DNA of 64,000 nt from a virus. This document shows, in pieces, positions 1 through 64,000 of the stretch. The DNA is taken from IMG/VR virus record IMGVR_UViG_3300037882_001257, positions 62,001-126,000 of that record, one strand, 5' to 3'. Each line of letters starts with the position of its first letter. Position 1 is the stretch's first letter. The notes below the pieces were generated by a model. It searched no databases. It saw only the letters and a program-made list of their open reading frames with translations, and had not been told where the DNA came from. The translations under genes were made by a program, and so were the position numbers.

Positions 1-798
1 ATAATTTGTGGTAATAACAGGCTTACCACAGGCCATAGACTCCAAGAGTTCCATATTCCAGCCCTCGGCCCGCGCTGGAAAAACCCCGCAATCTGCCTCT
101 TGTATAAACGCCGCTATGTCTCGGTGGGAACTAAGTGGACCAATAAACTCAATCTTACTAGCAAGCTTTAACTGTCTGTACTGGTTTATCCACTTGAAGT
201 TACCATCTTGCCCGATGAAGACATTGTAGTTAGCCATTCTAAGCTTAACTTTATCCTTCATAGTAAACGCCTTATCAAAGCATCTACCTATAATGTCGTG
301 ACCCTTGCGCTTCTCCCACTTCCCTGTGTTGAAGAACACATACTCACCGGCCTTGTTTTCTTGTAACGCAGGACAGAAAATGGTAGTGTCCACACCAAGC
401 GGAAAGGTGCTGGCAAAACGCTGGGTATCCTTGTTTACTACAGTCTGTGCCCATTTAGAGCAAACTATCAACTCATCGGGGGCCGTTAGGTGTATCTTTT
501 CGACTGCGTTAAATTCATCTAGCTCGAAGATGGGCCAGCCAATATAAGGGCCTTTACCAACGTGTTCCAAGAGGTCATGCTGATGCCAGATTTTAAGGAA
601 GGGGGCATTTAGATTACACGAGGTAATTCTATCTACCATCGGCTGAAAGCATGTAAGCTCTTCTGGTCTATTGACACCGAGCGGACCCTTTGGAATCAAC
701 GTAATTTCTACGCCGAGCTTATCCAGTTCGGTTGTGATGTACTTAGTTGCTATACCATAGCCGGTATTGCTGATACTACCGTTGATAATTAGATGCAT
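1..798 (-). CDS. Glycosyltransferase, GT4/group 1-like (3' end outside window)
   Basis: The reading frame starts at an ATG at 798 and is still open at base 1, so the C-terminus is missing. The 266 visible residues contain a glycine-rich N-terminal loop (GSISNTGYGIAT), a central GKWEKRKG segment, and near the end EGWNMELLESMACGKPVI. That last segment is the E(x7)E nucleotide-sugar-binding signature of GT-B glycosyltransferases of family GT4. It likely transfers a sugar onto a host or phage glycan; donor and acceptor cannot be read. Other glycosyltransferases lie at 35.1 kb and 42-50 kb. Confidence 0.85.
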   Translation of the reverse strand, partial: MHLIINGSISNTGYGIATKYITTELDKLGVEITLIPKGPLGVNRPEELTCFQPMVDRITSCNLNAPFLKIWHQHDLLEHVGKGPYIGWPIFELDEFNAVEKIHLTAPDELIVCSKWAQTVVNKDTQRFASTFPLGVDTTIFCPALQENKAGEYVFFNTGKWEKRKGHDIIGRCFDKAFTMKDKVKLRMANYNVFIGQDGNFKWINQYRQLKLASKIEFIGPLSSHRDIAAFIQEADCGVFPARAEGWNMELLESMACGKPVITTNY

Positions 799-964
799 AA
801 TATGCCCTGGTAAAACAATAGCCAATAAACCAAGCGGAAAATAACAATATTGACCCTAAAAGAAAATGGGCATAATTAGGTATGATATATGATGTAAACC
901 ATAATAAAATACCAACACCAACACTAACCAATCCGCCGATTACTGCTTTTATATGGTCGCTCAT
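776..964 (-). CDS. Small membrane protein, two predicted helices
   Basis: This 62-residue protein has two hydrophobic stretches (about residues 8-28 and 31-50) joined by a short turn, so it probably spans the inner membrane twice. Its 3' end overlaps the start of the glycosyltransferase gene by 23 bases, which suggests translational coupling. I recognise no family. Confidence 0.6.
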   Translation of the reverse strand: MSDHIKAVIGGLVSVGVGILLWFTSYIIPNYAHFLLGSILLFSAWFIGYCFTRAYYASNYQR

Positions 965-967
965 TCG

Positions 968-1273
968 TTAATCCTGGCTCTCCGGTGGCGGAAACGCAGG
1001 TATCACTTCCTCAAGTTGATTGAACTGGTCCCTTAGAATGTCTGTTCGTCTCAAGGCTTCTCTTAACCCGTTGTTATTGTTGAGGCACTGAGCTTCTATG
1101 TTCGCCAAAAATTTTTGATTTTCATCTACAGATTTTTGCAGAGCAAACACTTCCTTCTGGAATTCCTTGACTGTGGCATTATCGTTACCGAATTTGCGTT
1201 CGACCTCACGGTAGCTCAGTAATCCAAGGGCTACCGTTTCAAAAATGATTACCAGTGTAAGAAATAGTTTCAT
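968..1273 (-). CDS. Membrane-anchored coiled-coil protein
   Basis: The product has 101 residues: an N-terminal hydrophobic segment (residues 2-19) followed by a charged helical region with heptad-like spacing (about 25-90). It may be an anchored or exported spanin-like or structural protein, but no partner gene with a typical spanin pattern is next to it. A purine-rich ribosome-binding site (GGGAG) precedes the ATG. Function unknown. Confidence 0.55.
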   Translation of the reverse strand: MKLFLTLVIIFETVALGLLSYREVERKFGNDNATVKEFQKEVFALQKSVDENQKFLANIEAQCLNNNNGLREALRRTDILRDQFNQLEEVIPAFPPPESQD

Positions 1274-1638
1274 TGATTTACTCCCTTTTGTCTTTCAGAC
1301 TCAGCTAAAACTTGTTCGTAGGTACGGATACCCTTACCCCACAGACTCTCATTATCGTCCTCTTGGGCCTCAATCATCAAATCTAAGTCAGACTGTGATA
1401 GCTCTGGCTCTAAGGATTCAATCCGCTTTATGGCATTCTTTATGTCGTCCACTGGGGGATTACTCACAAGTATGCGCTGATGTAGAGACACCCACTTCTT
1501 AAGCGCGTATGCATGGAAGTGCCGGTCGTCAACATCGGAGCGCTCAGTCAAACCCGCCAACTTCTTAATGTAGTACCTACAGTTAATAGATACATACGAA
1601 TCTGCCGTTTCAATATCTTCAATCTCATCTGGATTCAC
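1270..1638 (-). CDS. Hypothetical acidic protein (GTG start)
   Basis: The protein has 122 residues and starts at a GTG that overlaps the TGA stop of the upstream gene (GTGA). It is acidic, with a run of D/E near the N-terminus and a QEDDNESLWG stretch. I recognise no motif. The overlap with both neighbours supports it as a real operon member. Confidence 0.6.
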   Translation of the reverse strand: MNPDEIEDIETADSYVSINCRYYIKKLAGLTERSDVDDRHFHAYALKKWVSLHQRILVSNPPVDDIKNAIKRIESLEPELSQSDLDLMIEAQEDDNESLWGKGIRTYEQVLAESERQKGVNQ

Positions 1639-2123
1639 TTGTGTAACCCTCCTAATTCAAAAGTGGCGGTTAAGTAATTAACTACCTTCTCGTATATCCC
1701 CTTAGACGTTTGCTCTGAATTACCCGCCACGTTAAGCGTTTTGATATGCTTATCTACCAACCACTTAAGTAAATCACCGGGATTGACCTCTAAGTTTAAG
1801 TCTACATCAAAATGTGGTCTGCCATGAGCATTGATAGCATTTAGTGTGCATCTTTCACCAGGGGAATACTGCTTTGTGAAGAAGCGAACAGTTCCATCAG
1901 AAATAAAGACATTATCCCAGGTTCGCTCTTGATAGCCTTGACTACTATGCTCTTGTAAATTGTATAGCTTAGCAAGGTCTGGTCTGAACCCGCTCAAAGT
2001 GCGAAAGTATTTTGGCATGTAGCCACCGGTTTTTAAACCAAAGCTTTTAGCTACGAAAAGACCAGCGCAATCACTCCCGGTCTGCCCACCGCTCACTATC
2101 TTACTAAGAACCAGCTTTTGCAT
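1635..2123 (-). CDS. YpsA-like SLOG-superfamily protein (putative nucleotide/ligand-binding)
   Basis: The N-terminal IVSGGQTGSDCAGL segment is the glycine-rich ligand loop of the SLOG family called putative molybdenum carrier or cpYpsA-related. The length of 162 residues fits a single Rossmannoid domain. These proteins are thought to bind nucleotide-derived ligands; the precise role in phages is not established. The downstream gene overlaps by GTGA. Confidence 0.75.
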   Translation of the reverse strand: MQKLVLSKIVSGGQTGSDCAGLFVAKSFGLKTGGYMPKYFRTLSGFRPDLAKLYNLQEHSSQGYQERTWDNVFISDGTVRFFTKQYSPGERCTLNAINAHGRPHFDVDLNLEVNPGDLLKWLVDKHIKTLNVAGNSEQTSKGIYEKVVNYLTATFELGGLHK

Positions 2124-2799
2124 GGTCTGCCACCCTTATACAATACTCTATAAATAGTGATTGTGTGTATGCTTGTTTCATCATATTAATATGCTTATGT
2201 ACCCACTGCACATTACCAGCAATATAACCAAGTTTACTGTCAATTCTATCAAGCGAGGCGGTTTGCTTATACCTATTATTAGAATTGTACGAAGTAAAAT
2301 GTATATCTAAACCAGATAAAGCGCATTGCTTGTGTTGAGCTATATATAAATTCCAGGCATACTCTATCGTAATATCAAAAAGCCTACCAGCCTTACTTGC
2401 TGTGCCTTGCAGTCTTTGCCAATACTTACCGCTTATCTCTTCGTATCCATGATACTTAATCATTTCTTTCAGCCTGCACCCACACGATTTTATCTTTTTA
2501 CCATTCAGGTGCTTACCATTGATAACTTTTTTTTGGCCGCACTTTAAGCATAGACAGTTCCAGTACCTTATCTTCCCTGTCTTATCAACCTTATCCGTAA
2601 TACTTTCGACGAATAAACTGTGAATAGTCTGGCCGGTAAGGTCAATGAAATTGTGGGCGTGCCTCTTGACCTTCTTAATTCCATACTTTTTACAAAGTTT
2701 AAAGATATTACTTTGCGTGCATCCTAAAAGCTCTCCTATTTGCCTTTGAGAGTTCTGAGATAGCATAAACTCTAATTCTTCTTTGGTCACTTTAATCAT
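2104..2799 (-). CDS. HNH-type homing endonuclease with helix-turn-helix and zinc ribbon
   Basis: The 231-residue product reads as three parts. The N-terminus (about 5-45) has a helix-turn-helix pattern (QRQIGELLGCTQSNIFKLCKKYG). A central zinc ribbon has paired cysteines (CLCLKCG and SCGC). The C-terminal nuclease region contains SLDRIDSKLGYIAGNVQWV, the pattern seen in phage HNH/AP2-type endonucleases. It is a free-standing mobile gene. Its 3' end overlaps the SLOG gene by 20 bases, so it may have inserted at the operon 5' side. Confidence 0.8.
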   Translation of the reverse strand: MIKVTKEELEFMLSQNSQRQIGELLGCTQSNIFKLCKKYGIKKVKRHAHNFIDLTGQTIHSLFVESITDKVDKTGKIRYWNCLCLKCGQKKVINGKHLNGKKIKSCGCRLKEMIKYHGYEEISGKYWQRLQGTASKAGRLFDITIEYAWNLYIAQHKQCALSGLDIHFTSYNSNNRYKQTASLDRIDSKLGYIAGNVQWVHKHINMMKQAYTQSLFIEYCIRVADHAKAGS

Positions 2800-2865
2800 T
2801 TTGGGTCTCCATAACAGGTGTAGATACCATATTATGCACCCAAAACAACTATTTGTTGCCGCGAA

Positions 2866-3468
2866 TTAATCTAGACTCTGTATTAGTTGGTATTTCCACT
2901 CGTTCCTCTGCTTGATTCGCTCTACTTCTTCCGCGTGGTTCTTTGTATGGTACTCAATATCGTGAATGGCATTTTTTATTTTCTCTTCTTTCCATTCTTC
3001 CGGTGTGAAAGCATTGAGCCTATCAACTTCTTGGGTATAATAGTGACTATTGCAGTCCCACTCTATACTTTGAGTTAGTTGCTCAATCATAAATTCCTTA
3101 AACTGAGCATGACCTTCAGTAGGAGGCTTCCATTTATTTACTAAGTCCAGCATTGTCTCATAGGTTTCTTTCCACTGAGACTGTTCTTTCAACTCCTCCC
3201 TCATGCGACAATTAGCACTATAAATATCAGCATTTAAATCTTCTTTAGATTGTTTAACTGACCAGTTTTGCGTTTCCTTAAGGGTTTTCTTAGCCTCTTT
3301 TAAAGCATTAGAATGATAATCACTAGGCTTATCAAATACTAGTTCAGTAGAAAGTTCGTCGTCCCGTTGCATGATACACGCACCGAACGCCCTAGCACAC
3401 AACAGAGCAAAGTCACGAAAAGACATGTCGGGCTTTTCCTGTAAAAACGCTGTATATCCTGTTGGCAT
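2866..3468 (-). CDS. Hypothetical charged helical protein
   Basis: This 200-residue protein is rich in K, E and Q and is predicted mostly helical. It has no membrane segment or zinc motif. The start ATG at 3468 lies 17 bases after the MazG gene stop. It may interact with other proteins through coiled coils. I do not recognise the family. Confidence 0.6.
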   Translation of the reverse strand: MPTGYTAFLQEKPDMSFRDFALLCARAFGACIMQRDDELSTELVFDKPSDYHSNALKEAKKTLKETQNWSVKQSKEDLNADIYSANCRMREELKEQSQWKETYETMLDLVNKWKPPTEGHAQFKEFMIEQLTQSIEWDCNSHYYTQEVDRLNAFTPEEWKEEKIKNAIHDIEYHTKNHAEEVERIKQRNEWKYQLIQSLD

Positions 3469-3485
3469 TAGCTTCGCCTCCTTAG

Positions 3486-4106
3486 TTACCGATTATCCCC
3501 GTTCCCACCTACTACACCACGTTCCTGCCTACTCTTGAGCTTCGCTTGATTAGCTACTGCTACTTGCTCTAGGGTTCTGCCGATTTCCTTAGCGCAGCGA
3601 GCAAGATAGTATAGGGTATCACCTAGCTCCAAGGTGAGGGAGTCAATAGTTGCTTGAGACAACACGGGGCGCTTGGTTACTCCAACACCCGATTTATCTG
3701 ATTGGTTGTAAGCTTCTACCTCAGCCATAAATCCTTCATCGTCTCGAAGAATTTTCTTCACCTTGTCTGCAAATTCTCCGGCCTCGCCGGCTAGTCCTAG
3801 AGTTGCGTACAGCAACCCAGAGAGTTCCCCTTGGCCCTTGTACTTAGCCGTTAGCTGCGTGCCACTTTGGAACTGGTTAAGAGTAAGGGAGGGCTTTGAG
3901 CTATAGACAGTTATACCGCTTATTGCCATGTCTAAGGCGTCTAGTCGGTCATAAGGAATCTGGCACGTTATAGACGGGTGTATAACCTCACTATCCGGCA
4001 TTGGCTTGCTGGAACTCAGCCTGTTAAACACACTGTATTCTTCATCCGTCAAATTCCCGGTTGACCCGTCTGGAAATATCCTAACGTCATCGTTTAAACC
4101 TAACAT
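3486..4106 (-). CDS. MazG-like NTP pyrophosphohydrolase
   Basis: The middle of this 206-residue protein has GLAGEAGEFADKVKKI, and a later LELGDTLYYLA segment supplies the second acidic pair. This is the EExxE...ExxD metal-binding layout of the MazG/all-alpha NTP pyrophosphohydrolases. Phage MazG proteins hydrolyse (d)NTPs or alarmone-type nucleotides to keep the host metabolically active. A longer-than-usual N-terminus (about 80 residues) has no recognised motif. Confidence 0.85.
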   Translation of the reverse strand: MLGLNDDVRIFPDGSTGNLTDEEYSVFNRLSSSKPMPDSEVIHPSITCQIPYDRLDALDMAISGITVYSSKPSLTLNQFQSGTQLTAKYKGQGELSGLLYATLGLAGEAGEFADKVKKILRDDEGFMAEVEAYNQSDKSGVGVTKRPVLSQATIDSLTLELGDTLYYLARCAKEIGRTLEQVAVANQAKLKSRQERGVVGGNGDNR

Positions 4107-4122
4107 ATGTCCTTCAAAAGAA

Positions 4123-4142
4123 AAAGCCCATTACTGGGCTTT
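4123..4142 (-). terminator. Rho-independent terminator
   Basis: On the minus strand an 8-bp hairpin (AAAGCCCA, 4-base loop, TGGGCTTT) is followed by TTCTTTT. It sits just after the 4149 gene stop and before the MazG gene, so it ends the upstream operon. Confidence 0.85.
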
Positions 4143-4148
4143 GTGTAC

Positions 4149-4463
4149 TTACTCGTCGCTTTCATCACCGTAGTCTAACTTAGTTACTCGGTGCCCCTCT
4201 ATCTCTAGAATTTCGCCACTAACTCTAATAGTGATTCCATCCGTAGAGTTGGTTGGGGAGGGTGCCCTAGGAGTCAACGTCAAATCGTACCCTAGATAAG
4301 CGCACAAACCCACCACCAGCACCCAGGCCACTTTTGCCCTCTTTTGCTGCGACAATATCCACGCATAAATGCGCTTAAAAACGTCTACATTTGTGTCTAC
4401 AGTGGGGTCAAGTCCTTGGTCGCCGCCAGTGCCAGTGTCAATCTCAGGAATGTTATTTCTCAT
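4149..4463 (-). CDS. Single-pass membrane protein
   Basis: From the ATG at 4463 the protein is 104 residues with one hydrophobic helix (about 44-60, AWVLVVGLCAYLGYDL) and a short acidic C-terminus. The same frame stays open upstream of the ATG for about 30 codons and reads as a second hydrophobic helix (LIFSTYVTLALAIAFLLYF), but no ATG, GTG or TTG is present there. A GAGGA sits about 6 bases before an in-frame ATC. The true start is therefore uncertain. Function unknown. Confidence 0.6.
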   Translation of the reverse strand: MRNNIPEIDTGTGGDQGLDPTVDTNVDVFKRIYAWILSQQKRAKVAWVLVVGLCAYLGYDLTLTPRAPSPTNSTDGITIRVSGEILEIEGHRVTKLDYGDESDE

Positions 4464-4602
4464 AGTGGCCTCGAAGTATAGAAGAAACGCTATGGCGAGC
4501 GCCAGCGTAACGTAGGTCGAAAAAATAAGGGCGGATTCGATGTGTCGTCCTCACCACTTAATATACGGAGCGACGAGTCTCAGGCAAGTGCGAAGCACTA
4601 AG

Positions 4603-4673
4603 AGAGCAGTTAGGGAATCGAACCCTATCCTTTAGTTTTGCAGACTAAATCCGCTTCCAAACGGCTACTACTC
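4603..4673 (-). tRNA. tRNA-Cys (GCA)
   Basis: The acceptor stem is GAGTAGT with ACTGCTC. The anticodon loop is CTGCAAA on a clean stem and the T loop is TTCGATT. The discriminator is U, as usual for Cys. CT follows the discriminator. Confidence 0.85.
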
Positions 4674-4697
4674 ATGGCGGCTTGACAGCCGCTTAAA

Positions 4698-4940
4698 TTA
4701 ACGAGCTACCAACGTAGCTTCTGGAAAGAACTGGTACTTTTGAAATGTCTTTCCTTGTTCGTTCATCAAGAATATCTCAGGATTGTCTCTCTTATTAATG
4801 TCTACGACATAATCATCCTGTTCCATTCTGATTGTAATGTAATCTGGCACGTCAGCATTTCGCGGCGGGTCCAGGTCTACATACGCTTTACGACACTCGT
4901 AATAGCTGTCGATGTTGTTAATACGCAGTTTCACTATCAT
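4698..4940 (-). CDS. Hypothetical small protein
   Basis: The ATG at 4940 has a strong GGAGAAG site upstream, so I prefer it to longer in-frame starts that run into the tRNA-Ser gene. The 80-residue product is a mixed alpha/beta, charged protein without a recognised motif. It lies between tRNA-Ser and tRNA-Cys. Confidence 0.65.
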   Translation of the reverse strand: MIVKLRINNIDSYYECRKAYVDLDPPRNADVPDYITIRMEQDDYVVDINKRDNPEIFLMNEQGKTFQKYQFFPEATLVAR

Positions 4941-5009
4941 TCTACTTCTCCTTCTACGACCTACTACTTCTAGTAAAAGTGGCGTTAGCCACAGCCTTCT
5001 CAGGCACAG

Positions 5010-5091
5010 CGGAGGATAAACGAATCGAACGCTCAACCTTGCGGGTTGGCCGGGGGTTCAAACCCCGTTAGGCCCATGCCTGCTACCCTCC
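5010..5091 (-). tRNA. tRNA-Ser (TGA)
   Basis: The acceptor stem is GGAGGGT/ATCCTCC, the anticodon loop is TTTGAAC on a G/C stem, and there is a long class II variable arm. The T loop is TTCGATT and the discriminator is G, both as expected for Ser. CT follows. Confidence 0.85.
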
Positions 5092-5093
5092 GA

Positions 5094-5172
5094 TAGATAA
5101 CATACCAGTGATTCCGGTGTGGAGCTATTCCATAGTCCCAACTTCAACTATGGTAATCAAACCTTTTATCTA
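5094..5172. other. tRNA-like structured element, 79 nt
   Basis: A 7-bp terminal stem (TAGATAA/TTATCTA) encloses a 7-bp hairpin (CCATAGT/ACTATGG, 10-base loop) and a short GGT/ACC arm. Size and position match a tRNA, but there is no canonical T arm. It may be a decayed tRNA or another structured RNA. Confidence 0.35.
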
Positions 5173-5240
5173 AACTCTCGCGCGATTGTTTAGGTGGGTG
5201 AGGGTTCGCTCTAGAGTAACGCCCTAGTCGTTGTTATCAG

Positions 5241-5331
5241 CGGAAGCAGTGAGCGACGACCTCACAAGCCGGTTCTAAGACCGACTGACAGTTTAGCAAA
5301 CTGTGTAGCATAGCCACTTGCAATTACTTCC
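5241..5331 (-). tRNA. tRNA-Ser (GCT)
   Basis: The acceptor is GGAAGTA/TGCTTCC, the anticodon loop is TTGCTAA, the variable arm is long, and the discriminator is G. The T stem is perfect (GTGAG/CTCAC), but its loop is GTCGTCG instead of TTCRANY, which is unusual. Confidence 0.75.
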
Positions 5332-5369
5332 GTAAATGTTGAGACTCATATGGCGCTCAACTGCCAATC

Positions 5370-5780
5370 TTAAATGTGGTGGGTAATAGCCAACAACCCG
5401 TGATACTCACCACACACTAAATGCTTAAATTCAACCCATTCCGTTCCATGATTCACACTAATTCTTCTTGTATTTCGTTCGACAAAATATTCACCATCAG
5501 AAGGTTTTAGTGATGGTAGGCACCTTCGTTCCTCGGCCTTTTTTTCCTTCTTTAATTTTTCTTCTGACCACTTCGACATTAGAACTAAAGTCTTAGTATT
5601 AGGACACCGACAGTAGTACATCCATTCTGGGTGGCAAGGCCACGTTCTCTTCAATAGCTCATTACACTCAACCTTTTTCCACAAGTTAAGTTCGCATGGT
5701 TCTGCTAGTGCAGGCCCAGCAATCGTTGCACCTATCGCTCCACCAGCCACCTTAAATGCGTGTCTACGAGTCATTTCCAT
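5370..5780 (-). CDS. Tat-signal exported Cys-rich protein
   Basis: The N-terminus reads MTRRHAFKVAGG then a short hydrophobic stretch ending PALA. This fits a twin-arginine signal peptide with an AxA-type cleavage site near residue 26. The mature part (about 110 residues) has seven or more cysteines, including a CRC pair, and a lysine-rich helix. It is probably exported folded, perhaps with disulfides or a metal. I recognise no family. Confidence 0.65.
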   Translation of the reverse strand: MEMTRRHAFKVAGGAIGATIAGPALAEPCELNLWKKVECNELLKRTWPCHPEWMYYCRCPNTKTLVLMSKWSEEKLKKEKKAEERRCLPSLKPSDGEYFVERNTRRISVNHGTEWVEFKHLVCGEYHGLLAITHHI

Positions 5781-5820
5781 AGTTTAGTTCCTTTTTAGCG
5801 GTTGTGGCTTAAGCATATAG

Positions 5821-5892
5821 TTGGGAAATTTGGATTTGAACCAAAATAAACTCTTTCAGAGAGAGTCATGTTGCCGATTACATCATATCCCA
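5821..5892 (-). tRNA. tRNA-Gln (CTG)
   Basis: The acceptor begins with U1-A72 (TGGGATA/TTTCCCA, one mismatch), as in bacterial tRNA-Gln. The anticodon loop is CTCTGAA and the T loop is TTCAAAT. CT follows the discriminator A. Confidence 0.8.
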
Positions 5893-5898
5893 AAACAG

Positions 5899-5967
5899 AG
5901 CCTCGCAAGGGAATCGAACCCTTAAAACTTGTTTACAGGACAAGTTGCCGCACCTTGGGAACGAGGC
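5899..5967 (-). tRNA. tRNA-Thr (TGT), C33
   Basis: The acceptor is GCCTCGT/GCGAGGC and the T arm is TTCGATT in a perfect stem. The anticodon stem CTTGT/ACAAG holds CCTGTAA, so base 33 is C where U is nearly universal. The D arm is short. CT follows the discriminator U. Confidence 0.75.
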
Positions 5968-5969
5968 AG

Positions 5970-6182
5970 TTACTTACTAAAATCAGGGTCAGAATATACC
6001 ATCGCATCCTCTGAAACTTGACAACAACTATCAATTTGAATATTGGTATAATGAGTACCAAGTAGGCGAGTGTTTTGTCTTATCAACCAGTCCATCGGAC
6101 TTTCGCCAATAACCAAATTTTGCGTCATTGTATCCATAGCAACACAATTTCGCCACCAACGAGCCTTAATGAAGTATTTCAT
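5970..6182 (-). CDS. Hypothetical small protein
   Basis: The frame from ATG 6182 gives 70 residues (MKYFIKARWWRN...). It overlaps the end of the homing endonuclease gene by 17 bases. It has a QIDSCCQVSED segment but no known motif. Confidence 0.55.
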   Translation of the reverse strand: MKYFIKARWWRNCVAMDTMTQNLVIGESPMDWLIRQNTRLLGTHYTNIQIDSCCQVSEDAMVYSDPDFSK

Positions 6183-6570
6183 TCCAGTCTCTTTCCAGTT
6201 TAATCCTACGGTAGATTTCCCTCTGTGAAAATCCAGAGCTTCCAGGTTGCTTACGGACAACGTATCTTTGAATGATGAAAGACGCCTGTTTAACTCGTCT
6301 TTTGTTCTTCAAAAATGGCTTTATCTCTACTAGGAAATCCTTGGCTTTCTGACCTGTTAAAACCCACGCTTTCCGGTTATCAGAGCAACCCGTTACATTG
6401 CCACCAAACGCACCTTGTAGATACTCTAAAACAGACCAAATCTTCTCTACTCCACACAATCTAACTTCTAATACTCGCCAGCCCTTACCGAGGTAATTTT
6501 TCCGTAGAATTATACTTCCACGAACGTCAAATATGCCCGCCTCGTGTGCTTTTTGAGTATCTAGTACCAT
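6166..6570 (-). CDS. LAGLIDADG-type homing endonuclease (single motif)
   Basis: The N-terminal KAHEAGIFDVRGSI segment matches a LAGLIDADG helix followed by its beta strand. A later KAWVLTGQKAKDFLVEIKPF resembles the second half of the fold. About 134 residues with one motif suggests a homodimer. The ATG overlaps the -10 box of a sigma70-like promoter (TATAATG), so it is probably read from an upstream transcript. It is free-standing; no intron boundary is visible. Confidence 0.75.
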   Translation of the reverse strand: MVLDTQKAHEAGIFDVRGSIILRKNYLGKGWRVLEVRLCGVEKIWSVLEYLQGAFGGNVTGCSDNRKAWVLTGQKAKDFLVEIKPFLKNKRRVKQASFIIQRYVVRKQPGSSGFSQREIYRRIKLERDWNEILH

Positions 6571-6596
6571 TATACACCCATTTTCCGCAGAGTCAA
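6569..6596 (-). promoter_or_regulatory. Sigma70-like promoter
   Basis: TTGACT, 16 bp, TATAAT on the minus strand, located at the end of the P-loop gene. It shares the CTG...GG spacer pattern with the other promoters of this class. Confidence 0.75.
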
Positions 6597-7159
6597 GCAA
6601 ACAACCGAGGAATCGGACACCCCCTCGCCTGTGCCTCATCCTGCAAGTGCCAATAAGCCATTTCCACCTGGGTTTTGCCCGGATGGAAAGCGCCAGTAAC
6701 CACCTTCCAATATTGCCCGTCGTTTCTCAGCATTTGAGTAATGTCTTGGTCTATTACAATCGCCTCTTCTTTTGTCTGGTTTCTACCGATAGGAACATAC
6801 TCTTTTTCCCTCATTAATAGAAAGTTAATGTTGTCGAAGTTATTGTATATGTCTTTAACAGCATTTATCCATGACTCAGGATAATACTTGGCTGAATAAT
6901 GAGCAGACAACAAAAGGGGAGAGTCTGATATGACGAAATCGACTTGGCCCACCAACCGCTCTATCTGCATCAGTTGCTTCCCGAAAATATACGGTTGGCA
7001 AGCTAGAGCTTTCTTACGCTCTTCCCACGTAAAAATCTTGGCAGTCTCATGTGCAAGCTCACAAGAGATACCCTGCTGTTTCATCAATGAGAATAGACCC
7101 GCTGCTGTCGTAGACTTACCAGCCCCAGGCCCTCCAAAGAAGTTGATTATGCTTGTCAT
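6593..7159 (-). CDS. P-loop ATPase/kinase-like protein (AAA_28-like)
   Basis: A Walker A motif (GGPGAGKST) lies at residues 9-17 and a VDFVISDSPLLLS strand gives a Walker B-like aspartate. The 188-residue length and the order of motifs fit small phage nucleotide or nucleoside kinases of the AAA_28/NadR-like group. The substrate is not clear. It precedes RNA-repair genes in the same strand block. Confidence 0.7.
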   Translation of the reverse strand: MTSIINFFGGPGAGKSTTAAGLFSLMKQQGISCELAHETAKIFTWEERKKALACQPYIFGKQLMQIERLVGQVDFVISDSPLLLSAHYSAKYYPESWINAVKDIYNNFDNINFLLMREKEYVPIGRNQTKEEAIVIDQDITQMLRNDGQYWKVVTGAFHPGKTQVEMAYWHLQDEAQARGCPIPRLFA

Positions 7160-7563
7160 TTTTTCTCACCAGTCAAGGTTAGATTAAACCCAACCACGCG
7201 ACACTTGTAGTCAGTATCACCAACTTCTCTACGTTCCTCTACCACTAAGGTTCCGTATTTGGTCTTAACGTCATAAGTTTCCCCTTCGTACTGAAGTATC
7301 TTAGGTTCGTCATTAACTATTGTAATAGTGTTCCTCTTAAACCTCTTCCGAGACGCGGTACTCCTCGTCCAGTTTCTACCAAAACCCAAAGGTTTCTCCA
7401 TAGTGGTTACGGAATAGTATTCGGTCTGATTAAGACAGCTTAGAATAACTGCTTCGTTGACCGCCGCTCTTTTGAGCAGTTGAGCCTGTTCTCTGTACTG
7501 ATAGCATGTGTATATCAGCGTAAGAGATACTACTAAAAGCAGAATATGACTAAGGTACTTCAT
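7156..7563 (-). CDS. Membrane-anchored protein
   Basis: The preferred ATG at 7563 overlaps the end of the upstream gene. The N-terminal helix (MKYLSHILLLVVSLTLIYT) is a membrane anchor. About 110 residues follow outside, with a beta-rich, basic character. No family recognised. Confidence 0.6.
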   Translation of the reverse strand: MKYLSHILLLVVSLTLIYTCYQYREQAQLLKRAAVNEAVILSCLNQTEYYSVTTMEKPLGFGRNWTRSTASRKRFKRNTITIVNDEPKILQYEGETYDVKTKYGTLVVEERREVGDTDYKCRVVGFNLTLTGEKK

Positions 7564-7783
7564 CAGCATCACCTAGAACAATTACTGTTAGGTCCTCTGG
7601 CAGAATATCAATTTCTGCTTCGTCTAATAGACATTCAATATGTGCCCTTGCACCAGTTTCTACTGACATATCAAAGCTAATGCTTTGAGCCTTTAGTTGT
7701 GGCATTATATCTACTCCGTTTTGGTCGAGTAGTTCGCAACACTGCCTACGACCGTTTCCACAGCTTTTAACTATAAGTTTCAT
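7550..7783 (-). CDS. Hypothetical small protein
   Basis: This 77-residue protein overlaps the phosphoesterase gene by ATGA and the next gene by 14 bases. It is acidic towards the C-terminus. I see no motif. Confidence 0.6.
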   Translation of the reverse strand: MKLIVKSCGNGRRQCCELLDQNGVDIMPQLKAQSISFDMSVETGARAHIECLLDEAEIDILPEDLTVIVLGDADEVP

Positions 7784-8355
7784 TTATACGAGGTACTCTC
7801 TGAATGGTGGTCCACTTTAACGATTTCCCGCGAAGCCATCAACTCTATAATATACTCGATGGACACCGGTTTGTCAAATACGTCCACCCCGACATCCTGA
7901 CGCTTGCGCCCGCCGTGGTCGTGCGCTCCGTGAGAATGCCCATAAAGATGAATGGAACCTCTAGCGTGTTCATTCCACACATCCATAGCATAGTGAAATA
8001 GGCAGAATAACGTACCGTTATGGCGAAACTCTAGGTAGTCTTGCGCAGAAGAGAAAAGGCGGGAAAATCCCAGTTCCTTCAACTTGCCGTCGTGATTACC
8101 ATAGATTAGATGCACGTTCTTACAATAGATTCTATCTCTGAACAGTGGAATATTCTTTCTATTTCCGAATGCAAAGTCTCCCAGGTGATAGAGAGTATCA
8201 TTCTCACCAACAGTGGAGTTAATAGACTCTATAAGAAACCCGTCCATTTCCTCGACAGAGGCATAATTTCTATAGCCTCTTTCCCACGAAGAAACGAGGG
8301 GGCCGGCGATGTTCTTGTGTTGAAAGTGGGTGTCCGACCAAAAGTAGATTGACAT
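7780..8355 (-). CDS. Calcineurin-like metallophosphoesterase
   Basis: Motifs appear in the family order: SDTHFQHKNI (D-x-H), LGDFAFGN (GD), YGNHDGK (GNHD), LFHYAMD, and YGHSHGAH (GHxH). The 191-residue size fits small phage members. It likely cleaves phosphodiester or phosphomonoester bonds of nucleotides or RNA ends. The nearby PNK and RNA ligase genes suggest RNA-end processing, but this is inference. Confidence 0.85.
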   Translation of the reverse strand: MSIYFWSDTHFQHKNIAGPLVSSWERGYRNYASVEEMDGFLIESINSTVGENDTLYHLGDFAFGNRKNIPLFRDRIYCKNVHLIYGNHDGKLKELGFSRLFSSAQDYLEFRHNGTLFCLFHYAMDVWNEHARGSIHLYGHSHGAHDHGGRKRQDVGVDVFDKPVSIEYIIELMASREIVKVDHHSESTSYK

Positions 8356-8356
8356 C

Positions 8357-8518
8357 TTAACGTCCCGTTTCTTCCATTTTGAGTGCTAACCTCATAAGGT
8401 ACTTATTCTGAATTTCCGCCGCTCGCGCAGCGTTGTAGCGCGGGGCACAGCACCGCTTGAATTTCTTGGTGCTACCGCACACGCATTTGGCGTTCCGCCC
8501 TATCTTAGTCATAACCAT
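8357..8518 (-). CDS. SEC-C motif zinc-binding small protein
   Basis: The 53-residue product is almost only a SEC-C metal-binding motif (CVCGSTKKFKRCC), as found at the end of SecA and in many small proteins. The ATG at 8518 follows a GTAGGA site. It may recruit another protein or nucleic acid. Confidence 0.75.
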   Translation of the reverse strand: MVMTKIGRNAKCVCGSTKKFKRCCAPRYNAARAAEIQNKYLMRLALKMEETGR

Positions 8519-8525
8519 AGAATTC

Positions 8526-8852
8526 CTACTTTCTTGAAACTGCCTCGGCAGCCTCATTATATGATGAACCGACCTTAGAGTAAAGGGCTTCCGCCGAAAT
8601 TGTACCCGCCTCGGCCTTTTCATGGCAGGAAGGAATACTTTGGACTTCACGGAGTTTACACAGTGAAACCCCATTTTCTACTACATATCCACCATTGGTC
8701 ATGTTATCCCTGTTTGTGATATGGTGAGCATCTAGGTAAATTTCCGCTACTTCTTTACTATACAGCTTCCCGCACAGTTGGCAACGGTATCTATCCCGCT
8801 GGAAAACATCTCTACGAAACTGCGCCCTAACTTGCTTTTTAGTTGATGGCAT
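8526..8852 (-). CDS. HNH endonuclease, possibly altered
   Basis: RDRYRCQLCGK gives the first zinc pair and LDAHHITNRD gives the HH of the HNH fold, followed by ENGVSLC. In typical members SLCxxCHxxxE is continuous. Here about ten extra residues separate SLC and CHEKAE, so the second zinc knuckle is interrupted and activity is doubtful. The ATG at 8852 overlaps the stop of the upstream broken gene. Confidence 0.75.
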   Translation of the reverse strand: MPSTKKQVRAQFRRDVFQRDRYRCQLCGKLYSKEVAEIYLDAHHITNRDNMTNGGYVVENGVSLCKLREVQSIPSCHEKAEAGTISAEALYSKVGSSYNEAAEAVSRK

Positions 8853-9147
8853 TTTCAAAATCCTTTTCTTTCCACATGTATTGATGTGTGTCAATTAGCT
8901 TCACAATATCATTCCAGAGAGCTTCACCTGCCTCAGTAGAAATCGGCATAGATTCATCACCAACTTGTATAAAATACTTTCCAGGAACAAAGAAACTACC
9001 CGGTTCATGTTTTAGTGAGACTATATATCCATTCCTGCCTCACCATAACTTATCCCAATGCGGCTTATGGTCTGATTCTACATATTCCCATCTATATAGG
9101 TGCATCCAACTACGAATTTTACGTACTAATTCTTCTTGTGTAATCAT
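8839..9147 (-). pseudogene. Gene interrupted by one in-frame TGA
   Basis: A 309-base frame runs from ATG 9147 to TAA 8839 with a single TGA at 9040-9042 (after DKLW). Both ends keep the operon logic: ATG overlaps the upstream TAA, and the final TAA overlaps the HNH ATG. The N-terminus (LVRKIRSWMHLYRW) resembles that of the next gene upstream (LVEKIKSWYRSATW), so it may be a paralogue. It is either a point nonsense mutation or a readthrough codon. Confidence 0.6.
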
Positions 9148-9473
9148 TAGCCTATTGCCTTCCTAAGTTTTTCTTCTTTTTCCTGTTCTTCTCTATTGCT
9201 TATACTAATTAGTATATCATTAAACATAAGATTCATATCATCAGTAGAAGGAAGTTGATAAGAATCACCATCTACGTCTAATGTGTAGTCATAGAAACCT
9301 TCATTACTCCATAAATTAACATAGCGGTATTTTCTACTTATTTTAACTCTATGCGCGCCACTGGCTCTATTGCAACTAACAGAAGAGATTTCACCTCTTA
9401 TACTGTAATACCATGTTGCACTACGATACCACGACTTAATCTTTTCTACTAAGTCCAAGTTATTAAGTTTCAT
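9147..9473 (-). CDS. Hypothetical protein, paralogue of the interrupted gene
   Basis: This 108-residue protein starts MKLNNLDLVEKIKSW and ends in an E/K-rich helix. Its N-terminus is similar to the adjacent interrupted frame. No known domain. Confidence 0.6.
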   Translation of the reverse strand: MKLNNLDLVEKIKSWYRSATWYYSIRGEISSVSCNRASGAHRVKISRKYRYVNLWSNEGFYDYTLDVDGDSYQLPSTDDMNLMFNDILISISNREEQEKEEKLRKAIG

Positions 9474-9912
9474 ATCTAGATTTCATCCTGTTAATTGTTT
9501 CGTAAGGGACATTATGAGTATTGCGCCTAAAACACTCGTCTACATCCCAGGCCCACGGCGTTTCCGATTGTCTATATTCAACAGAATACCCGTATGTCGC
9601 AGCTAAAGAGATATAGGGAGCCATTTCCTTTAGCGCGATATTAGTATTGTCGATAATCACAAGCGAGGTTCCGTAACCTAGCCCCTCTTTCATAGACTGC
9701 TCTGCTTGAGCTTTATTCCAGGCGTGAGCCTCTCCAATCCGCTTGAGGTTAAAGTCGTAATAGCCGTCTGGTCTTACCCAGTAATTATCCGTAGAGCAAA
9801 CATAGGTAGCTGTAGTTGGACACGTAACGAGAGCCTCACGAATGAGTTCTTGAACTCTCGTGGACTTTCCACTACCGGGAAGCCCTCTCATTAATACAAG
9901 TTTTTTACTCAT
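9463..9912 (-). CDS. Polynucleotide-kinase-like P-loop protein
   Basis: The Walker A motif GLPGSGKST at residues 10-18, the STDNYW segment and IIDNTNI follow the pattern of the T4 Pnkp 5'-kinase domain and N4BP2-like kinases. The size (149 residues) fits a kinase domain without the 3'-phosphatase part. It overlaps the Rnl1-type ligase gene by 8 bases, matching the T4 pairing of end-healing and end-sealing enzymes. Confidence 0.8.
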   Translation of the reverse strand: MSKKLVLMRGLPGSGKSTRVQELIREALVTCPTTATYVCSTDNYWVRPDGYYDFNLKRIGEAHAWNKAQAEQSMKEGLGYGTSLVIIDNTNIALKEMAPYISLAATYGYSVEYRQSETPWAWDVDECFRRNTHNVPYETINRMKSRYET

Positions 9913-11017
9913 CTATTTCCTGTCCTCTAGGTTGAACCAGTCTCCAAATAGTTTCGGAGTAGTCCTTGTTATCTAACATGTTAAATATGATGCTCTTATA
10001 GTCGTAATCAACTAAACGATTAGCTATATCTTTGCGGCTACCGCCCTTGGAAAGGACTTCATTCAGCTTTGCCTTAGCATCATCTTCGATGCTCTTATAA
10101 CGAAGCTTAATCTTATCAGCTATATCTGTCACATACTGATAGAACTCGTCTGGAACCTTGTCTAACCACTGAGATAAGTCAGCATTTGCACGAAGCTGCT
10201 CCCAAACCCGTCTAGGAGTTACACCTGTCATTATCTTGTGTAATCGGCAGTATTCAGCGAACTTATATTTCATGCGGAAACCATTGTCGAACACTAGGAC
10301 GTAGCCCTCTTCGTTTTCGACAGGCTCTACATATTGTAGTTGGTCTAAATACTGGACGTGGGGCAATTGCTTTCTAACGCACTCCCAACCAAGTCTACTA
10401 ACTAACCGGAAATCATCCCAGTTGTCTAGGCCGGTTTCGTTATCAATTACCGCTAACAAGGTCAACTCTTTCAGGCCCTTATAGTCAAGGACAATGCGGT
10501 TCTCTGGATAGATGATTTCCACTAAATAGGTGTGGCCTATTTTCAGGTATCTCAACATATCCGCGTACTTTGTCTGTAATAGGCGGTTACCCACTACTGC
10601 TTGGTCAGATTCAAACGAACCCCTAGAAGCAAGTTCCCACGTTTCGCTCTGAGGGTTAAAGTAGATTACGCCTAAGCTACCATCCATTTTAGGATAGGCG
10701 GTAAAGCGCAGCCGTGGAATCTCCGTGAACTTCATACCAAACAGGTGGTGAAGATTATTACGGTAAGTACGTAGCTCATCCACGTTGAAAAACTTCGGAA
10801 ACGGTCTACCCACAATGCGGTGCATGTAGTCTAAAACTAGACCGCGACACATGATGGTGGTTTTGTTCCAATAGCGTTCGATTTGAGTATTGGTTGTATA
10901 GTTGTAAATCCACAAATCGTACTTCGGGTGTTTACGCTTGGATACCCAACCGTTTTCAACGTGACCTTCGACAAGGGCATAAGCCTTGTCACTCAGTTTT
11001 GGTAGTTCCACTAACAT
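9905..11017 (-). CDS. RNA ligase, T4 Rnl1 family
   Basis: The adenylation motif PKMDGS lies near residue 110, with the lysine as nucleophile. Downstream are EIIYPENRIVLDY (motif III region), EEGYVLVF (motif IV) and MKYKFAEY (motif V lysines). About 370 residues matches T4 Rnl1. I chose ATG 11017, which overlaps the upstream stop; a TTG 15 bases earlier is possible. It likely seals cleaved tRNA anticodon loops with the adjacent kinase. Confidence 0.85.
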   Translation of the reverse strand: MLVELPKLSDKAYALVEGHVENGWVSKRKHPKYDLWIYNYTTNTQIERYWNKTTIMCRGLVLDYMHRIVGRPFPKFFNVDELRTYRNNLHHLFGMKFTEIPRLRFTAYPKMDGSLGVIYFNPQSETWELASRGSFESDQAVVGNRLLQTKYADMLRYLKIGHTYLVEIIYPENRIVLDYKGLKELTLLAVIDNETGLDNWDDFRLVSRLGWECVRKQLPHVQYLDQLQYVEPVENEEGYVLVFDNGFRMKYKFAEYCRLHKIMTGVTPRRVWEQLRANADLSQWLDKVPDEFYQYVTDIADKIKLRYKSIEDDAKAKLNEVLSKGGSRKDIANRLVDYDYKSIIFNMLDNKDYSETIWRLVQPRGQEIDE

Positions 11018-11538
11018 AGCTTCGCTAACCAAGAGTTAGCCTCTTCTTGTGTTAAGTCATTCAAATCCTTAGCGGGACCAGGGACGGAGTACGCCTCAAA
11101 CCCCATTTTCTTTAGTTTAGCCCCCGCAGGGTCGTTATCTGCTATGACTATTGACCTTCTGTAACCGTTGATGGACTTAAAGTAGCCCAAGAGGGCTTTG
11201 CTGGGGGTTGCAGTCAAGGCAGCGACGGCGGAATATCCCGCGTTTACGGCCCTCACCGCGTCCCACACGCCCTCTGTTATAAAGATTACGTCTGGTGAGT
11301 CGTAGAAGTGTTCTAAGCCCCACAACATGCAATAGGCGTCGTTCGCCTTGTTAATATACCGACCATGTTCGTCGTTGCTACGTAATTTTCCAACGGCCCA
11401 ATTGTAGCGGGAATAGCCTATGAGCTTACCGTCTAAGGTCCAGAGGGGAAACCTTACGATTTCCTCCTCATAACTAACCCACGCTCTTATGCGAGGGGTC
11501 AGACCTCTCTGTAATAGGTGTTCCTGAAACTGGGTCAT
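11011..11538 (-). CDS. TOPRIM-domain primase-like protein
   Basis: VIFITEGVWDAVRAVNAGY is the TOPRIM glutamate strand and SIVIADNDPAGAK gives the D-x-D, as in DnaG-type and phage primases. The 175-residue protein lacks the zinc-binding N-terminus and any helicase domain. It could be a separate primase subunit or a nuclease-like TOPRIM protein. Confidence 0.75.
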   Translation of the reverse strand: MTQFQEHLLQRGLTPRIRAWVSYEEEIVRFPLWTLDGKLIGYSRYNWAVGKLRSNDEHGRYINKANDAYCMLWGLEHFYDSPDVIFITEGVWDAVRAVNAGYSAVAALTATPSKALLGYFKSINGYRRSIVIADNDPAGAKLKKMGFEAYSVPGPAKDLNDLTQEEANSWLAKLC

Positions 11539-11792
11539 AGTTCTCTTCTTCTAACTCTCGTATCATCAGTATTAATCCAGTGCTTAGTGGTTACTAGGAC
11601 ACCGTGATAAATAATCAAGAAAGCGACACTTATAACAAACATTGGCACGAGATTTATAGCCGTCTTATCGAAAAACGACAGCCTATTAAAGCTCTCTTGC
11701 CTAAATTGTAACAGGTCTAACTTCATCCATAAAGCCAACATGAGTAAATTAGTGGCAAGCGGAAAGTGAAAAATCCAGGGTGCTATTCTCAT
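11535..11792 (-). CDS. Small membrane protein, two helices
   Basis: The 85-residue product has hydrophobic stretches at about 8-24 and 48-68. It overlaps the TOPRIM gene by ATGA. No family recognised. Confidence 0.55.
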   Translation of the reverse strand: MRIAPWIFHFPLATNLLMLALWMKLDLLQFRQESFNRLSFFDKTAINLVPMFVISVAFLIIYHGVLVTTKHWINTDDTRVRRREL

Positions 11793-11794
11793 GC

Positions 11795-12190
11795 TTACAG
11801 TCCTGCATACTCGTTTGTGTAGTCATCTAGTTGCTTACGAAGTTTAGCATTTTCTGCCTCTAGCTCAGCATAGCTCTTCCAGTTTCCCCCGGAACACCGC
11901 TTGTCTAAGTACCTAGAACAATTCTTAAGCATTTCCTCTTTATTACCAACTCTATTATCACCAAGATTACCGTCATTCAAAACCTTATATAGTTCTTGGT
12001 CGTCAAGCCAACACCTATCGTCTGCGTGTTGGTCTCTATGAGTGCGGATTGCGGCCTCTAGTTGCGAGACACGGCAACGGTCAGTTTGACGAGCGCCAGC
12101 TTCCCCGTACTGAGACATACAGTTCCACTGAATACCGAAGTCAGCTTCGTTTAATAATTCAGCATTGCACCAAGGGCATTTATTGTCCAT
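11795..12190 (-). CDS. Zinc-ribbon plus coiled-coil small protein
   Basis: The N-terminus has CPWCNAELL and later single cysteines, consistent with a zinc ribbon. The C-terminus (about 105-131) is a short coiled coil. This is common in phage small proteins of unknown role. Confidence 0.55.
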   Translation of the reverse strand: MDNKCPWCNAELLNEADFGIQWNCMSQYGEAGARQTDRCRVSQLEAAIRTHRDQHADDRCWLDDQELYKVLNDGNLGDNRVGNKEEMLKNCSRYLDKRCSGGNWKSYAELEAENAKLRKQLDDYTNEYAGL

Positions 12191-12356
12191 CTATTTGTTC
12201 CTTAGAGCTTTGCTCTTTAACTTCGTTTTTATGTTGCCGGTTTCTCTGACAATAGGGGCATGACCCGCCTGGGCGACAAGAACGGTCTACTCTACCGCTT
12301 TTATGGTAGTTTTTCCGGTGGTCTTTTCTCTTCGGATAGTTTTTGTCGAAGCTCAT
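12180..12356 (-). CDS. Basic Cys-containing small protein
   Basis: The ATG at 12356 follows a GGAG site and lies about 25 bases after the predicted transcription start. The 58 residues are strongly basic, with a CPYC pair. It is the first gene of an operon. Function unknown. Confidence 0.6.
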   Translation of the reverse strand: MSFDKNYPKRKDHRKNYHKSGRVDRSCRPGGSCPYCQRNRQHKNEVKEQSSKEQIDGQ

Positions 12357-12387
12357 GGCACTCCAATAAAATCTCTTGTATACGAAG

Positions 12388-12415
12388 ATTATACCTCCGA
12401 ATCGCGTAGCGTCAA
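12388..12415 (-). promoter_or_regulatory. Sigma70-like promoter
   Basis: TTGACG, 16 bp, TATAAT on the minus strand, with the shared spacer end TTCGGAGG. It starts the operon 12356 to about 9 kb. Confidence 0.8.
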
Positions 12416-12429
12416 GTGGTCTACCAACG

Positions 12430-12452
12430 AAAAAAGCCCGCAATGCGGGCTT
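12430..12452 (-). terminator. Rho-independent terminator
   Basis: An AAGCCCGC/GCGGGCTT hairpin with a 3-base loop is followed by a run of U on the minus strand. It ends the exported-protein operon just after the 12472 stop. Confidence 0.9.
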
Positions 12453-12471
12453 AAATTCTTCACAGGTGAGC

Positions 12472-12810
12472 TTATTCAGCTTCCTTGTACAACTCTTTCA
12501 TCAGCGGAACACTAGAGGTCTTTGCTGCTGCTACAATAGCATTAACAAACTTATCTCCGTGCTGGCGATATTCTTTGTAGCTCATACTTCTACGTACATG
12601 TACGCGAAGGGCAAGCTTTTGCCACATATTAAGGTTCTTAGCTGTCTTAACAGCAGCTTCCGGGGTCTTTCTGCAAGCCTGAAGCACAGTAATAAGCTCA
12701 ACAATAATAGGGGCCAGAGTGAGAATAATGGAAGGGTCAAACGCCTGACCTTCCTTAATTACACCCATCTTTTTTGCTACTTCTACAGCAGCCTTTTCTG
12801 AAGCTTTCAT
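12472..12810 (-). CDS. Hypothetical helical protein
   Basis: The 112-residue protein is basic and helical, with a hydrophobic central stretch (SIILTLAPIIVELITVL) that could be a membrane or amphipathic helix. It is the last gene of the exported-protein operon, directly before a terminator. Confidence 0.6.
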   Translation of the reverse strand: MKASEKAAVEVAKKMGVIKEGQAFDPSIILTLAPIIVELITVLQACRKTPEAAVKTAKNLNMWQKLALRVHVRRSMSYKEYRQHGDKFVNAIVAAAKTSSVPLMKELYKEAE

Positions 12811-12821
12811 GGTTTACAACC

Positions 12822-13268
12822 TTATCTAAAGAGGCGGTCGATTAGAAGGGCACGGCCAACATTACCTTGTTGCAATTCACGAGCAACTGCCGCTTCTAGG
12901 AAAATATCACGCGCATTGGCACCAACGCCAAGTCTAGCACGCACTAGGCGAGAACCGCGAACCTGAACAAACTGGCGAACAGCAAAGCGCTGTCTTATCG
13001 CACGACCAAACGCATCTCTAAGTGGTTGACGAGAAGCCTTTTCGCACACGCGACCGTACTGGTCAACATAAACCTCAACAACCTTCACTCTACGAACCTT
13101 TTGGCGTTGCTTTACAACAACCTTACGAACCTCTTGCTCTAGTTGATAGTCGTCATAACGAACTTCAACACGGGCAGGGGCAGCGTAGTCCGTAGCCAAC
13201 ACAGGGGCGCTCATAGCAATAGCTAGGATACCCGCAACAATACCGCTCAACACTTTATTTACTCTCAT
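12822..13268 (-). CDS. Secreted basic protein
   Basis: The preferred ATG at 13268 gives a Sec signal peptide (about 20 hydrophobic residues ending APVLA). The mature part (about 120 residues) is unusually rich in R and V, with repeated Q-R-V stretches and a single C. It is probably periplasmic or extracellular and may bind a polyanion. Family unknown. It overlaps the cytochrome gene. Confidence 0.65.
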   Translation of the reverse strand: MRVNKVLSGIVAGILAIAMSAPVLATDYAAPARVEVRYDDYQLEQEVRKVVVKQRQKVRRVKVVEVYVDQYGRVCEKASRQPLRDAFGRAIRQRFAVRQFVQVRGSRLVRARLGVGANARDIFLEAAVARELQQGNVGRALLIDRLFR

Positions 13269-13929
13269 TTTCATCAACCTTTCTTACCCAAGCTTCAATT
13301 AGCTTGGATTCTGTATCTGACATCTTTTTGTTTGACTTTGGCATCCTACCACTTTCTACTGCGTCACTGATTCTCCACCAGTCCGCTATCGTAAATGGCT
13401 TGTCGTTTCGAGTCATTGAGGCAAAGTTCCAAAACTTTGTCTTTTTCTCGGTAGCGTCGTGACAACTTGCACAATTATATTTTTCTAACAGGGCTGAGAC
13501 ATCAACAGGAACTTCAATAGAAGTAGTCTCTGGTTCCTCTGGCTCAGGTTCCGGCTCGTCATCAGGTGGAAGGGTTGTTACCGGAGCCTTGCGAAGTTCT
13601 TCTGCAATCTTACTGGCAAAATAATCCAACTTTTGACCAACCCTCTCGGCAATCTTTTCAGCTAGAGCCTCTTCGTCAATGCCTCTCTCTAGCTTGTAGT
13701 AATAATCGGCGTGGAAATCAGTAACGGGAACAGCAATAGCTTTTACAATTACTTCTTTCACTATGTTTTGATACTGGAAATCAGCTACAACTTTTCTATT
13801 AGCGTAGATATGACTGTGCTTCTCTAGACTTCTACGCACAGCGCAGTCAGTGTTATAGTTAGTTGCCATGCCGACTGTTGAAAAACACAGGGCGATAGCC
13901 ATTGTTAAAAAGAGTGTTAGTTTGCCCAT
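13255..13929 (-). CDS. Exported c-type cytochrome domain protein
   Basis: A Sec signal peptide covers residues 1-22. A helical region (80-115) and an acidic P/E-rich linker (120-138) lead to a C-terminal cytochrome c domain. CASCH at residues 153-157 is the covalent heme site, and GRMP (Met 196) is a plausible axial ligand. This domain layout resembles planctomycete-type cytochrome c modules. It should be matured by the host cytochrome c system in the periplasm. It overlaps the genes on both sides. Confidence 0.8.
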   Translation of the reverse strand: MGKLTLFLTMAIALCFSTVGMATNYNTDCAVRRSLEKHSHIYANRKVVADFQYQNIVKEVIVKAIAVPVTDFHADYYYKLERGIDEEALAEKIAERVGQKLDYFASKIAEELRKAPVTTLPPDDEPEPEPEEPETTSIEVPVDVSALLEKYNCASCHDATEKKTKFWNFASMTRNDKPFTIADWWRISDAVESGRMPKSNKKMSDTESKLIEAWVRKVDENESK

Positions 13930-15632
13930 ATTGTTTCCAGGATGTGTTTTGGTACAAGAACAGCTTTTAGGTGATTTAACGAACCGTAGAATACACCGTT
14001 TTCGGTAGTTCCCTCACTATAAATATACACCGTGGAACCGCGAGGGATTACAATAGACCCCGAAACTACGTAGTCTTGCGTTGTTTTAGCCTGATATGAT
14101 TGAAATTTCATTCCGTTATACCAAGTCGCAGTAAACCACACTTTTTGACGATGTTGCTGCACTTTTTCCTTAACAACAACTTCTTTAATTTTCACCAACT
14201 TAGAACGATAGATTAGTAGCATAGATTCTACAAACACACTACTATCACCAATCTCCCAGGCGTCTCTTGGAACGGCAAAACCCCTGTGTAAACCCGTCAA
14301 AGTAGCATTAGCAGAACCTTTAGTATGATATTGATATGCATCAATAGTCACACCGGATGTTCTTGCGGCCTGCTCTAGGTCCAGCGGTGCATCGTACCAA
14401 TTCAAAAACTTATGTAGGTTAGCCACTAACTCATTAGGTTCCCAGCCAGTATCGCGCTTTACTGCATCCGTATAAAGAATGCGATAGAATTCAACCTTCT
14501 TATTAAAATTACGCAGGTAGAAAGATGCGTGTCTATCCAGCTCTTTCTTGTCTTCAAAATTTAGACTTATTTTCTTGCCTAGAAGTTCTGAAAGCCTATT
14601 TGGCGCTGTGTTTAATCCGGTGGCGTGGCACGACATACAACTGACAATCATACGCACTCTAACATCGTCAGACTGACCAGAAGTATCAACAACTACTGTC
14701 GGGTCTCCGAAGTTTACAGCTTGTTCATTGGCGGCTTTACCATTGCCGAAAGCGGCCAACCAGTAGGCTTGCCACTGTACTCCATTTGAAGCTATAGCCT
14801 CAGATGCGTCTCTATCAGGGCGGGATAGTACGGGGTCTAGATTATCAATGTATCTACGAAGTCCGTTCTTATTGTCATTTGTTTCTGCGTAATATCCCAG
14901 GTCTGTGCCGGTTACGGCAATCTGTCTCTCATTGCGGGAAACCGCTGATTGGCCCCTAGGAATGATGGTTCCAATTGCCTGACCAAAAATGTTTACTCTC
15001 TTATCATTGACTCCCCATATAGCTCGGAACTCTGCTAGGGTTTTTGGAGGACCGCCCAGGTTAGAATAGAGCAAGATTGGCCCGATTGGCTCTAGGCCAA
15101 CATCTTCGGGCTTCATATAGTCTAGAATGTTAGCAATAAACCAGCTTCCACTGACTATAGAATTCCCACCGATAAGACGCAGTTCAGCCGCGTCTACATT
15201 GTTAATCCAAGGCTCTCTGAAATACGGGTCTTGAAGGGCGATAATTTCCCAGGCTTCTCTGTTCCAGTTATAGTCTCTGATGTTCCCGTAGAACAATGTC
15301 TTAGACCCAGGGACTAACCGCGCTACAGCCGGTCTATTTCCAGCGCTGTGGCTTAGAATAGAAGCGGTTAAAAGCCGCTCGCCACTATCGAGTAACTCTG
15401 GCGGAACGTCGTACAGACTCCAAAAGACAATGTCTTTTCTATCATCCTCAAACACAAAGTATTTTAGGAAATGAAGAGCATGGAAATGTTCGGAGTTAGG
15501 CGAGACGGTTTCTCCTTCAACAGTCCTAGGAACAGGTACATGAATAACATTAGATTGATATTCTTCCCCGTCAGCCCCAGTTCCTAAGCACAGAGACATT
15601 ATCATCGCTAATAATATCAACAGCTTTTTCAT
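13917..15632 (-). CDS. Large exported protein with one c-type heme motif
   Basis: This 571-residue protein has a Sec signal peptide (1-22, ending GADG). A long N-terminal region has no motif I can name. CMSCH at residues 332-336 is a heme-attachment site. A C-terminal region (about 490-560) looks like an SH3-type beta domain. The family is not recognised, but single-heme large cytochromes of this kind occur in environmental bacteria. It lies between the metalloprotease gene and the small cytochrome gene. Confidence 0.75.
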   Translation of the reverse strand: MKKLLILLAMIMSLCLGTGADGEEYQSNVIHVPVPRTVEGETVSPNSEHFHALHFLKYFVFEDDRKDIVFWSLYDVPPELLDSGERLLTASILSHSAGNRPAVARLVPGSKTLFYGNIRDYNWNREAWEIIALQDPYFREPWINNVDAAELRLIGGNSIVSGSWFIANILDYMKPEDVGLEPIGPILLYSNLGGPPKTLAEFRAIWGVNDKRVNIFGQAIGTIIPRGQSAVSRNERQIAVTGTDLGYYAETNDNKNGLRRYIDNLDPVLSRPDRDASEAIASNGVQWQAYWLAAFGNGKAANEQAVNFGDPTVVVDTSGQSDDVRVRMIVSCMSCHATGLNTAPNRLSELLGKKISLNFEDKKELDRHASFYLRNFNKKVEFYRILYTDAVKRDTGWEPNELVANLHKFLNWYDAPLDLEQAARTSGVTIDAYQYHTKGSANATLTGLHRGFAVPRDAWEIGDSSVFVESMLLIYRSKLVKIKEVVVKEKVQQHRQKVWFTATWYNGMKFQSYQAKTTQDYVVSGSIVIPRGSTVYIYSEGTTENGVFYGSLNHLKAVLVPKHILETIWAN

Positions 15633-15640
15633 AGTAGGAT

Positions 15641-16807
15641 TTAACCTTCTTTCACATCAAATACCAAGTTGTCGCCGGTAACAGTGAATGTAACTGTTTT
15701 GGTCCTCGGTTCTGGTGGAGGAGGCGGTGGTGGTTCAGAACCAATAGTAATTACAAATTCATTGGAGAATCCAGAGAAGATGTTATCTCCAAATGCTCTC
15801 ACCTTATATGAGTAGGTGCCGTCAGCTACATTACTATCAGAAGCTACTTTAATCCCTCTTTTTACCTGCCCAAACTTTACTCCGTTGCGCCAAACTTCAA
15901 ATCCGTTTTCTCCAGAGGAATTATCCTTCCAACGAAGTATGGCTTTTCCATCTTCGTGAGTGACTGTTAAGTTTGTAGGTGCTGTTAACACTTTTGGGTC
16001 TCCTGGTGGTGGAGGCGGGTCAACGGGGCCGGGGCCTGTAGCATTGCCATATATTGCACGAATGCGAGTAACGTCATCGTTATTTTGAGGTTTGACAATG
16101 TTCGGGCTGTAAAAAGGGGCCATTAGGGCGCTAGACTCGTTAGAGTGTTCAAGACCCAACAAGTGGCCTATTTCGTGGCAGGCAACATTACGTAGATAAA
16201 TACCACGGTTGGCACCCACCTTAGTCCATGTTTCATCCTCATCAAATCGCATCAAGAGTTGCCCCTTGAAGTTTTGTTGGGGTGGTAGAAAGGCGTAAGC
16301 TAGAGTGTTACCAGGACCGTCAAAATCATCGCGTGCGCCTCGCCCCGTTGAAATTACGAGATTAGCCCCGGATGTACTATCTACCTTAGAAAAGCGCAAG
16401 CTGCAAATGTCTTGCCAACTGTCGAAGGCTTCTTTTATTATACTGTCCCACTCGCCCTGTGGCAAGTCAGAGTCGCGTTTTTGTATGAAGTACGTCAAAT
16501 CCTTTACACCCCACGCCCTGACGCTGGCGCGAGCCTCAAGCATACCCCTGTCGGACACACCACATCGAGGCCAGCTTTTCATGGCATTGAGAGTGTTTGG
16601 GCCAAGCTCACCGTCAACTTTTAGAGCGCCAGTAATTTTCTGGAGCTTAGTCAGAGCTTCTACCACATCTTCAACGGTGATAGTGCCTTCTTTTGTAAGG
16701 TATCCATAGTGTTTCAGCCAGTCTATAGCTTCCAACACTTGGTCTGCGGTAGTTGCCCACTGGCGAAACATTTCGACCAGTTTTAGAATTGTCTCAATAC
16801 GGCCCAT
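15641..16807 (-). CDS. Matrix-metalloproteinase-like protease with cysteine switch and FnIII domain
   Basis: The 388 residues follow the MMP order. A peptidoglycan-binding-like propeptide (about 48-77) ends in PRCGVSD (80-86), the cysteine-switch motif. The catalytic domain has HEIGHLLGLEH (211-221, HExxHxxGxxH) and a Met-turn ALMAPFY. A P-rich linker (264-268) then joins an FnIII domain (275-355), a second proline run and a short C-terminal beta segment. No signal peptide is visible, so export would need another route or lysis. It should be a latent zinc protease activated by removal of the propeptide. Confidence 0.9.
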   Translation of the reverse strand: MGRIETILKLVEMFRQWATTADQVLEAIDWLKHYGYLTKEGTITVEDVVEALTKLQKITGALKVDGELGPNTLNAMKSWPRCGVSDRGMLEARASVRAWGVKDLTYFIQKRDSDLPQGEWDSIIKEAFDSWQDICSLRFSKVDSTSGANLVISTGRGARDDFDGPGNTLAYAFLPPQQNFKGQLLMRFDEDETWTKVGANRGIYLRNVACHEIGHLLGLEHSNESSALMAPFYSPNIVKPQNNDDVTRIRAIYGNATGPGPVDPPPPPGDPKVLTAPTNLTVTHEDGKAILRWKDNSSGENGFEVWRNGVKFGQVKRGIKVASDSNVADGTYSYKVRAFGDNIFSGFSNEFVITIGSEPPPPPPPEPRTKTVTFTVTGDNLVFDVKEG

Positions 16808-16852
16808 TTAATTACTCCAAGGGGTGTCACCCATATTATACACTTACGCAGC

Positions 16853-16993
16853 CTAAAAAGTTAGGTACTTTGGCACGTAAATCGGTTTTCCGTTACAACG
16901 GACTAGATACCAGTCAAAACCCACGGCTAACACCGGATAATCCTGCTCTAGCTTTAAAGGTCCGTAAACAAAGCCAATTCTAATCGTGTTCAT
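16853..16993 (-). CDS. Very small hypothetical protein
   Basis: A 46-residue frame starts at ATG 16993, overlapping the upstream TGA (ATGA). It has beta-strand character. The coupling supports it as real. It ends before the metalloprotease gene. Confidence 0.5.
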   Translation of the reverse strand: MNTIRIGFVYGPLKLEQDYPVLAVGFDWYLVRCNGKPIYVPKYLTF

Positions 16994-17484
16994 TTTGTGT
17001 CCTTAAAACTTGGGTCAAGTAGAATATCTGTGAACTCTTTTATCTCTCTATAAACCTTGCTTTGTACCGTCATGTTAAACTTCTTAGTAGCCTTGTCTTT
17101 AGTCCAGTCTCTTAAGTTGTTACCGAACTCGCTACTACGGGCTGACCAGTCACAAACCATTTCCGCTACAAAAAGTCGCGGAACCTCATGTATACTGCCC
17201 CAGTATTCCGGGTGGTGAGGGTTTGACAGTATATGCTGTTGAATAGCTAATTCTGTCTCTGCCTTTCTATCGCCGGTCATTAGGTCGCCATGTAAATACA
17301 ACCATTCTATTCCGTGGAATTTACTATTGTCATGTATATGACCATTAGCAATTAGGTTGTGCCCAAGTTCTGCTTCTCCTTTTTCTATTAGCCGCTCACC
17401 TAACAAGGTACAGTTCTGTCGAACGTGTTCTATGTGCCTCAATAGGGCGTCTCTGCGCTTATTCCATAAATCAGCTTCGCTCAT
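16990..17484 (-). CDS. DUF5662-like (HD-fold-like) protein
   Basis: Motifs HIHDNSKF, HHPEYW and EMVCDWSARS occur in the order seen in the DUF5662 family of phage and bacterial proteins, which resembles HD-domain hydrolases. The residues H, D and HH could bind a metal. Substrate unknown. Confidence 0.7.
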   Translation of the reverse strand: MSEADLWNKRRDALLRHIEHVRQNCTLLGERLIEKGEAELGHNLIANGHIHDNSKFHGIEWLYLHGDLMTGDRKAETELAIQQHILSNPHHPEYWGSIHEVPRLFVAEMVCDWSARSSEFGNNLRDWTKDKATKKFNMTVQSKVYREIKEFTDILLDPSFKDTK

Positions 17485-17731
17485 TTGTTTTGTTTGCCAT
17501 TTCTAGCAACACTTCTCCATGACAACGCAGTGGTGAACACCAGCAACCAAGCGTCTTACCTTTTAATTCGTGTAAATCATCCAGTAGGTGTTGCTGTGTC
17601 AAAATCCATTCTTTGTACTTCTGTATTACTTCGTCTCTACCCCCGTCTTTACCAATTACGAACGGGTTGCCCCACTTCGATGGTCGGCCTATATAAACGT
17701 CAAATGGTGCTTTCTTACAGTGGATGACCAT
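17471..17731 (-). CDS. DUF4326 protein
   Basis: The frame from ATG 17731 gives 86 residues with YIGRPSKWGNPF near the N-terminus and LGCWCSPLRCHGEVLLE near the C-terminus, the two conserved blocks of DUF4326. The cysteine/histidine block may bind a metal. Role unknown. Confidence 0.8.
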   Translation of the reverse strand: MVIHCKKAPFDVYIGRPSKWGNPFVIGKDGGRDEVIQKYKEWILTQQHLLDDLHELKGKTLGCWCSPLRCHGEVLLEMANKTNERS

Positions 17732-17732
17732 T

Positions 17733-18140
17733 CTATTGGTGGTCCTCGTCCTGTGGGCGGAACGGACGATTAAATTCCCGTTCCATAGGACCAAGTTCTG
17801 AGCTTCGCGTAGTCTTACTACGAAAGCTCAATAAAAATTTCGTAGCCATTCCCCATCCTTCATCCGTAGGTATGAATCGGGCTACAGGATGCTTGAATGC
17901 TTTGTCGTCTGTAAAATGAGGGTCTATTTCTTTCTGGTGCCATAAGTCTAAGATTGTAGTGTCCTGAAAGACTAGAATCTTCCGCCCCTCATAATTCTTG
18001 CACTCGTCGTATTTAAGCTGGATGGCAAGATGCCCACCATGCTCAAGATACTTCTCGACAGTGTACTTTAACCTTGAGAACGCATTGGGGTCTTTGTCCA
18101 CATACACAATCTCTTTCTCGGTGGAATATCTACTGAACAT
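17733..18140 (-). CDS. Hypothetical protein
   Basis: This 135-residue protein is basic with mixed alpha/beta content. It ends just before the DUF4326 start. I see no motif. Confidence 0.55.
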   Translation of the reverse strand: MFSRYSTEKEIVYVDKDPNAFSRLKYTVEKYLEHGGHLAIQLKYDECKNYEGRKILVFQDTTILDLWHQKEIDPHFTDDKAFKHPVARFIPTDEGWGMATKFLLSFRSKTTRSSELGPMEREFNRPFRPQDEDHQ

Positions 18141-18336
18141 TTATTACCTCGTCTCCACTAACAAGATACATAGCCCTAGTCACAAACCACGCGGGAACAG
18201 ACTCCTTAAAATATCGGTTAATACTTAACTGTCTTTCTCTAGGGAATATATCCACTTCTCCGTTGCGGTATGTTACCTGGATACACTTTTCCCCAAAGCA
18301 ATAGGTATCACATACATACTTTACAGTTTTTTTCAT
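18130..18336 (-). CDS. Hypothetical small protein
   Basis: ATG 18336 follows an AAGGAG site. The 68-residue product has a beta-rich N-terminus. It overlaps the genes on both sides. Unknown function. Confidence 0.55.
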   Translation of the reverse strand: MKKTVKYVCDTYCFGEKCIQVTYRNGEVDIFPRERQLSINRYFKESVPAWFVTRAMYLVSGDEVINVQ

Positions 18337-18550
18337 AAGTCTCACTCCTTAATCTCTGTCTTTCCTTGTCACAATATTTATTCAGATTAGAAGCTACAAA
18401 TATAGGATTGATAGACTCCCAATTCGACCCGTCAAAGGCCACTCCAATATAGGTAATTAGTCCGCTGGTTGCAGACTTATGAAGTTTAGTCACAACTCCT
18501 AGCTTTCCACGTTGACATTTAACTACACTACCCTTGGTTATTTGACTCAC
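18308..18550 (-). CDS. KOW/SH3-like small protein (GTG start)
   Basis: A GTG at 18550 overlaps the upstream TGA (GTGA). VVKCQRGKLGVVTKLHKS near the N-terminus resembles the strand-turn-strand of small KOW/SH3-type phage proteins. The 80 residues have no other motif. Confidence 0.5.
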   Translation of the reverse strand: MSQITKGSVVKCQRGKLGVVTKLHKSATSGLITYIGVAFDGSNWESINPIFVASNLNKYCDKERQRLRSETYEKNCKVCM

Positions 18551-18897
18551 CAAAACATCCTTACAAAAGGCGTATACTCTACGTAGTAACCCACAATCTT
18601 CAATCTATTAGCCATTGCCTCACCCGCTACATCGTTGTGAGAATGAACAACTACATATTCCACTTCTGGCTTATGAGCCTCCATCCAGCGGACGACCTCC
18701 ATCCCCGTATCTTTCCGGTCGCTATCAACCCATGTTTCCCCACCGAGGTCATGGTCTAAATAAACAAAGTCCCAAGCCTGGGATTGTAGTTTGTTGATAC
18801 ATTCTTCCGCAGTCGAAACTATAGCGGCCCAAGGATACTCGCGCCTAAACTTAAGTTGTCTAACGGGGTCATCATCGAGAAATAAAACCCTAGTCAT
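18547..18897 (-). CDS. Receiver-like protein (cyclic-phosphate processing receiver type)
   Basis: The start RVLFLDDDP and DFVYLDHDLGG match receiver-domain acidic positions, and VVHSHND replaces the usual threonine/serine strand. This pattern fits the stand-alone receiver domain (cREC/cPPRD) predicted to process cyclic phosphates in RNA-repair contexts. The RNA ligase and PNK genes elsewhere in the window agree with this. Confidence 0.7.
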   Translation of the reverse strand: MTRVLFLDDDPVRQLKFRREYPWAAIVSTAEECINKLQSQAWDFVYLDHDLGGETWVDSDRKDTGMEVVRWMEAHKPEVEYVVVHSHNDVAGEAMANRLKIVGYYVEYTPFVRMFW

Positions 18898-19390
18898 AAT
18901 AGTCTATACCCCGTTCCAAATAGTGCGTTTCAATTCTTTTGCACGTATAAAACAATGTGATAAAATTTAGTACCTTCTCTCGGTCTAAATTACCACAAGT
19001 ATATATGTCAATAGAAATGAAGCGCTTAGGCTCTAAAGTGTGAATCTGAATTCCACTTTCAATGAGGGGTTGCCACGCACTGATGCCAGCTTTATCCGCG
19101 AACACTTCCACCCTGTTTCCTTCTGCGTCAAACTTTGCCGGCGCATGAATCACGTAGGGCGGGGCCATTGGCGTCATACCAAGCTCTATTACAAGAGCCT
19201 CAAGAAAGCGATAGGCTTTCTCCATGTCGTCACACTGACCCGCTGATACTTCATACAGGTCTATCCCTAGGAAATACCCGAAGGGTTTTCGTTTAGGCTT
19301 AGTGACAGACCACTCTGGAACCTTCACACTCTTCGACCTTAGATGGAACAGATTAACAACACAATCTTTCAACCACAACAAGAATCCCAT
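18890..19390 (-). CDS. S-adenosylmethionine decarboxylase proenzyme-like
   Basis: From ATG 19390 (TAATG overlap) the protein is 166 residues. The segment LIESGIQIHTLEPKR followed by IDIYTCG holds the expected proenzyme residues: cleavage between E111 and S112 (pyruvoyl precursor), H117 at +5, and C132 at +20. The usual His after the serine is Gly here. The enzyme would make decarboxylated AdoMet for spermidine synthesis. A hydrophobic N-terminus of about 17 residues is unusual for this family. Confidence 0.75.
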   Translation of the reverse strand: MGFLLWLKDCVVNLFHLRSKSVKVPEWSVTKPKRKPFGYFLGIDLYEVSAGQCDDMEKAYRFLEALVIELGMTPMAPPYVIHAPAKFDAEGNRVEVFADKAGISAWQPLIESGIQIHTLEPKRFISIDIYTCGNLDREKVLNFITLFYTCKRIETHYLERGIDYYD

Positions 19391-19611
19391 TAGGTTGTAC
19401 CTTTCGCGGCAATACATCTTTGTAGTGGCCTCACAGATTGATAAGGGGCTTTGTCCATAACCTCAAACTCGTAAGCCTGTTCTAGAGACATACCGTAATT
19501 AGTATAATCTTGTATGACGGGATTCTCTATGGTCTTGGGATTCACCCAATAGTCGGGGTGATACCAAGTAGACCAACCGCGCTCTTTCAGAAATTCTACT
19601 CTATCGTCCAT
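19390..19611 (-). CDS. Hypothetical small protein
   Basis: ATG 19611 follows a GGAGG site. The 73-residue product is rich in W, Y and E, with no known motif. It overlaps the AdoMet decarboxylase start. Confidence 0.6.
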   Translation of the reverse strand: MDDRVEFLKERGWSTWYHPDYWVNPKTIENPVIQDYTNYGMSLEQAYEFEVMDKAPYQSVRPLQRCIAAKGTT

Positions 19612-19738
19612 AGGCTTCTCCCTCCACAATGATTCTAAATAATAACCAACCTGGATAAGTAACAATTACCCATAAAACATCTGCCGCTAGATTCCACGAA
19701 CTATCGCATTGGATGGAACCAGACAGGGCTTCAAACAT
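19601..19738 (-). CDS. Very small membrane protein
   Basis: A 45-residue frame starts at ATG 19738 inside the TAATG overlap and has one hydrophobic helix (WNLAADVLWVIVTYPGWLLF). It ends 11 bases into the next gene. The coupling supports it. Confidence 0.5.
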   Translation of the reverse strand: MFEALSGSIQCDSSWNLAADVLWVIVTYPGWLLFRIIVEGEAYGR

Positions 19739-20259
19739 TAGATTGAGACTTCATAAGATACATTCTCCAAGTCGAACAGGGTTATCCTACCTTTGTAAGT
19801 ACCGACGTTCTGCTTGAGGGGGTCATTAAAAGTCATGCCATAAACCTTACGCTGTTCCTCTAATAGCTCAAGCATTCGGGTAAAGTCATTCCGATGATTA
19901 AGCTGCTGGCACTTATACATCACGTACCCCCTCACTTCTGCGTCGTCGTCCACTATAACGCCAAGAAGCCCCGGAGTCAAGAGCGGGCCGTAGTAACCAA
20001 CCCGAATAGCCTCAACAATATTGTCCTTCCACAAGAAGGTCTTATCCCACAATTTATAGATGAGGCCATCTTTCTCATACAACCTACGTTGATAGCGGAG
20101 GTCTTTCGTTTTCCATCCGGTTCCCCACTCACCAAAGGGGATGCCTTCCAGCAGGCGTATCACGTTTTCATACTGGAAGTTGAGATAGCCATTAGCACGT
20201 AGTGCCATAACTATCGGGATGAATCTATCATCGTGTTTAGTGTTAAGAGCGAAGCGCAT
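19738..20259 (-). CDS. Divergent kinase-fold-like protein
   Basis: The C-terminal half has TFNDPLKQN (D plus five to N, as in a kinase catalytic loop) followed by ITLFDLENV (DFG-like). An upstream YVMYKC strand could hold the ATP lysine. This layout resembles minimal kinase-fold proteins such as those at 60.2-61.2 kb. The evidence is weak and substrate is unknown. Confidence 0.45.
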   Translation of the reverse strand: MRFALNTKHDDRFIPIVMALRANGYLNFQYENVIRLLEGIPFGEWGTGWKTKDLRYQRRLYEKDGLIYKLWDKTFLWKDNIVEAIRVGYYGPLLTPGLLGVIVDDDAEVRGYVMYKCQQLNHRNDFTRMLELLEEQRKVYGMTFNDPLKQNVGTYKGRITLFDLENVSYEVSI

Positions 20260-20837
20260 TAGAATGCCCCCAGTAAGACACTGGCATTGTCTAAGACAAT
20301 GATACCGGCCTCTAGCGTATTCTCTTTAATATAGATGTGCCTTGATTTACTATCGTCAACGCATATACATATACGTCTTTTATTATTAGGCAGTGAGGCA
20401 TCCAACTCATCTAAATAATATCTTTGCAAGTGTCTATTTAATAGGTTAAGAGATTTCAACCTGTCATCTAAGTCACAACTAATAGTGTCATCAACATATA
20501 TTTGGGCTATCTTGCCTTGTGTGCTAGGTAGCTTTTTACCTTCGTACTGAGGATAGTCATCCTGAGTAGAATCCATTAGGGCTATTAAACGACTAGAAAA
20601 CATATGGTCGGCTTCGCTATCGAACACAACTATGTTTCGGTCTACCGCAGCAGCCAATAGCACTTCCCAAGCAGAATTGACAATTTCTTCTTCGGATTTA
20701 TACAAATTCAAAAACACCCTAATTCTATTGTTATCCGGTGAAGAGTACGAGAAAGTATAGTTTCGTTCCACAACATCTACATAAGACGGTGTAGAGCTGG
20801 GAAGGTATGTTATTTCAAAAGGTAAACTATTGAGCAT
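20259..20837 (-). CDS. Hypothetical protein
   Basis: From ATG 20837 the product has 192 residues, is acidic and probably alpha/beta. It overlaps the lipoprotein gene by 11 bases. No motif recognised. Confidence 0.6.
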   Translation of the reverse strand: MLNSLPFEITYLPSSTPSYVDVVERNYTFSYSSPDNNRIRVFLNLYKSEEEIVNSAWEVLLAAAVDRNIVVFDSEADHMFSSRLIALMDSTQDDYPQYEGKKLPSTQGKIAQIYVDDTISCDLDDRLKSLNLLNRHLQRYYLDELDASLPNNKRRICICVDDSKSRHIYIKENTLEAGIIVLDNASVLLGAF

Positions 20838-21396
20838 TAGCTTCCTCTCCCAAGTCCATAAAATTAAGTTTCGACTTGCTAACAGGAATAGGTTGGTCGC
20901 TAAGAACAACTGTCAACCCACCTACAAACATTTGGTAATACTTACCACTGGCGTCGAACCAGAATAGATACTCAGACGAGTCTCCATATGTACCATCATC
21001 TTGTAGCAACTCAGTGGTTACATACCACTTACCGTTCACCTTAACATAGTCGCCATTATCAGCAATACCGGGTGGATTAACAGACCAGTTTACAGATTTG
21101 GGAGTAAGTCTCTTACCGCTAGATGAGACCTTACCCTTTACTGTAGAATAAACGAGAACGTCGCCAGTAAAGGGCGAGACTACATAAAGATGCTTAATTG
21201 ACCCAGGCTTGTTTTCTAGTTCAATTCGCTGCTTTATATTACGCTGTTCAGTGCTTAAACCGTCCGAACCCGTCTGGACACGGGCAGTTGCTTTAGTCAC
21301 ACCGGAATCAGACACCGCCTGTCTCGGTTCAGGGACACATCCAACGAACATAACACAGACCATCAAACCCGACAAAATTCCTTTAATCATTGTCAT
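20827..21396 (-). CDS. Lipoprotein
   Basis: A hydrophobic N-terminus ends in a lipobox (VMFVGC), so Cys 20 should be lipidated. The mature 170 residues are beta-rich. It is probably anchored in the host inner or outer membrane. Function unknown. Confidence 0.75.
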   Translation of the reverse strand: MTMIKGILSGLMVCVMFVGCVPEPRQAVSDSGVTKATARVQTGSDGLSTEQRNIKQRIELENKPGSIKHLYVVSPFTGDVLVYSTVKGKVSSSGKRLTPKSVNWSVNPPGIADNGDYVKVNGKWYVTTELLQDDGTYGDSSEYLFWFDASGKYYQMFVGGLTVVLSDQPIPVSKSKLNFMDLGEEANAQ

Positions 21397-21402
21397 TGTT
21401 TC

Positions 21403-21834
21403 CTACTCGCTAATAAGGGTGGCAAACTTTCCTGGTAAAGCCTGTTCTGACGCAGGCACAAAATCCACGTTCGTAAATCTGTAGTTAATTTTTTCCATGT
21501 TTGAATTGTATTCGCTCGCGAGCGAATTGTACGTCGCCTTAATACCAGCTCTTTCCCTGCGCCACTGATTTACTTGCTCTCTAATAGCAAAGCGTTCCGC
21601 ACCGCCCGTAGCCGTATCTAAGTCTCGCTCGGCCTCTTTAATCTGAGCGTTGTAAATCTCTACGTCCGCTTGTAGCTTAACCAAGACATTCGCAGCATCC
21701 TTAAACCACTCGTATCGTTTTAGGAGTGTGCTGGCCTTGGTTTCTTGGAACGCCGTTCGCTGTGCATCATCAATATACGCGCAGCAGCCGACGACGCCAA
21801 ATAATAGCGGAATCATCAGAACTAGTTTCTTCAT
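21403..21834 (-). CDS. Coiled-coil lipoprotein
   Basis: A signal peptide with lipobox (FGVVGC) is followed by a long helical region (about 25-115). The layout resembles small lipoprotein spanins or envelope proteins, but there is no second partner gene. An AAGGAG site precedes the ATG. Confidence 0.7.
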   Translation of the reverse strand: MKKLVLMIPLLFGVVGCCAYIDDAQRTAFQETKASTLLKRYEWFKDAANVLVKLQADVEIYNAQIKEAERDLDTATGGAERFAIREQVNQWRRERAGIKATYNSLASEYNSNMEKINYRFTNVDFVPASEQALPGKFATLISE

Positions 21835-21930
21835 TGTACTCTCCTTAAAATAACGAAGCTCTAAAGTGACTAAGCGACTAACATTAATCTGAGGCTTTCG
21901 CCTCCCCTCGCCATTACGCGAATCTGATGG

Positions 21931-22227
21931 TTACCCACCAGCAACGGGCGCGCCAACCCGACCTTGCTTCGCAAGCTCATCAGCTATTACAGACAATGGA
22001 CAAGGATTATCATGTAGGTAATGTGCTTGGCAATAACCGTGATGGTCATAGTTGCACTTGCCTTTATTTACCTCGTACAACTCCATAAAAGCATCAAAAA
22101 GCTTGCGGCTTACGACTTGCTCACCGTCTAGGTCTGTATGGCTTGCATCCTCCGTGGTTCGAGCGGATTCTAATTTGGATACTCTAAATTCCAGCTTCTC
22201 AATTTTCTGTCTAGCAAAAGTATCCAT
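21931..22227 (-). CDS. Hypothetical protein with Cys/His cluster
   Basis: ATG 22227 follows GGGAGG. A short N-terminal coiled coil (5-25) leads to a C-terminal CNYDHHGYCQAHYLHDNPC cluster that probably binds zinc. 98 residues. Role unknown. Confidence 0.65.
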   Translation of the reverse strand: MDTFARQKIEKLEFRVSKLESARTTEDASHTDLDGEQVVSRKLFDAFMELYEVNKGKCNYDHHGYCQAHYLHDNPCPLSVIADELAKQGRVGAPVAGG

Positions 22228-22329
22228 TTCAAACCCTCCCACGTTGCAGCAATGATGCCCTGAACTTGTCCTCTAAGTGGCCGAGGCCACCCAGCGTTAG
22301 TCTATATAGCCAGGGTTCTGTCTTAGTCC

Positions 22330-22659
22330 TTAATCAATTAACTTACCATCACACCAAACAAAACCAACTACTCTCTCAAACGAATTAAAATCCATCAGTT
22401 TTTCGTTGGTTCCAAAAGGAATCTGCACTACTACTTCTTTATTCAATAGTTGTTCTTCTAGTGTCTTTTGTAGCTTAAGGCCAAGCTCAGTATCTAATTC
22501 TGCTTTAGAAGTATTCCCTAGTCTAATACTAAAGACTCTTCGCACTTCAACAGTAATCGTATCAGCATCATGCACATCAATACACTTTGCCTTTGTTACA
22601 TACGACGGTTCTGGTGGCGTTCCTGGCGCTACTTTAACCTTGAATTTCTTTTTCGACAT
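22330..22659 (-). CDS. Staphylococcal-nuclease-fold-like small protein
   Basis: The 109-residue product has CIDVHDADTITVEV, a variant of the SNase start (VxDGDTIxV), then IRLGNTSKAE, a helix LGLKLQKTLEEQLLNKEV, and RVVGFVWCDGKLI at the end. The order fits the OB-fold nuclease family, but several catalytic residues (D and R positions) are not clear. It may be inactive. Confidence 0.55.
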   Translation of the reverse strand: MSKKKFKVKVAPGTPPEPSYVTKAKCIDVHDADTITVEVRRVFSIRLGNTSKAELDTELGLKLQKTLEEQLLNKEVVVQIPFGTNEKLMDFNSFERVVGFVWCDGKLID

Positions 22660-22697
22660 TCTTCGTCTTGCCAAGCTTCGTTTCTGAAAAACCACTA

Positions 22698-22979
22698 TCA
22701 AAATCTACCGAGTTTTGTTTCTTCTACTACGCCCTGTATCACCGAACTCTCATGGAACTGATAGATACCGGCTTTCATATCGTCGGTGAACGCATAAAAA
22801 TCTGGCGGAAGCTCATAGTTTTCTGGCGTTCCACAACACCGAAGAACCCCAACCCAGCTTCTATCGTGGCAGCAGGCCATTATGTGTATAATGTTGTGGT
22901 TCTGATGGCACTCACAATTACAGGGGTAGTTAGGGTCTCGAAAGTGAATATAGTATTTCTTGCCTATTTCAGGTATCAT
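22698..22979 (-). CDS. Cys/His-rich small protein
   Basis: Residues PCNCECHQNH and ACCHD suggest one or two metal sites in a 93-residue protein. No family recognised. It overlaps the NADAR gene. Confidence 0.6.
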   Translation of the reverse strand: MIPEIGKKYYIHFRDPNYPCNCECHQNHNIIHIMACCHDRSWVGVLRCCGTPENYELPPDFYAFTDDMKAGIYQFHESSVIQGVVEETKLGRF

Positions 22980-23406
22980 TAGAGCTAAGCTCCTTCCGTA
23001 TCTTCATTAAGATACGCCCCAGGTGGTTTTCGCCAACTCCGTTGCAAACACCCCAAAACTGGTCACCCCAAGTGTTTCCTTCTATAAGCTCAGTATCGCC
23101 GGTTGACAACAGCAAATCCCACAAAAGGCCATTCTGGAACTTAAGACGACAAACATCCTCCATTACTTTAAGCTTAACCTGTTCCCAGTCCTCACGTATC
23201 TTGACTTGCCCGCCCATCTTTTTTGCTTCGCCAGCGGTTCTAGCCCAACGGATTGCCTCGCGCAACTTCGGGTCTAAGGTTTTAGCCGCTTGATAAGCGT
23301 GTTCCGTTGAGGGGTATTCTACACCCTCGAACTCTATTACGCAGGGCCAAAAGTTGGACAAAAAGCGGTATTTACCACGAAATGAGTCAATGGGGGCGGC
23401 GCTCAT
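22969..23406 (-). CDS. NADAR (YbiA-like) domain protein
   Basis: The 145 residues match the NADAR family throughout: YRFLSNFWPC, YPSTEHAYQAAK, GGQVKIREDWEQVK, and the end WGDQFWGVCNGVGENHLGRILM. These proteins hydrolyse N-glycosidic bonds of ADP-ribose-type or riboflavin-precursor substrates. A phage copy could remove ADP-ribose from nucleic acid or act on NAD metabolites. Confidence 0.85.
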   Translation of the reverse strand: MSAAPIDSFRGKYRFLSNFWPCVIEFEGVEYPSTEHAYQAAKTLDPKLREAIRWARTAGEAKKMGGQVKIREDWEQVKLKVMEDVCRLKFQNGLLWDLLLSTGDTELIEGNTWGDQFWGVCNGVGENHLGRILMKIRKELSSNDT

Positions 23407-23453
23407 AGAATTGCAAACCCTCTGACTTCATGGGATTCTACAAAGTTACTCAT
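23403..23453 (-). CDS. Possible 16-residue coupled ORF
   Basis: ATG 23453 overlaps the upstream TGA, and its own TGA overlaps the NADAR ATG. The ORF could simply carry ribosomes across the gap. It may encode a peptide, but no further support exists. Confidence 0.3.
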   Translation of the reverse strand: MSNFVESHEVRGFAIL

Positions 23454-23632
23454 GCCGCTTTTCCTTCCGGTGGGGTGTCTGTGTCTACTCGTTCTAATTG
23501 ATTAGGCCAGAAATCTTCGAGGACTTCGTCCACCAAGAGATTGTAATAACCTTGAATGTTGATGGATACTAACTCTCCGACCTTCCCGACTAAATCCGGT
23601 CTTCCCGACAATATCTTATAGTGTGTACTCAC
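23450..23632 (-). CDS. Hypothetical small protein (GTG start)
   Basis: The GTG at 23632 follows the upstream TAA directly. The 60-residue protein has KVGELVSINIQGYYNLLVDEV, an SH3/KOW-like strand pattern. Unknown role. Confidence 0.55.
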   Translation of the reverse strand: MSTHYKILSGRPDLVGKVGELVSINIQGYYNLLVDEVLEDFWPNQLERVDTDTPPEGKAA

Positions 23633-23956
23633 TTAGACTTCTTCCCAATAGGTTTCCTGCCGAGTTTTCTTAACTACTTCTACCGGGTCGAACCCGTCCA
23701 TTGACCGGCCTTCGTAGGAATTATACCAACCGTTAACACGGTAAATAGTATCATCGACCTTAAAGTACCAGTAATAGTTGTCGTAATCTCGGTCAGTGTC
23801 TAGAAACTCTAGGGTGTGACCACTGAGAGAGAAGTTACCATCTTCCAGCTTAGTAACGCCTTCCACAGCATCCACATATCCGTCGTCCTTGACGAAGTCT
23901 TCCAAAAAGTCCCGGTGGTCGTCAAAGAATTCTCTGTGTTCTGGTCTAATTGACAT
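23633..23956 (-). CDS. Acidic aromatic-rich hypothetical protein
   Basis: The 107-residue protein is highly acidic (about 25% D/E) and rich in F, Y and W, with a tandem of D-rich turns. Such proteins sometimes mimic DNA; that is inference. It overlaps the next upstream gene. Confidence 0.6.
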   Translation of the reverse strand: MSIRPEHREFFDDHRDFLEDFVKDDGYVDAVEGVTKLEDGNFSLSGHTLEFLDTDRDYDNYYWYFKVDDTIYRVNGWYNSYEGRSMDGFDPVEVVKKTRQETYWEEV

Positions 23957-24725
23957 GTACTTTTCCTTCTGCTAAAGCCTTGTGAAATTGTCCTACAAAA
24001 TCGTGTCTATCTGGATACTTCAACTCATTCCAATTTAACACCACAAACAGGGGAAACCACCCCTTGGTCATACTGACTATCAGGGCCTTAAGGGCCCTCT
24101 TATAAGCCACCAACTTAGAACATTTGAAGTCTGACGGGATTAGCCAGCGCTCTAATGCTGTAGCGTATATCTCTTCGCGGCAAAGTCGTATTTGGTCCTC
24201 GTGACGCAGCAAAGAAAATAGGGGTTTACTGATGAATGCCTTATTTACATCTGTCTTGAGGCGCTCGTAAAGTGGTCTCTCATAGTATGCTATGGCTAGG
24301 TGCAGGTCGTCGTGAACGTACTTACGAGTAACACCATCTTTGAAGAACTCTTCATTGTCCTTATCTAGGTATGCCTTTTTCGCCCCGTGTTCCAGTTCCC
24401 ATTCTTTGTATAAGACATCATAGAGTTCTGGTAAGAACTCACAGCCTTTCTGTTGGAAAAACGCGACATCGTGGAGCGTTTTCTCCCAGTGAATATCCCA
24501 GAAAGCATGGGAAACTTTCAGCGTATATAAAGCGTCAGGGCTGACCACTCCATTTACTGAGTATTTCTCAGCTAGAAGTGCCAGCCCTTTGTTGTGGTGA
24601 TAATCATGTTCTTTGCTAGAGGTCAGTTGTCCCGCCTCTGGCGTAATAATGTCGCGGTCCTTCGGCTCCCTAAAATCAGGGAACCAGTGACGTGCCGCAC
24701 AGCTTCCTATTAGAACTTCGTTCAT
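23946..24725 (-). CDS. Nucleotidyltransferase-like protein
   Basis: ATG 24725 leaves the tRNA-Arg gene free. The N-terminus (EVLIGSCAARHWF, then KDRDII) resembles the G-S...D-x-D strand layout of the nucleotidyltransferase fold seen in some phage proteins. The rest (about 220 residues) is helical. Activity uncertain. Confidence 0.5.
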   Translation of the reverse strand: MNEVLIGSCAARHWFPDFREPKDRDIITPEAGQLTSSKEHDYHHNKGLALLAEKYSVNGVVSPDALYTLKVSHAFWDIHWEKTLHDVAFFQQKGCEFLPELYDVLYKEWELEHGAKKAYLDKDNEEFFKDGVTRKYVHDDLHLAIAYYERPLYERLKTDVNKAFISKPLFSLLRHEDQIRLCREEIYATALERWLIPSDFKCSKLVAYKRALKALIVSMTKGWFPLFVVLNWNELKYPDRHDFVGQFHKALAEGKVHVN

Positions 24726-24729
24726 AAAG

Positions 24730-24801
24730 TAGGGAATACAGGAATCGAACCCGTTTCGCAAAGGTCGAAGCTTTGCATGTTCTCCATCACACCCATTCCC
24801 C
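24730..24801 (-). tRNA. tRNA-Arg (TCG)
   Basis: The acceptor is GGGGAAT/ATTCCCT, the anticodon loop is CTTCGAC on a CAAAG/CTTTG stem, and the T loop is TTCGATT. CT follows the discriminator A. Confidence 0.85.
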
Positions 24802-24803
24802 AG

Positions 24804-25034
24804 TTAAATCTCTGAGTGGTTGACCTTTACTACGGTAGTAGTTGGCTTCACCATTTCTTCCTTGAAGAAAGCAATATCCTTCTTCTTAATCTTTGTTCCA
24901 TTCATTACTTTAGCAAACTTCTTGACTGCGTCAATGGCATCTTCAAGAGTTCGTTCCTGAAACCGCTCGTTTCCGTCTTGAAGCTGGCATTCACACCAGT
25001 AAAAACCGCACAGTAATTTAGTTATTCTATACAT
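24804..25034 (-). CDS. Hypothetical small protein
   Basis: ATG 25034 (MYRITKLL...) fits between two tRNA genes. The 76 residues have WCEC, a K-rich helix and a double-stranded-RNA-binding-like EDAIDAVKKFAKVMNG stretch. No family assigned. Confidence 0.6.
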   Translation of the reverse strand: MYRITKLLCGFYWCECQLQDGNERFQERTLEDAIDAVKKFAKVMNGTKIKKKDIAFFKEEMVKPTTTVVKVNHSEI

Positions 25035-25036
25035 AG

Positions 25037-25105
25037 TAGCCACGTTGAGAATCGAACTCAATTTTCATCCTTCGCAGGGACGAAGCCTTATCCATAGGCG
25101 CAGCT
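25037..25105 (-). tRNA. tRNA-Arg (GCG), tentative
   Basis: The acceptor is AGCTGCG/CGTGGCT and the T arm is perfect. The anticodon arm is best read as CGTCC/GGATG with a loop CTGCGAA; an alternative 6-base loop is possible. CT follows the discriminator A. It overlaps the next gene end by 2 bases. Confidence 0.6.
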
Positions 25106-25370
25106 AAACAAACTCTATTTCTATTCCAAGTTCCTCAGCCAACTTCTTTAGCTTATTGCGTTTCTCTTCCATTTCGCAATTAGGCTCGTTGTTCTTCTTG
25201 TCGTACTCTCTAGCTCTGTCCAACAACCGGCGAAACTCGTCAATTTCCTGCTGCGTTGGTAAAGCTGGCAATGGTACAACTGGATGAGTGACTACTGGTG
25301 TTATCTGAAATGGATAACGCTGTATCCACTCGTCATACTTATGGTCCATCACCATTGACATTACACACAT
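25104..25370 (-). CDS. Hypothetical helical protein
   Basis: The 88-residue protein has a proline-rich middle (TPVVTHPVVPLPALP) and a charged C-terminal coiled coil. No recognised motif. Confidence 0.6.
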   Translation of the reverse strand: MCVMSMVMDHKYDEWIQRYPFQITPVVTHPVVPLPALPTQQEIDEFRRLLDRAREYDKKNNEPNCEMEEKRNKLKKLAEELGIEIEFV

Positions 25371-25398
25371 AAACCATTTCCTTATTAAGCGAAGCTAG

Positions 25399-25470
25399 TG
25401 CCGAGTGCGGGAATCGAACCCGCGTAACTTGCGTATGAAACAAGGTGTAAAACCAACATTACAACTCGAC
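25399..25470 (-). tRNA. tRNA-Met (CAT)
   Basis: The acceptor is GTCGAGT/ACTCGGC, the anticodon loop is TTCATAC, and the T arm is GCGGG-TTCGATT-CCCGC. With CAT it could be elongator Met or, if lysidine-modified, an Ile tRNA. Confidence 0.85.
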
Positions 25471-25591
25471 TGGTAATTGTATCAACCCGCTATGGATTTT
25501 TCTGTGGCAATTTGCACATAAAATCACACATTTACTTATTTCCTCTACAATTCTAGCTTGACTAGCGCTACCTATCATTCGAGATTGGAAG
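25471..25591 (-). pseudogene. HNH endonuclease remnant between tRNA genes
   Basis: The minus strand encodes HFQSR then EEISKCVILCANCHRKIHSG, the C-terminal HNH block seen in the 26181 and 40170 genes. The N-terminal zinc ribbon and HH are missing: tRNA-Gly lies directly upstream. Its 3' end runs into tRNA-Met. It is the scar of a lost homing gene. Confidence 0.65.
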
Positions 25592-25665
25592 TGCGTTATA
25601 CGGGAGTCGAACTCGTACTAAAACATTGGAAGTGTTTTGTGCTGACCATTGAACACTAATAACGC
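25592..25665 (-). tRNA. tRNA-Gly (TCC)
   Basis: The acceptor is GCGTTAT/ATAACGC, the anticodon loop is CTTCCAA, and the T loop is TTCGACT. CT follows the discriminator A. It is the first product of the promoter at 25722. Confidence 0.85.
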
Positions 25666-25721
25666 ATAACCGAAACTGGCTTTTGCTTAAAGCGGGCGAC
25701 CAGTAAACCGCTCATTCTAGT

Positions 25722-25749
25722 ATTATACCTCGAAATCCGCCAGGGTCAA
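25722..25749 (-). promoter_or_regulatory. Sigma70-like promoter
   Basis: TTGACC, 16 bp, TATAAT with the CTGGCGGATTTCGAGG spacer. It reads into tRNA-Gly, tRNA-Met and the tRNA-Arg block. Confidence 0.8.
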
Positions 25750-25773
25750 GCCCCCTCGTTTATTTCTCTGATT

Positions 25774-25839
25774 TTATCGAGAGCCTTCTTTGTCTCGTGG
25801 CTTCACAACATCTTTTGTAGCCGGATGATACTCATACAT
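25774..25839 (-). CDS. Possible 21-residue small ORF
   Basis: ATG 25839 follows a good AGGAG site 9 bases upstream. The product is charged (21 residues). Only the RBS and position support it. Confidence 0.3.
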   Translation of the reverse strand: MYEYHPATKDVVKPRDKEGSR

Positions 25840-25842
25840 AGC

Positions 25843-26181
25843 TTATATCTCCTCTATCCTCTTTGACTTGTCATCAATTAGAAGGTCAAAATGCCCCTTC
25901 TGCTTTCCGCAAATCAACTCATCGAACCTACAGCCCCAAGACACTAACTGGTCCCAGGTGAAAGTGTAGTAGTCTTTACCGCTTACGCTGCCCCTGGCCG
26001 TCCAGTATATGATTTTCCATCCTTCGTCATAGAGCTTATTGATTTTAGCGATGTTCTCTGCGGAGGGAACAGCTAAGTCATACGCTCTACTAGCACCATA
26101 AAAACAAATGGTCTCGTCTATATCAACGAGAGCCACTTTTTGTTGCCCTTCGGGCGTTAGTTTATTGTGAACTTCGCTCAT
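25843..26181 (-). CDS. HAD-superfamily phosphatase
   Basis: LVDIDETI is HAD motif I (DxDxT), WTARG matches motif II, and DLLIDDKSKRI is motif IV. The 112-residue length suggests a capless phosphatase. Substrate could be a nucleotide or an RNA 3' phosphate; this is inference. Confidence 0.8.
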   Translation of the reverse strand: MSEVHNKLTPEGQQKVALVDIDETICFYGASRAYDLAVPSAENIAKINKLYDEGWKIIYWTARGSVSGKDYYTFTWDQLVSWGCRFDELICGKQKGHFDLLIDDKSKRIEEI

Positions 26182-26615
26182 TATGTTGCAGGACTAATAC
26201 CTAATTTTCTACCAGCGTGAAGTTTTCTATGACAGTTTGAGCAAAGAACCATACACTTTTCTATCTCTGCCCACAGCAATTTTCTACTTTTAGCAGTCAC
26301 CAAGTTTGCAATGTTATTTACTTTATCCTTGGTGTTTGTATGGTGAAAATCTAAACAACACGGGTCAGTTTCACCACAATATTCACAGCCTTTACTAGCC
26401 TTATAATCAGATACTTCACCCCTTAATTTCTTTACAGCAATACCAGACCTGTTCCAATATTCTCGTTTTCTTTCTCCCGTTAAAGACCTTTGGTGTCTTT
26501 TCGCACAGGCAATGTTACATTCTTTACACTTACCCTGCGCCCCATCCGCTCGTGATGAACTCTTATGAAAATCAGATAAAGGCTTCAGAGTTTTACACGT
26601 CGAACAGCTTTTCAC
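26181..26615 (-). CDS. HNH endonuclease
   Basis: The protein has an N-terminal zinc ribbon (CSTCKTLKPLSDFHKSSS...CKECN) and a C-terminal HNH fold (CEYCGETDPCCLDFHHTN then CMVLCSNCHRKLH). It is the same kind as the 40170 gene and the 25471 remnant. It overlaps the HAD gene by one base. Confidence 0.9.
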   Translation of the reverse strand: MKSCSTCKTLKPLSDFHKSSSRADGAQGKCKECNIACAKRHQRSLTGERKREYWNRSGIAVKKLRGEVSDYKASKGCEYCGETDPCCLDFHHTNTKDKVNNIANLVTAKSRKLLWAEIEKCMVLCSNCHRKLHAGRKLGISPAT

Positions 26616-26619
26616 GAAG

Positions 26620-26691
26620 TGCCCCTATTTGGACTTGAACCAAAATCTGTCGCTTTAAGAGAGCGCAATGTTACATTAACACCATAGAGGC
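26620..26691 (-). tRNA. tRNA-Lys (CTT)
   Basis: The acceptor is GCCTCTA/TAGGGGC, the anticodon loop is CTCTTAA with one mismatch at the top of its stem, and the T loop is TTCAAGT. CT follows the discriminator A. Confidence 0.85.
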
Positions 26692-26706
26692 AAAGTGGCG
26701 AAGCCA

Positions 26707-26898
26707 CTAACGAACTTTAGTGAGATACTTGTCTGAGACCCAAAATTCAGTTGGGCATCTAGTAAAACAAGCCACAGACACCAAGTAATCACCGTCGTTA
26801 GTAGCGGACTTGTCCACTATAGTTCCGACGATAGCCTTCTTAAGGAACCCGTCTTTATAGTCTACAGAAATCCGCACTTTGTCACCGTAATATAGCAT
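26707..26898 (-). CDS. SH3/KOW-like small protein
   Basis: The 63-residue protein has repeated short strands (DKVRISVDYK, IVGTIVDKSAT, YLVSVACF) as in small SH3-like phage proteins. A GGGC/GCCC hairpin overlaps the RBS and start and may affect translation. Confidence 0.55.
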   Translation of the reverse strand: MLYYGDKVRISVDYKDGFLKKAIVGTIVDKSATNDGDYLVSVACFTRCPTEFWVSDKYLTKVR

Positions 26899-26936
26899 GG
26901 GCTTAGCCCTTTCTTAATAAGTACAAAACAACAAAG

Positions 26937-27008
26937 AGCCGAGTAAGGGAGTCGAACCCTTTTTCCAATCTTACCAAGATTGAGTAATAACCGTTATACT
27001 AACAAGGC
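26937..27008 (-). tRNA. tRNA-Thr (GGT)
   Basis: The anticodon stem CAATC/GATTG holds TTGGTAA and the T arm is perfect. The acceptor GCCTTGT/ACTCGGC has two mismatches at positions 4 and 5, so folding may be weak. CT follows the discriminator U. Confidence 0.75.
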
Positions 27009-27010
27009 AG

Positions 27011-27181
27011 TCATACCCAGTAATTTAACCCATCCTCATCCTTAGCTGCAATACCAATTTTGTAATTTCTGTCGAGTGGTCTAAGTAACCATGTCACTAT
27101 TCTAGCCCACCACAGGAATCTAGTAGAGCAAACCACTTTGGCAGCACCACCTAAAGCCGGATAAATTAGGATTTCATACAT
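27011..27181 (-). CDS. Small hydrophobic protein
   Basis: ATG 27181 leaves the tRNA-Ser gene intact. The 56 residues hold one hydrophobic stretch (FLWWARIVTWLLRPL). It may be membrane-associated. Unknown role. Confidence 0.55.
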   Translation of the reverse strand: MYEILIYPALGGAAKVVCSTRFLWWARIVTWLLRPLDRNYKIGIAAKDEDGLNYWV

Positions 27182-27183
27182 AG

Positions 27184-27265
27184 CGGAGGACACGGGAATC
27201 GAACCCGCAACACCTTTCGGTGCAACTGCTTTCCAAGCAGCCTGCTTACCAGTCGCTTATCCTCC
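27184..27265 (-). tRNA. tRNA-Ser (GGA)
   Basis: The acceptor is GGAGGAT/GTCCTCC, the anticodon loop is TTGGAAA, and there is a long variable arm with CACC/GGTG. Discriminator G. CT follows. Confidence 0.85.
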
Positions 27266-27268
27266 AAG

Positions 27269-27321
27269 ACCCGCCCATTATGGCCGTCACCGACTCTCTG
27301 AATCGGGATAGGACCAGCGGG
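27269..27321 (-). other. Short tRNA-like structure, 53 nt, next to two GNRA hairpins
   Basis: A 6-bp terminal stem (CCCGCT against GGCGGG, one G-U pair) encloses a CCGAT/GTCGG hairpin, and CT follows the 3' base as in the real tRNAs. There is no T arm. Just upstream are hairpins with GTAA and GAAA loops (AGTTGC/GCAACT and CTGC/GCAG). It may be a decayed tRNA or a small structured RNA. Confidence 0.3.
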
Positions 27322-27377
27322 TGCTGCTTTCGCAGTCTCACAAAGTTGCTTACGCAACTGACATTTAAGGTGTTAGC

Positions 27378-27566
27378 CTAACCAACCGAAACCACCTGTG
27401 TCACAATACCGTTTTCGACCACTACATTGACTCTGCTGTTATGGGCGTCAGTCAAGGGTGGGGTCTTCACACCGTCTAGCTTAGCAATACGAAGCGTAAA
27501 ACCCTCTTTCTTGACGATAGCTTTTACTTCATCAAGTGTTCTACCAATTAGATGACTTCTCTTCAT
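27378..27566 (-). CDS. I78-like peptidase-inhibitor fold protein
   Basis: The 62 residues run LIGRTLDEVKAIVKKEG... to SRVNVVVENGIVTQVVSVG. This is the helix-strand layout and ending (R-x-N-V-x-V-x-N-G-x-I...G) of the I78/potato-inhibitor-I-like fold. It could inhibit a host serine protease. Fold assignment is by eye. Confidence 0.55.
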   Translation of the reverse strand: MKRSHLIGRTLDEVKAIVKKEGFTLRIAKLDGVKTPPLTDAHNSRVNVVVENGIVTQVVSVG

Positions 27567-28048
27567 TATTTGACAGCCTTTTTAAGAGCGGAAGGGCCTT
27601 CAACATCATCGAAAACGCGCAGCACTTCGTGGCTCACAAACTCAGGAGCAAGTGGAGCAGTCAAGTCACCAATCGAAAATTCATATGGGGCTGGCAGGCT
27701 ATCATACTTGCCATCGTTTGCCACTAAAACCGCATGGACGTGACCACCTTCAGGAACCTTAAAGGTTACTTCCGATACAGTTGCGGGAAAATCATAGACT
27801 TTCTCAACGCCTTCTGTTTCATCGCCCTTGTAGGTGAGAACAGTCAACTTTTGAGTCTTAACGTCTGGAGAGACGGAAGGAACCCAAAACAAACGTACTT
27901 CTGCTACTTTCATAAAAACTCCCTTTATTTGGTATGATAAATTTGTTGGTGGTTCGGGCGGGGTAAAATCGTAAAAATATAACAAGGTCCATAACACTGC
28001 TATAATAAGAGCAGTAATTCCAAACATGAATAACATTTCCACAAGCAT
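27566..28048 (-). CDS. Membrane-anchored FnIII-like protein
   Basis: The N-terminus has a hydrophobic helix (3-26), then PPEPPTNLS and a beta domain with VRLFWVPSVSPDV, typical of fibronectin type III. ATG 28048 has an AAGGA site. A second in-frame ATG at 27913 (MKVAEV...) also has a GGGAG site, so a shorter form without the anchor may be made. It overlaps the I78-like gene by one base. Confidence 0.65.
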   Translation of the reverse strand: MLVEMLFMFGITALIIAVLWTLLYFYDFTPPEPPTNLSYQIKGVFMKVAEVRLFWVPSVSPDVKTQKLTVLTYKGDETEGVEKVYDFPATVSEVTFKVPEGGHVHAVLVANDGKYDSLPAPYEFSIGDLTAPLAPEFVSHEVLRVFDDVEGPSALKKAVK

Positions 28049-28062
28049 GTTTTATTCCTTAG

Positions 28063-28130
28063 TGGACCGTATCGGTATCGCGCCGATTTTTCGACTTTGC
28101 AGGAGTCAAAATTAGACTTCTAAACAGCCC
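28063..28130 (-). tRNA. tRNA-Ala (TGC), C33
   Basis: The acceptor GGGCTGT/ACGGTCC has a G3-U70 pair, the main Ala identity element. The anticodon loop is CCTGCAA, so base 33 is C. The T loop is CGCGATA and the D arm is short, both unusual. CT follows the discriminator A. Confidence 0.7.
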
Positions 28131-28171
28131 GTCTCAAAACACGGGTCAGTCTCACAATCTCTTTCAAGCGA

Positions 28172-28432
28172 CTAAATAACAGGTAATACTAAACCAGCCC
28201 GCTCTTTCTTCATATTGTTTAGTCTACAGCTTAACTCGTCAACAACCATTTTCTTAGCTGCGTCAAAGTCTTTTCCGTAGACAAACACGGTAATAGCGCC
28301 TGGGTCTAGTACCACTTTCACATACTCAGTACCATTGGTAGATTCTAAAGCTTCTTCGGCGTATTTTATACGCTTATCTAAGTCTTTGGCCTTATCTAAA
28401 ACCGCCTGAGCTTCGTCTAAAATGTTTTTCAT
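28172..28432 (-). CDS. Hypothetical helical protein
   Basis: ATG 28432 ends 3 bases before tRNA-Ile. The 86 residues are mostly helical with a central strand (YVKVVLDPGAITVFVYG). No recognised family. Confidence 0.6.
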   Translation of the reverse strand: MKNILDEAQAVLDKAKDLDKRIKYAEEALESTNGTEYVKVVLDPGAITVFVYGKDFDAAKKMVVDELSCRLNNMKKERAGLVLPVI

Positions 28433-28434
28433 AG

Positions 28435-28507
28435 TGGGCAACCTGGGAGTCGAACCCAGCACAAGAAACTTATCAGGTTCCTCCGAACAACCAGTTCTGC
28501 GATGCCC
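28435..28507 (-). tRNA. tRNA-Ile (GAT)
   Basis: The acceptor is GGGCATC/GTTGCCC, the anticodon loop is CTGATAA, and the T arm is CTGGG-TTCGACT-CCCAG. CT follows the discriminator A. Confidence 0.85.
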
Positions 28508-28508
28508 T

Positions 28509-28835
28509 CTAAAACCCGTAATATGCCTTCTCAGCCTCAGACCAGTAGACTTCGTCTTTGCCGTCTGGTCCACCGTCGTCTTGCCACTTGTAGTAAGCTA
28601 CTTTAGCTACCTCATGGTCTCGATTAACTAACTCAAACATTACCGTATTAAATAATACACCCGGAGCCTCTGCAAGCTCGACTTCTGAGTGCCACCCAAA
28701 AGTTTGACTACCAGAGACAGTGTATGACTTACCTACCTCAAGATACTTGTCCGCAAGCTCTCTATGATAGTCAAGTCCATTCTCACCAAGATAGACTACT
28801 TTGCTCCCCTTGGGGAACCACTCACCAAATTCCAT
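28509..28835 (-). CDS. Paralogous WFPxGS-family small protein (copy 1)
   Basis: ATG 28835 follows GGAGGA. The protein of 108 residues shares WFPKGSKVVYLGENG, SYTVSGSQT and FNTVMFE with the 34466 gene (WFPIGSRVEFTGKGG, YTVVASRT, WNTVLFE). The two are clear paralogues of an unknown beta-rich domain. Confidence 0.65.
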   Translation of the reverse strand: MEFGEWFPKGSKVVYLGENGLDYHRELADKYLEVGKSYTVSGSQTFGWHSEVELAEAPGVLFNTVMFELVNRDHEVAKVAYYKWQDDGGPDGKDEVYWSEAEKAYYGF

Positions 28836-28870
28836 GAGACTGCGTCCTCCTAAAGTTATGAAATAACAAG

Positions 28871-28941
28871 TGGTCCTCATGGGAGTCGAACCCACAATGC
28901 AGGCTTGTCGTGCCTGAATGATACCATTTCAATAGAGGACA
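28871..28941 (-). tRNA. tRNA-Val (GAC), C33
   Basis: The anticodon stem CAGGC/GCCTG holds ACGACAA, so 33 is C. The T arm is GTGGG-TTCGACT-CCCAT. Position 1-72 is a U-C mismatch. CT follows the discriminator A. Confidence 0.7.
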
Positions 28942-28942
28942 G

Positions 28943-29017
28943 GGGTGAATAGCCAGGGTCGAACTGGCACTTTCTGGTTCACAGCCAAACGTGCAGAGCC
29001 GCTACACTATACTCACC
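28943..29017 (-). tRNA. tRNA-His (GTG)
   Basis: The anticodon loop is CTGTGAA and the T arm is GCCAG-TTCGACC-CTGGC. An extra G at the 5' end faces C at the 3' end, the usual tRNA-His feature. Confidence 0.85.
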
Positions 29018-29084
29018 ATAAATGCAACTACGGATGGTCCACTCCCGCACTTATCTGTCCCTTGACAGCTTCGTTAGTTGCAAG

Positions 29085-29155
29085 CATACAGTAGAGGATT
29101 TGAACCCCTTTGCGTCTGTGTTGGAGACAGACCGCACTCCCAGGTGCAACTGTAT
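29085..29155 (-). tRNA. tRNA-Trp (CCA)
   Basis: The acceptor is ATACAGT/ACTGTAT, the anticodon loop is CTCCAAC, the T loop is TTCAAAT, and the discriminator is G as for Trp. CT follows. Confidence 0.85.
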
Positions 29156-29162
29156 ATAGTGG

Positions 29163-29369
29163 TCAGCTTGCTGACCTAATCAACTCAAATCTCTTCGTAA
29201 ATGGAGCATATAGCTCAAAAACCGCTATACTTTCCACTTCTTTCCAGCTCTCAAAATATCCCTTAGCCCCACTAATAGCCCGCTCAAAAGCCTCATCACC
29301 CTTACCCTTGTAGTAACCGTGGTGGTGAGGCACACCGTTGATAACCGACACTAAGATGAAATTTTCCAT
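29163..29369 (-). CDS. Hypothetical small protein with leaderless-type start
   Basis: The ATG at 29369 lies only about 7 bases from the end of the TATAAT box, so the mRNA probably begins at or next to the ATG. The 68 residues have HHHGYYKGKGDEAFERAISGAKGYF. No family assigned. Confidence 0.6.
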   Translation of the reverse strand: MENFILVSVINGVPHHHGYYKGKGDEAFERAISGAKGYFESWKEVESIAVFELYAPFTKRFELIRSAS

Positions 29370-29375
29370 TTCCGA

Positions 29376-29403
29376 ATTATATACCCGTTTTCGCCAGTGT
29401 CAA
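29376..29403 (-). promoter_or_regulatory. Sigma70-like promoter
   Basis: TTGACA, 16 bp, TATAAT with the CTGGCGAAAACGGGTA spacer. It is immediately upstream of the ATG at 29369. Confidence 0.8.
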
Positions 29404-29419
29404 GAGGCCGCAGACAGCC

Positions 29420-29662
29420 TCACTTAAAATCTTTTGAGTCCACCAGCCCACATAACGCAGCAACAAAAATAGCCCCGGCGACCCCCAAACAAATCAGGAG
29501 AATCACCAAAATTATTGCCAGCGGAACCAAAGGCGCAAAAACCAACCACAGCGGGATGGCGGGCAAAACCCCACCAAACTTAAGGGTTGCTAGTACCACA
29601 AACATAATCAGCAGCCAGGGCGCTGTACATGCCACAACCGTAGTATTCTTAGACTTGCTCAT
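29420..29662 (-). CDS. Small membrane protein, two helices
   Basis: The 80-residue product is mostly two long hydrophobic helices (about 10-35 and 37-70). It could be holin-like in size and topology, but no lysin gene is next to it. Function unproven. Confidence 0.6.
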   Translation of the reverse strand: MSKSKNTTVVACTAPWLLIMFVVLATLKFGGVLPAIPLWLVFAPLVPLAIILVILLICLGVAGAIFVAALCGLVDSKDFK

Positions 29663-29675
29663 AGGTGTTTAGTGT

Positions 29676-29963
29676 TTACGTAATCAGTTTCTTTGAAGGG
29701 GGAGTTATAATGCCAGCCGCCTGAGCATGGTAGCTTTCAACTATTGCGACCAACTCTGGACTAGCCTCGCACGCCACTAAAATGTCACCAGCCAAATTAA
29801 CTTCCTGGTCTACGTCTTTAGCGAATTCGATAAAAGGTCGAAAAGCTATCTGTTCTCCATGAACATACAGAAAAAGTAGGTGACTATATACTTCGTCTTT
29901 AACATGAACACCAATTACGTCTCGTGGGTGTCCATCACGCAACTTCAAGTAGTGGATTTTCAT
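29676..29963 (-). CDS. Hypothetical protein
   Basis: The 95-residue protein has mixed alpha/beta content and overlaps the upstream gene by 29 bases. No motif. Confidence 0.55.
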   Translation of the reverse strand: MKIHYLKLRDGHPRDVIGVHVKDEVYSHLLFLYVHGEQIAFRPFIEFAKDVDQEVNLAGDILVACEASPELVAIVESYHAQAAGIITPPSKKLIT

Positions 29964-30282
29964 CAGCTTCGCCTTCCTGTGTGTTAAGTCCTGTTAGTCC
30001 AGCGAGTTCCCGAAGGGTACTCTCAAATCGTGGACCTTCTGGATGGTCCGTTTCCATCGTCAACAAATTTTTGTAGGAGTCGTATCCCTCGTACCACTGG
30101 TCCATTCGGAATTCAGAGGCGACAGGGGCCTTCTTAGGATGTAGTCTCCAGGCGGAAATCAAACCCTGTGTAAAGTATGCGGGTTCATAGCCCTCTGGTA
30201 GAGCAGGCTTCGTAAAGAGTGGTAATTCACCCTCTGCTTGCGGCTGTTCTACGACTTCATCCTCAAAAATAGTAGTTATCAC
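29935..30282 (-). CDS. Hypothetical protein (GTG start)
   Basis: A GTG at 30282 follows AAGGA. The 115 residues include an acidic N-terminus and a LYTKPALPEGYEPAYF-type proline-rich stretch. Unknown function. Confidence 0.55.
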   Translation of the reverse strand: MITTIFEDEVVEQPQAEGELPLFTKPALPEGYEPAYFTQGLISAWRLHPKKAPVASEFRMDQWYEGYDSYKNLLTMETDHPEGPRFESTLRELAGLTGLNTQEGEADENPLLEVA

Positions 30283-30303
30283 GCTGCGCGTTCCTTAATT
30301 GAG

Positions 30304-30378
30304 TGGCCTTTCGGAGAATCGAACTCAACGACTTTCAGTTTCAAAGACTGACGTGCAAAACCATTACACTAAAAGGCT
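30304..30378 (-). tRNA. tRNA-Gln (TTG)
   Basis: The anticodon loop is CTTTGAA on TCAGT/ACTGA. The acceptor AGCCTTT/AAAGGCC is open at position 1-72 (A-C), as is typical of weak Gln acceptors. CT follows the discriminator A. Confidence 0.8.
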
Positions 30379-30382
30379 ATAT

Positions 30383-30790
30383 TTACTTACGCTTCTTCAG
30401 CGCTTCTAGCACCTGTCTCGCATGTTCCAAATTGCCATAAGCGGAGTCTTTAACAGACTCACTATCTTTCAGGTCGTGCGAGGCTTGCTTTACCAAACTC
30501 TCTGCTACCGCGTAGGCTGATAGACTATCTTGATAGCCATTCTTTGCCTGTTCAAACTCTTCCTGAGCCGCCCGCACATCTGCTTGAGCCTTGAGCAATT
30601 CTATCTCAATGCCCAACTTTTCCGCTTCGTGTCTCTTAGTGTGTGCTTCCGATAGTGAAGCGGACGCATTTCTTAGTGCATGAACCGCGTTATTACGGGC
30701 ATCAGTTGCCTGTTTCTTAACGTGGCAAACGCTTGGTTTCCATGAAAACATTGCTAAAACCCTTTTAATGAAATCTTCGATTGTTGTCAT
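30383..30790 (-). CDS. Coiled-coil protein
   Basis: Residues 22-130 form a continuous A/E/K/Q-rich helical region. The N-terminus is amphipathic (MTTIEDFIKRVLAMFSW). It may be a scaffolding or membrane-peripheral protein. Unknown role. Confidence 0.6.
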   Translation of the reverse strand: MTTIEDFIKRVLAMFSWKPSVCHVKKQATDARNNAVHALRNASASLSEAHTKRHEAEKLGIEIELLKAQADVRAAQEEFEQAKNGYQDSLSAYAVAESLVKQASHDLKDSESVKDSAYGNLEHARQVLEALKKRK

Positions 30791-30823
30791 AAACTGCCCC
30801 TACGGTAAAAATAACTTGTTTAG

Positions 30824-30894
30824 TGGGCCATAAAAGAATCGAACTTTTTTCTTCTCGGTGTAAACGAGGGATTCTACCAGTGAACTAATGGCCC
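30824..30894 (-). tRNA. tRNA-Val (TAC)
   Basis: The acceptor GGGCCAT/ATGGCCC is perfect, the anticodon loop is TTTACAC, and the T arm is AAAAG-TTCGATT-CTTTT. CT follows the discriminator A. Confidence 0.85.
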
Positions 30895-30895
30895 G

Positions 30896-30968
30896 TATCG
30901 GCAACAGGAGTCGAACCTGCATGAGTCTTATCTTGAGTAAGACATGTCTCCATTTGCATCATGCCGAC
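30896..30968 (-). tRNA. tRNA-Leu (CAA), copy 1, short variable loop
   Basis: The acceptor is GTCGGCA/TGCCGAT, the anticodon loop is CTCAAGA on a 6-bp stem, and the T arm is perfect. The variable loop is about 4 bases where a long arm is expected. It ends 1 base from tRNA-Val and lacks the CT trailer. Confidence 0.75.
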
Positions 30969-30973
30969 ATAAA

Positions 30974-31053
30974 GTATCAACCTGAGTTAGTTGCCATCGA
31001 GCGCCCAAGTGTGGATGGCCCACAGTGGACTACAGGAACCCTGATGTTGATAC
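30974..31053. other. tRNA-like structured element, 80 nt
   Basis: An 8-bp terminal stem (GTATCAAC/GTTGATAC) encloses CAGG/CCTG and CCATC/GATGG hairpins. Size and place match a tRNA, but there is no T loop. It may be a decayed tRNA or structured RNA. Confidence 0.35.
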
Positions 31054-31055
31054 AG

Positions 31056-31129
31056 TAGCAGATAAGAGAGTCGAACTCTTAACCACAATGTTTTAAGCAT
31101 TGCCGCACTGCCAATTAGCGTAATCTGCC
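31056..31129 (-). tRNA. tRNA-Leu (TAA), short variable loop
   Basis: The acceptor is GGCAGAT/ATCTGCT, the anticodon loop is CTTAAAA on CAATG/CATTG, and the T arm is perfect. The variable loop is 5 bases. The D arm (GCTAATTGGCAGTGC) is shared with the next two tRNAs. CT follows. Confidence 0.8.
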
Positions 31130-31133
31130 AGAG

Positions 31134-31207
31134 TAACAGGTGAGGGAGTCGAACCCACAACCACGACGTTCTAAGCGTCGTTGCACTGCCAATTAGCATA
31201 ACCTGTC
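31134..31207 (-). tRNA. tRNA-Leu (TAG), short variable loop
   Basis: The anticodon loop is CTTAGAA on CGACG/CGTCG. The acceptor is GACAGGT/ACCTGTT. The variable loop is 5 bases. It is a close relative of the flanking Leu tRNAs, indicating tandem duplication. Confidence 0.8.
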
Positions 31208-31218
31208 ATTAATACTAG

Positions 31219-31292
31219 TACCACGTTGGCGATTCGGACGCCAATTCACCATTTTTTGAAAATGGCTGCATTACCAATTAGCATAACGTGGC
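31219..31292 (-). tRNA. tRNA-Leu (CAA), copy 2, short variable loop
   Basis: The anticodon loop is TTCAAAA on CCATT/AATGG and the acceptor is GCCACGT/ACGTGGT. The T stem TGGCG/CGCCA has loop TCCGAAT. It shares the D arm of the TAA and TAG tRNAs. Confidence 0.8.
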
Positions 31293-31307
31293 ATTACTTC
31301 ACTTAAT

Positions 31308-31335
31308 ATTATACCCCGAAACCCGTCAGAGTCAA
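31308..31335 (-). promoter_or_regulatory. Sigma70-like promoter
   Basis: TTGACT, 16 bp, TATAAT with the spacer CTGACGGGTTTCGGGG. It drives the Leu tRNA block and lies inside the end of the 31309 gene. Confidence 0.85.
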
Positions 31336-31560
31336 GTCGATTTCATTAGCCCAGGGAATTAAAAGTGGTTCTTCCCTATGTCCACAAGCTATACACCCTA
31401 CCGAAGCAATTCCAATACACAAACATAGACTATCCGTGTTAATAGCACCACAGTTAAGACATGCGGACGATGTGATGCATCCTCCCCATTCCATTCTACA
31501 CTTAGTATTAGCCAAGTTGTACTCTTGGGGGTTGTCAGTATAGCCAGTTATGGTAATCAA
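31309..31560 (-). CDS. Cys-rich zinc-binding small protein (TTG start)
   Basis: A TTG at 31560 follows GGAGG and overlaps the upstream TGA. The 83 residues include CLNCG, CLCIG and CIACGH, probably a zinc ribbon. A longer GTG start is possible. The last codons overlap the Leu tRNA promoter. Confidence 0.55.
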   Translation of the reverse strand: MITITGYTDNPQEYNLANTKCRMEWGGCITSSACLNCGAINTDSLCLCIGIASVGCIACGHREEPLLIPWANEIDLTLTGFGV

Positions 31561-31772
31561 AAATCCTCCAAATACCACTGTCCTTCGTAGGTCTTTATAT
31601 ATGTCTTAGCACAATAATCACATTTAAATTGTACGTCTGTTTCCCAGTACCACCCATGCCAACAGTGGTGTTCGGGTTCCAGGCAGCGTACAACATGCCA
31701 CTGATGAACATGAAAGCCGCTAGCACTAAGGATAAAGTTCCATATTTCTCTAATCAATGTAGAACGGCCCAC
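31557..31772 (-). CDS. His/Cys-rich small protein
   Basis: The 71 residues have HVHQWHVVRCLEPEHHCWH and CDYC, suggesting a zinc site. It overlaps both neighbours. No family. Confidence 0.6.
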   Translation of the reverse strand: MGRSTLIREIWNFILSASGFHVHQWHVVRCLEPEHHCWHGWYWETDVQFKCDYCAKTYIKTYEGQWYLEDF

Positions 31773-32340
31773 TCAATGTTGCTGTCTTAGCTGCGTCAAG
31801 TATCGTTAGTAAAGTTCCGTCACAAGCGTAAAAACCCTGCTTCGTGTATTTTATAAGCCTACGAAGCGAAGCCTGAACATTGCCTATTTTATGGACTCTT
31901 AATCGTTTACGCCCAAGGTCATACAGTGTCCAAGGACCAACCCATATGTCCTTACCGTCTGTTATGAGTTGACAGTTAGTATAGTCAAAGTCATCAATCA
32001 CCTTTTCAGGTGACTCCCAGACTTTGTGGATTAACTGTACCTTAAGCCCATTAGTAACAAACGTGGTGTTGTGTGGCCTGACATCCCGACTATCGCCATG
32101 TGATTCAATCAGGTTCGCGGCTATATCTAGATAGCCCTGCCCCTTAAAGAATATGTCAAAGTCACTATCTAAAGGTTGACCAAGAACAGTCCTTCGCAAT
32201 GCCCCGCCGCCTAGCCAAGTTCCCTCGTTCAGAAGGACTCGACCGAACAGCTTACCATGCAGTATTTCATACAACGGAGTCTGAATATACGGCTTACCAG
32301 TAGTCTGCCAAACAAAATCTTCAAGGTCATACTTAAACAT
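31750..32340 (-). CDS. Nucleotidyltransferase-fold protein
   Basis: GTWLGGGALRRT followed by LDSDFDIFF is the G-G...D-x-D motif of the pol-beta-type nucleotidyltransferase fold. The remaining sequence (about 120 residues) has a KTGFYACDG end. ATG 32340 overlaps the upstream TAA (TAATG). The substrate is unknown; a tRNA or antibiotic-type substrate is possible. Confidence 0.75.
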   Translation of the reverse strand: MFKYDLEDFVWQTTGKPYIQTPLYEILHGKLFGRVLLNEGTWLGGGALRRTVLGQPLDSDFDIFFKGQGYLDIAANLIESHGDSRDVRPHNTTFVTNGLKVQLIHKVWESPEKVIDDFDYTNCQLITDGKDIWVGPWTLYDLGRKRLRVHKIGNVQASLRRLIKYTKQGFYACDGTLLTILDAAKTATLSGPFYID

Positions 32341-32597
32341 TAGCATTCGTCCTCAGACACCAAGCGAAAATTGTTCGTATGTCTCATTGTTTCAATATGC
32401 TGGTCTTCCATTGACACTAACATACAATGGCCCGCCTGTGGATAGTGTTCGGTAATAAAGGTGAACAGAGTCCACGCTCCACTACCATATCCCAACGACC
32501 CATAAAATTTAAGCTTATGTTGCTCTGGAAGATTTTCCCAAAATTCTTTATTTAGAGTATCAGGGTCAAATACTACAGTATCACCTAGCCTAAACAT
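32340..32597 (-). CDS. Hypothetical small protein
   Basis: The 85-residue protein starts MFRLGDTVVFDPDTL, an SH3-like opening, and has several His and Cys. It overlaps both neighbours. Confidence 0.6.
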   Translation of the reverse strand: MFRLGDTVVFDPDTLNKEFWENLPEQHKLKFYGSLGYGSGAWTLFTFITEHYPQAGHCMLVSMEDQHIETMRHTNNFRLVSEDEC

Positions 32598-32812
32598 CAG
32601 AAATAGTCCTTTTCCGGCTTGATTCCTAGTGCGTCCCGCACCTGTTTCTTGGCGCGAGCCTCCCCTATATGAACCATCATCAACAATTGGTCGATGTGTT
32701 TCTCAGTTGGAGCCTCTCCAAAGAAAATTGGCAACCCATAGCCATTCACCTGAATTGACTTCTCAAACAGGTAGAAAATCAGCCCGTCCTTCTCAATGCG
32801 TTTTGCACTCAT
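32597..32812 (-). CDS. Hypothetical small protein
   Basis: The 71-residue product is basic with a K/R-rich C-terminus. No recognised motif. Confidence 0.55.
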   Translation of the reverse strand: MSAKRIEKDGLIFYLFEKSIQVNGYGLPIFFGEAPTEKHIDQLLMMVHIGEARAKKQVRDALGIKPEKDYF

Positions 32813-32813
32813 T

Positions 32814-33260
32814 TTATCCTACTACGCTAAAGAACCATAACGAGAATTTGTCATCCGATTGAAGCTTTTGAAGCTTTTGAGCTAATTGCTTATGCAAATC
32901 CATTAGAGATTCTATATCAATGGAACCTTCTAATAATGTAACACGACCACCATCCTCTTTGTCAGCTACATTATAGCCCACATAAATAATATCCTCATCG
33001 TAAGAATAGGTTATTTGTAGGTCTGGAAAAGCAGCTTGCAACCCGTCTGATAGTTCATAGAATGATTCTGCTGCTACTCCTAAGACGGAATATTTTTCTT
33101 CTGATTCCTTAACTAGGGTTTTCTCTGTGTGAGAAACCTGTCCAGTCTTAGGGTTATACCTATTCTGTTGCTCATACACAGCAGGGCTTACAACGGCCTC
33201 AACTTCATCCTTGTGGATAGCTAAGCCATAAACACAATGTTGTGTATAGTCAATACCCAT
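32814..33260 (-). CDS. Hypothetical protein
   Basis: The 148-residue protein has a predicted alpha/beta core (YSVLGVAAESFYELSDGLQAAFPDLQITYS) and a C-terminal coiled coil. No family assigned. Confidence 0.6.
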   Translation of the reverse strand: MGIDYTQHCVYGLAIHKDEVEAVVSPAVYEQQNRYNPKTGQVSHTEKTLVKESEEKYSVLGVAAESFYELSDGLQAAFPDLQITYSYDEDIIYVGYNVADKEDGGRVTLLEGSIDIESLMDLHKQLAQKLQKLQSDDKFSLWFFSVVG

Positions 33261-33269
33261 TGGCTTTCC

Positions 33270-33560
33270 TTAAGTCGAAGACTCTCCAAAATCCTTAGCG
33301 GTCCACCCGTTATCAATTTCCCACATTTCAAAGTAATAGGACATTACACACCTGTCTGCATTATCCCACTTTCGATACGACACCATCGGATTCAGACTGC
33401 TTATCTCAGATATATCTAACTCAAATCCAGTCAGGTCGAAGCGGTTTTTAACGTGATTCGTAGCCTTTTTAAGGGTAGAGAAAACCCCGATACTGTCATC
33501 TTGGTCCTCGTGTCTACCAGTACGAGAGACATGCCAAATAAATTTTAAGTTCTTACTCAT
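33270..33560 (-). CDS. Hypothetical small protein
   Basis: ATG 33560 leaves tRNA-Tyr intact. 96 residues, W-rich. It has no known motif. Confidence 0.55.
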   Translation of the reverse strand: MSKNLKFIWHVSRTGRHEDQDDSIGVFSTLKKATNHVKNRFDLTGFELDISEISSLNPMVSYRKWDNADRCVMSYYFEMWEIDNGWTAKDFGESST

Positions 33561-33562
33561 AG

Positions 33563-33633
33563 TGGGAATGGAGAGAGTCGAACTCTCGTGTCTCTGTTTT
33601 ACAGACAGTACCCGCCAACCGTGCGTCACTCCC
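33563..33633 (-). tRNA. tRNA-Tyr (GTA), short variable loop
   Basis: The acceptor is GGGAGTG/CATTCCC, the anticodon loop is CTGTAAA, and the T arm GAGAG-TTCGACT-CTCTC is perfect. Bacterial Tyr tRNAs have a long variable arm; this one has about 5 bases. CT follows the discriminator A. Confidence 0.75.
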
Positions 33634-33650
33634 AAGTGTGGCATTAACCA

Positions 33651-33920
33651 CTAATTTCCATCGTGAGCAATATCAAGTTCAGCTTGAAAAGCTTCTTCTT
33701 TTCTCTCTTGCTCTGCTCTTTGCAAGTAGTTAGTTTCGTCTCTACCACGCGGAGCTATCAGCGCCTCATCAACTTCTGCAATACAGAAATCAATGAACTT
33801 TCTTATCTCTCTTTCGCACTGACCACCAGGAGCATTACCTGCTAGTACATAACACCCATATAAATAAGTGATGTGTTCTTTGAAGAAATCATGCTGATTC
33901 ACAATGTCTTGATATTTCAT
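33651..33920 (-). CDS. Hypothetical helical protein
   Basis: ATG 33920 is just before tRNA-Asp. The 89 residues are charged and helical with one CERE segment. Unknown. Confidence 0.55.
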   Translation of the reverse strand: MKYQDIVNQHDFFKEHITYLYGCYVLAGNAPGGQCEREIRKFIDFCIAEVDEALIAPRGRDETNYLQRAEQERKEEAFQAELDIAHDGN

Positions 33921-33923
33921 AAG

Positions 33924-33991
33924 CCCTCTGTACCGGAGTCGAGCCGGCTCACCGTGGTTGACAGCCACAGGTCTGTACCCACAGACAGAGG
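33924..33991 (-). tRNA. tRNA-Asp (GTC)
   Basis: The acceptor is CCTCTGT/ACAGAGG, the anticodon loop is CTGTCAA on TGTGG/CCACG, and the T loop is CTCGACT. Discriminator G as for Asp. CT follows. Confidence 0.85.
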
Positions 33992-33995
33992 AAAG

Positions 33996-34085
33996 TGTTG
34001 AGTCTCACTACTAGCCGTGTTAAAAGGAGGTCTAAGTGTCCGTCCCGCACACGAGACTAGCGGGGTCTGACCGCCAGAACTCAAC
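33996..34085 (-). other. tRNA-like element with 7-bp acceptor and CT trailer
   Basis: A 7-bp stem (GTTGAGT/ACTCAAC) closes a 90-nt region between tRNA-Asp and tRNA-Glu. The base after it is followed by CT like the real tRNAs. Internal stems GCGG/CCGC and GTCTC/GGGAC fit D and anticodon arms, but no canonical T arm is visible. It may be a divergent tRNA with a long variable arm. Confidence 0.4.
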
Positions 34086-34100
34086 TAACCTGGGAATGGC

Positions 34101-34122
34101 TATCACCATTCCCTTTATAGGC
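34101..34122. repeat. Perfect 8-bp inverted repeat
   Basis: GGGAATGG and CCATTCCC flank a 6-base loop between two tRNA genes. It has no U-run on the minus strand. It may be an RNA-processing hairpin. Confidence 0.5.
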
Positions 34123-34139
34123 TCCGATAGCAGCCTTAG

Positions 34140-34212
34140 CATCGCGGCGGGGAATCGAACCCCGATAAGCTAGTTTGAAGGACTAGCTGCCAGACCAATA
34201 TAGCACCGCGAC
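34140..34212 (-). tRNA. tRNA-Glu (TTC), C33
   Basis: The anticodon stem CTAGT/ACTAG holds CCTTCAA, so 33 is C. The acceptor is GTCGCGG/CCGCGAT and the T arm CGGGG-TTCGATT-CCCCG is perfect. Discriminator G. CT follows. Confidence 0.8.
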
Positions 34213-34214
34213 AT

Positions 34215-34466
34215 TTATTTCTTCTTATACACTTCAACATGAGACCATTTCTCAACATGTTGTAACAACTTCATCGCCGCTCTTAATGAATCTGCAAACT
34301 CGTTAGCCTCTTTTTCACTAGGAAAAGCCTCCCAGCGCGGTTCTTCATTCATTGTGTAGTAACCAGTTACATGTTTCCACTTGACATAAGTTAATTCAAC
34401 TGCTTCTATTTGCTTAGTTTCATCTGAAACCGGCACCTCAACTGTTTTCTTCGTCCAGAATGCCAT
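34215..34466 (-). CDS. Hypothetical small protein
   Basis: The 83-residue protein is K/E-rich with a conserved-looking WEAFPSEKEANEFADSL helix. It overlaps the paralogue gene by one base. Confidence 0.55.
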   Translation of the reverse strand: MAFWTKKTVEVPVSDETKQIEAVELTYVKWKHVTGYYTMNEEPRWEAFPSEKEANEFADSLRAAMKLLQHVEKWSHVEVYKKK

Positions 34467-34732
34467 TAGGCTACGCCCTCCACAGCTTCAAACAAAACAG
34501 TATTCCACCGACCAGTTTCCTCAAATCCCGCCAAAGTCACATCAGAGGTTGAATCATAAGTCCGACTAGCAACCACCGTATAGAGTTCGCCTAGTGTAAA
34601 AGTCAACAGGGCTTGTTCTCGCTCGTGTCGATGCCCACCTTTTCCAGTAAACTCTACCCTGGAACCAATCGGAAACCAAGGTCCATAGTTCCCATCAACC
34701 TCGCGTACATTAGGGTCAAAACCGTGAAACAT
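34466..34732 (-). CDS. Paralogous WFPxGS-family small protein (copy 2)
   Basis: It shares the WFPIGSRVEFTGKGG, YTVVASRT and WNTVLFEAVEG blocks with the 28509 gene. 88 residues. The mRNA leader of about 40 bases carries a GAGCC/GGCTC hairpin and an AAAGGA site. Confidence 0.65.
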   Translation of the reverse strand: MFHGFDPNVREVDGNYGPWFPIGSRVEFTGKGGHRHEREQALLTFTLGELYTVVASRTYDSTSDVTLAGFEETGRWNTVLFEAVEGVA

Positions 34733-34781
34733 CGTTTAGTCCTTTCTATTTCCTTAGAGCCAGCGGCTCACAACTTTCCCA

Positions 34782-34809
34782 AGTATAGCCTCGATTTTTC
34801 CAGTGTCAA
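34782..34809 (-). promoter_or_regulatory. Sigma70-like promoter
   Basis: TTGACA, 16 bp, TATACT with CTGGAAAAATCGAGGC spacer. It starts the 34732 operon. Confidence 0.75.
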
Positions 34810-34851
34810 GCCTGCGGCGCTAAGAAATTTTCCTCGTTCGTGTGCTTCGCC

Positions 34852-35085
34852 TTATTGACGCTCCCGGCCCCATTTCACTTCTGCGTCAGTAGCATATCTT
34901 TGAAATTGATAGCGACCCTTACACCTTAAATTCTGATTTGTACACGGCGAATTCTCCCATTGTCCAGGTATTCCCGTAGGCGCAAGAATTCTATGTCTGC
35001 AAGTGTCACAATCCATTACGCGATATTGACAACCACTTAGTGCTAGTAATACTAGCAGCACAATCGGTATTCTACTCCAAGTCAA
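34852..35085 (-). CDS. Lipoprotein (TTG start)
   Basis: A TTG at 35085 has a GAGGA site at the right distance and overlaps the end of the glycosyltransferase gene. The signal peptide ends in LALSGC (lipobox). The mature part has six more cysteines, e.g. CDTC. 77 residues. Confidence 0.7.
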   Translation of the reverse strand: MTWSRIPIVLLVLLALSGCQYRVMDCDTCRHRILAPTGIPGQWENSPCTNQNLRCKGRYQFQRYATDAEVKWGRERQ

Positions 35086-36010
35086 TCGAATCCTCGTTTC
35101 TGGCTTTAAAGTATTGAAGTATCTCCAATTCCATAAGGGGTTTATTGCCTTCAAACTGCAACATTCCATTGGAATCATTCTTCAAATCAAACTCAGGGTC
35201 AAAGTGGTGTCTAGTAAGAATCTGCCATCTGTCAGCGTATTTCCTATCAACCTTCTTACCGTGCCAGTAATGGATAATCGTGCCATTCAAATAGCCGGTT
35301 CTTCCTAGTAGATACTTGTAAGCTCTATCTTGCCACTGTATAACCTGCTCTTTATATCCAGGTGAGATATTCCCAGGTAGGCTTTCATGCACGCGATTAA
35401 AGCAAGCTAGAGCCATCTGTCTATCGGCAGCACCTAGGATACTAATATCCAGTAGTCTACCTATCTCATTAATCCCCTGTCGTGTCGCAGCCCAACAGAA
35501 GCCAGGGTGGAAAGTGTCGTACTTTTTGCTGTCTCCGTTAAGACCATTCAAAAATGCGTATACGGTCCCGGTGTGTTTCTTAAGCAACTCTTCATTTGGG
35601 CCAAGGTCCGCACAATGAGTGAACATCTGCAAGAACTTGAAGTATTGTAGGTTGTGTATTGTCTCTTGTGCCCAGTTCTTGTTGATGAACTCTATATCAC
35701 CATCAATCCAGGCTACATATTTCCAATCACTTGGTAATTGAGCCATTGCCAAGTTAATCATGCGCTCTTTATGCCAGAGCATTGCGTCCGTTCGGACTTG
35801 AAGGTGAAACGGGTTAGTGGGGTCAGTTACCTCAAATTCATGGTCACGAAAGGCACACTCTACAGTGAACAGCTTCACATTTGGAAACTGTGCCATGTAG
35901 TCTCTAAACCGCTTGTATAAGCGATAGCGAGATTTGAATTTACAGGGGTTAAAGTAAGGTGTAATTACGTACAGGGTTGGATTATCCCTGAAAAAATTCT
36001 GATGCATCAT
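35072..36010 (-). CDS. Glycosyltransferase-like protein (GT-A type)
   Basis: The 312-residue protein begins with LYVITPYFNP (nucleotide-sugar fold start) and has VAWIDGDIEF, the DxD-type metal site. It continues with CWAATRQGINE and NGTIIHYWHG. This fits GT-A (GT2-like) transferases. It lies away from the main glycan island. Confidence 0.8.
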   Translation of the reverse strand: MMHQNFFRDNPTLYVITPYFNPCKFKSRYRLYKRFRDYMAQFPNVKLFTVECAFRDHEFEVTDPTNPFHLQVRTDAMLWHKERMINLAMAQLPSDWKYVAWIDGDIEFINKNWAQETIHNLQYFKFLQMFTHCADLGPNEELLKKHTGTVYAFLNGLNGDSKKYDTFHPGFCWAATRQGINEIGRLLDISILGAADRQMALACFNRVHESLPGNISPGYKEQVIQWQDRAYKYLLGRTGYLNGTIIHYWHGKKVDRKYADRWQILTRHHFDPEFDLKNDSNGMLQFEGNKPLMELEILQYFKARNEDSIDLE

Positions 36011-36043
36011 AAGAAGGATTTACTCTTTGTAAGTGTGGTTGTG

Positions 36044-36253
36044 TTATGTCCTTCCATATAATGCTCCTACGCCTGGGTCACTGTCTCTGTTAGGGTTTAC
36101 CATTACGACGGGTTTTGGCGGGTTGCACACTTCTGAACAAAAGTGTAAGGTCTTTCGGTCACTCCATCCATAAGACCAGCCTTCTGGCATTTGGAGTTGT
36201 TTACTCTCGCATTGCTTTCCGCATTTATCACAATAGTAAATGAATAGTATCAT
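36044..36253 (-). CDS. Zinc-ribbon small protein
   Basis: ATG 36253 ends 3 bases before tRNA-Asn. The 69 residues have CDKCGKQC and CSEVC, a likely zinc ribbon. Confidence 0.6.
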   Translation of the reverse strand: MILFIYYCDKCGKQCESKQLQMPEGWSYGWSDRKTLHFCSEVCNPPKPVVMVNPNRDSDPGVGALYGRT

Positions 36254-36255
36254 AG

Positions 36256-36328
36256 AGGGCTGCGTGGGAATCGAACCCCACCACCTAGACATTAACAGTG
36301 TCGTGCTTCACCAGACAGCTACCAGCCC
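36256..36328 (-). tRNA. tRNA-Asn (GTT), copy 1
   Basis: The anticodon loop is CTGTTAA. The acceptor is GGGCTGG/GCAGCCC with a G-G at the last pair. The T stem reads best with an 8-base loop. Discriminator U is unusual for Asn. CT follows. Confidence 0.7.
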
Positions 36329-36333
36329 ATGAG

Positions 36334-36404
36334 TGCGTCTATGGGTACTCGAAACCCAACCGAGAACTTGGCAAGTTCCCATGCAACCCTAACACCTTAG
36401 ACGC
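36334..36404 (-). tRNA. tRNA-Gly (GCC)
   Basis: The acceptor GCGTCTA/TAGACGC is perfect, the anticodon loop is TTGCCAA, and the T arm is TGGGT-TTCGAGT-ACCCA. CT follows the discriminator A. Confidence 0.85.
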
Positions 36405-36405
36405 T

Positions 36406-36481
36406 TGGTGGATGGTGGGGGAGTTGAACACCCCTTTTCTGCCGGTTCATTGGCAGCGTTCTAGCGTTAAACTAACCAACC
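36406..36481 (-). tRNA. tRNA with 8-base anticodon loop and encoded CCA
   Basis: The acceptor is GGTTGGT/ACCATCC with the T loop TTCAACT. The anticodon stem CTGCC/GGCAG encloses AATGAACC, one base longer than normal; GAA (Phe) is the most likely triplet. It is the only tRNA here with CCA encoded after the discriminator. Confidence 0.6.
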
Positions 36482-36483
36482 AG

Positions 36484-36578
36484 TCTACGTGACAAGAATC
36501 GAACTTGCGACCCATGCTCTCTTTGCACAGGCTCCTGCTTCCAAGGCAGGTGGATTACCAGACTATCCCAACACGTAG
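36484..36578 (-). tRNA. tRNA-Pro (TGG) with long variable arm
   Basis: The acceptor CTACGTG/CACGTAG has C1-G72 and A73 as in Pro. The anticodon loop is CTTGGAA on CCTGC/GCAGG. The variable region is about 25 bases with a 7-bp stem, unlike any usual Pro tRNA. CT follows. Confidence 0.75.
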
Positions 36579-36603
36579 AAAATAAAGATGCGTTAGCATC
36601 CAG

Positions 36604-36675
36604 AGGCTCTTTTGGAACTCGAATCCAAACTACTTCTTTACGAGAGAAGTGTGCTACCAATAACACTTAAAAGCC
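36604..36675 (-). tRNA. tRNA-Thr (CGT)
   Basis: The anticodon loop is CTCGTAA on CTTCT/AGAAG and the T arm is TTGGA-TTCGAGT-TCCAA. The acceptor is GGCTTTT/AAGAGCC. Its 5' end overlaps the 36667 gene by 9 bases. CT follows. Confidence 0.8.
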
Positions 36676-36891
36676 GTTACATACATCTTCAACAAAAATA
36701 TCTATGAGAAGCTGTTTCAGTGCTTCTACTTTTTCTTTTGACACACCTACAGGCCGCTCGCATCCACTGGGCAATGTGACATATAATGTACGCAAGTTAT
36801 AAGGGCGACCCCTTAATATGTCCCAAACCTTATCATTAGCTTCTAAGGCTTGCGTTTCAGCCCAATTACAATCTGGTCCCATACACGGCAT
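36667..36891 (-). CDS. Hypothetical small protein
   Basis: The 74-residue protein starts MPCMGPDCNWAETQ, a possible zinc pair. Its stop lies inside the tRNA-Thr gene. No family. Confidence 0.55.
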   Translation of the reverse strand: MPCMGPDCNWAETQALEANDKVWDILRGRPYNLRTLYVTLPSGCERPVGVSKEKVEALKQLLIDIFVEDVCNGF

Positions 36892-36898
36892 ATAGTCC

Positions 36899-37129
36899 TC
36901 AGCAAGAACAGTAGTTTCTACCTATATCATTCCACGATGAAGGGCTACCAGTCTTATTAACTTCTGCCTTCATCCAAACCTCGTTCTTAATGACTGTCGT
37001 AACGTGCCCACACCCAGGACATTGCCACGTATGAACCCCAGGTCTTAATACTATCATATTAGGCGGTTCATGCGACGGATGACGACAGCGTTGCACTTGT
37101 GGTAGCGGTTCGTAGTTAATAAAGCCCAT
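36899..37129 (-). CDS. Zinc-ribbon small protein
   Basis: The 76-residue product has CRHPSHE and WQCPGCGHVTT, a zinc ribbon. ATG 37129 follows AAAGGA. The frame stays open further upstream in another frame of the previous gene, separated by a run of seven A. Confidence 0.6.
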   Translation of the reverse strand: MGFINYEPLPQVQRCRHPSHEPPNMIVLRPGVHTWQCPGCGHVTTVIKNEVWMKAEVNKTGSPSSWNDIGRNYCSC

Positions 37130-37130
37130 T

Positions 37131-37307
37131 TTATTCCTTTTTTTCCAGCCCCATATTTGACTCATTCCAGATAAACAAAACGCCCCTATCGTCCTCAACT
37201 ACATAGCGGACTTCGCCGCTCAGCTTGTTGAACTTGGCAACTATTGTTCCTACGAACGTGTAGTCACTATTAACTCGCTTTACTTTGTCATCTACGTTGA
37301 AGCTCAT
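37131..37307 (-). CDS. SH3/KOW-like small protein
   Basis: ATG 37307 gives 58 residues with DKVKRVNSDYTFVGTIVAKF and RYVVEDDRGVLFIWN, a common small beta protein of phages. Its 3' end has an A7 tract; a slip there would fuse it to the next gene. No signal for required slippage is seen. Confidence 0.55.
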   Translation of the reverse strand: MSFNVDDKVKRVNSDYTFVGTIVAKFNKLSGEVRYVVEDDRGVLFIWNESNMGLEKKE

Positions 37308-37336
37308 AAAATTTCCTTAAGTTACGAAGTAACCAG

Positions 37337-37411
37337 TGGGAGCAACAGGAATCGAACCTGCACTACGCTGCTTCTCGAACAGCGGCCTCTACCTAGTTGG
37401 GCTATACTCCC
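37337..37411 (-). tRNA. tRNA-Leu (GAG), C33, short variable loop
   Basis: The acceptor GGGAGTA/TGCTCCC and T arm GCAGG-TTCGATT-CCTGT are clean. The anticodon stem GCTGT/GCAGC holds TCGAGAA, so 33 is C. The variable loop is 5 bases. CT follows. Confidence 0.7.
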
Positions 37412-37413
37412 GG

Positions 37414-37484
37414 TTTGCTATACAGGGCTTGCACCTGTTCCTATCTGCTACACGCAGATTATGCTACTATTACACCAATAGCTC
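37414..37484 (-). pseudogene. Decayed tRNA gene
   Basis: A T arm ACAGG/CCTGT with loop TGCAAGC and an anticodon-like hairpin ATCTG/CAGAT survive. The acceptor has mismatches at positions 1 and 2 and there is no CT trailer. It is probably non-functional. Confidence 0.5.
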
Positions 37485-37685
37485 CGTTGTCCGACGTTTA
37501 TCGTAGTCGGACTGACCACGGCAACCGCTGCTCTTTATTTTTACATCAGGTGCTAGGTTGGCTAAGGGCCGAACTGATGAGTGTTCCACACCCTCATGGG
37601 TCGTCTACACCAAACCGTATAGCTCAATCACTCAAAATGGCAGAACCATTTCATTTCTATTGATAGTTTGTATCCCGTATAATAC
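37485..37685. other. Non-coding stretch with hairpins and tRNA traces
   Basis: I see no gene. A 7-bp hairpin (GTCCGAC/GTCGGAC) lies near 37490-37515, and a weak cloverleaf with anticodon-like loop TGTGGAA occurs near 37570-37630. It looks like remains of tRNA genes. Confidence 0.4.
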
Positions 37686-38030
37686 TTACACAGTAATCAC
37701 AACATCTTGAGTTTTCGTTACTGTCGTAGGTCTCTTAATCTCTCTTGACCAATAGTTCACGCCCCATACTCCATTGCTACGAGGATGGATGCTGCAATCT
37801 GCACCAAAATGAGCATCCTTATCAGTCACTACCATATAATGTACGTCTCTAGCGGTGACATAGATGCGAATATCTTCAAAAGTTTCTTCGCTCTTTATAC
37901 CGGCCCGCCCATAAACGTAAGTGATTTTATCACCCCTTTTGATAGTTCCATCCACAAAGTCGCTCAGGTGGAGCTGCTTTCTATAATTAACGGGGACCGC
38001 CTTACAACCCTCAACGTCCTGACGAAACAT
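37686..38030 (-). CDS. Hypothetical beta-rich protein
   Basis: The 114 residues form many short strands (ITYVYGRAG, IRIYVTARDVHYMVV) typical of a small beta domain. No family. Confidence 0.6.
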   Translation of the reverse strand: MFRQDVEGCKAVPVNYRKQLHLSDFVDGTIKRGDKITYVYGRAGIKSEETFEDIRIYVTARDVHYMVVTDKDAHFGADCSIHPRSNGVWGVNYWSREIKRPTTVTKTQDVVITV

Positions 38031-38056
38031 ATAAATTCCTTATGTTAGCATTCTAG

Positions 38057-38126
38057 GATTCACTAGAGGACTCGAACCTCCGCTTTCGGCGTTCTGGCCG
38101 ACGTTCTACCTTTAAACTAAGCAAAC
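38057..38126 (-). tRNA. tRNA of uncertain identity (abnormal anticodon loop)
   Basis: The acceptor is GTTTGCT/AGTGAAT and the T arm GGAGG-TTCGAGT-CCTCT is clean. The anticodon stem TCGGC/GCCGA leaves a 6-base loop CAGAAC (8 if the inner pair opens), with GAA in the middle. Its D arm resembles that of the 36406 tRNA. CT follows. Confidence 0.5.
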
Positions 38127-38197
38127 TCCGATGGTTATTGAATGATGCATCATCCAACACGCACCTTTCGACTGCGTGACTAGTATAAGCAGTCTAG

Positions 38198-38271
38198 CTC
38201 CAAAGGCACGAATCGAACGTGCGGCCAAATAGTTAACAGCTATTCGATGCCACCAACGGCAACCCCTTGGA
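38198..38271 (-). tRNA. tRNA-Asn (GTT), copy 2
   Basis: The acceptor TCCAAGG/CTTTGGA and discriminator G match bacterial Asn. The anticodon loop is CTGTTAA on AATAG/CTATT. The T arm GCACG-TTCGATT-CGTGC is perfect. CT follows. Confidence 0.85.
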
Positions 38272-38295
38272 ATAATTCTGTTTGCTTTCGCCGGT

Positions 38296-38356
38296 TCACA
38301 GGGTTTCTTACAACCCTCCGCGACTATGGCTATCGGTCACAGACAACCGGAACTTC
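38296..38356. other. Structured RNA-like element
   Basis: A CCGGTT/AACCGG stem encloses an AGGGTT/AACCCT hairpin and further short stems. It lies between tRNA genes and has tRNA-like size (60 nt), but no T loop. Possible tRNA relic. Confidence 0.3.
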
Positions 38357-38445
38357 GTTCAGACCTTTGTTCTCAAGAGTAACCAAGAGACTTCAACGGG
38401 ATTGGTCCCGCGTTAGACAGTTACTAGCTGTCGTGTCTTAAACAG

Positions 38446-38516
38446 TCGGGAATGTGGGAATCGAACCCCTCTCCATCGCCCCAAACGACGTGTGCGCCCA
38501 CTACACTTCATTCCCG
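38446..38516 (-). tRNA. tRNA-Pro (TGG), normal variable loop
   Basis: The acceptor is CGGGAAT/ATTCCCG (C1-G72, A73). The anticodon loop is TTTGGGG. The T stem has two mismatches. CT follows. It is a second Pro(TGG) next to the long-armed copy. Confidence 0.8.
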
Positions 38517-38535
38517 TTAAGTGGCAAAGCCACAG

Positions 38536-38608
38536 CCCCGTTTGTCGGAGTCGAACCGACCTAAGTAGATTTTCAGTCTACCATCCTCACCACGATGATT
38601 AAAACGGG
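38536..38608 (-). tRNA. tRNA-Phe (GAA)
   Basis: The acceptor CCCGTTT/AAACGGG is perfect, the anticodon loop is CTGAAAA on GTAGA/TCTAC, and the T arm is GTCGG-TTCGACT-CCGAC. CT follows the discriminator G. Confidence 0.85.
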
Positions 38609-38614
38609 TTGAGC

Positions 38615-39010
38615 TTACGCTCTCAAAAGAGCTTTAGCTCTTTCTACAAATTCTTTCGTTTCTTCTGCGTGCCAGGAATATTGTACTTCCCAATCACGCC
38701 CTTCAAAAAATCTCAACGCTTCTTCTCTTGAATCAAACCATTGAATGTCTCTGTTTAAGCCGTTTCTTAGTTCATCAATCTGCTCAAGGCTTTGACACGA
38801 TTGCAAAGCGTCACACCCGCTACAAGAACCCCAACCGAAGTTGAGATAGCCATATCGTTCACCATCTTGATATAGAACGCGACTGTCCCCTTGATAATCT
38901 GCATCATCTACCTGAAGTAGAATGTTGCCAAAGTCCTCAAGTATCGGTTGGTAACTTGACTCACAAAAGTAGCCACCGTCCTGTGGGTACAGCTCTTTAA
39001 TGTCCTTCAT
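38615..39010 (-). CDS. Hypothetical acidic protein
   Basis: The 131 residues are acidic with a WGSCSGCDALQSC cysteine cluster and a helical C-terminus. It overlaps the lipoprotein gene by one base. Confidence 0.6.
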   Translation of the reverse strand: MKDIKELYPQDGGYFCESSYQPILEDFGNILLQVDDADYQGDSRVLYQDGERYGYLNFGWGSCSGCDALQSCQSLEQIDELRNGLNRDIQWFDSREEALRFFEGRDWEVQYSWHAEETKEFVERAKALLRA

Positions 39011-39321
39011 TATTCTATCTTTACTAAGTGTTCAGGTTCCACCACAATGTGGGTATGGCCCGATGTTTTGAGAGTACCTAAATAAACTTTAAGTGTGACG
39101 CACAACTTTTTGTTAAAGTTTTCGTAACCAATGACAGTCCCAGTTGTCCCACAATACTCGCCATAAGTGATGCGAACATAGTCACCGTGTTCAAACTTAT
39201 TCGCATTAGTATAATGCGTGGGATTTTCAGTATAGTGGTTATTAAACCGAGTTGTCTTATCCCAGCGGTCGCACCCCACCGACACTAAACTCAGTCCAAT
39301 TATAAGCGCCAGCTTTTTCAC
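39010..39321 (-). CDS. Lipoprotein with SH3-like domain
   Basis: The signal peptide ends in SVGC (lipobox). The mature part includes HGDYVRITYGEYCGTTGTVIGYENF, a KOW/SH3-like strand pattern. Probably membrane-anchored. Confidence 0.7.
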   Translation of the reverse strand: MKKLALIIGLSLVSVGCDRWDKTTRFNNHYTENPTHYTNANKFEHGDYVRITYGEYCGTTGTVIGYENFNKKLCVTLKVYLGTLKTSGHTHIVVEPEHLVKIE

Positions 39322-39617
39322 TCTAAGTTTCCTCTTTTAGTAGTGGGCTTACCCTTATCGTGTATCGTGCTGCCCAGTAATACTCCACTCAAAGCTATCA
39401 ATATACTCACTAAGTGAGTCAATATTAACACGCACGTAGCCGCTACAGTGAATCCAATGCCCTTTGTTTCGGGAAAGAAGCCAGCTAAGACCTCTAAGCC
39501 AATACCAACTGCTATTCCAAGTAGTATTCCAATGGCTATTACAATTTGGCCCACACAACGAACTGCGGAAGGCTCAGCCTCTAAGTTGAAATACTTGTTT
39601 TCCCATAGCTTTGTCAA
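39318..39617 (-). CDS. Small membrane protein, two helices
   Basis: Two long hydrophobic helices (about 22-45 and 55-82) dominate the 99 residues. It overlaps the lipoprotein start by ATGA. Function unknown. Confidence 0.6.
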   Translation of the reverse strand: MTKLWENKYFNLEAEPSAVRCVGQIVIAIGILLGIAVGIGLEVLAGFFPETKGIGFTVAATCVLILTHLVSILIALSGVLLGSTIHDKGKPTTKRGNLE

Positions 39618-39637
39618 TGCTACGCATCCTTTATATG

Positions 39638-39704
39638 GTGGAGTGGGGAGAAATTGTGGCTCCCGTCCTTCGCTAAGCGACGCTCTAACCTGAGCTACAC
39701 CCCA
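39638..39704 (-). pseudogene. Decayed tRNA gene (Ala-like)
   Basis: A canonical D arm (GCTCAGGTTAGAGC) and an acceptor TGGGGTG/CACTCCA remain. The anticodon stem has two mismatches (loop TTAGCGA) and the T loop is 9 bases. There is no CT trailer. Probably non-functional. Confidence 0.5.
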
Positions 39705-40169
39705 TTATTTCCCGATTGAGTCTTGTACTTCTTTCAGTTTTGCTCTAACGCCGTCCGAAATAGCCTGTTTGACACCTGCCTGAAAAGCTGCTGCAATCCG
39801 CGCTTCCAAGTTCAATGTTTTCACATACTCATTAACATGGCTTTGAATTTGACCATGAACAGTCTCTTCTATAGCAGCTTTAATGTCGGGGTGTAAGTTA
39901 AAGACTTGGCCCTTACTTAGTGTGCCGTAGCAGTTTCTAACCATTCCGGCTTTATACTCGCCTAGCTGCTCTTGAAGCTGTTCAGTAAAACCCTCTCTTA
40001 ATCGCTTACTAATCTCTTGAGTGGCTTGCAACCGAAGTGCAGGCTGAATATGATTCTCTAAGAGTTCCTTAGCAACCGCATGTTTCAACTCTACCTCAAG
40101 TTCCGAGTCACCACCAATAAGGCGGTCGAGGGCGGGTTTTGTCAGTACGAGTTTTACTTTGTCGGACAT
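39705..40169 (-). CDS. Hypothetical helical protein
   Basis: The 154 residues are mostly helical with repeated A/Q/E/K stretches. It ends exactly at the decayed tRNA. No family. Confidence 0.6.
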   Translation of the reverse strand: MSDKVKLVLTKPALDRLIGGDSELEVELKHAVAKELLENHIQPALRLQATQEISKRLREGFTEQLQEQLGEYKAGMVRNCYGTLSKGQVFNLHPDIKAAIEETVHGQIQSHVNEYVKTLNLEARIAAAFQAGVKQAISDGVRAKLKEVQDSIGK

Positions 40170-40592
40170 CTAGCTATTCCTTAGTTTTCCTGCATGAATC
40201 TTAAAGTGACAGTTCGCACACACTAATTCGCACTTGTCTATTTCTGTCCACACTTTAGGGCTTTTAGCATTTGCTAAATGAGCCACATTACCTTCTTTAT
40301 TATCTCTAGTATGATGGAACTGCAAGCAACACGGGTCTTTCTCAGAACAATACAAACAGCCCTTTTCAGCCTTTAAAGCATTAATTTGTGCTTGCAACAG
40401 TTTTCGTTTTGCTTTAGAGTGTTCAGCCATCGCTAACTTTTCAGTCAACGACTTCTTTTTATATCTACCCTTATTTAGGGCAATCATGCACTCTTTACAT
40501 CGTACTTGAAAACCATCAGGCGAACGAGCGTTTTTATGAAACCCCTGTTCGAGTTCTTTTTTCTTTCCGCAATTATTACATTTTTTCTTCAT
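40170..40592 (-). CDS. HNH endonuclease
   Basis: It matches the 26181 gene: N-terminal zinc ribbon (CNNCGKKKELEQGFHKN...CKEC) and HNH core (CLYCSEKDPCCLQFHHTR, CELVCANCHFKIH). 140 residues. It is a paralogue, so this homing family has spread in the tRNA field. Confidence 0.9.
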   Translation of the reverse strand: MKKKCNNCGKKKELEQGFHKNARSPDGFQVRCKECMIALNKGRYKKKSLTEKLAMAEHSKAKRKLLQAQINALKAEKGCLYCSEKDPCCLQFHHTRDNKEGNVAHLANAKSPKVWTEIDKCELVCANCHFKIHAGKLRNS

Positions 40593-40643
40593 ACAAGTAT
40601 TATGTCCTAATATTTAAAATTAGGATAAATACTTTTAACTAAG

Positions 40644-40716
40644 TACCCCGCCGAGGAGTTGAACCCCGACCGACCTCCTTAAAAGGGAGACATGCAAACC
40701 ATAACACCTGCGAGGC
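40644..40716 (-). tRNA. tRNA-Lys (TTT)
   Basis: The acceptor is GCCTCGC/GCGGGGT, the anticodon loop is CTTTTAA on TCTCC/GGAGG, and the T loop is TTCAACT. CT follows the discriminator A. Confidence 0.85.
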
Positions 40717-40723
40717 AAACTAA

Positions 40724-40861
40724 CTAATCTTCTCTGCGAACCCATTCGATATAAAACTGAATCTCATACGCTTCGTCTAAAGTCAAACCGCTTAAATCAC
40801 CTTTAGACCAAGTTTCCTTTTCATCTGGATAATACCGCTGCCAACCATTTGCGATTAGCAC
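40724..40861 (-). CDS. Small acidic protein (GTG start)
   Basis: The 45-residue frame from GTG 40861 follows AAGGA. An in-frame ATG at 40885 overlaps the -10 box, so that start would not be on the promoter's own transcript. The product is acidic and helical. Unknown role. Confidence 0.45.
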   Translation of the reverse strand: MLIANGWQRYYPDEKETWSKGDLSGLTLDEAYEIQFYIEWVRRED

Positions 40862-40883
40862 AGCTTCCTTTTCGTTTTTGTCC

Positions 40884-40911
40884 ATTATACAGCCGATTTT
40901 CCTAGAGTCAA
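40884..40911 (-). promoter_or_regulatory. Sigma70-like promoter
   Basis: TTGACT, 16 bp, TATAAT with the CTAGGAAAATCGGCTG spacer. It overlaps the stop of the 40908 gene and reads into the 40724 gene and tRNA-Lys. Confidence 0.8.
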
Positions 40912-41036
40912 GCGCTCTTGCGCTTTTTGCAATGCTTGCAGCACCTATCCCGAAGCATCGCTACCAACGAAATAATCACCGCCCCCACCACCAGTAGGAC
41001 TTCGCCTACACCACCACAAATACAGCCTAACGGCAT
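40908..41036 (-). CDS. Small membrane protein with Cys-rich tail
   Basis: ATG 41036 follows AAGGAA. One hydrophobic helix (EVLLVVGAVIISLVAML) precedes CCKHCKKRK. 42 residues. The stop overlaps the -35 box of the promoter. Confidence 0.55.
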   Translation of the reverse strand: MPLGCICGGVGEVLLVVGAVIISLVAMLRDRCCKHCKKRKSA

Positions 41037-41197
41037 TTTAAGTTCCTTGCGTCTAGAATCGACTTTACCCTATTGACCATATTGAGATGGGTCTCTTCTC
41101 CAAATATTTGGTCTAAATCCAATTCCCTAATAATCTCCCACGCTAAGCTATAAGTGTCTACCGTATCATCAGACTCAAAACTAAAGAAATCAGACAT
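41027..41197 (-). CDS. Small acidic protein
   Basis: ATG 41197 gives 56 residues with an acidic N-terminal half and LDLDQIFGEET. It overlaps the next gene by 10 bases. Unknown role. Confidence 0.5.
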   Translation of the reverse strand: MSDFFSFESDDTVDTYSLAWEIIRELDLDQIFGEETHLNMVNRVKSILDARNLKCR

Positions 41198-41340
41198 ATG
41201 TTCCTTCTAATCCCGGTGGGTAGAACCCTTAAAAATAGAGAAAGCTGCGCTCTAGCAGATAAATGCAACTACTTTATAATTGGGTTCATGTTTATTCAAC
41301 TTATTGAGCATGGGTTTTATACTTTTCTTTCTTGGTTTAG

Positions 41341-41413
41341 TGTCCCGTCAGGGAGTCGAACCCTGGTTTCCGGCTTGAGGGGCCAGCGTACTAGGCCACT
41401 ATACGAAAGGGAC
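41341..41413 (-). tRNA. tRNA-Glu (CTC), C33
   Basis: The anticodon stem CTGGC/GCCGG holds CCCTCAA, so 33 is C. The T arm CAGGG-TTCGACT-CCCTG is perfect. The acceptor has one mismatch. CT follows the discriminator A. Confidence 0.75.
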
Positions 41414-41432
41414 AAATTTAACATTCTTATGT

Positions 41433-41460
41433 ATTATACCCCAAAAGCCGCCAAAGGCAA
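41433..41460 (-). promoter_or_regulatory. Sigma70-like promoter
   Basis: TTGCCT, 16 bp, TATAAT with the spacer TTGGCGGCTTTTGGGG. It lies at the end of the HAD gene and drives tRNA-Glu. Confidence 0.75.
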
Positions 41461-41964
41461 CTGGGATTTTAGCAAGCGAATGGCCTGCTCTGCGTTACTG
41501 TCGGTGATGCCCGTCGAGAGCTTAGTCAATACTAAGTGAGTTTCTTCATTGAACGAATCTAAAGTCGTGAAATCGTCATCAATGACTATATAACCACTTT
41601 CTTTAATTTCTGGATGCAATATTAAGTAGGTTTCAATTTCCCTACCTCTGTGCCACCCATCAAAAGGGCCAGTGTGCCCACAAATAGTACCTTCAACACC
41701 CCGACCGCGCAACATTGTTGTGAATTCCTCAAGAGTCATACGACCGCTAATAATGTGGTATCTCCATGTGGAAGAAATGACAATATGAGCGTTTGTTGCC
41801 TGTATAATCTTATTGAAGATTCTTACGCACTTATCATCCAGTAAAGAACCGTAGAAATCGTCTCTTACTTCAGATTTCGGATTACTTAGCTCCTCATCCC
41901 ATTCCTCAAATGTTTTATAACCATTGAGAACGCCGTCAATATCTAAGAATACAGTTTGTGCCAT
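41434..41964 (-). CDS. HAD-superfamily phosphatase, RNA-repair type
   Basis: VFLDIDGVLNG is motif I, ISSTWR motif II and YIVIDDDF motif IV. The pattern and 176-residue length match the HAD domain described in Swiss-Army-knife RNA-repair proteins. It could remove RNA 3' or cyclic phosphates. It overlaps the gene upstream by 22 bases. Confidence 0.8.
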   Translation of the reverse strand: MAQTVFLDIDGVLNGYKTFEEWDEELSNPKSEVRDDFYGSLLDDKCVRIFNKIIQATNAHIVISSTWRYHIISGRMTLEEFTTMLRGRGVEGTICGHTGPFDGWHRGREIETYLILHPEIKESGYIVIDDDFTTLDSFNEETHLVLTKLSTGITDSNAEQAIRLLKSQLPLAAFGV

Positions 41965-42122
41965 ATCAGCTTCCCTTGTTTATCACAGACAAGCTCTTGA
42001 GTTTCCCGACAGTGTTCGCAGCGACGAAAAGGCCGCTTAAAATAGCCGGTCATCAGGCTTAGAAACAGAGATTCTGCCTCCCAAGTGTGAAACCCTAGCG
42101 AACACAGTAGTTTTCTTAACAT
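41943..42122 (-). CDS. Small Cys-containing protein with leaderless-type start
   Basis: The ATG at 42122 lies about 7 bases downstream of TATAAT, so the mRNA likely starts at the ATG. The 59 residues have LLCSLGFHTWEAES and CEHCRETQELVC, the phage zinc-ribbon signature. Confidence 0.6.
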   Translation of the reverse strand: MLRKLLCSLGFHTWEAESLFLSLMTGYFKRPFRRCEHCRETQELVCDKQGKLIWHKLYS

Positions 42123-42748
42123 GGTGTTATTATACTCTCAGCCTCGGCACGGTCAAGAGGCAAAAAAAAGATTTTTCCGTCGTTCCTCAGCTTATGAATC
42201 CAGTTCCTCTCCTTTTTCCAATTGTGGTATCTATCGCCAGAAGGAACCCGTGGGAAATAATGGGCTGCTTTCTGCTCTAACTTGACACCTTCCGCATAAT
42301 CAAACCCTGTCAAATATATCTGATATTTAGGGCAGCATTTCAAAAAATACCCAATGGCTAAAACCCCCACAGAAGCCCACTCTTTGTTGGGTTGGTCAAG
42401 CCCTATATCTTCTCCTATTTGCTGGCATATATCCACACCAACTTCTTGGTACATATTCTTGTAGAAATCACTAACCTTAATTGCCTCTCTTTTCATTAAG
42501 TGCCGAGAAGGACAATAAGTAATGAAATTAAAGACCTGCTTAAGTTCCTTACGGGGAAACATCGGCATGTTGTTTATAGAGCGACGGCAAAGGAAGTCCG
42601 TGCGAGTACCAACAAAATCTTCGTAACCAGCAATCACATAGCTATTAAAGCGTGCCACCACATCAAAGCGGTCTATAATACTCCCTCTTTTACTATTTAA
42701 GACAGTCTTACCATTACCTACGAGAATTATCTTCTGTAAATCGGTCAT
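42116..42748 (-). CDS. GT29/sialyltransferase-like transferase
   Basis: IILVGNGKTVLNSKRGSIIDRFDVVARFN matches the sialyl motif L region of GT29 transferases, including the donor-binding GNG...S. Further YLTGFDYAEG and YHNWKKERNWIHKL fit the C-terminal part. With the cytidylyltransferase next to it, it may use a CMP-activated sugar. Confidence 0.75.
   Translation of the reverse strand: MTDLQKIILVGNGKTVLNSKRGSIIDRFDVVARFNSYVIAGYEDFVGTRTDFLCRRSINNMPMFPRKELKQVFNFITYCPSRHLMKREAIKVSDFYKNMYQEVGVDICQQIGEDIGLDQPNKEWASVGVLAIGYFLKCCPKYQIYLTGFDYAEGVKLEQKAAHYFPRVPSGDRYHNWKKERNWIHKLRNDGKIFFLPLDRAEAESIITPC
42129..42156 (-). promoter_or_regulatory. Sigma70-like promoter
   Basis: TTGACC, 16 bp, TATAAT inside the 3' end of the GT29-like gene. 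It drives the zinc-ribbon and HAD genes downstream. Confidence 0.75.
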
Positions 42749-43409
42749 AATCTGCCTTTGTATCTATGGAATAAAACTCTGGGCCATGTTGACACTTGAT
42801 ACCATACTGTAACCACGATAGTTGTTCTAGCCCTTCAACTTGACTTAAGGAACTACTAGGTGGCAAACGCTTTAACGCTCCCCATGTGAACAGATAGATA
42901 CCACTGTGTATATTGTACATCGGACTGCCATGAGGAATGTCGCAGCGAGAAAAATAGCGGGCGATTTCATTCTCATCCATAGCTACCTTTACCTTGTTCT
43001 TGTCGCCTGGGTCTGAGCTTCGATAGTACAGGGTAGTAATAGGGCGGGTTCCGCCTAAAGCCCCCTGCACTGCTTTTCGAGCTGCGTCAAACTGATTAGG
43101 TAATAACAGGTGGTCTGCTTGCCAGTTAAGAACCATGTCTGTGTCGGCAAGTTTAAGCCTCTTAGCGGCCTCCGTAACACACTGAGTGCCGTTTTCGCAC
43201 TCCTTCGTGCTAATAAACGATACTCCATTATTAACACACAACTGCTTAATTTCTTCATCTGCTGTGGCGACAAATACATAGTGTGAATTGGTTACTTCTG
43301 ACGCTATGTGATATGCACACTCTAGAACGGTAGTGTCCTTGACGGGAAGCATTAATTTACGAGGTAGCCTCTGACTATTTATCCTCGCGGGGATTATGGT
43401 TATTAACAC
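42714..43409 (-). CDS. CMP-Kdo synthetase-like cytidylyltransferase (KdsB-type)
   Basis: IIPARINSQRLPRKLMLPV is the glycine/lysine loop of the KdsB/NeuA family. MVLNWQADHLLLP matches the NxQGDxP site with a changed Gly. The 231 residues fit KdsB. It would activate a 3-deoxy sugar acid with CTP for the adjacent transferase. Confidence 0.8.
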   Translation of the reverse strand: MLITIIPARINSQRLPRKLMLPVKDTTVLECAYHIASEVTNSHYVFVATADEEIKQLCVNNGVSFISTKECENGTQCVTEAAKRLKLADTDMVLNWQADHLLLPNQFDAARKAVQGALGGTRPITTLYYRSSDPGDKNKVKVAMDENEIARYFSRCDIPHGSPMYNIHSGIYLFTWGALKRLPPSSSLSQVEGLEQLSWLQYGIKCQHGPEFYSIDTKADYDRFTEDNSRR

Positions 43410-43773
43410 TCACTCCTCCAATAGTTAATCGTTCAATATCGTGAATATCTATATTTTCCACCCAGTATATCTCAAGGCACACACAATCTTCTAATGCTTC
43501 AAACTTGTGATAAGAGCCGGGTGGGACATCCGTAAAGTGCCCAGCTTCTAAAATTGTGCAATCTTCTTTATCGTCTTTGCGATAAATTATGACTTTTAAT
43601 TTACCACTAATCAGGAAGAAACGATTCCACTTGTAAACATGTTCATGCTTGGAACAGTAGCCGCCTTTGTTAATAACAAGATAGTGGGCCTCGGCATACG
43701 GGCCAGCGTATACACACTGGGTTGTACCCCAAAACTTTGACTGAATAGCGCCACATAGGGTTTTATGACTCAT
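43375..43773 (-). CDS. Cupin-domain protein
   Basis: HEHVYKWNRFFLISGKLKVIIYRK and VPPGSYHKFEA form the two cupin motifs (HxH...E and PxxxxH). 132 residues. It could be a sugar isomerase or epimerase-type cupin acting on the surface glycan. Confidence 0.75.
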   Translation of the reverse strand: MSHKTLCGAIQSKFWGTTQCVYAGPYAEAHYLVINKGGYCSKHEHVYKWNRFFLISGKLKVIIYRKDDKEDCTILEAGHFTDVPPGSYHKFEALEDCVCLEIYWVENIDIHDIERLTIGGVSVNNHNPREDK

Positions 43774-44351
43774 CGCAACGATACCTTTGCAAACTGAATA
43801 TACAGGTCCTTTTTATAGTCTATTGGTCCTAGTAATTCTACGTTATAATCTGAGTCTAACATGATTTGATGGATAGTTTCAAAGCACCCATGTGCCCGAT
43901 TATTTGTGTAGTAGTCGTCAAACAATACAATTGTGCCTCTATGCATAAGCCTCTTGATATTGTTCCAATCGGAACGAACAGTTTCTAAAGAGTGTCCTCC
44001 GTCTATAAAGACAAAGTCAATTGGTAACTTAGGCTCAAACACAGATAGGGTCTGTCGCGTATTTCCTTGAATTAAATAGAACTCGGTGCCTGTCTCGCTT
44101 AGTATATCAATAGCTGTTTGCATAGAGGCTGTTTTCTTACCACTGGTCTCGGACGACTCGTGCCGTTTTTGTTCCGGCTGTATCTGTTCCCACAAATCAA
44201 AACCGTAGTATATCACTGCCGGTTGAAATTTTGCAGCGGCCTGTATCATGTGCTTAGCGTGCTTGCCGTCATGTGTGCCTATGTCAAGTATAGTTATTGG
44301 CTTGCACTTATTAATTTCTAAGACTAAATTCTTATATCTATTTTTTTCCAT
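43770..44351 (-). CDS. Class I SAM-dependent methyltransferase
   Basis: ITILDIGTHDGKHA is motif I for AdoMet. DFVFIDGGHSLETVRSDWNN matches the Methyltransf_24-type DGxHxY/D motif. Likely methylates a sugar. Overlaps neighbours on both sides. Confidence 0.8.
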   Translation of the reverse strand: MEKNRYKNLVLEINKCKPITILDIGTHDGKHAKHMIQAAAKFQPAVIYYGFDLWEQIQPEQKRHESSETSGKKTASMQTAIDILSETGTEFYLIQGNTRQTLSVFEPKLPIDFVFIDGGHSLETVRSDWNNIKRLMHRGTIVLFDDYYTNNRAHGCFETIHQIMLDSDYNVELLGPIDYKKDLYIQFAKVSLR

Positions 44352-44964
44352 ATGTGTAATCGGCTACAGTTTGACAAAGTTGTTTATATCCCCACTTTTT
44401 CAGCAGGTCTAGGGCAGCATACTGCTCAATGCCGTAACGAATCGCGTGCTTCTTTTGTTCCAGGTGGATAATAGGTGAATACATAGAGATAAGCTCTTGT
44501 GCCCCCTTAAGCACGAAATACTCATACCCCTCAACATCTAGCTTAATATAGTCTACGTCTTGAAGGCCATAAGGCTCTATTAAAGAATCAAGGGTTACTG
44601 TAGCACACTGAATGCCGGTCTCGCCTATGTGTGTAGCGCCACTATTGTTCTCTTCCACGTCGAGATACAAAGTGCCCTGCTTGTCCGACAGGGCAAACGC
44701 CGAACTATAAAAGTTGTAAGCGGTCACGTTCTTGACTAAGCACTCCATGTGTGTTGGAGCTGGTTCAAAACCCCATACTGAATCAAAGCGCTTGCATAAA
44801 AACTTAGACCATGTTCCAACGTGTGCCCCAATATCAATTGCAGTACGAAAATTTTTCACGTACTTTAAGCTATTTTCACGATGCTTTTCTTGATAGTGAT
44901 TTAGGTCTTGTTCAGCAAAATGAACTTCATTATCAGGAAGCCACCACCCATTAACTAATTTCAT
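44338..44964 (-). CDS. FkbM-family methyltransferase
   Basis: TAIDIGAHVGTWSKFL is motif I; YIKLDVEGYEYFVLKGA is the FkbM signature. 208 residues. Probably O-methylates a sugar of the glycan made by this island. Confidence 0.9.
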   Translation of the reverse strand: MKLVNGWWLPDNEVHFAEQDLNHYQEKHRENSLKYVKNFRTAIDIGAHVGTWSKFLCKRFDSVWGFEPAPTHMECLVKNVTAYNFYSSAFALSDKQGTLYLDVEENNSGATHIGETGIQCATVTLDSLIEPYGLQDVDYIKLDVEGYEYFVLKGAQELISMYSPIIHLEQKKHAIRYGIEQYAALDLLKKWGYKQLCQTVADYTYGKK

Positions 44965-45946
44965 CTAACCACCTCTGATTTTCTAATGTCCACTTGATAG
45001 TCTTTTCTAGAGACTCCTCGAACGGAACTGGATATTTAAAACCTAACGTACATAGTTTTGTGTCCTTCAGCGCATATCTAAGGTCGTGCCCAGGTCTATT
45101 TGAGTGAAAGTCAACGAGTTCGTATTCGAGTGGTTTACCTATAACATCGGCCACGAACTGAGCTAACTCTAGATTAGAAACCTCTTTCTGACCCAGGAGA
45201 TTATACCTCTCGCCAGCAGTTGAATGACTAACCAGGAATAGGCACGCTGCCGCTACGTTTCGCGCATGAACATAAAAGCGTGTCCCAGCCCTCTTATTGC
45301 CGGGATACGAGTGTATGAATATCTTTTCACCCTTGAGTACCTTATTAATACACATTGGCAGGAACTTCTCAGGGTGTTGACGTTCCCCAATAACATTCAT
45401 GCAGTTAGACACTACTATAGGCAACCGGTATGTAACATGATAGGCATAGCAAAGCTGGTCGGCTGCGCTCTTTGTTGCTGCGTAAGGATTTCTTGGCTTG
45501 TGGCGGTCCCACTCGGCATATTCCACACCTTCGTCTGCACACCCATATACTTCGTCAGTCGAAAAATTCTGGAAGTAGTCTAGACAGTCAACGCTCCTAG
45601 CGTAGTTTAGTAGATTAGCAGTTCCCACTACATTGTCTTGAATATAGCCCAAAGGGTCTTGTATCGAGCGGTCCACATGAGACGACGCCGCTAGATGAAA
45701 CACATAGTTGGGGCGGTTTAGGGCGGCGGCCACCTGGGAATTTATCTCGGCCTTTAGGTCGTGCCATACAAAGTTGAAGCGCTTCTTATAGGATGGGCTT
45801 ATATCTAGGATTTCCGACAGGCGATTTAGATTGCCAGAAGTATCCAGACGGTCTAAACAAACGATATTCCAATCGGTATTCTTTAGGACATGTTCTATAA
45901 GGTGACTACCTATGAATCCTGCCCCTCCTGTTATTAACACTCTCAT
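44951..45946 (-). CDS. NAD-dependent sugar epimerase/dehydratase (RmlB-like SDR)
   Basis: VLITGGAGFIGSHLIEHV is the NAD-binding site, and NPYAATKSAADQL has the YxxxK catalytic pair. FSTDEVYG is the dehydratase-type STDEVYG motif. 331 residues. It would convert a nucleotide-sugar. It is a paralogue of the C-terminal half of the 47492 gene. Confidence 0.9.
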   Translation of the reverse strand: MRVLITGGAGFIGSHLIEHVLKNTDWNIVCLDRLDTSGNLNRLSEILDISPSYKKRFNFVWHDLKAEINSQVAAALNRPNYVFHLAASSHVDRSIQDPLGYIQDNVVGTANLLNYARSVDCLDYFQNFSTDEVYGCADEGVEYAEWDRHKPRNPYAATKSAADQLCYAYHVTYRLPIVVSNCMNVIGERQHPEKFLPMCINKVLKGEKIFIHSYPGNKRAGTRFYVHARNVAAACLFLVSHSTAGERYNLLGQKEVSNLELAQFVADVIGKPLEYELVDFHSNRPGHDLRYALKDTKLCTLGFKYPVPFEESLEKTIKWTLENQRWLDEIS

Positions 45947-46651
45947 TTATAGCGCTCCGTACTTAGTCACAATGCCTTTATGCCTATCGAACATTCTCTC
46001 TCTAGCCTGTTCATTTTTTAAATGAAGCTTAGCCCTACAGTGGATAGCAGATATGTGCCCTCCCCAGCGATAAAACTCACAACATTCAGGTTTACTTTTT
46101 GGTTCGCCAATATCAAAAATCTCATATTTAGCTATCGGCCTATATTTTTCATATATGTTGCACCCTGTATCATGCCACAAGTTACTATTGTCAATCTTAG
46201 GAGGGATAAAATCAAACGACTTAATATCGACCTTGTTAGTATTAACCATCATACAAAAAACAACTGGAAAATCCATTATGGGCTTTATGTTCTTACCAGG
46301 AAAGTACGAAGCGCCAAAAAAATCTAATTGCTTATCTTTCATATGGTGAAGAATGCCGTCTACATTAGCCAGTATAAAAAAATCAGGGTCTAAAAATAAT
46401 ACGTACTCAGTATCAATGTATGGCAAGGTTTGATTCATACCTATTGCATGATGGTGGCTATGCTTGTTGACTTTATTGCCGGTTTCTGGCGGCATTTTCA
46501 CCCCAGGCAGCTTGACAAACCTATCATCTTTCAGCGTATCGCTATTATCAACCACCAACCATTTAAAGTTGGAGCATCTTTTGCTCATTATATTATAGTT
46601 TAAATGAAGATATGCTTCACTGTGATAAGAAACAGTTGCTATAGTCAACAT
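45947..46651 (-). CDS. Glycosyltransferase (GT-A type)
   Basis: TIATVSYHSEAYL opens the GT2-like fold; YVLFLDPDFFI contains a DxD metal site. C-terminal GGHISAIHCRAKLHL is probably acceptor-binding. 234 residues. Confidence 0.75.
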   Translation of the reverse strand: MLTIATVSYHSEAYLHLNYNIMSKRCSNFKWLVVDNSDTLKDDRFVKLPGVKMPPETGNKVNKHSHHHAIGMNQTLPYIDTEYVLFLDPDFFILANVDGILHHMKDKQLDFFGASYFPGKNIKPIMDFPVVFCMMVNTNKVDIKSFDFIPPKIDNSNLWHDTGCNIYEKYRPIAKYEIFDIGEPKSKPECCEFYRWGGHISAIHCRAKLHLKNEQARERMFDRHKGIVTKYGAL

Positions 46652-47495
46652 CTTCTATCTTTCTTATGTGTGGTTTTAGATGGTTCCACGGCAGCCCATC
46701 TGCCATCTCTTGCACAGACCACTGAGTATATGCTAAATCATTAAAAAGAGGTGTGCGGTCAAAGTAGTTAAACCCTTCACCTAGGCTGGATATGTCGTGT
46801 GGGCAAAGCTCGAAGGCCATGCCGCCAGGGGAAAATACAGCGGTGGGTATTCCATGTCTAATAAACTCTATCAGGGCATTTGAATTCCACGCTATACAAG
46901 AAGTGCTATTTTTAAGAGCATCTTCTATTTTGGTATTTTTCACTTGCCGACCGAGATTAGTGTTTGGGTGGTTCAAATACACGTACCCCTGAGTTAATCT
47001 CGGAATTATATCAGTGTGGAACCACTGCTCTATGTTAAAATTCTGAGAAGTCACACCATTAGGGTTTTGGCCTATTAGCACCACATTTTTAATTGACGCT
47101 TCTCTCCACGGATGTATAGGTAAAGACAGTTTCAAAAATCTATCACTGGGCATACCACTATTGTAATACTTGCCGTAATTTTTGATACAGTCAAAACCAA
47201 TCTGATAGTAATTCTTCTCTAGCTCAAATTTATCAAAGCGCATACATCCAGCATCAATATAGATAATGCGTTTTTTAGCCCTGCGAGCCTCGTGGTGGAT
47301 AGCCAAACGAAATGCAGCAGTTGGAGACGGATAGCATATGCAAATCAGAACATCTTGCTCTTGGATATATGTAATATCTTGAGCGCTTATTAAATGCCGT
47401 ACTTCATCCCCTTGTGCTATTACCCCGTGGCTAAATGCCTCTATGATACGTTGAGAGTCTGCGCCCCCCTTAGTATGACAGATACCAACTTTCAT
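46617..47495 (-). CDS. Capsule-type glycosyltransferase (KpsC/KpsS-like)
   Basis: The second half has SCIAWNSNALIEFIRHGIPTAVFSPGG. This matches the NS-x-x-x-EAL-x-x-GxPV pattern of the donor-binding site in KpsS/KpsC-type Kdo transferases. Together with the KdsB-like enzyme it suggests Kdo-type sugars. 292 residues. Confidence 0.65.
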   Translation of the reverse strand: MKVGICHTKGGADSQRIIEAFSHGVIAQGDEVRHLISAQDITYIQEQDVLICICYPSPTAAFRLAIHHEARRAKKRIIYIDAGCMRFDKFELEKNYYQIGFDCIKNYGKYYNSGMPSDRFLKLSLPIHPWREASIKNVVLIGQNPNGVTSQNFNIEQWFHTDIIPRLTQGYVYLNHPNTNLGRQVKNTKIEDALKNSTSCIAWNSNALIEFIRHGIPTAVFSPGGMAFELCPHDISSLGEGFNYFDRTPLFNDLAYTQWSVQEMADGLPWNHLKPHIRKIEDVDYSNCFLSQ

Positions 47496-49228
47496 TTTTG
47501 GAAAATCTTCCTGTAGTATTCTACAGTTTTTTGTAAATCTTGCTCAAAAGACGACGAGTATTGAAATCCCATAGCTGATAATTTTGTGTCTACCATGCTA
47601 TATCTTAGGTCGTGCCCCGGTCGGCTACTATGAAAATCGACCATCTTACATTTAAATGGTAAGTCTAAACACGCTGCGATTAGATTTACCAATTCAAGAT
47701 TGGTGATTTCTCTTTCCTCTAGAACATTGTACTTTTCATGCTTAACACCGTTGCTCATTAAGAAGGTTAAAGCCTCAGCGAGCCTGCCAGCATAGGTATA
47801 GTGACGAGAACCAGAAACAGTTTTTGTCTTATCAGAATGAACTAAGACTGGTTCCCCTAGGAGAATTTTTTTAACTGTATCAGGAACAAATTTTTCAATC
47901 CTTTGTCTTTCTCCAAAAATGTTCATAGTATGAACTATAGAAATATTCATATTGTATGTAGTTGAATATGCTAAACAAATTTCTTCGGCGGCGGCTTTTG
48001 AAGCGGCATATGGATTAGGAGAGTTGTAGCGGTCCCACTCCTTGTAATCGTAACCATCGTAAGCAGGGCCAAATACCTCAGCGGTTGACACATGAATCAA
48101 CTTTGCCTGTTCTTGGTTTCTGCGACAATATTCAAGAAGATGGGTTATTCCTAAAACATTACTACGTATAGCATCTAACGGGCGTCGTATAGATTCGTTA
48201 ACATTGGTAAATGCAGCTAAATTAATAACACAATCTATCTTACCAATACTAACTCTCTCTGCACTAGTAAACTTGTGGCTTAAATCCTTAACTAGTATCT
48301 TTACTCTAGAATTATTAATCGCGCCTATTTCATTAAGGTTAGACGTATTTTCTTTGACTATCAAACAAAGATTGTGAGATGTGTTTTTCAATAAATATTC
48401 AACTAAATGAGTACCAACAAGGCCGTTAGCCCCAGTGATTAAAATAGATTTCGGATGATGTGGGACGACATTGTACTTAACAATGTGAGAGCCTTTTTCG
48501 TGTTCTATAAACTTACCGAATGGGCCATCGCAAATCACATGCCCACCACTCCTTACAATATGTCTCTTTGACACTAAATCAATGTCATTATATCTATTTT
48601 TTTGCAAAAAGTGTGAAAAAATGAAACTATCATCCCACCTATCATAGTTACGAAAAGCACCAGATTCAAAACACTCAAAAACATCCTGTAAGAATCTATT
48701 AGCCGATGGCTTGCTCATATCAAAACACACGACGCCGGCCTCGACGCCCATTCCGTTGTTACGGCGATACGTCCCTGTATGATGAGCAATAGACTTGCCT
48801 TTCATAATGAGTTTGACTTGGGTGGTGGTCAACCTCTTAGTGAAATAACAATCGCAATCTAGTAGAATTACATAACCCTTGGGGTTTACCGATGTTATAC
48901 ACTGTTGAAGAGTGGCTACCTTACGAAACCAGCGCGCGGCCTGCCTTCTGTATTTATCAAATTTATTACCATTAGTATATGAATATACAGCCGTACCACC
49001 GTATTCCACAGGAATAATATCTGCGTTATTCTTGCACCAGTCTTGAAACCACTTGTATGACAATATATCTGAGACCGCTGCAAAATCATATGTTTCTTCT
49101 ATTGGAGAGGTGAGATTCTCTCCCCCTATGAAAATTTCACCGTCTACATTAAACTCACCAAAAGAGTCTAGCAGTCTTTTACCGGTTGCTTCATACAGCT
49201 TTTGGTTGAAAGTGGTAACAAACAACAT
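47492..49228 (-). CDS. Glycosyltransferase-SDR epimerase fusion
   Basis: Residues 1-260 look like a glycosyltransferase (YVILLDCDCYF as DxD, AHHTGTYRRNNGMGVEAGVVCFD). Residues 262-578 are an SDR nucleotide-sugar enzyme (ILITGANGLVGTHLVEYL, HVSTAEVFG, NPYAASKAAAEE). The C-terminal half resembles the 44951 protein. The fusion joins sugar modification and transfer in one chain. Confidence 0.85.
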   Translation of the reverse strand: MLFVTTFNQKLYEATGKRLLDSFGEFNVDGEIFIGGENLTSPIEETYDFAAVSDILSYKWFQDWCKNNADIIPVEYGGTAVYSYTNGNKFDKYRRQAARWFRKVATLQQCITSVNPKGYVILLDCDCYFTKRLTTTQVKLIMKGKSIAHHTGTYRRNNGMGVEAGVVCFDMSKPSANRFLQDVFECFESGAFRNYDRWDDSFIFSHFLQKNRYNDIDLVSKRHIVRSGGHVICDGPFGKFIEHEKGSHIVKYNVVPHHPKSILITGANGLVGTHLVEYLLKNTSHNLCLIVKENTSNLNEIGAINNSRVKILVKDLSHKFTSAERVSIGKIDCVINLAAFTNVNESIRRPLDAIRSNVLGITHLLEYCRRNQEQAKLIHVSTAEVFGPAYDGYDYKEWDRYNSPNPYAASKAAAEEICLAYSTTYNMNISIVHTMNIFGERQRIEKFVPDTVKKILLGEPVLVHSDKTKTVSGSRHYTYAGRLAEALTFLMSNGVKHEKYNVLEEREITNLELVNLIAACLDLPFKCKMVDFHSSRPGHDLRYSMVDTKLSAMGFQYSSSFEQDLQKTVEYYRKIFQK

Positions 49229-49911
49229 TAGTAATCAAGGCCCATTTCTTTTGCTGTATCAACCCATTCTTTAGCGTAATCACAATTTTGGTGATTTTTA
49301 AACCAAGCTCCACCATTAGTATAGTGAATTACATTTGGTAGTTGAGTGGGCTTCTCATACTCACCCTCAAGCCAATTCCACGTTATCGGCAGCCACCCAA
49401 TCTCTTCGTCTCGAAGCCACTGAAACTGATGTAGCTCAGCCCCAGACGCTTCGTTACAATGATTCAACGTCAACTGAGCATTAGATGGATGACCACAATT
49501 CCACAGAATAAAACTCGACCAGTTTTTACGTGGGAACGCTTGCTGCACCTGCCCGTCCATCTTTATAGTATGTCTAGGAACGTAGTCGTGCTGTACTACG
49601 TGGATGGCTTTATCTGGTTGAGCATAAGCATAAGACAGTAACTCTTCAACATCTGTATTAAACAGCATGTCGCAGTCACAAAATAGGGCTATACCCTGGT
49701 ATTTCATCATCCAGGGCACCATAAATCTCGTAAACGCAAACTCTGTAGCAACCTGTTCATCCGTTGGCCGAGTGTACAGATTCAGCTTTCTAAGAAACTG
49801 CTGTTTTAGAGGTCTTATGCGCACCTTAGAATTGTATTTACGAATAGAATATTCACATACTTTATACGCATCTTGTTCACGAGAATCCCAACCAATGAAT
49901 ACGTCTAGCAT
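49228..49911 (-). CDS. Glycosyltransferase, GT8-like
   Basis: DVFIGWDSREQDAY at the start and ALFCDCDMLFNTDV (DxD) in the middle match a GT8-like phage/bacterial family, with a C-terminal NVIHYTNGGAWF. 227 residues. First gene of the glycan island. Confidence 0.85.
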   Translation of the reverse strand: MLDVFIGWDSREQDAYKVCEYSIRKYNSKVRIRPLKQQFLRKLNLYTRPTDEQVATEFAFTRFMVPWMMKYQGIALFCDCDMLFNTDVEELLSYAYAQPDKAIHVVQHDYVPRHTIKMDGQVQQAFPRKNWSSFILWNCGHPSNAQLTLNHCNEASGAELHQFQWLRDEEIGWLPITWNWLEGEYEKPTQLPNVIHYTNGGAWFKNHQNCDYAKEWVDTAKEMGLDY

Positions 49912-49955
49912 AGTATAATCTCCGAGGGGTTTTACGGAGTATTATACACTGGACC

Positions 49956-49984
49956 AACAAAAAAACCTGCCAAAAGGCAGGTTT
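49956..49984 (-). terminator. Rho-independent terminator after tmRNA
   Basis: A 9-bp AAACCTGCC/GGCAGGTTT hairpin with a 4-base loop is followed by seven U on the minus strand. It ends the tmRNA transcript. Confidence 0.9.
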
Positions 49985-49986
49985 AG

Positions 49987-50333
49987 TGGAGATGGGCATA
50001 TTGAAATGCCGTCCTAATTGTTATCCGCGACAGCTTCTACATACTTAGGTCGCTTATTTTAAGCGGGCGACCTCGCTGATATGTCTCTCCATAAGTCTCC
50101 CGCACTTAATTTAGGCAACAAGTGCAGCTTCGATTGCGTTCTCGGTTACTGCGTAGGTGTAACCAACCTTGTCGGCATTGAAAGCCCCGACATAGCTTTG
50201 CGCCAAGGCGCGGGTGCGGCTTAGTAGACCGCTTACTTCGTTCTCATTTGCATTTGAACTGTTTTGGCTTTTACGTGGCTCCGCACGGTATGCGACTATT
50301 GTTTCAAATAATCAGTCGAAACCTGTCACCCCC
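49987..50333 (-). ncRNA. ssrA: tmRNA (ssrA) with unusually long putative tag frame
   Basis: The 347-base RNA starts GGGGGTGACAGGTTTCGACT and ends in CATCTCC-A, which pairs with the 5' end as a tRNA-like acceptor; the T arm is GGCAT/ATGCC with loop TTCAAT. A resume codon GCA at 50251 starts ANENEVSG..., and the frame runs 46 codons to TAA at 50111, ending AALVA. Both ends look like tmRNA tags (ANDEN...ALAA), but usual tags have 8-35 residues. A pseudoknot (AAAGC/GCTTT with GTCGG/CCGAC) lies inside the frame. Confidence 0.85.
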
Positions 50334-50338
50334 ATATT

Positions 50339-50545
50339 CTAATATACACCGCTTTCTGCCAATTCCTCTAGTGAGACATATTCAGGGTCGGCCGGATACA
50401 TTTCGCCATACATAGTAACAGCCAATTCAGCGAATGTAGCCAAAGCGAGAACACCAGATTCTAGCCCTATTTCGTTCTCCGTAAAGAACTTGGCAATCAT
50501 ATCGAACAATTCCTGCTGCTGTTCTTCAGTTAGATTCTTACTCAT
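50339..50545 (-). CDS. Small acidic helical protein
   Basis: ATG 50545 gives 68 acidic, helical residues (MSKNLTEEQQQELFDMIAKF...). It ends 6 bases before the tmRNA 5' end. Unknown role. Confidence 0.55.
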   Translation of the reverse strand: MSKNLTEEQQQELFDMIAKFFTENEIGLESGVLALATFAELAVTMYGEMYPADPEYVSLEELAESGVY

Positions 50546-51107
50546 TCCAAAATACCTTTCTAAAGTCGATAAACCTCCAACGCTCTGAACCAGGAAACGC
50601 CTCATCGTAACAAACTTTGAGGATATAAGAATGTACGGACTCCCAATCCGAAAACATCATTTCGTCTGAAATTCCCATGCCAAAAATAAAATTTGGAATA
50701 GCGGCCTTACCCTGTTTGCAACATATAATGAGTGGTTTATGCTCTAGGCAGGCATAAGTCTGCTCGGCATAAGACCCGCACATATGAACGTCTTTATCTA
50801 TGAACAGGATTACCGCACTACACAGGTCAATAAGATGGAGGTCTTGTCCAACTATTCTCTTAGCTAACTTCTTTACTGCGTCAAAGTCCCCTAGTTGCTT
50901 TAACCTGCTGATTTCCTCGTAGTATTTATCGTTTTCATTTAGTGCATTTATCACTGGATTGTCACAGGGGTTTAAGACACCTATGCCAAGCCTCTTCAAA
51001 AACTTAGATGTATCTCCACGCCAGCCCTGACCCCTATCAGGGGAGTCATCCATTGGTCCCGCAAGATAAATTAGATGGCCGCTAAGCCTATGTATTCCAC
51101 TCATCAT
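50538..51107 (-). CDS. Nucleoside 2-deoxyribosyltransferase-like protein
   Basis: LIYLAGPMDDSPDRGQGWR and later CGSYAEQTYACLEHKPLI match the loop and E-containing helix of the nucleoside deoxyribosyltransferase/DUF4406 fold. 189 residues. Likely cleaves or exchanges nucleotide N-glycosidic bonds; substrate unknown. Confidence 0.7.
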   Translation of the reverse strand: MMSGIHRLSGHLIYLAGPMDDSPDRGQGWRGDTSKFLKRLGIGVLNPCDNPVINALNENDKYYEEISRLKQLGDFDAVKKLAKRIVGQDLHLIDLCSAVILFIDKDVHMCGSYAEQTYACLEHKPLIICCKQGKAAIPNFIFGMGISDEMMFSDWESVHSYILKVCYDEAFPGSERWRFIDFRKVFWNE

Positions 51108-51211
51108 CCCAGAAAATACTCCATTAGTGACTTAGCTGGCTTAATAGTTCCCTTTTGGTAGAGTCCAATTAAGCAACCTAAGATGAAACACACTGTTAGG
51201 ACTACTGACAT
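51104..51211 (-). CDS. Very small membrane protein
   Basis: A 35-residue frame from ATG 51211 has one hydrophobic helix (VVLTVCFILGCLIGLY). It overlaps both neighbours, supporting translation. Confidence 0.45.
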   Translation of the reverse strand: MSVVLTVCFILGCLIGLYQKGTIKPAKSLMEYFLG

Positions 51212-51384
51212 TTTTGCAGTTCCGATTCTTTGTAAGGAAGAGTGGTTTCAAACCGACAATGAGCCGTGACCGGAAAACGAACCCACCAGTCATAACTAGA
51301 GCTTTCAAAAGGCTTCTCAATAATACCTACAAAAACCCCCTGAGTATCTGGTTTGACCACCTTAACAATGTCACCCTTATTCAT
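51202..51384 (-). CDS. SH3/KOW-like small protein
   Basis: ATG 51384 follows GGAAGG. MNKGDIVKVVKPDTQGVFVGIIEKP is the SH3/KOW-type start. 60 residues. Confidence 0.55.
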   Translation of the reverse strand: MNKGDIVKVVKPDTQGVFVGIIEKPFESSSYDWWVRFPVTAHCRFETTLPYKESELQKCQ

Positions 51385-51850
51385 CTGCTGCCCTTCCAAT
51401 CAATCTAATCTTATGAGGTCGTCTGATAATGCCGGTCTTAGGAGAAAGCCCCGGCTTACCCATGTATATAAATGATAAGCCAGCGTCTACCTTTTCACCC
51501 TTTAATTTGTATCCATAGGCATAGAACCCGTCCGCAAGCACGGAAGAAACCATGAAAAATCCCGAATACCCCATTGGAATCTTGAAGCCCTTCGGCTTGA
51601 AGCTAGTATCGCCCTCTGCACCGTGGTCCTGCTCACACTCCCAATGAGGACCACCGACTTGTAGCACCTTCACCCTGTCTCCGCGCCGCAGGCTTTTCCA
51701 GTCTACTTGCTGGCCCTTTTCCTTCTTAAATATCTTGTGCTTAAACTCGAACTCATGTTTGCATTTTGCATTTGGGCAGAGTTTAGCCCTTGGCCCAGTC
51801 ACCCTGTGGCACTTAGGACACTCTTTCTGGCCTCGTTTGAGCTTTTTCAT
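51377..51850 (-). CDS. Zinc-ribbon plus beta-domain protein
   Basis: CPKCHRVTGPRAKLCPNAKC at the N-terminus is a zinc ribbon; a basic stretch and an SH3-like region (GDRVKVLQVGG) follow. 157 residues. Perhaps nucleic-acid-binding. Confidence 0.65.
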   Translation of the reverse strand: MKKLKRGQKECPKCHRVTGPRAKLCPNAKCKHEFEFKHKIFKKEKGQQVDWKSLRRGDRVKVLQVGGPHWECEQDHGAEGDTSFKPKGFKIPMGYSGFFMVSSVLADGFYAYGYKLKGEKVDAGLSFIYMGKPGLSPKTGIIRRPHKIRLIGRAADE

Positions 51851-51856
51851 TAGGTT

Positions 51857-52339
51857 TTAGGTCGCCTTTAATGTGCCAACTAGATTAAACTTACAACTTT
51901 CCAAGCCTGTGCCCCAAAGTTGATGAGTGACTAACGACACTAGACGATTTCGGCACTCCCCAACCTCTTTCACGACTAATAGCGGCTTGTTGGTCCATTC
52001 CACAAACGGAGCATGAGAGCATACAACCACATCCCCAGGATTACAGTTTGCAATCAGCACGTCAATCGGATTTCCGATTATTTCAAATTTAGTAACCACT
52101 TTCTTCTCCATGTTATGTATCTTATCGTGACATGTTCTACACACTAAATCACACTTAGCAATCTCAGCCTTGAGTTGTTTGACTGTCTTATTACCACCAT
52201 TCTGACCAATAGTAAACTTCTTTTGAGTGGGGTCTCGATGGTGAAAAGTTAGATTGTCAAAAGTACCACAGTGCAAACAAGATACACCTGATTTGTAACT
52301 ATGGATAATAGCGTGATTGCGAACACTTCTTTTCGTCAT
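51857..52339 (-). CDS. HNH-domain protein with extra C-terminal domain
   Basis: The first half has CLHCGTFDNLTFHHRDP and CDLVCRTCHDKIH, the HNH fold. A second part (about 85-160) is beta-rich (VVVCSHAPF, PLLVVKEVG) and not typical of homing enzymes. It may be an endonuclease gene fused to, or inserted in, another gene. Confidence 0.75.
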   Translation of the reverse strand: MTKRSVRNHAIIHSYKSGVSCLHCGTFDNLTFHHRDPTQKKFTIGQNGGNKTVKQLKAEIAKCDLVCRTCHDKIHNMEKKVVTKFEIIGNPIDVLIANCNPGDVVVCSHAPFVEWTNKPLLVVKEVGECRNRLVSLVTHQLWGTGLESCKFNLVGTLKAT

Positions 52340-53217
52340 GCGAGTATGCGTCCATTACCAGTCTTTAGTATCATCTTTTTACGCAACAGAAAAGGCTCAA
52401 TTTGTTCCTCGATAGTCTCCTCGCTAATGTTGATAGTTCTGGATATGGTCTTAATCCCGACCGGCTGACGCTTGTACTGCTTAAGCACATCCATATACAT
52501 CTTGTCTTGCTTAGTTAAGCCGTCAGGCTCGACACCCGACATTTTCATCGCCTCGCACACAATAGCATCAGTAATGGTCTTTTGACCGGCAAAATCCCGC
52601 ACCCATTGCAGGTATGCGTTCGCCACTCTAGGAGTTCCCCTACTCGCTTGTGCCAGTCTTACGAAAGCATTAGGGTCATACTTTAGACCAAGACTAATAG
52701 CAGACTTCTTCAAGATTAAGAACAGGTCTAAGTCACTATACAGTTCCAGGTTGTACTTCAATACGAATCGGTCTCTGAAAGGGGCACTTAATGCACCAGT
52801 GTTAGTCGTCGCTCCAATCAATGTGAACGGAGATAGCTCAAAGGACATATCTTCGTCCTGGTCCATGCAAACGGTGAAGTCCTCCATAACTGGATACAGG
52901 AACTCTTCGACTATTTTGGTGCATCGGTGGATTTCGTCTATGAATAGTATACTCTTGTGAGTAGTCCGCATCAAGTACGGCAGCAATTTTTTCAAGGACC
53001 GAACATTCGCCCCGTTCGCCACTTGAATTGGAACCTCAAGCTCGTTAGCCATTGCCAGAGCGATTGAAGTCTTACCAATCCCAGGAGGGCCGCCAAGAAT
53101 GGCGTGAGGGAGCGCCTCACCCCTCTCTTTGGCTGCGTCAATAGAAATTTTCAGTCGATGAATAACTTCCGTTTGCCCAATAAGGTCACACAGTTTCGTT
53201 GGTCGTAGGACGTTCAT
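52336..53217 (-). CDS. RuvB-like Holliday-junction branch migration helicase
   Basis: LCDLIGQTEVIHRL starts the AAA+ module; GGPPGIGKTS is Walker A, ILFIDEIHR Walker B, FTLIGATTNTG sensor 1 and RGTPRVAN the sensor-2 arginine region. 293 residues with a C-terminal winged-helix part. It would drive branch migration in phage recombination. Confidence 0.9.
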   Translation of the reverse strand: MNVLRPTKLCDLIGQTEVIHRLKISIDAAKERGEALPHAILGGPPGIGKTSIALAMANELEVPIQVANGANVRSLKKLLPYLMRTTHKSILFIDEIHRCTKIVEEFLYPVMEDFTVCMDQDEDMSFELSPFTLIGATTNTGALSAPFRDRFVLKYNLELYSDLDLFLILKKSAISLGLKYDPNAFVRLAQASRGTPRVANAYLQWVRDFAGQKTITDAIVCEAMKMSGVEPDGLTKQDKMYMDVLKQYKRQPVGIKTISRTINISEETIEEQIEPFLLRKKMILKTGNGRILA

Positions 53218-54076
53218 CTTGTGATTCCCTTAGTGAGTTCTGGAAGAACTCTTTGGTAAGTTTAGCCGTTTGTCGGCCAATAGCCTTTTCCACTTCATAA
53301 GAAGTGACTATTTCGCCAATAGCTTCCTTGTGAACATCATCAATCATGGCTCTGATGATATTCGGCATGTCAGACATAGATGGGTCAGTCATCTTACTAA
53401 GGATATGGTCTAAGCGTTGCTTAGTAACCCATTCCAAAGCAATAGACTCTGCATCCGTCAAGACTTGCTGCTGCTCTAACGAGACAACTTTTCTAGCAGT
53501 ATTGGTCTCTTGGAATTCCACACCTTTATGCTTGCAGATTACTCTGCTGCCATTGCTGGTGATAAACTCCATAACTGGACGAAGAACGACACCTTCTCGT
53601 TTGTGTCCCTCGCCCATGCCGTTGCGTATAGCCTGAACAGAATCTCGGTCTCGCTCGGCGTCGAGAGCATCTAAGTCCGTTGGAACCAGCTTATAGTCTA
53701 CAAACTCAAGACTACACTGTTCGACAAACTTAGCAGCGTCAGGCACTCTCAACCACACATCACCTATCTTAACATCGAACGCCACGAAGCGCAAGTCCGG
53801 GCCGTAGGCTTTTCCCATTTTGAGAATCTTGCCGCCGTAGGCTTCGCCATAGATAGTAACATCGCCTACGTCTTTGAGCTTGGCGATTAGTTGCTCGTTG
53901 TCCTCAAACAGCTTCACAAACTGTTCGTGCTTGCACCCACCCGCAAAAAAAGTTATTCGGTCAATATCGCAAGAAATATGAGCAGAAGTCCCATGCACCT
54001 TCTCAAGTGCATAACACTCTTTGAATGCTAGAATAGTTTGGTCTTTGTATAGATTTGGAATACTTAGATAACCCAC
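53186..54076 (-). CDS. RNA ligase, Rnl2-like (GTG start)
   Basis: A GTG at 54076 follows GGAG and lies next to the upstream stop. EKVHGTSAHI holds the nucleophile (K26, KxHGT). TIYGEAYGG (motif III), KREGVVLRP (IV) and ICKHKG (V) follow. 296 residues. A second RNA ligase besides the Rnl1 type, probably sealing nicks in duplex RNA. Confidence 0.8.
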   Translation of the reverse strand: MGYLSIPNLYKDQTILAFKECYALEKVHGTSAHISCDIDRITFFAGGCKHEQFVKLFEDNEQLIAKLKDVGDVTIYGEAYGGKILKMGKAYGPDLRFVAFDVKIGDVWLRVPDAAKFVEQCSLEFVDYKLVPTDLDALDAERDRDSVQAIRNGMGEGHKREGVVLRPVMEFITSNGSRVICKHKGVEFQETNTARKVVSLEQQQVLTDAESIALEWVTKQRLDHILSKMTDPSMSDMPNIIRAMIDDVHKEAIGEIVTSYEVEKAIGRQTAKLTKEFFQNSLRESQDERPTTNETV

Positions 54077-54077
54077 T

Positions 54078-54713
54078 TTATTTCTCCTTTGTCCAAGCCC
54101 AATCATTAGACTGGACGCTTTCTTTAATTTTCGTTCCTACTTCTAGTGCAGGAACCCGTTTTAATAGGTTCCGCGTTTTCTCATATGACAGAGCATAAAA
54201 CAGACCAACAGCTTGCTCACCAATACGAGGCTCCATAGACAAAAACATATCTTTCTCTCTCGGAGAGACATAGACTTCTGATGCCTTTCCTAAGTAGTAC
54301 GATTTTGCTCGGTCTGTTTCCTCAGTCATAGCAATGCCTTCCAATAGCCATAGAGGTATCTCATTTATTCCCACTTCCTCAGAAAACACCGCATGATTCA
54401 ATTCGTGAGGTAGAATGTCCATATATATGTTGTCATATGGACTCTCTGGCCCTTTCTTCAACACGATGGCAAACGGAGCTGGTTGAAAATGACTATATCC
54501 AAAACTGGTCTGGTCATAGATAAAAATCTTACACTTTCTTTTCCATTGGACGTGTTCCTTCCCGAACCATTTACGATAAGTCTGTGCTTTATAAGCCTCG
54601 GCTATGTGAGCAACATACTTAGATTCTGATTCAGTTCTACCCTTAACTATAAAGTTGTCGGTAGTATAGATTTGTCCACTCGCCATAAGTATGATTCCTA
54701 GAATCGTAGACAT
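54078..54713 (-). CDS. Putative zinc metallopeptidase (gluzincin-like)
   Basis: ILPHELNHAVF is an HExxH-type motif (HELNH), and LWLLEGIAM supplies the downstream Glu as in gluzincins/DUF1570-type peptidases. The N-terminus looks like a short signal peptide. 211 residues. It may act on the host envelope. Confidence 0.65.
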   Translation of the reverse strand: MSTILGIILMASGQIYTTDNFIVKGRTESESKYVAHIAEAYKAQTYRKWFGKEHVQWKRKCKIFIYDQTSFGYSHFQPAPFAIVLKKGPESPYDNIYMDILPHELNHAVFSEEVGINEIPLWLLEGIAMTEETDRAKSYYLGKASEVYVSPREKDMFLSMEPRIGEQAVGLFYALSYEKTRNLLKRVPALEVGTKIKESVQSNDWAWTKEK

Positions 54714-55075
54714 TAAATCCTCGCTATCGCCATCCGTAGTAAGTCCTTTCGAGATACTGTATCGGCAGAAGAAGCTATGGCTTCCATTATGGCTTGCTCA
54801 GCTTCGTCCTCATCATAACCCAATTTCTTCATGTGTCTAGTAAGCTCAAGTGCTACACTCTCGGCGGGCTTACTGGCCTTTATTAGATTGAACACGGGCG
54901 TTACCTTGATGTCTACTACGTGTTCTATAGTATGGGGCTTATCACAGCAGAAGAACTTGTAGCCCTCTACCTGAGCTTCCTTGCGTTCCATCCAGTAGAG
55001 TTGCCCGCACTCAGGGCATGGGTAAGCTAGTTGAACTTCCGCTCTGAGCGGTTTGACTAATGGTAGACTTCCCAT
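54713..55075 (-). CDS. Zinc-ribbon protein with RuvA-C-like helices
   Basis: CPECGQLYWMERKE and CCDK form a zinc ribbon. The C-terminal part (VALELTRHMKKLGYDEDEAEQAIMEA) resembles the RuvA domain III helix pair that contacts RuvB. The RuvB-like gene lies nearby. Inferred only from pattern. Confidence 0.5.
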   Translation of the reverse strand: MGSLPLVKPLRAEVQLAYPCPECGQLYWMERKEAQVEGYKFFCCDKPHTIEHVVDIKVTPVFNLIKASKPAESVALELTRHMKKLGYDEDEAEQAIMEAIASSADTVSRKDLLRMAIARI

Positions 55076-55251
55076 TCAATTTCTGCTTCCTCTATCCAAA
55101 TAGTACGATTGAAGCCTATTCTACAAATAGGTACTTTAGCCTTATGGGTCACATTACCGTCTGTATCTCTACGATGAATCATCACATAAAGATTTTCGTC
55201 GGGGTCGCCAAGAGCTTGAATCAACCCACTTAGCAACTCTCTCATCGTCAT
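55057..55251 (-). CDS. Hypothetical small protein
   Basis: ATG 55251 follows GAGGAG. 64 residues of mixed character. It overlaps the next gene by 19 bases. Confidence 0.55.
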   Translation of the reverse strand: MTMRELLSGLIQALGDPDENLYVMIHRRDTDGNVTHKAKVPICRIGFNRTIWIEEAEIEWEVYH

Positions 55252-55323
55252 GGACACTCCTCTAACTCAGACAGTGGAATATTATGAATAAAGACAGTGC
55301 CGGTGGGTGTACTTGCCCTCCCT

Positions 55324-56325
55324 TTAATAGACTGGGTAACTGTCGGCACTATCACTCAACTGCCAACCAAACCAACCAGTACGCTTCGGAGCTTCGGTTG
55401 GCTCGTCCTCAACGACATCTTCATCTGAGGTACATTCTTCGCAGCTACAATCTTCGTACTCGTCCTCATCGAAGTATTCATCGAGGTATCCTTCATCCTC
55501 GTAATCGTCCTCGTAATCGTCATCCTCGTACTCATCAAATCCATTCATGTTCTCATCAACCAGTTCGTGTTCAATCACGTTCTGATTATGGTAGTCAGAC
55601 AAGGACTCAAGCCACACGCAGCGAATCTTCTGAGCTTGTCCTTCTGACGGGACACTCACCACATCTTCCGGTGCAACCTTCACCAGAATCAGTTGGCCGC
55701 GACCACTACCGTAGCTCTGTGCGTAGCTCAGAGTTCCCACATGGTATCCGAAAGAACATTCCTTTTGACGGTTATCATCAACCTGATTACGGTTCTTCCG
55801 CTCAAGCACTTCCTTCGACTTGCCAGGAGTAAAGTCGCAAGTACCTTCCCACAAGTCCCTGTAGTCAGTCTTTCTCACAGCCTTGTAGCCAATGAAGCAC
55901 CCGTCCTCAGTGATGGGGAAACCCTTGGTTTCAAGGAATGGGAAGAGTGACTCCACAGCCCACGCACTCGGATTGGAATACAAGCGTTCCATAAACCGCA
56001 GCAAGTGTTCAAATGGCAGCTTCTTTTGCATGAAGCTGATGATGCGGTTAGCCAGCACACTATGCACCGGCTTGCCGTTATAGCAAACCTGACCGTTATC
56101 CACAGTACACTTGCCAGAAGTGTAGGTCTCAACCTTGGTGGCGACCGCCGCTTCGGGATTCTGCAAAGCGACCGCCTCATCATAGGTCAGAGTCCCGGCC
56201 TTCAACTTCGAGGCGACAACCTCAAAAGATGGATGATTAAGCTCAAAGGCCACACTCTTGCCCCCCTCTTTCAAGAAAGTCAAGCTCACTGACGAACCGG
56301 CGTTAATAACAGCGACATTACTCAT
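55324..56325 (-). CDS. rIIB: RIIB-like protein with acidic C-terminal tail
   Basis: The 333-residue product has KLPFEHLLRFMERLYSNPS and DGCFIGYKAVRKTDYRDLWEG, then ECSFGYHVGTLSYAQSYG, the blocks of phage rIIB proteins. The C-terminus (about 270-320) is extremely acidic with a CSCEEC cluster. It follows rIIA with an 8-base overlap. Confidence 0.85.
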   Translation of the reverse strand: MSNVAVINAGSSVSLTFLKEGGKSVAFELNHPSFEVVASKLKAGTLTYDEAVALQNPEAAVATKVETYTSGKCTVDNGQVCYNGKPVHSVLANRIISFMQKKLPFEHLLRFMERLYSNPSAWAVESLFPFLETKGFPITEDGCFIGYKAVRKTDYRDLWEGTCDFTPGKSKEVLERKNRNQVDDNRQKECSFGYHVGTLSYAQSYGSGRGQLILVKVAPEDVVSVPSEGQAQKIRCVWLESLSDYHNQNVIEHELVDENMNGFDEYEDDDYEDDYEDEGYLDEYFDEDEYEDCSCEECTSDEDVVEDEPTEAPKRTGWFGWQLSDSADSYPVY

Positions 56326-58408
56326 TGCTCATTCCTTTAATATAGTTGATAACTTCAGGGACAGAATCGGCATCGTTCAGACGGACAAACTTCAACATTG
56401 GGAACCGTGCTAGAAACTTAGTTTCTTTGTCTCTAATCTCACCCACAATCTGCTTGTTGGTTTCAATTAAACCAAGGGAACGAGCAGTATGGATAATATT
56501 AGAAACCTCGGTCGATACGCTTGCTTTCTTTTTAACCTCTTTAATAGTGTTGAGAAAATCGTAGGCAACAACCGACTTCGTAGACTGAAACTTGTTGGAC
56601 AAGTGATGATAGTGACTAAACTTGTCATTTAGTTCACTCACTGCCAGCAGCGAATCTACCGCTTTCTGAATGTTGTGCTTCTTAATGTATGATTCGACTT
56701 GTTCTTTGAACCACTCATTAAAGAGCTGCCATTTAGGATGTTTGTGGAACTTCTCAAACTTGACACTCTTGATGCCATAAACTTTAGGAATAGGCAATCC
56801 AAGTGCTTCAAGTTTAGCAAGCTCGCTGTTGATATAAGCAGGGTTAGAGTTGCCCATTTTTCCCCGGCTAACTGACCAGTTGCTAATTTCAACAAAGACC
56901 CCACCATCATCCATACTAATATCTTCCTTGTTCCAGTAACCTCTCCAATTCCGTTGATAGCCCTTGGACTGAAGGTTCAAAGAATAAACCGCATCACGGT
57001 TAGCTTTACGAGCCTGCTTCGGAGGTTTCGGCACACTACTTGCCAACACAAAGTCATTAGGACTGATGCCGACTACATCACAGAACGCTTGCTTAGTAGC
57101 ATCATCAGGAAAGTTTAGTAGGTAAATCCCATTGTATCCGTCCTGTTCAATAAGCCGCTCGGAAGCAATAAACCCGCCAACGGTTAGGTCGTTAATAACA
57201 AAACCGATTTTGTGGTGAGTGACACTTACACAAGTACGAACATAACGCTTTGGATGGACACGATAGCCTTCCTTGGTGAAGAACTGACAGTTCATTCCTT
57301 TAGGCAGGTCAACGGCATCGCCGCGAATGTCAATCCCGTTCCATTGAACAGGAATGTCAGCGAGAATGTCATTAAAGACTCGCAAGTTACCCTGACGCAG
57401 CGAACGATACACAACGCGGGCTTCCCACAGGGTTTTCGCACCAGTGAACAAGCTCTGCACATAGTCAGTCAACTCTTGGAAAATCTCATCGAGACGGTCC
57501 TTAACTTGACGCACAGTATAGTCGGTATACTGAAGTTCCTCGCGTCCAATGTTAAACTGGATGCTACCATTAGGAAACTCAATTACCACACCAGCGTCAA
57601 GCAATCGCTGATACTTGGTCGATTCATTGCGTTCATACTGAACCAGTTCCTCGACCTTCTTCTTACCAAAGAACTTCGAGTCAATCGGATATTCCACATT
57701 GGACATAACCGCTAGGCTTTCCCCACCAGTTAACATCCATTTGACTTTACCTTTACCTTGGTATCTCACCTGATAAGACTCAGGCTTGAACCCCTCATGG
57801 GAAGTTACCTTCGGCTTGTTGACGAACGGACGATACACCTCTTTAGCTGCTTCAACAAACACAGGACAGTCTTGTGCCTTGACATTGAAGCTGACTTCCA
57901 AGCCATTCGGTTCTTCCGTAGGAAAGTCACCTACAGGAATCAGGACCGGACTACCCTTGTCGTCCTTCGCGTTCTGATAGACATGTTTAACTCCGTTAAA
58001 ATACGAAGTAGCAGTCCAGATGTTAGCGTAGGAGAAAGGGGCCTTTGACCCAATACCCATGCACCCATTAAAGGCGTCGTCTTTGTTCTTGTTAGAATTC
58101 CCGTATTGACGATACATCGTCTCCATTTGAGACTTCGCCAAGCCCGTCCCGTAATCACGGATTTTAAAAACCGGATTCTTGTAGGTCGGAAGCTGGACTT
58201 CAATAGGAGTGTCCAGGTTCTTAGCCGAGATATGAGCGTCCAACGCATTGGTGGAAAGCTCACGGATAATAGCACGCGGCTTATCCTTGTAAACACCACC
58301 GCTGAGAAGGAGCTTGAGTTCAGGGGAATCAACGATTTGGTAATCGAGCTTTTCCGCCTCAACACCCTTCATACGGAATTGAGCAATGTCATCTTGAATC
58401 AGTTTCAT
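56318..58408 (-). CDS. rIIA: RIIA-like protein (GHKL ATPase type)
   Basis: The 696 residues start with a GHKL domain: IRELSTNALDAH (N box), IRDYGTGLAKSQM (G1) and GCMGIGSKAPFSY (G2). This is the phage rIIA layout. The protein associates with rIIB and the membrane and counteracts host exclusion systems in T4. Length is close to T4 rIIA. Confidence 0.9.
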   Translation of the reverse strand: MKLIQDDIAQFRMKGVEAEKLDYQIVDSPELKLLLSGGVYKDKPRAIIRELSTNALDAHISAKNLDTPIEVQLPTYKNPVFKIRDYGTGLAKSQMETMYRQYGNSNKNKDDAFNGCMGIGSKAPFSYANIWTATSYFNGVKHVYQNAKDDKGSPVLIPVGDFPTEEPNGLEVSFNVKAQDCPVFVEAAKEVYRPFVNKPKVTSHEGFKPESYQVRYQGKGKVKWMLTGGESLAVMSNVEYPIDSKFFGKKKVEELVQYERNESTKYQRLLDAGVVIEFPNGSIQFNIGREELQYTDYTVRQVKDRLDEIFQELTDYVQSLFTGAKTLWEARVVYRSLRQGNLRVFNDILADIPVQWNGIDIRGDAVDLPKGMNCQFFTKEGYRVHPKRYVRTCVSVTHHKIGFVINDLTVGGFIASERLIEQDGYNGIYLLNFPDDATKQAFCDVVGISPNDFVLASSVPKPPKQARKANRDAVYSLNLQSKGYQRNWRGYWNKEDISMDDGGVFVEISNWSVSRGKMGNSNPAYINSELAKLEALGLPIPKVYGIKSVKFEKFHKHPKWQLFNEWFKEQVESYIKKHNIQKAVDSLLAVSELNDKFSHYHHLSNKFQSTKSVVAYDFLNTIKEVKKKASVSTEVSNIIHTARSLGLIETNKQIVGEIRDKETKFLARFPMLKFVRLNDADSVPEVINYIKGMSNE

Positions 58409-58581
58409 TACAGTGAAAATCTCTTAGGGTTTGCGAATTGCCAAGCGTTACAATCGTTCCAGCCTTGATGCCAGTCAGTATACTCCATAGTATCCCGACT
58501 AAACGGACATTCAGTATAACTTTTCCCCTCCCGGTTAGCTGCGAAGCCAACCTTGTAAGCCTCAGTTACGTACCGTGCCAC
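58408..58581 (-). CDS. Ribosome-modulation-factor-like small protein (GTG start)
   Basis: A GTG at 58581 follows GGAG. The 57 residues have AYKVGFAANREGKSYTECPF and WHQGWNDCN, the G-x-A...GKS...CPF...WxxGW pattern of the Rmf family. It could bind ribosomes. A longer frame from 58674 exists, so the start is uncertain. Confidence 0.55.
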   Translation of the reverse strand: MARYVTEAYKVGFAANREGKSYTECPFSRDTMEYTDWHQGWNDCNAWQFANPKRFSL

Positions 58582-58792
58582 GCACCAGTCTCCCATGCAA
58601 GGCCGCAAGCTCATCGGCATACTCTGCCATTTCGGGATACCCAGGCATCCCCTTTTCCACTCTGCGGCACTCATCTTCTCTCATCCTCACAAGAAGCATT
58701 ATACCCCGGAGGTCGTTAGAGTCAAGGGCCACATGAAGATTTTCACCGCGAGTACGGAGAGCTTGTCCCTTAGTAATCAGTTTAGTAATCAC
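58562..58792 (-). CDS. Hypothetical small protein (GTG start)
   Basis: A GTG at 58792 follows AAGGA and overlaps the upstream gene. The 76 residues end in a helix (MAEYADELAALHGRLV). An internal promoter and ATG at 58684 could make a 40-residue form. Confidence 0.5.
   Translation of the reverse strand: MITKLITKGQALRTRGENLHVALDSNDLRGIMLLVRMREDECRRVEKGMPGYPEMAEYADELAALHGRLVRGTVRN
58698..58725 (-). promoter_or_regulatory. Sigma70-like promoter
   Basis: TTGACT, 16 bp, TATAAT with the CTAACGACCTCCGGGG spacer. It lies inside the 58562 gene and should drive rIIA/rIIB. Confidence 0.8.
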
Positions 58793-59009
58793 TTTTCAAG
58801 TCCTTATGTGAGGAATTTTCGTAAGCCAATTCGTCCAGTCTACGACGGAGAAAACCAGGAGCGTAGATGTCTCTACCGTCAATGGTAAATTTAGTCCACT
58901 CGGTACACCAGCCCTCGGACTTATCACCCACTAAACTCAGAGTCCCATACTCATAAACAGTCCACCCTTTAGAGAGGGCTTCGATAACGTCGTGTTTTGT
59001 AGGTTTCAC
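58782..59009 (-). CDS. Hypothetical small protein
   Basis: The 75-residue protein has SKGWTVYEYGTLSLVGDKSEGW and overlaps the next gene. No family. Confidence 0.55.
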   Translation of the reverse strand: MKPTKHDVIEALSKGWTVYEYGTLSLVGDKSEGWCTEWTKFTIDGRDIYAPGFLRRRLDELAYENSSHKDLKSDY

Positions 59010-59069
59010 TCTTTGAGTTCCTTAACATGTCGCTCCGCGTTTCAGATATACCCCGATTCAACGAAGTTG

Positions 59070-59097
59070 ATTATAGCACCAAATCCTGCTCTGTCAA
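59070..59097 (-). promoter_or_regulatory. Sigma70-like promoter
   Basis: TTGACA, 16 bp, TATAAT with GAGCAGGATTTGGTGC spacer. It precedes the 59009 gene and lies at the end of the 59071 gene. Confidence 0.8.
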
Positions 59098-59277
59098 GCC
59101 CTTCTCGATTTTTTTCAGGCGGCGAAGCTCAACTTCCTCAACTACAGCCTGAGCTTCTACTTGAATAATGATATACCATCCGGTTACGCACCCGCCCCAA
59201 AATGCCCGCGCCAAAAACCCGCCGACAAACCCCGTAGCAAAGAAGGGGAATGCCACTATCGCACTAAAGATTCTCAT
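59071..59277 (-). CDS. Small membrane protein
   Basis: One hydrophobic region (4-40) and a charged C-terminal helix. 68 residues. Overlaps the next gene by 14 bases. Confidence 0.55.
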   Translation of the reverse strand: MRIFSAIVAFPFFATGFVGGFLARAFWGGCVTGWYIIIQVEAQAVVEEVELRRLKKIEKGLTEQDLVL

Positions 59278-59482
59278 GTTTCGCCCTATTACATCTGGAA
59301 AGGTAAGACAACTCTAAGCTCTCCGGGTCTAACCCAGGTCGAGCGACAATTCTTTCGCCATTATAATCAAACCAGACATTTCTATCTAGTTGTTCAGCCA
59401 TAGCACAAGCATGGCGGCAGGCTATAGACAGCGGTGTACCATTAGGCACAATTAGTTCTTCTTCACAAGAGCTTCGCTCCAT
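59264..59482 (-). CDS. Hypothetical small protein
   Basis: The 72-residue protein has CRHACAMAEQL and a C-terminal CNRAKHE. No motif recognised. Confidence 0.55.
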   Translation of the reverse strand: MERSSCEEELIVPNGTPLSIACRHACAMAEQLDRNVWFDYNGERIVARPGLDPESLELSYLSRCNRAKHENL

Positions 59483-59719
59483 TTATTGCTCCTTCGCCCA
59501 TTCTTTAAATGCTTCTAAAACCTCAATTAACCTATCAACTCCGATAGACCCAAACACTTCATGTACTACTAAATGACTGTTATAATTGAACCCAAGGTCT
59601 GCTATGTGGACATGAACTGTCTCATCAAGCTTATCCGGGTCTATACCAGTGTAAGCTATGAAAGCAAATATCTTAGTTGGATTCTTTTCAGAGCGGTCAA
59701 ATTCATATTTAACGTCCAT
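59483..59719 (-). CDS. Hypothetical small protein
   Basis: The preferred ATG at 59719 gives 78 residues. It is acidic at both ends with a beta centre (HVHIADLGFNYNSHLVV). Longer starts at 59731 and 59737 exist. Confidence 0.5.
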   Translation of the reverse strand: MDVKYEFDRSEKNPTKIFAFIAYTGIDPDKLDETVHVHIADLGFNYNSHLVVHEVFGSIGVDRLIEVLEAFKEWAKEQ

Positions 59720-59867
59720 TGGTATTCTCATCCTCATCTTTTTGTGGACGACCCCCTCTAAGGTCGCGTAGCGACTTCTTCTGCTTACGCTCTTGGAGCT
59801 TCACCTTCTTAGGGAACTTCTCAATGTTTTTGTCCAAACGCTTCGGCTTGAACTCGTAGTTACTCAT
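59709..59867 (-). CDS. Small basic protein
   Basis: ATG 59867 gives 52 very basic residues (KPKRLDKNIEKFPKKVKLQE...). It overlaps both neighbours. It may bind nucleic acid. Confidence 0.5.
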   Translation of the reverse strand: MSNYEFKPKRLDKNIEKFPKKVKLQERKQKKSLRDLRGGRPQKDEDENTNGR

Positions 59868-60030
59868 TGCTTCTCAACCTCTTGGAGTCAGCAAGCTGAC
59901 TCACGATTCTTTGAACCACAGCAGCGGTTCTTTCCGTGGCTATATTCACCTGTTTGTTAAAATCTTCTTCCTCTTCGCCTATTCTCAGAAATTCCTCATC
60001 CCATCTTTTCTTAACTTCTTCGTATAACAT
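59860..60030 (-). CDS. Small helical protein
   Basis: ATG 60030 gives 56 acidic helical residues; a GTG at 60042 is an alternative. Overlaps the next gene by 8 bases. Confidence 0.5.
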   Translation of the reverse strand: MLYEEVKKRWDEEFLRIGEEEEDFNKQVNIATERTAAVVQRIVSQLADSKRLRSNE

Positions 60031-60031
60031 A

Positions 60032-60250
60032 TTATGTCCCACATTCGTCGTTTAGTAGCTGTTCTTTACTCATCTTGTTGACAGGTTCGCCATAAATATT
60101 ACTAATTACACATACAGGACAATGTATGTACACCTTTCCGTTCTTTCTACTAGATTCATCTAGGCTAAATTCCACCAATGAGTCGCAGCCCTTACATCGA
60201 CCACGGAATTTAATATCCTGTGGTCGTCCTCGTTCAATCACCTTAACCAC
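60032..60250 (-). CDS. Zinc-ribbon small protein (GTG start)
   Basis: A GTG at 60250 follows GAGGGG and overlaps the upstream stop. CKGCDSL and CPVC form a zinc ribbon. 72 residues. Confidence 0.6.
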   Translation of the reverse strand: MVKVIERGRPQDIKFRGRCKGCDSLVEFSLDESSRKNGKVYIHCPVCVISNIYGEPVNKMSKEQLLNDECGT

Positions 60251-60710
60251 ATCCCCCTCCCCATCCACAATCGCCAAAGTCAATCCGAACTAAAACCCCA
60301 TCCTTACGTAGACCAAGATTTGCCTTGTGAAAATCATCCCAAGGGAATTTGTGACTCTCCATCTTACGGACAAGTTGTTCCACTTCTGGTATCTTGTAAT
60401 AACAAGGTACGTTCCGATATACTTCCGTTCCAACCTTAACGTGTTCAATAAAAAACCCGTATCTCTTGGCCCTTAAAACATTAATCGCCCGCTTCGGTCC
60501 CACCTTCGGCCCAATATCCAGCCGCTCGGCCTGCTGGTGTTTCCGGTATAAATAGTTCCTGCGACCTTCATGGTCAAAAAACTTAAAGCCCCAATCGTCA
60601 TCAATCTTAATATAGTACGCTTCACATCCACAACTATACTGATTCATCCGGTATTTTCTATCTACTAGATGAATCAGCTCTTTCCTTGTTAATGGAGCGT
60701 TAATAGTCAT
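60243..60710 (-). CDS. Minimal kinase-fold protein (paralogue 2)
   Basis: The 155 residues carry WGFKFF (ATP lysine strand), WDDFHKANLG (catalytic loop D126, N131) and LVRIDFGD (DFG-like). It ends directly after this motif, so the activation segment and C-lobe are absent. It is a paralogue of the next gene. Substrate unknown; could be a small-molecule kinase or pseudokinase. Confidence 0.65.
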   Translation of the reverse strand: MTINAPLTRKELIHLVDRKYRMNQYSCGCEAYYIKIDDDWGFKFFDHEGRRNYLYRKHQQAERLDIGPKVGPKRAINVLRAKRYGFFIEHVKVGTEVYRNVPCYYKIPEVEQLVRKMESHKFPWDDFHKANLGLRKDGVLVRIDFGDCGWGGGCG

Positions 60711-61200
60711 CAAAGTCAATCCTTAGAACTGTTCCATCTTGACGATACCCAAAATTCCCGCTATGAAGGTCGGGCCACAGCATCTTGTGGCTGCGACACT
60801 TATTAGCTAACTGTTGTACTTCTCGCCGGTCACACAGTAGCTCTAAGTGTTCATCAATATTCCGAAGCTCTTTGGCAGGAATAGTGCGATAAGACTTATA
60901 CCCTAGTGATTTTATCACATGGTTTTCAGCTAGTTCAACTGTCTCAATAAAGAACCCGAAGATTTCCGTACCGTCTTTGAGTACCAAGTCTCTACGGGGA
61001 CCGATTTCCGGTCCCACTCCAAGTTTAGCTGCTTTCTTATGACGACGGAACAGCTTGTTCCCTTCGTAGGTACTATGATACCACTTGAAGCCCCAGTATT
61101 CATCAACTTGGATATACGTAGCGACACAACCCTCGTCATAGTCGCCAGAATCGAGCTTTCGCTCAATTAGAGTCGCTAATTGGCCGTTTCGCATGAACAT
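60700..61200 (-). CDS. Minimal kinase-fold protein (paralogue 1), leaderless-type start
   Basis: YWGFKWYH, LWPDLHSGNFG (D144, N149) and VLRIDFDDY at the very end follow the kinase order, again with no C-lobe. The ATG at 61200 lies 7 bases from the -10 box, so the mRNA is probably leaderless. 166 residues. Confidence 0.65.
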   Translation of the reverse strand: MFMRNGQLATLIERKLDSGDYDEGCVATYIQVDEYWGFKWYHSTYEGNKLFRRHKKAAKLGVGPEIGPRRDLVLKDGTEIFGFFIETVELAENHVIKSLGYKSYRTIPAKELRNIDEHLELLCDRREVQQLANKCRSHKMLWPDLHSGNFGYRQDGTVLRIDFDDY

Positions 61201-61206
61201 AATGGT

Positions 61207-61235
61207 ATTCTAACGCCGAAGGCGTTCAGAGTCAA
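61207..61235 (-). promoter_or_regulatory. Sigma70-like promoter
   Basis: TTGACT, 17 bp, TAGAAT with an AACGCC/GGCGTT hairpin in the spacer. It drives the kinase-like pair. Confidence 0.75.
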
Positions 61236-61288
61236 GAGAGCTAGATGAAAAATTCACCACCACTTCTTATCCTGAAGATAGAGCTTCG

Positions 61289-61972
61289 TCAATAAGCATA
61301 GCTTTCTCCTGCGACATGAATGGCTTCGCAGTCCAAGTCTGCATACTGATACTCGTCCAAACAAATGAACCGAGTTCCACCAATAACTTGATTGAAGTAA
61401 CAATGGAAGTGGCCGAACACCCACAGTTTGGGCTTGTGAGACCCCCACATATTTTCCAAGGCTGCCTCTGTCCTGGTGACATTACAGTTGTTATCATCAC
61501 CATATTTGTACTTCAACACTATGTTCTTAAGAAACTGGGGGCAAGTATGAGTAAGAACAATAGATGGCTTTACATCCTTATAATGTTCGATAGCCGCTCC
61601 TAGTTGTCTCATACTCATCTGCTCTTCTTCCCACCAGAGCTTGCGCCCTCCCCACTTACCCATAGCCATATCTGCTTTACGCCAGTCTTGGTCTATACTT
61701 TCAGCACCACGAACGAAGAAGAATGCTATACTATTGAGTATAGTAAAGCCATAGTTACCTAGAGAATGAGGAAGGCTATAATAGTAGTCCATATCCTCAT
61801 GGTTTCCGCCGAAGAACTGGTGATTACTGTCGTCAATATTAGACGAAGCAACAGCTTTGTACATTTCATTGAAGCCGAAGTCTCCCAACTGAATGGAATA
61901 CTCGGAATCCTCAACGATATGAGAGTATGTTTGAAAATCACCGTGGCAGTCGCCAATAAGACGCAAGCTCAT
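61289..61972 (-). CDS. Calcineurin-like metallophosphoesterase
   Basis: RLIGDCHGDF (DxH), IQLGDFGF (GD), FFGGNHEDM (GNHE), VLTHTCP and WVFGHFHCYF (GHxH) are in order. 227 residues. A second phosphoesterase besides the one at 7.8 kb. Substrate unknown. Confidence 0.9.
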   Translation of the reverse strand: MSLRLIGDCHGDFQTYSHIVEDSEYSIQLGDFGFNEMYKAVASSNIDDSNHQFFGGNHEDMDYYYSLPHSLGNYGFTILNSIAFFFVRGAESIDQDWRKADMAMGKWGGRKLWWEEEQMSMRQLGAAIEHYKDVKPSIVLTHTCPQFLKNIVLKYKYGDDNNCNVTRTEAALENMWGSHKPKLWVFGHFHCYFNQVIGGTRFICLDEYQYADLDCEAIHVAGESYAY

Positions 61973-62184
61973 CGAATCTCCATATATAAGCTATGAGGTC
62001 CGCTCACAACTTGGTTATCGCTGTATACCTCAAGTATACCTCTATTAAAGTCTACCGCAATAGCATCCACAAGGTCTCCCCTGGAAAGCAAACCAATAGG
62101 CACTTTCAGTGTGCAGTTGTAGTATTGATTGAATCCGTACTCAACCTCATCCCAGGTCTCCCAATCAAACAGTTGACGTTCCAT
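61969..62184 (-). CDS. Hypothetical small protein
   Basis: ATG 62184 overlaps the upstream TAA (TAATG). 71 residues of mixed strands. No motif. Confidence 0.6.
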   Translation of the reverse strand: MERQLFDWETWDEVEYGFNQYYNCTLKVPIGLLSRGDLVDAIAVDFNRGILEVYSDNQVVSGPHSLYMEIR

Positions 62185-62396
62185 TAGTCTTGCCTTTCTA
62201 AGTGCGAAGGTGGAATAAATGCGCCACCACCCCAATCGAAATCTACCCAATAACAGCCTACACCCCTTCCTTCAACCTGACCCTTTTGCCCCTTATAGAA
62301 ACCATCTGTAACAACAACATTCTCGCGGTATACAAAGGTGTGTTTACCGCTACAACCAGCCAACAGTAACAAAACCAATAGAACAAAGTTTTTCAT
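62184..62396 (-). CDS. Lipoprotein
   Basis: ATG 62396 starts a signal peptide with lipobox LLAGC. Mature part has an SH3-like beta pattern (VVVTDGFYKGQKGQVEGRG). 70 residues. Confidence 0.7.
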   Translation of the reverse strand: MKNFVLLVLLLLAGCSGKHTFVYRENVVVTDGFYKGQKGQVEGRGVGCYWVDFDWGGGAFIPPSHLERQD

Positions 62397-63550
62397 TCGT
62401 AGTTCCTTACGCTTACCCCCACTGGAAATCTTGGAACAGGATTCTCCGAAGTAGTCCAAGAGAAGAAGCGAACAGTTAGGAATTTACCTACTAACTTGCC
62501 AGCTTTAAAATCCCGCCAATACTGTTCGCGTACTGCGTCATCACCCTCTGGTTTAACTCCAAAGACCGTGCCGGCCTTAGTCTTACACAGGACTGTGCAT
62601 TGGGCTTCCTGACGCCCCACGTTCTGCTCAGCCCCTACAATCTCAAACTCTTCGTCAATGAATAGCTTGAGCTTTTGTAGGTCGGCAGAACGACCACCAA
62701 CCTTATAAGAACCTTTTAGGTTTCTCAACATAGCTCCTTCATAACCACTATTAATGTAACGATGTAGACCGTAAGTAATACCGTCTTTGTCTATCAGCAA
62801 GCCGGTCTCTACAACCTTGATACAATCTTTCGCAAAAGGCTTGATAAACTCATAGATGAATTTATTACGCTGTTCAAAATGGAGTCCTGGCATAGCCAAA
62901 TTCACCACATCATAGATATGATATTGAACTTTCACACTCTCTTCGTCCGCGACATCCCTCTTAATAGACCCCACAAGGTCTTGGAACTCGTCACCATGAA
63001 CGTATAGTTCACCATCCAGATAAATTTCAGCGGTAAAGTTCTTGATGGTAGCTAATGCAGTCTCTATATGCCCCATCGACGTAAACCGCTTACCCTGCCG
63101 ACTCCACAGACTTACACTCCCGTCAGATTCCCGCTTGGCAATGCAGCGAATCCCGTCTAGTTTAGGCTGGATATAGCACGGAAATTTGATGTGTTTACCA
63201 TCCTTGAGTTTAGTCAAGTCATTACCGGCCTCAGCATAGGACTTAGCCAGCATCGGAGAAAAGGGCTTAGCTTCGCTCGCGTCGAGCGAGTAGCCTTTAC
63301 GCTCCTGCTGCTTAGTCCATAGGGCTTTCGCCTCTAGCTGACATTGCTCCCACGCAGTAGTAGCGTTCGCCTTACCTATATTTTTACCTGCGGCAACCTT
63401 GGTTGTAGTAGAGACTTGCGCCCCACCTACTTCGCCGTAAGTAACAGTGTAGAATGGAGGACTACCATCGTGAGCATTAATAACCCACTGGCGGGTTTTG
63501 GCCTTAGTGTCTTGCTTGTAAAGAGTGTCGAATAGAATACCTTGGCTCAT
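62393..63550 (-). CDS. ATP-dependent DNA ligase
   Basis: An N-terminal WGR-like region (about 20-70) precedes the nucleotidyltransferase domain with QPKLDGIR (K130), EIYLDGELYV, EGAMLRN and LQKLKLF. A C-terminal OB-like part follows. 385 residues. Joins nicked DNA in replication and repair. Confidence 0.9.
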   Translation of the reverse strand: MSQGILFDTLYKQDTKAKTRQWVINAHDGSPPFYTVTYGEVGGAQVSTTTKVAAGKNIGKANATTAWEQCQLEAKALWTKQQERKGYSLDASEAKPFSPMLAKSYAEAGNDLTKLKDGKHIKFPCYIQPKLDGIRCIAKRESDGSVSLWSRQGKRFTSMGHIETALATIKNFTAEIYLDGELYVHGDEFQDLVGSIKRDVADEESVKVQYHIYDVVNLAMPGLHFEQRNKFIYEFIKPFAKDCIKVVETGLLIDKDGITYGLHRYINSGYEGAMLRNLKGSYKVGGRSADLQKLKLFIDEEFEIVGAEQNVGRQEAQCTVLCKTKAGTVFGVKPEGDDAVREQYWRDFKAGKLVGKFLTVRFFSWTTSENPVPRFPVGVSVRNYE

Positions 63551-63882
63551 GCTTTTCTCCGTTGCAGATTAAACATTAGTTGTTCTTCAAGGGTTAACTT
63601 ACTCAGAGCCTTATTCCAAATTTCAACTTCCTCCGTAGGAGTAAGCCCGATAACAATTGGTGTAGGTTCCGCACTACCTTCGTGCTGTAAAAGATATGTT
63701 TCATTATCTAGTTCAATGGTAATAGCCCATCCCTCTCCAATAGGAGCATCACCACCATACCAACCTCTTCCTTTAGCAACCTCCTGAGCCTGGGCATAAG
63801 TAGGGAAATACCACTTAGGGTAGCCACAGTGTCGGTCGTCATCCCCTTGATTAACAGTCCACACTTTGAATGGTTTATGCAT
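63547..63882 (-). CDS. Hypothetical protein
   Basis: ATG 63882 overlaps the upstream TGA. 111 residues, alpha/beta, with a GRGWYGGDAPIGEGWAI loop. No family. Confidence 0.6.
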   Translation of the reverse strand: MHKPFKVWTVNQGDDDRHCGYPKWYFPTYAQAQEVAKGRGWYGGDAPIGEGWAITIELDNETYLLQHEGSAEPTPIVIGLTPTEEVEIWNKALSKLTLEEQLMFNLQRRKA

Positions 63883-64000
63883 CACTTCTTGTTTCCTACT
63901 GTAATGTGGTATGCGGTAAAATCGCCTCGATAAATTGGTAGACCCAACTTCATTCTAATATCAGCGATTTCGTCGCTGTAGGCATCAATCCAGAAATAAA
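63882..64000 (-). CDS. 3' end of a gene, possibly 2H phosphoesterase-like
   Basis: Thirty-nine residues of an open frame enter from beyond 64000 and end at TGA 63882. The end DFTAYHITVGNKK resembles the HxTxG motif of 2H phosphoesterases. Only the C-terminus is visible. Confidence 0.45.
   Translation of the reverse strand, partial: YFWIDAYSDEIADIRMKLGLPIYRGDFTAYHITVGNKK

Follow-up and report, generated by a model that had tools for sequence, protein, structure and literature searches.

The window, i.e., the whole stretch of 64,000 nucleotides analysed here, corresponds to bases 62001-126000 of a virus record of 126,482 bp. Its viral signatures are a tape measure protein, a phage DNA polymerase, and a ribonucleotide reductase (RNR), and it carries 34 tRNA genes and one tmRNA. 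A tight minus-strand operon runs from position 16807 to position 12472 and encodes, in this order, a matrixin protease, a protein of 571 aa, a protein of 224 aa, a third exported-looking protein, and the product of a fourth small gene. The features are the following:

15641..16807, minus strand: matrixin gene, upstream in the same operon (PG_binding_1, cysteine switch, matrixin (M10) domain, and C-terminal extension)
16550..16570, minus strand: PRCGVSD, MMP-type cysteine-switch motif, located by alignment to pro-MMP-1 (PRCGVPD in MMP-1)
16145..16177, minus strand: HEIGHLLGLEH, zinc site of the matrixin
13917..15632, minus strand: large, putatively haem-binding protein of 571 aa (signal-peptide-like N-terminus, unnamed domain of ~430 aa, one CxxCH, V/K-rich C-terminal extension)
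14625..14639, minus strand: CMSCH haem-attachment motif, residues 332-336 of the large protein
13255..13929, minus strand: small cytochrome c of 224 aa, as predicted (signal-peptide-like N-terminus, linker, C-terminal class I (PSCyt1/CBB3-like) domain)
13459..13473, minus strand: CASCH haem-attachment motif, residues 153-157 of the small protein
13342..13344, minus strand: Met196 (GRMP), likely axial ligand in the small protein
12822..13277, minus strand: third exported-looking operon protein, 151 aa, with a V/K-rich stretch VRKVVVKQRQKV, as in both cytochrome proteins
12472..12810, minus strand: fourth small gene downstream, 112 aa, assigned to the operon by position only

The large and the small CxxCH genes overlap by 13 bp, and the N-termini of their products (MKKLLILLAMIMSLCLGTGADG and MGKLTLFLTMAIALCFSTVGMA) are signal-peptide-like according to a simple rule. 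The initial annotation had described two CxxCH proteins with signal peptides in a phage operon, and the open reading frames (ORFs) and their signal-peptide-like N-termini were recovered at the stated place. Among the 110 ORFs of the window, a V/K-rich motif (VKEVIVK, IKEVVVKE, VRKVVVK) is found in just three consecutive exported genes (12822-15632), against 0.18 expected in shuffles for a motif that was picked post hoc; stretches resembling it are also present in other viral small cytochromes. Elsewhere in the window, two lipoprotein-like genes with lipobox-type N-termini lie side by side (20827-21834), followed by a dense tRNA array (24729-41413) and a block of glycosyltransferase/NDP-sugar epimerase-like genes (42116-49911). 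The relatives of the RNR and of the RNA ligase indicate mixed hosts, and thus no host is claimed.

Six of the window's ORFs contain a CxxCH motif, against 0.33 expected from residue shuffling. The other four are small and devoid of signal peptides, and three of them are HNH/zinc-like (e.g., CANCHFKIHAG): CxxCH alone is insufficient to diagnose a cytochrome. The motifs of the operon pair are more than chance because of homology. Indeed, the motif is invariant throughout the large protein's family (43 of 43 non-redundant members), and the small domain finds its match in the cytochrome domain that lies ahead of the large one in bacterial relatives.

A tblastn search of 50,697 phage records with the large protein gave a single relative, in LR756511 (a 595-kb genome), where the gene directly downstream encodes a small CxxCH protein with RMPP. 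The first viral scans, for which the query was either the window protein by itself or an alignment of two sequences, gave no matches; later alignment-based searches brought the number of virus records carrying the large and small pair to 15, the window included and contig L122 excluded (it bears a fused, bacterial-type copy). All 15 have the small gene immediately behind the large one, with spacing ranging from a 64-bp overlap to a 78-bp gap, and terminase genes support the viral nature of several of these records. Its presence in 15 or more virus sequences marks the pair as a module that viruses maintain rather than a chance occurrence. The view of the initial annotation that phage c-type cytochromes are rare is wrong within this virus group. 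Three viruses also have second copies of the large domain, which stand alone without a small partner.

Homologues exist in bacteria as well as in other viruses. In bacteria, the large domain occurs in a plasmid protein of Neorhizobium, at 70 genome loci, and in paralogues added later, which span Alphaproteobacteria, Planctomycetota, Verrucomicrobiota, Bdellovibrionota, and Myxococcota. At every one of the 85 bacterial loci examined, a single polypeptide carries a PSCyt1/CBB3-type domain followed by the large domain, and about 360-415 residues separate the two CxxCH motifs. The viral small domain aligned to the fused bacterial cytochrome domain with an hhalign score of 89.7 (E 1e-17), compared with 29.7 and 38.4 for the other cytochrome domains that these proteins carry. 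This match, together with the bacterial fusion, shows at the sequence level that the two window genes correspond to the halves of a single two-haem cytochrome, split apart and with the gene order reversed. Thus, the claim of two cytochrome proteins stood as regards a c-type pair, but the two are not independent proteins. In the trees, all virus rows fell on one side of one branch (support 100/100), with the caution that the window, L112, L087, and L113 are long branches.

The surroundings of the viral pair differ among records. In the group formed by L002, L008, L089, L090, L109, and L120, the gene after the pair encodes an exported, low-complexity protein rich in A/G/V/Y, and members of an exported family (alignment A12) are encoded upstream; these flanking proteins probably belong to the cassette in that group. 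A search of 199 Planctomycetota genomes for the upstream exported protein of this group gave no hit. The large-domain family itself is present in just 4 of 199 genomes from this phylum (that of Lacipirellula), and Planctomycetota are not claimed as host. For L111 and L121, baseplate genes next to the cassette had been suggested by eye; PHROGs did not support them, and the idea was dropped.

The small protein is a predicted His/Met class I cytochrome c domain of PSCyt1/CBB3-like type. Its CxxCH is present in all 15 viral and 85 bacterial domains, and GRMP (M196) sits at the class I Met position, where a Met is conserved in 14/15 viral small proteins (L112 has KCPP instead) and 85/85 bacterial domains; this supports the Met ligand that had been called plausible. 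In the proposed Pfam comparison with cytochrome c/PSCyt families, the best score of the window's small protein, which is PSCyt-like, was 19.2 bits, under the cut-off of 27, and the large protein had no Pfam match at all. A viral small homologue, L120, passes the Pfam CBB3 cut-off with 34.4 bits. The small domain had no significant match among PDB sequences.

In the large domain, Tyr189, Arg236, and Glu278 (window numbering) are invariant. No further His, Met, or Lys column conserved at 70% is retained by the window; one Lys column exceeds 70% in the overall alignment and is missing from all virus rows. Within the viral set, the large protein of the window ranks with the most divergent copies, and given the conserved residues lost at the R69, N93, N235, W249, and G286 positions, its activity may be altered. 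AlphaFold gave a fair model of it (pTM 0.74) and a confident model of a fused relative as one unit (pLDDT 84, pTM 0.82). Foldseek returned no match below E 0.1 for the two models against the PDB and for one against BFVD, and the large protein had no Pfam or NCBIfam match to the CCP/MauG family.

Taken together, these data make it probable that the operon encodes a split two-haem c-type cytochrome pair, exported to the host envelope, matured by the host, combining a relay with a reactive haem and belonging to a single virus lineage. Homology, the split versus the fusion, motif conservation, the single virus branch, and the operon layout are what can be read in the sequences; from these, we infer haem binding and its coordination, the interaction of the halves, and redox enzyme activity. 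Both proteins are predicted to be exported into the host envelope, where the His/Met haem of the small protein would act as an electron relay to the large protein. The haem of the latter, held on one side by the CxxCH histidine, is probably a reactive centre, peroxidase-like or thiol-oxidising, because it lacks a conserved second ligand. No PF01578 Ccm-type gene was found in the window's virus record or in nine others (ten in all), so maturation should come from the host, as the initial annotation had anticipated, and the host Ccm or Ccs machinery would attach the haems. The cassette would be inherited along one virus lineage and, judging by position, co-transcribed with the protease. Its most likely use would be periplasmic redox chemistry late in infection, possibly controlling the neighbouring protease.

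What this chemistry would serve can be read in more than one way. The pair could be a respiratory or detoxifying auxiliary gene, i.e., a periplasmic carrier or peroxidase for host energy or peroxide removal, with no role for the protease, and we regard this as possible, if rather unlikely. A His/Met relay with an open-haem partner recalls the logic of di-haem peroxidases, and a ferric-reductase-like gene adjoins 51 of the bacterial relatives. There are also precedents: a phage c-type cytochrome is already known as a kind from SoxD (Kieft et al. 2021, PMC8190135), and multihaem cytochromes occur on Borgs (PMC9605863). However, the pair resembles no named cytochrome enzyme in sequence, CCP/MauG and SoxD included, and no other respiratory gene was noticed nearby. 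In the bacterial loci L009-L069 (Rhizobiales, Rhodobacterales), a recurrent operon comprises a tetrahaem cytochrome, an exported caspase, an OmpA-like protein, and a ferric-reductase-like protein.

Another reading takes the protease into account: the haem pair would sense or make an oxidant and thereby control the thiol-dependent protease encoded beside it. The alignment of the window matrixin to human pro-MMP-1 (PDB 1su3) covers pro-domain, cysteine switch, and zinc site (E 1.4e-35); the viral protein contains a Peptidase_M10 domain with the HExGHxxGxxH zinc site, and its switch, PRCGVSD, differs by one substitution from the PRCGVPD of MMP-1 and stands behind a PG_binding_1 pro-domain. In predicted layout, the protease thus resembles an MMP zymogen, although we do not file it as an MMP. 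It had no relative in the 50,697 phage records. A homologous matrixin gene occupies the same upstream place in L113 (E 1e-33), with a weaker one in L112, and the switch Cys-Gly is kept in all three viral matrixins. In a raw tally, 12 of the 15 virus records have a protease close to the cassette: it is matrixin-like in these 3, papain-type and at that same place in 7 others, and C39-like in 2. The C39-like peptidases, in L118 and L119, are about 2-3 kb from the pair and on the opposite strand. A stand-alone CxxCH large domain directly adjoins an exported C39-like cysteine peptidase in three viruses (L087 5728-7631, L123 4096-5904, and L124 3194-4950).

Among the bacterial relatives, a caspase (C14) was found in 55 of the 85 loci, on the same strand as the cytochrome gene in 56 of the 57 measured loci and with a median gap of 968 bp, despite whole bacterial genomes having only 2-12 C14 genes. 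Many of these caspases have signal peptides. With the PADLOC defence models, the Neorhizobium caspase was the only match.

The proteases adjacent to the cassette all depend on an oxidisable cysteine, which suggests, but does not prove, redox gating. The cysteine switch of MMPs is open to oxidative activation. Furthermore, the redox control of papain-family and caspase thiols has been reviewed (PMC7226053). On the other hand, the viral matrixin (N-terminus MGRIETILKLVEMFRQW) and the papain-type proteases have no evident signal peptide, whereas the cytochromes do, so that the partners may not meet before lysis; moreover, three virus records have no protease nearby, and four unrelated protease folds could reflect coincidence or hitchhiking. 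We therefore consider such control of the protease doubtful. A wider proposal, a haem-protease partnership common to bacteria and large phages, in which a two-haem protein of new fold would switch on, or be read by, thiol-dependent proteases (caspases in bacteria; MMP-like cysteine-switch, papain-type, or C39-like ones in viruses), with the virus using it in the host envelope or at lysis, seems to us unlikely.

Finally, CxxCH as a zinc or structural motif that binds no haem, as the HNH/zinc-like ORFs of the window and the weak Pfam scores might suggest, is very improbable in view of the export signals, the class I Met ligand, the fusion, in relatives, to genuine cytochrome c domains that clear Pfam cut-offs, and a large domain with no further conserved Cys or His to complete a zinc site.

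The split two-haem cytochrome pair is thus the reading we retain, as a c-type cytochrome module that an entire lineage of large viruses has kept and that is built on a haem-domain family with no name, Pfam model, or known structure. Among open-licence PubMed Central papers, the searches brought up no description of the split pair, of the unnamed haem domain, or of how it is conserved in large viruses. Two questions become testable: whether viruses use host cytochrome maturation for envelope redox chemistry, and whether the haem-protease neighbourhood that keeps recurring, with caspases on the bacterial side and an MMP-style cysteine switch in a phage, functions as a true regulatory circuit.

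Comparison with known systems places the pair among several partial likenesses. Like phage SoxD (PMC8190135), it is a c-type cytochrome encoded by phages; SoxD, however, belongs to another family and pathway, and copies of it are reported to miss the cytochrome c motifs, which are invariant in the family of the window pair. With the bacterial di-haem cytochrome c peroxidase and MauG, the pair would share the logic of a relay haem and a reactive haem, but not sequence, and the large domain had no PDB relative in the searches made. The upstream protease is like eukaryotic matrix metalloproteinases in its PG_binding_1 pro-domain, switch, and zinc site, but it is phage-encoded, shows no evident signal peptide, and has another C-terminal part. 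The small protein resembles PSCyt1 and Cytochrome_CBB3 (PF07635, PF13442) in its CxxCH, GRMP-type Met, and W near the C-terminus, while the window copy scores under the curated cut-off and is encoded as the partner of a large domain. There is also likeness to the unnamed fused cytochromes of bacteria (Neorhizobium petrolearium WP_227705619.1; Lacipirellula, Rhizobium, and Nannocystis), which have the same two domains, CxxCH motifs, and key residues in one chain, ordered small-large, whereas the viral version is split, reversed, and placed on a branch of its own.

Follow-up and report, generated by a model that had tools for sequence, protein, structure and literature searches.

The zymogens of animal matrix metalloproteinases (MMP-1, -3, -9 and -10; MEROPS M10A) are built from a prodomain, a PRCGxxD motif, a zinc site HExxHxxGxxH and a Met-turn, in the same order as in the phage protease described here. 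Animal MMPs carry a hemopexin domain, and karilysin of Tannerella has a short propeptide with an Asp switch. As described in the main text on mtz-tim of Listeria, this metzincin pair is of phage origin and raises the sensitivity to phage lysis; the term 'cysteine switch' is absent from that text (PMC8235301). A study from 2025 on the transfer of MMP genes (PMC12587646) does not use the word 'phage' in its main text. In the open-access literature, searched by title and start of the abstract, we found no description of a phage cysteine-switch MMP or of the gene cassette reported below. Phage matrixin-like proteins are already in databases, since our fold search lists an uncharacterised Caudovirales protein (A0A6J5RTD2) and a zinc protease of a Lactobacillus phage (A0A4Y5FGF2), together with insect-virus MMPs.

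We analysed a stretch of 64 000 nucleotides (the window), positions 62001–126000 of a 126,482-base IMG/VR virus record. The original prediction, made from this sequence, was that it encodes an MMP-type zinc protease with a cysteine switch, carried by a phage. Judged by its gene content the source record is indeed a tailed phage, as it encodes a 2726-aa tape measure protein, DNA polymerase, RNR, RIIA, RIIB, phage-type RNA ligases and a clamp loader. The nearest relatives of the RNA ligase at 9905–11032 are from Streptomyces phages of about 130 kb (36% identity). Within 4602–41413 and 49986–50333 the window also has 34 tRNA genes (ARAGORN; 25 by the Rfam cut-off) and a tmRNA with the tag AGDLWRDISARSPA (ARAGORN; Rfam agrees). 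Two nucleotide-sugar epimerase genes lie at 44951–49228, and the product of one is extended at its N-terminus by about 260 unassigned residues.

RESULTS

An MMP-type zymogen by sequence and predicted fold

The protease gene and its parts are as follows.

15641..16807, minus strand: MMP-zymogen-like zinc protease, 388 aa, operon gene 1 (Pfam, phmmer, AF2 model)
16580..16744, minus strand: prodomain, aa 22–76 (PG_binding_1 match; helices 2–13, 21–33, 45–59 and 70–78 in the model)
16550..16570, minus strand: putative cysteine switch PRCGVSD, aa 80–86, with Cys82 (phmmer register, alignment)
16145..16177, minus strand: zinc site HEIGHLLGLEH, aa 211–221 (sequence motif, alignment)
16121..16123, minus strand: Met-turn methionine Met229, in ALMAPFY (Met229 invariant in alignment A4)
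15743..15976, minus strand: FnIII-like region, aa 278–355 (model strands, fold match)
15644..15703, minus strand: short C-terminal tail beyond a Pro-rich linker (weakly matches the tails of phage relatives)

The gene starts with ATG, which has GGAG 7 bases upstream and an in-frame stop immediately 5' of it. Pfam assigned aa 99–254 to Peptidase_M10 (E = 1.8e-37; 129.1 bits, far above the cut-off of 24) and aa 22–76 to PG_binding_1 (E = 1.9e-5). The top PDB match by phmmer was proMMP-1 (1su3; E = 1.4e-35, span 46–278), and its register put PRCGVSD on PRCGVPD and HEIGHLLGLEH on HELGHSLGLSH. The predicted order of propeptide, PRCGVSD, HExxHxxGxxH and Met-turn is thus borne out.

We then compared an AF2 model of the protease (mean pLDDT 86.9; built from 23 aligned rows, hand-chosen) with PDB structures. 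The 14 best rows were all MMP chains (Z 23.6–25.6), and their alignment takes in the prodomain, running from model residue 18–26 to 253–260. Latent MMP-1, -2, -3, -9 and -10 superposed with Z about 25, while structures of MMP catalytic domains scored lower (Z about 21–22). Over MMP structures as a whole the Z range was 21–26, so that the model has the M10 fold, as the prediction of an MMP-type protease required. We conclude that the ORF encodes a matrixin (MMP-type) zymogen, as read from its sequence and modelled fold. In this fold, which is that of latent zymogens, Cys82 may sit on the catalytic zinc.

The FnIII domain named in the original prediction found partial support. Residues 278–355 of the model form a run of strands, and the model matches viral FnIII proteins by fold, named tail proteins among them; Pfam fn3, on the other hand, gave no match in the protease at E <= 0.1. 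The same FnIII-like region is present in the alignment of the relatives from contigs L008 and L009. A profile of the C-terminal tail finds the window protease at E = 0.0058. We considered the tail as a C-terminal tag common to other phage proteins and rejected this, as only M10 proteins passed inclusion in the stretches scanned; one further match, at E = 0.092, was below threshold.

An upstream Cys is kept in most phage relatives

Cys82 is invariant across the 18 full-length rows chosen for alignment A2. An upstream Cys was found in 34 of 37 phage clusters, a count that takes in loose matches among short forms, where the register is uncertain; those lacking it are one L033 gene, L051 and L054. 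The clusters derive from 51 viral M10 genes, which gave 39 clusters at 90% identity and 37 after two were dropped: L046 (a contig of 7.6 kb, which shares an open fork of the tree with Frankia and Herbidospora) and L053 (of bacterial appearance by eye, and in no tree). L035 was taken as a copy of L027, and L041, L042 and L191 are among the 37 clusters but in no tree. Outside the count are L055 (2461–2643) and L056 (10001–10183), in which the matrixin motif lies inside a long ORF that is tape-measure-like by eye.

Of the 37 phage clusters, 21 have a second switch Cys (C-x-C), which takes the form RCGCPD in 12 of them. None of the 13 bacterial switch-bearing rows has this pair, all 13 having a single switch Cys. 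The contrast is no test on independent samples, as the rows are kin by descent. The switch of the window protease has one Cys only. The latency mechanism of the original prediction is supported in part, by a Cys at the right place in the sequence, the retention of an upstream Cys in the phage clusters and the latent-zymogen fold; the Cys–zinc contact itself is a putative one.

Two N-terminal layouts

The phage enzymes have two layouts. In one, to which the window protease belongs, the prodomain is kept and there is no sign of an export signal. In the other, short M10 proteins without a prodomain have Arg-Arg near the N-terminus (10 of 10 rows looked at), which reads by eye as Tat-like export. 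Eight of eight rows of the short Arg-Arg forms have a Cys 8–21 residues ahead of the Trp with which the catalytic domain begins, and RCGC is kept in the short forms of L012 and L015.

We measured N-terminal hydropathy in both layouts, with the start codon chosen by hand for L047 and four long ORFs. The Arg-Arg forms gave 1.12–2.49. The range in 21 prodomain or minimal-switch forms was 0.07–1.82, which overlaps, and export of the Arg-Arg forms therefore rests on the motif as read by eye. With a value of 0.78 and a stop directly before its ATG, the window protease gives no hint of a signal sequence; nine further phage proteins, none of them known to be exported, bracket this value with 0.12–1.54.

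Two contigs have M10 genes side by side. In L015 (7857–8429 and 8991–9629) these are a minimal form, which has a CGC switch but no export signal, and an Arg-Arg form. In L033 (9149–11617) they lie in tandem, and the first differs in its N-terminal part and lacks the switch Cys.

A rare phage family on its own branch

As a single query, the window protease found no relatives in INPHARED or IMG/VR; these were found by profile only. About 50 IMG/VR contigs carry them, near-copies included. The profile scan gave 49 loci and a phage-built profile gave 45, on nearly all the same contigs, with near-copies and at least two bacterial-looking contigs among the loci. Since the phage-built profile added one new contig, the M10 phage family looks near saturated for such scans. 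A tblastn search of 50,697 phage records with the M10 proteins of the window, L014, L037 and L054 gave no match at E <= 0.01. That the protease is not a usual phage enzyme therefore holds for named phages, but with relatives at 49 and 45 IMG/VR loci it is a member of a rare phage family and not a lone capture.

Tree 1, built from the catalytic domains of 60 rows, placed 34 of 35 viral rows on one side of a branch with 100/100 support and a length of 1.13 changes per site, L046 being the sole viral row outside. A second tree (tree 2) omitted eight rows, including L046, and added human MMP-1, MMP-9 and karilysin. It split 31 phage from 24 cellular rows at 100/100 and in 100% of 200 bootstrap trees, and this split is clean because the eight rows were left out. 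The only animal rows, human MMP-1 and MMP-9, fell in the cellular group, across the 100/100 branch from the phages. The cellular rows were hand-picked from one pattern scan and one plasmid search (38 bacterial loci listed and 25 in tree 1, from 80 fetched plus plasmid hits), and closer bacterial relatives may thus exist. On these sequences, nearly all the sampled viral enzymes form a branch apart from the bacterial enzymes, karilysin and human MMPs sampled. One bacterial locus, on a Streptomyces globosus plasmid (L007, 1476–3807), has a cysteine-switch matrixin adjoining a serpin gene.

The protease gene heads an operon with two haem-type genes

Downstream of the protease gene lie four more genes, and all four operon junctions are overlapping or at most 11 bases apart. 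This operon with its two haem-type proteins had escaped the original prediction.

16831..16843, minus strand: GTGTATAATATGG box ahead of the operon, a possible but weak promoter (sequence match)
13917..15632, minus strand: CxxCH protein of family A3, 571 aa, operon gene 2, export-like N-terminus (alignment, hydropathy)
14625..14639, minus strand: CMSCH, haem-attachment-type motif of the A3 protein (Cys332, Cys335 and His336 invariant in A3)
13255..13929, minus strand: small cytochrome-c-like protein, 224 aa, operon gene 3, export-like N-terminus (weak Pfam, hydropathy)
13459..13473, minus strand: CASCH, haem-attachment-type motif of the 224-aa protein (motif)
12822..13277, minus strand: operon gene 4, 151 aa, hydrophobic N-terminus (ORF, hydropathy)
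12472..12810, minus strand: operon gene 5, 112 aa (ORF)
12434..12452, minus strand: terminator-like hairpin with a T run, 3' of gene 5 (6 such sites in the region, 5.1 expected)

At the upstream box we found no sigma-70-type pair. The TATAATAT box was tried as a recurrent late promoter and set aside as weak: it had 29 matches where 19 were expected, and a single one was exact. A DUF5662 gene (16990–17484) sits immediately upstream of the operon, and its kin lie upstream of the M10 gene in L008 (59% identity) and L009 (53% identity).

Genes 2, 3 and 4 have strongly hydrophobic N-termini (2.94, 2.42 and 2.62 by the hydropathy measure). The 224-aa protein matched Haem_bd and Cytochrome_CBB3 weakly, below the Pfam cut-offs, and has the CxxCH motif and a hydrophobic N-terminus. 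None of the A3 proteins scanned, the window's included, fell into a Pfam family. The best sequence match of the window A3 protein had E = 0.2, and its model (pLDDT 67.8) had no PDB structural match at E <= 0.001.

The cassette recurs in other phages

We searched for the cassette by a six-frame profile search of 52 stretches. Fifteen of them have an A3 gene, and exactly these fifteen also have a gene of the small cytochrome-like family, never more than 165 bases downstream of A3. In 14 of these 15 the pair lies beside an M10 gene, which makes 13 distinct cassettes with L035 as the copy of L027 (window, L008, L009, L020, L026, L027, L028, L029, L039, L048, L051, L054 and L191). The M10 gene comes first in 11 cassettes and last in L020 and L029. 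Exactly one CxxCH was present in each of the 14 A3 and 14 cytochrome-like proteins looked at. A haem-type pair with no M10 gene within about 6 kb lies in a 595-kb phage genome (LR756511.1; L195, 5665–8928).

The partners were not nearby in 37 of 51 M10-bearing stretches, and L051 and L054 have the partners and lack the switch Cys; neither half of the cassette thus needs the other. At the level of whole records, an A3 match was present in 15 of 31, being weaker and far from the M10 gene in the records of L010, L011 and L017. Among bacterial relatives, a planctomycete-cytochrome domain is fused to A3 in 5 of 6 tested, above the Pfam cut-off, an arrangement that speaks for joint action of the two phage haem-type genes. 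The small phage cytochrome-like proteins match this domain below its cut-off. The recurrence of the cassette in unlike viruses suggests an undescribed virus toolkit.

The cytochrome type had raised the idea of a Planctomycete host, which found little support, as A3 matched few of the 246 Planctomycete genomes searched (6 at E <= 0.001). In the Nannocystis phylum it matched 5 of 140 genomes (E <= 1e-10); both counts are lower bounds, only some candidates having been scored in the larger genomes. Across 294 genomes of the Planctomycete phylum M10 scored 130.6 bits at best, for the catalytic part only.

Some relatives adjoin baseplate genes

In L014-type contigs the M10 gene lies at most 20 bases after a baseplate-J gene or slightly overlaps it, which suggests late expression there. 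The identity of this neighbour was established on one representative, L014 (Baseplate_J, 3.2e-13; phage baseplate wedge family, 2.4e-22). Its family adjoins M10 in ten contigs, near-copies among them, and the wider block is found in eleven. In L026–L028 the whole three-gene cassette lies inside the baseplate block, while in the window a long distance separates the operon from the tape measure gene. PHROGs gave no match for six proteins near M10 in L011.

DISCUSSION

The fold, the prodomain, the switch Cys, the missing sign of an export signal and the partner genes were obtained by computation, and from them we infer the steps of a possible mechanism. We give about an even chance to a protease that is made late, stays latent in the cytosol and, after reaching the outside, attacks protein of the host envelope or extracellular protein. 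The Arg-Arg N-termini of the short forms, Tat-like by eye, suggest a destination outside the cell, and the baseplate-J neighbourhood suggests late expression. In the host cytosol, Cys82 would bind the catalytic zinc and hold the enzyme harmless. Opening of the cell, or exit on the virion, would break the Cys–zinc bond through cleavage of the prodomain or oxidation of the thiol. The active protease might then cut host envelope or extracellular proteins and so help the phage to leave, or to get through, a surface rich in protein. The two haem-type proteins would be sent to the periplasm and take part in this step. The link of the protease to lysis is one that we infer; among the proteins scanned there was no endolysin or holin.

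The baseplate neighbourhood raises a different possibility, that of a virion enzyme on the tail or baseplate that digests host surface protein at entry and is attached there by its FnIII region and tail. Pointing this way are the ten contigs in which the M10 gene adjoins or overlaps a baseplate-J gene, and the named tail proteins among the fold-matched viral FnIII proteins. The window gene, however, is in the haem-type operon and not in the neighbourhood of the tape measure gene, the M10 versions adjoining baseplate genes are without FnIII, and a latent protease would need an activator borne by the virion. We regard this possibility as doubtful, if still worth serious consideration. The PG_binding_1 match and the missing signal sequence would also suit an endolysin-like envelope protease whose prodomain mainly binds peptidoglycan and whose Cys is a relic. 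But PG_binding_1 also covers MMP prodomains, and the Cys outlives the prodomain, both as RCGC in the short L012 and L015 proteins and as the upstream Cys of all eight short Arg-Arg forms, so we find such an enzyme unlikely.

A protease without signal sequence could also stay inside and cut host proteins in the cytosol as part of host takeover. The reducing cytosol favours latency and the partner proteins have export-like N-termini, both of which speak against this, and we think it very improbable. Apart from where it acts, the late-made latent protease might be gated by redox, with the zymogen shut in the cytosol and opened by oxidation after lysis or export, and the haem-type proteins serving as oxidant or electron carrier. 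The C-x-C pair of many phages could close into a disulphide; the window switch has one Cys, and oxidation there would have to act on Cys82 itself. We hold redox gating to be a long shot. If true, phages would possess a protease weapon that times itself, different in kind from known endolysins or spanins.

The phage MMP branch, together with a recurrent haem-type pair in unlike phages, points to an undescribed host-surface function. The presence of a putative latency device in phages, apart from the sampled cellular enzymes, bears on the origin of the MMP zymogen.

Set beside known systems, the window protease has 37–43% identity to animal MMP zymogens over the aligned zymogen. It differs from them in showing no sign of a signal sequence, in lying on the other side of the 100/100 branch and in having an FnIII-like region where animal MMPs have the hemopexin domain. 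The bacterial cysteine-switch matrixins of a Paenibacillus sonchi plasmid (L005), a Chlorobiaceae MAG (L058) and Geodermatophilus (L063) share the prodomain and PRCGxPD, and L005 and L063, like the window protease, have no obvious signal sequence by eye. They are nevertheless across the 100/100 branch from the phage enzymes, and bacterial switch rows have a single Cys (13/13). Tannerella karilysin (2xs4, 4r3v) has the MMP catalytic fold in common with the window protease but no Cys switch. The MMPs of insect viruses (granulovirus, ascovirus, iridovirus, entomopoxvirus and nudivirus) are viral M10 proteases too and match by fold; these, however, are animal viruses, and identity is 12–27% for the named rows among the 50 matches listed.

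Listeria mtz-tim, which we set beside the protease by its description, resembles the window case as a phage-linked metzincin with a second protein, affecting lysis. It differs in that, as the main text has it, the metzincin is secreted and its partner is a TIMP-like lipoprotein (PMC8235301). By analogy, and within what that text describes, mtz-tim may serve as a precedent for a metzincin that aids phage exit (PMC8235301).
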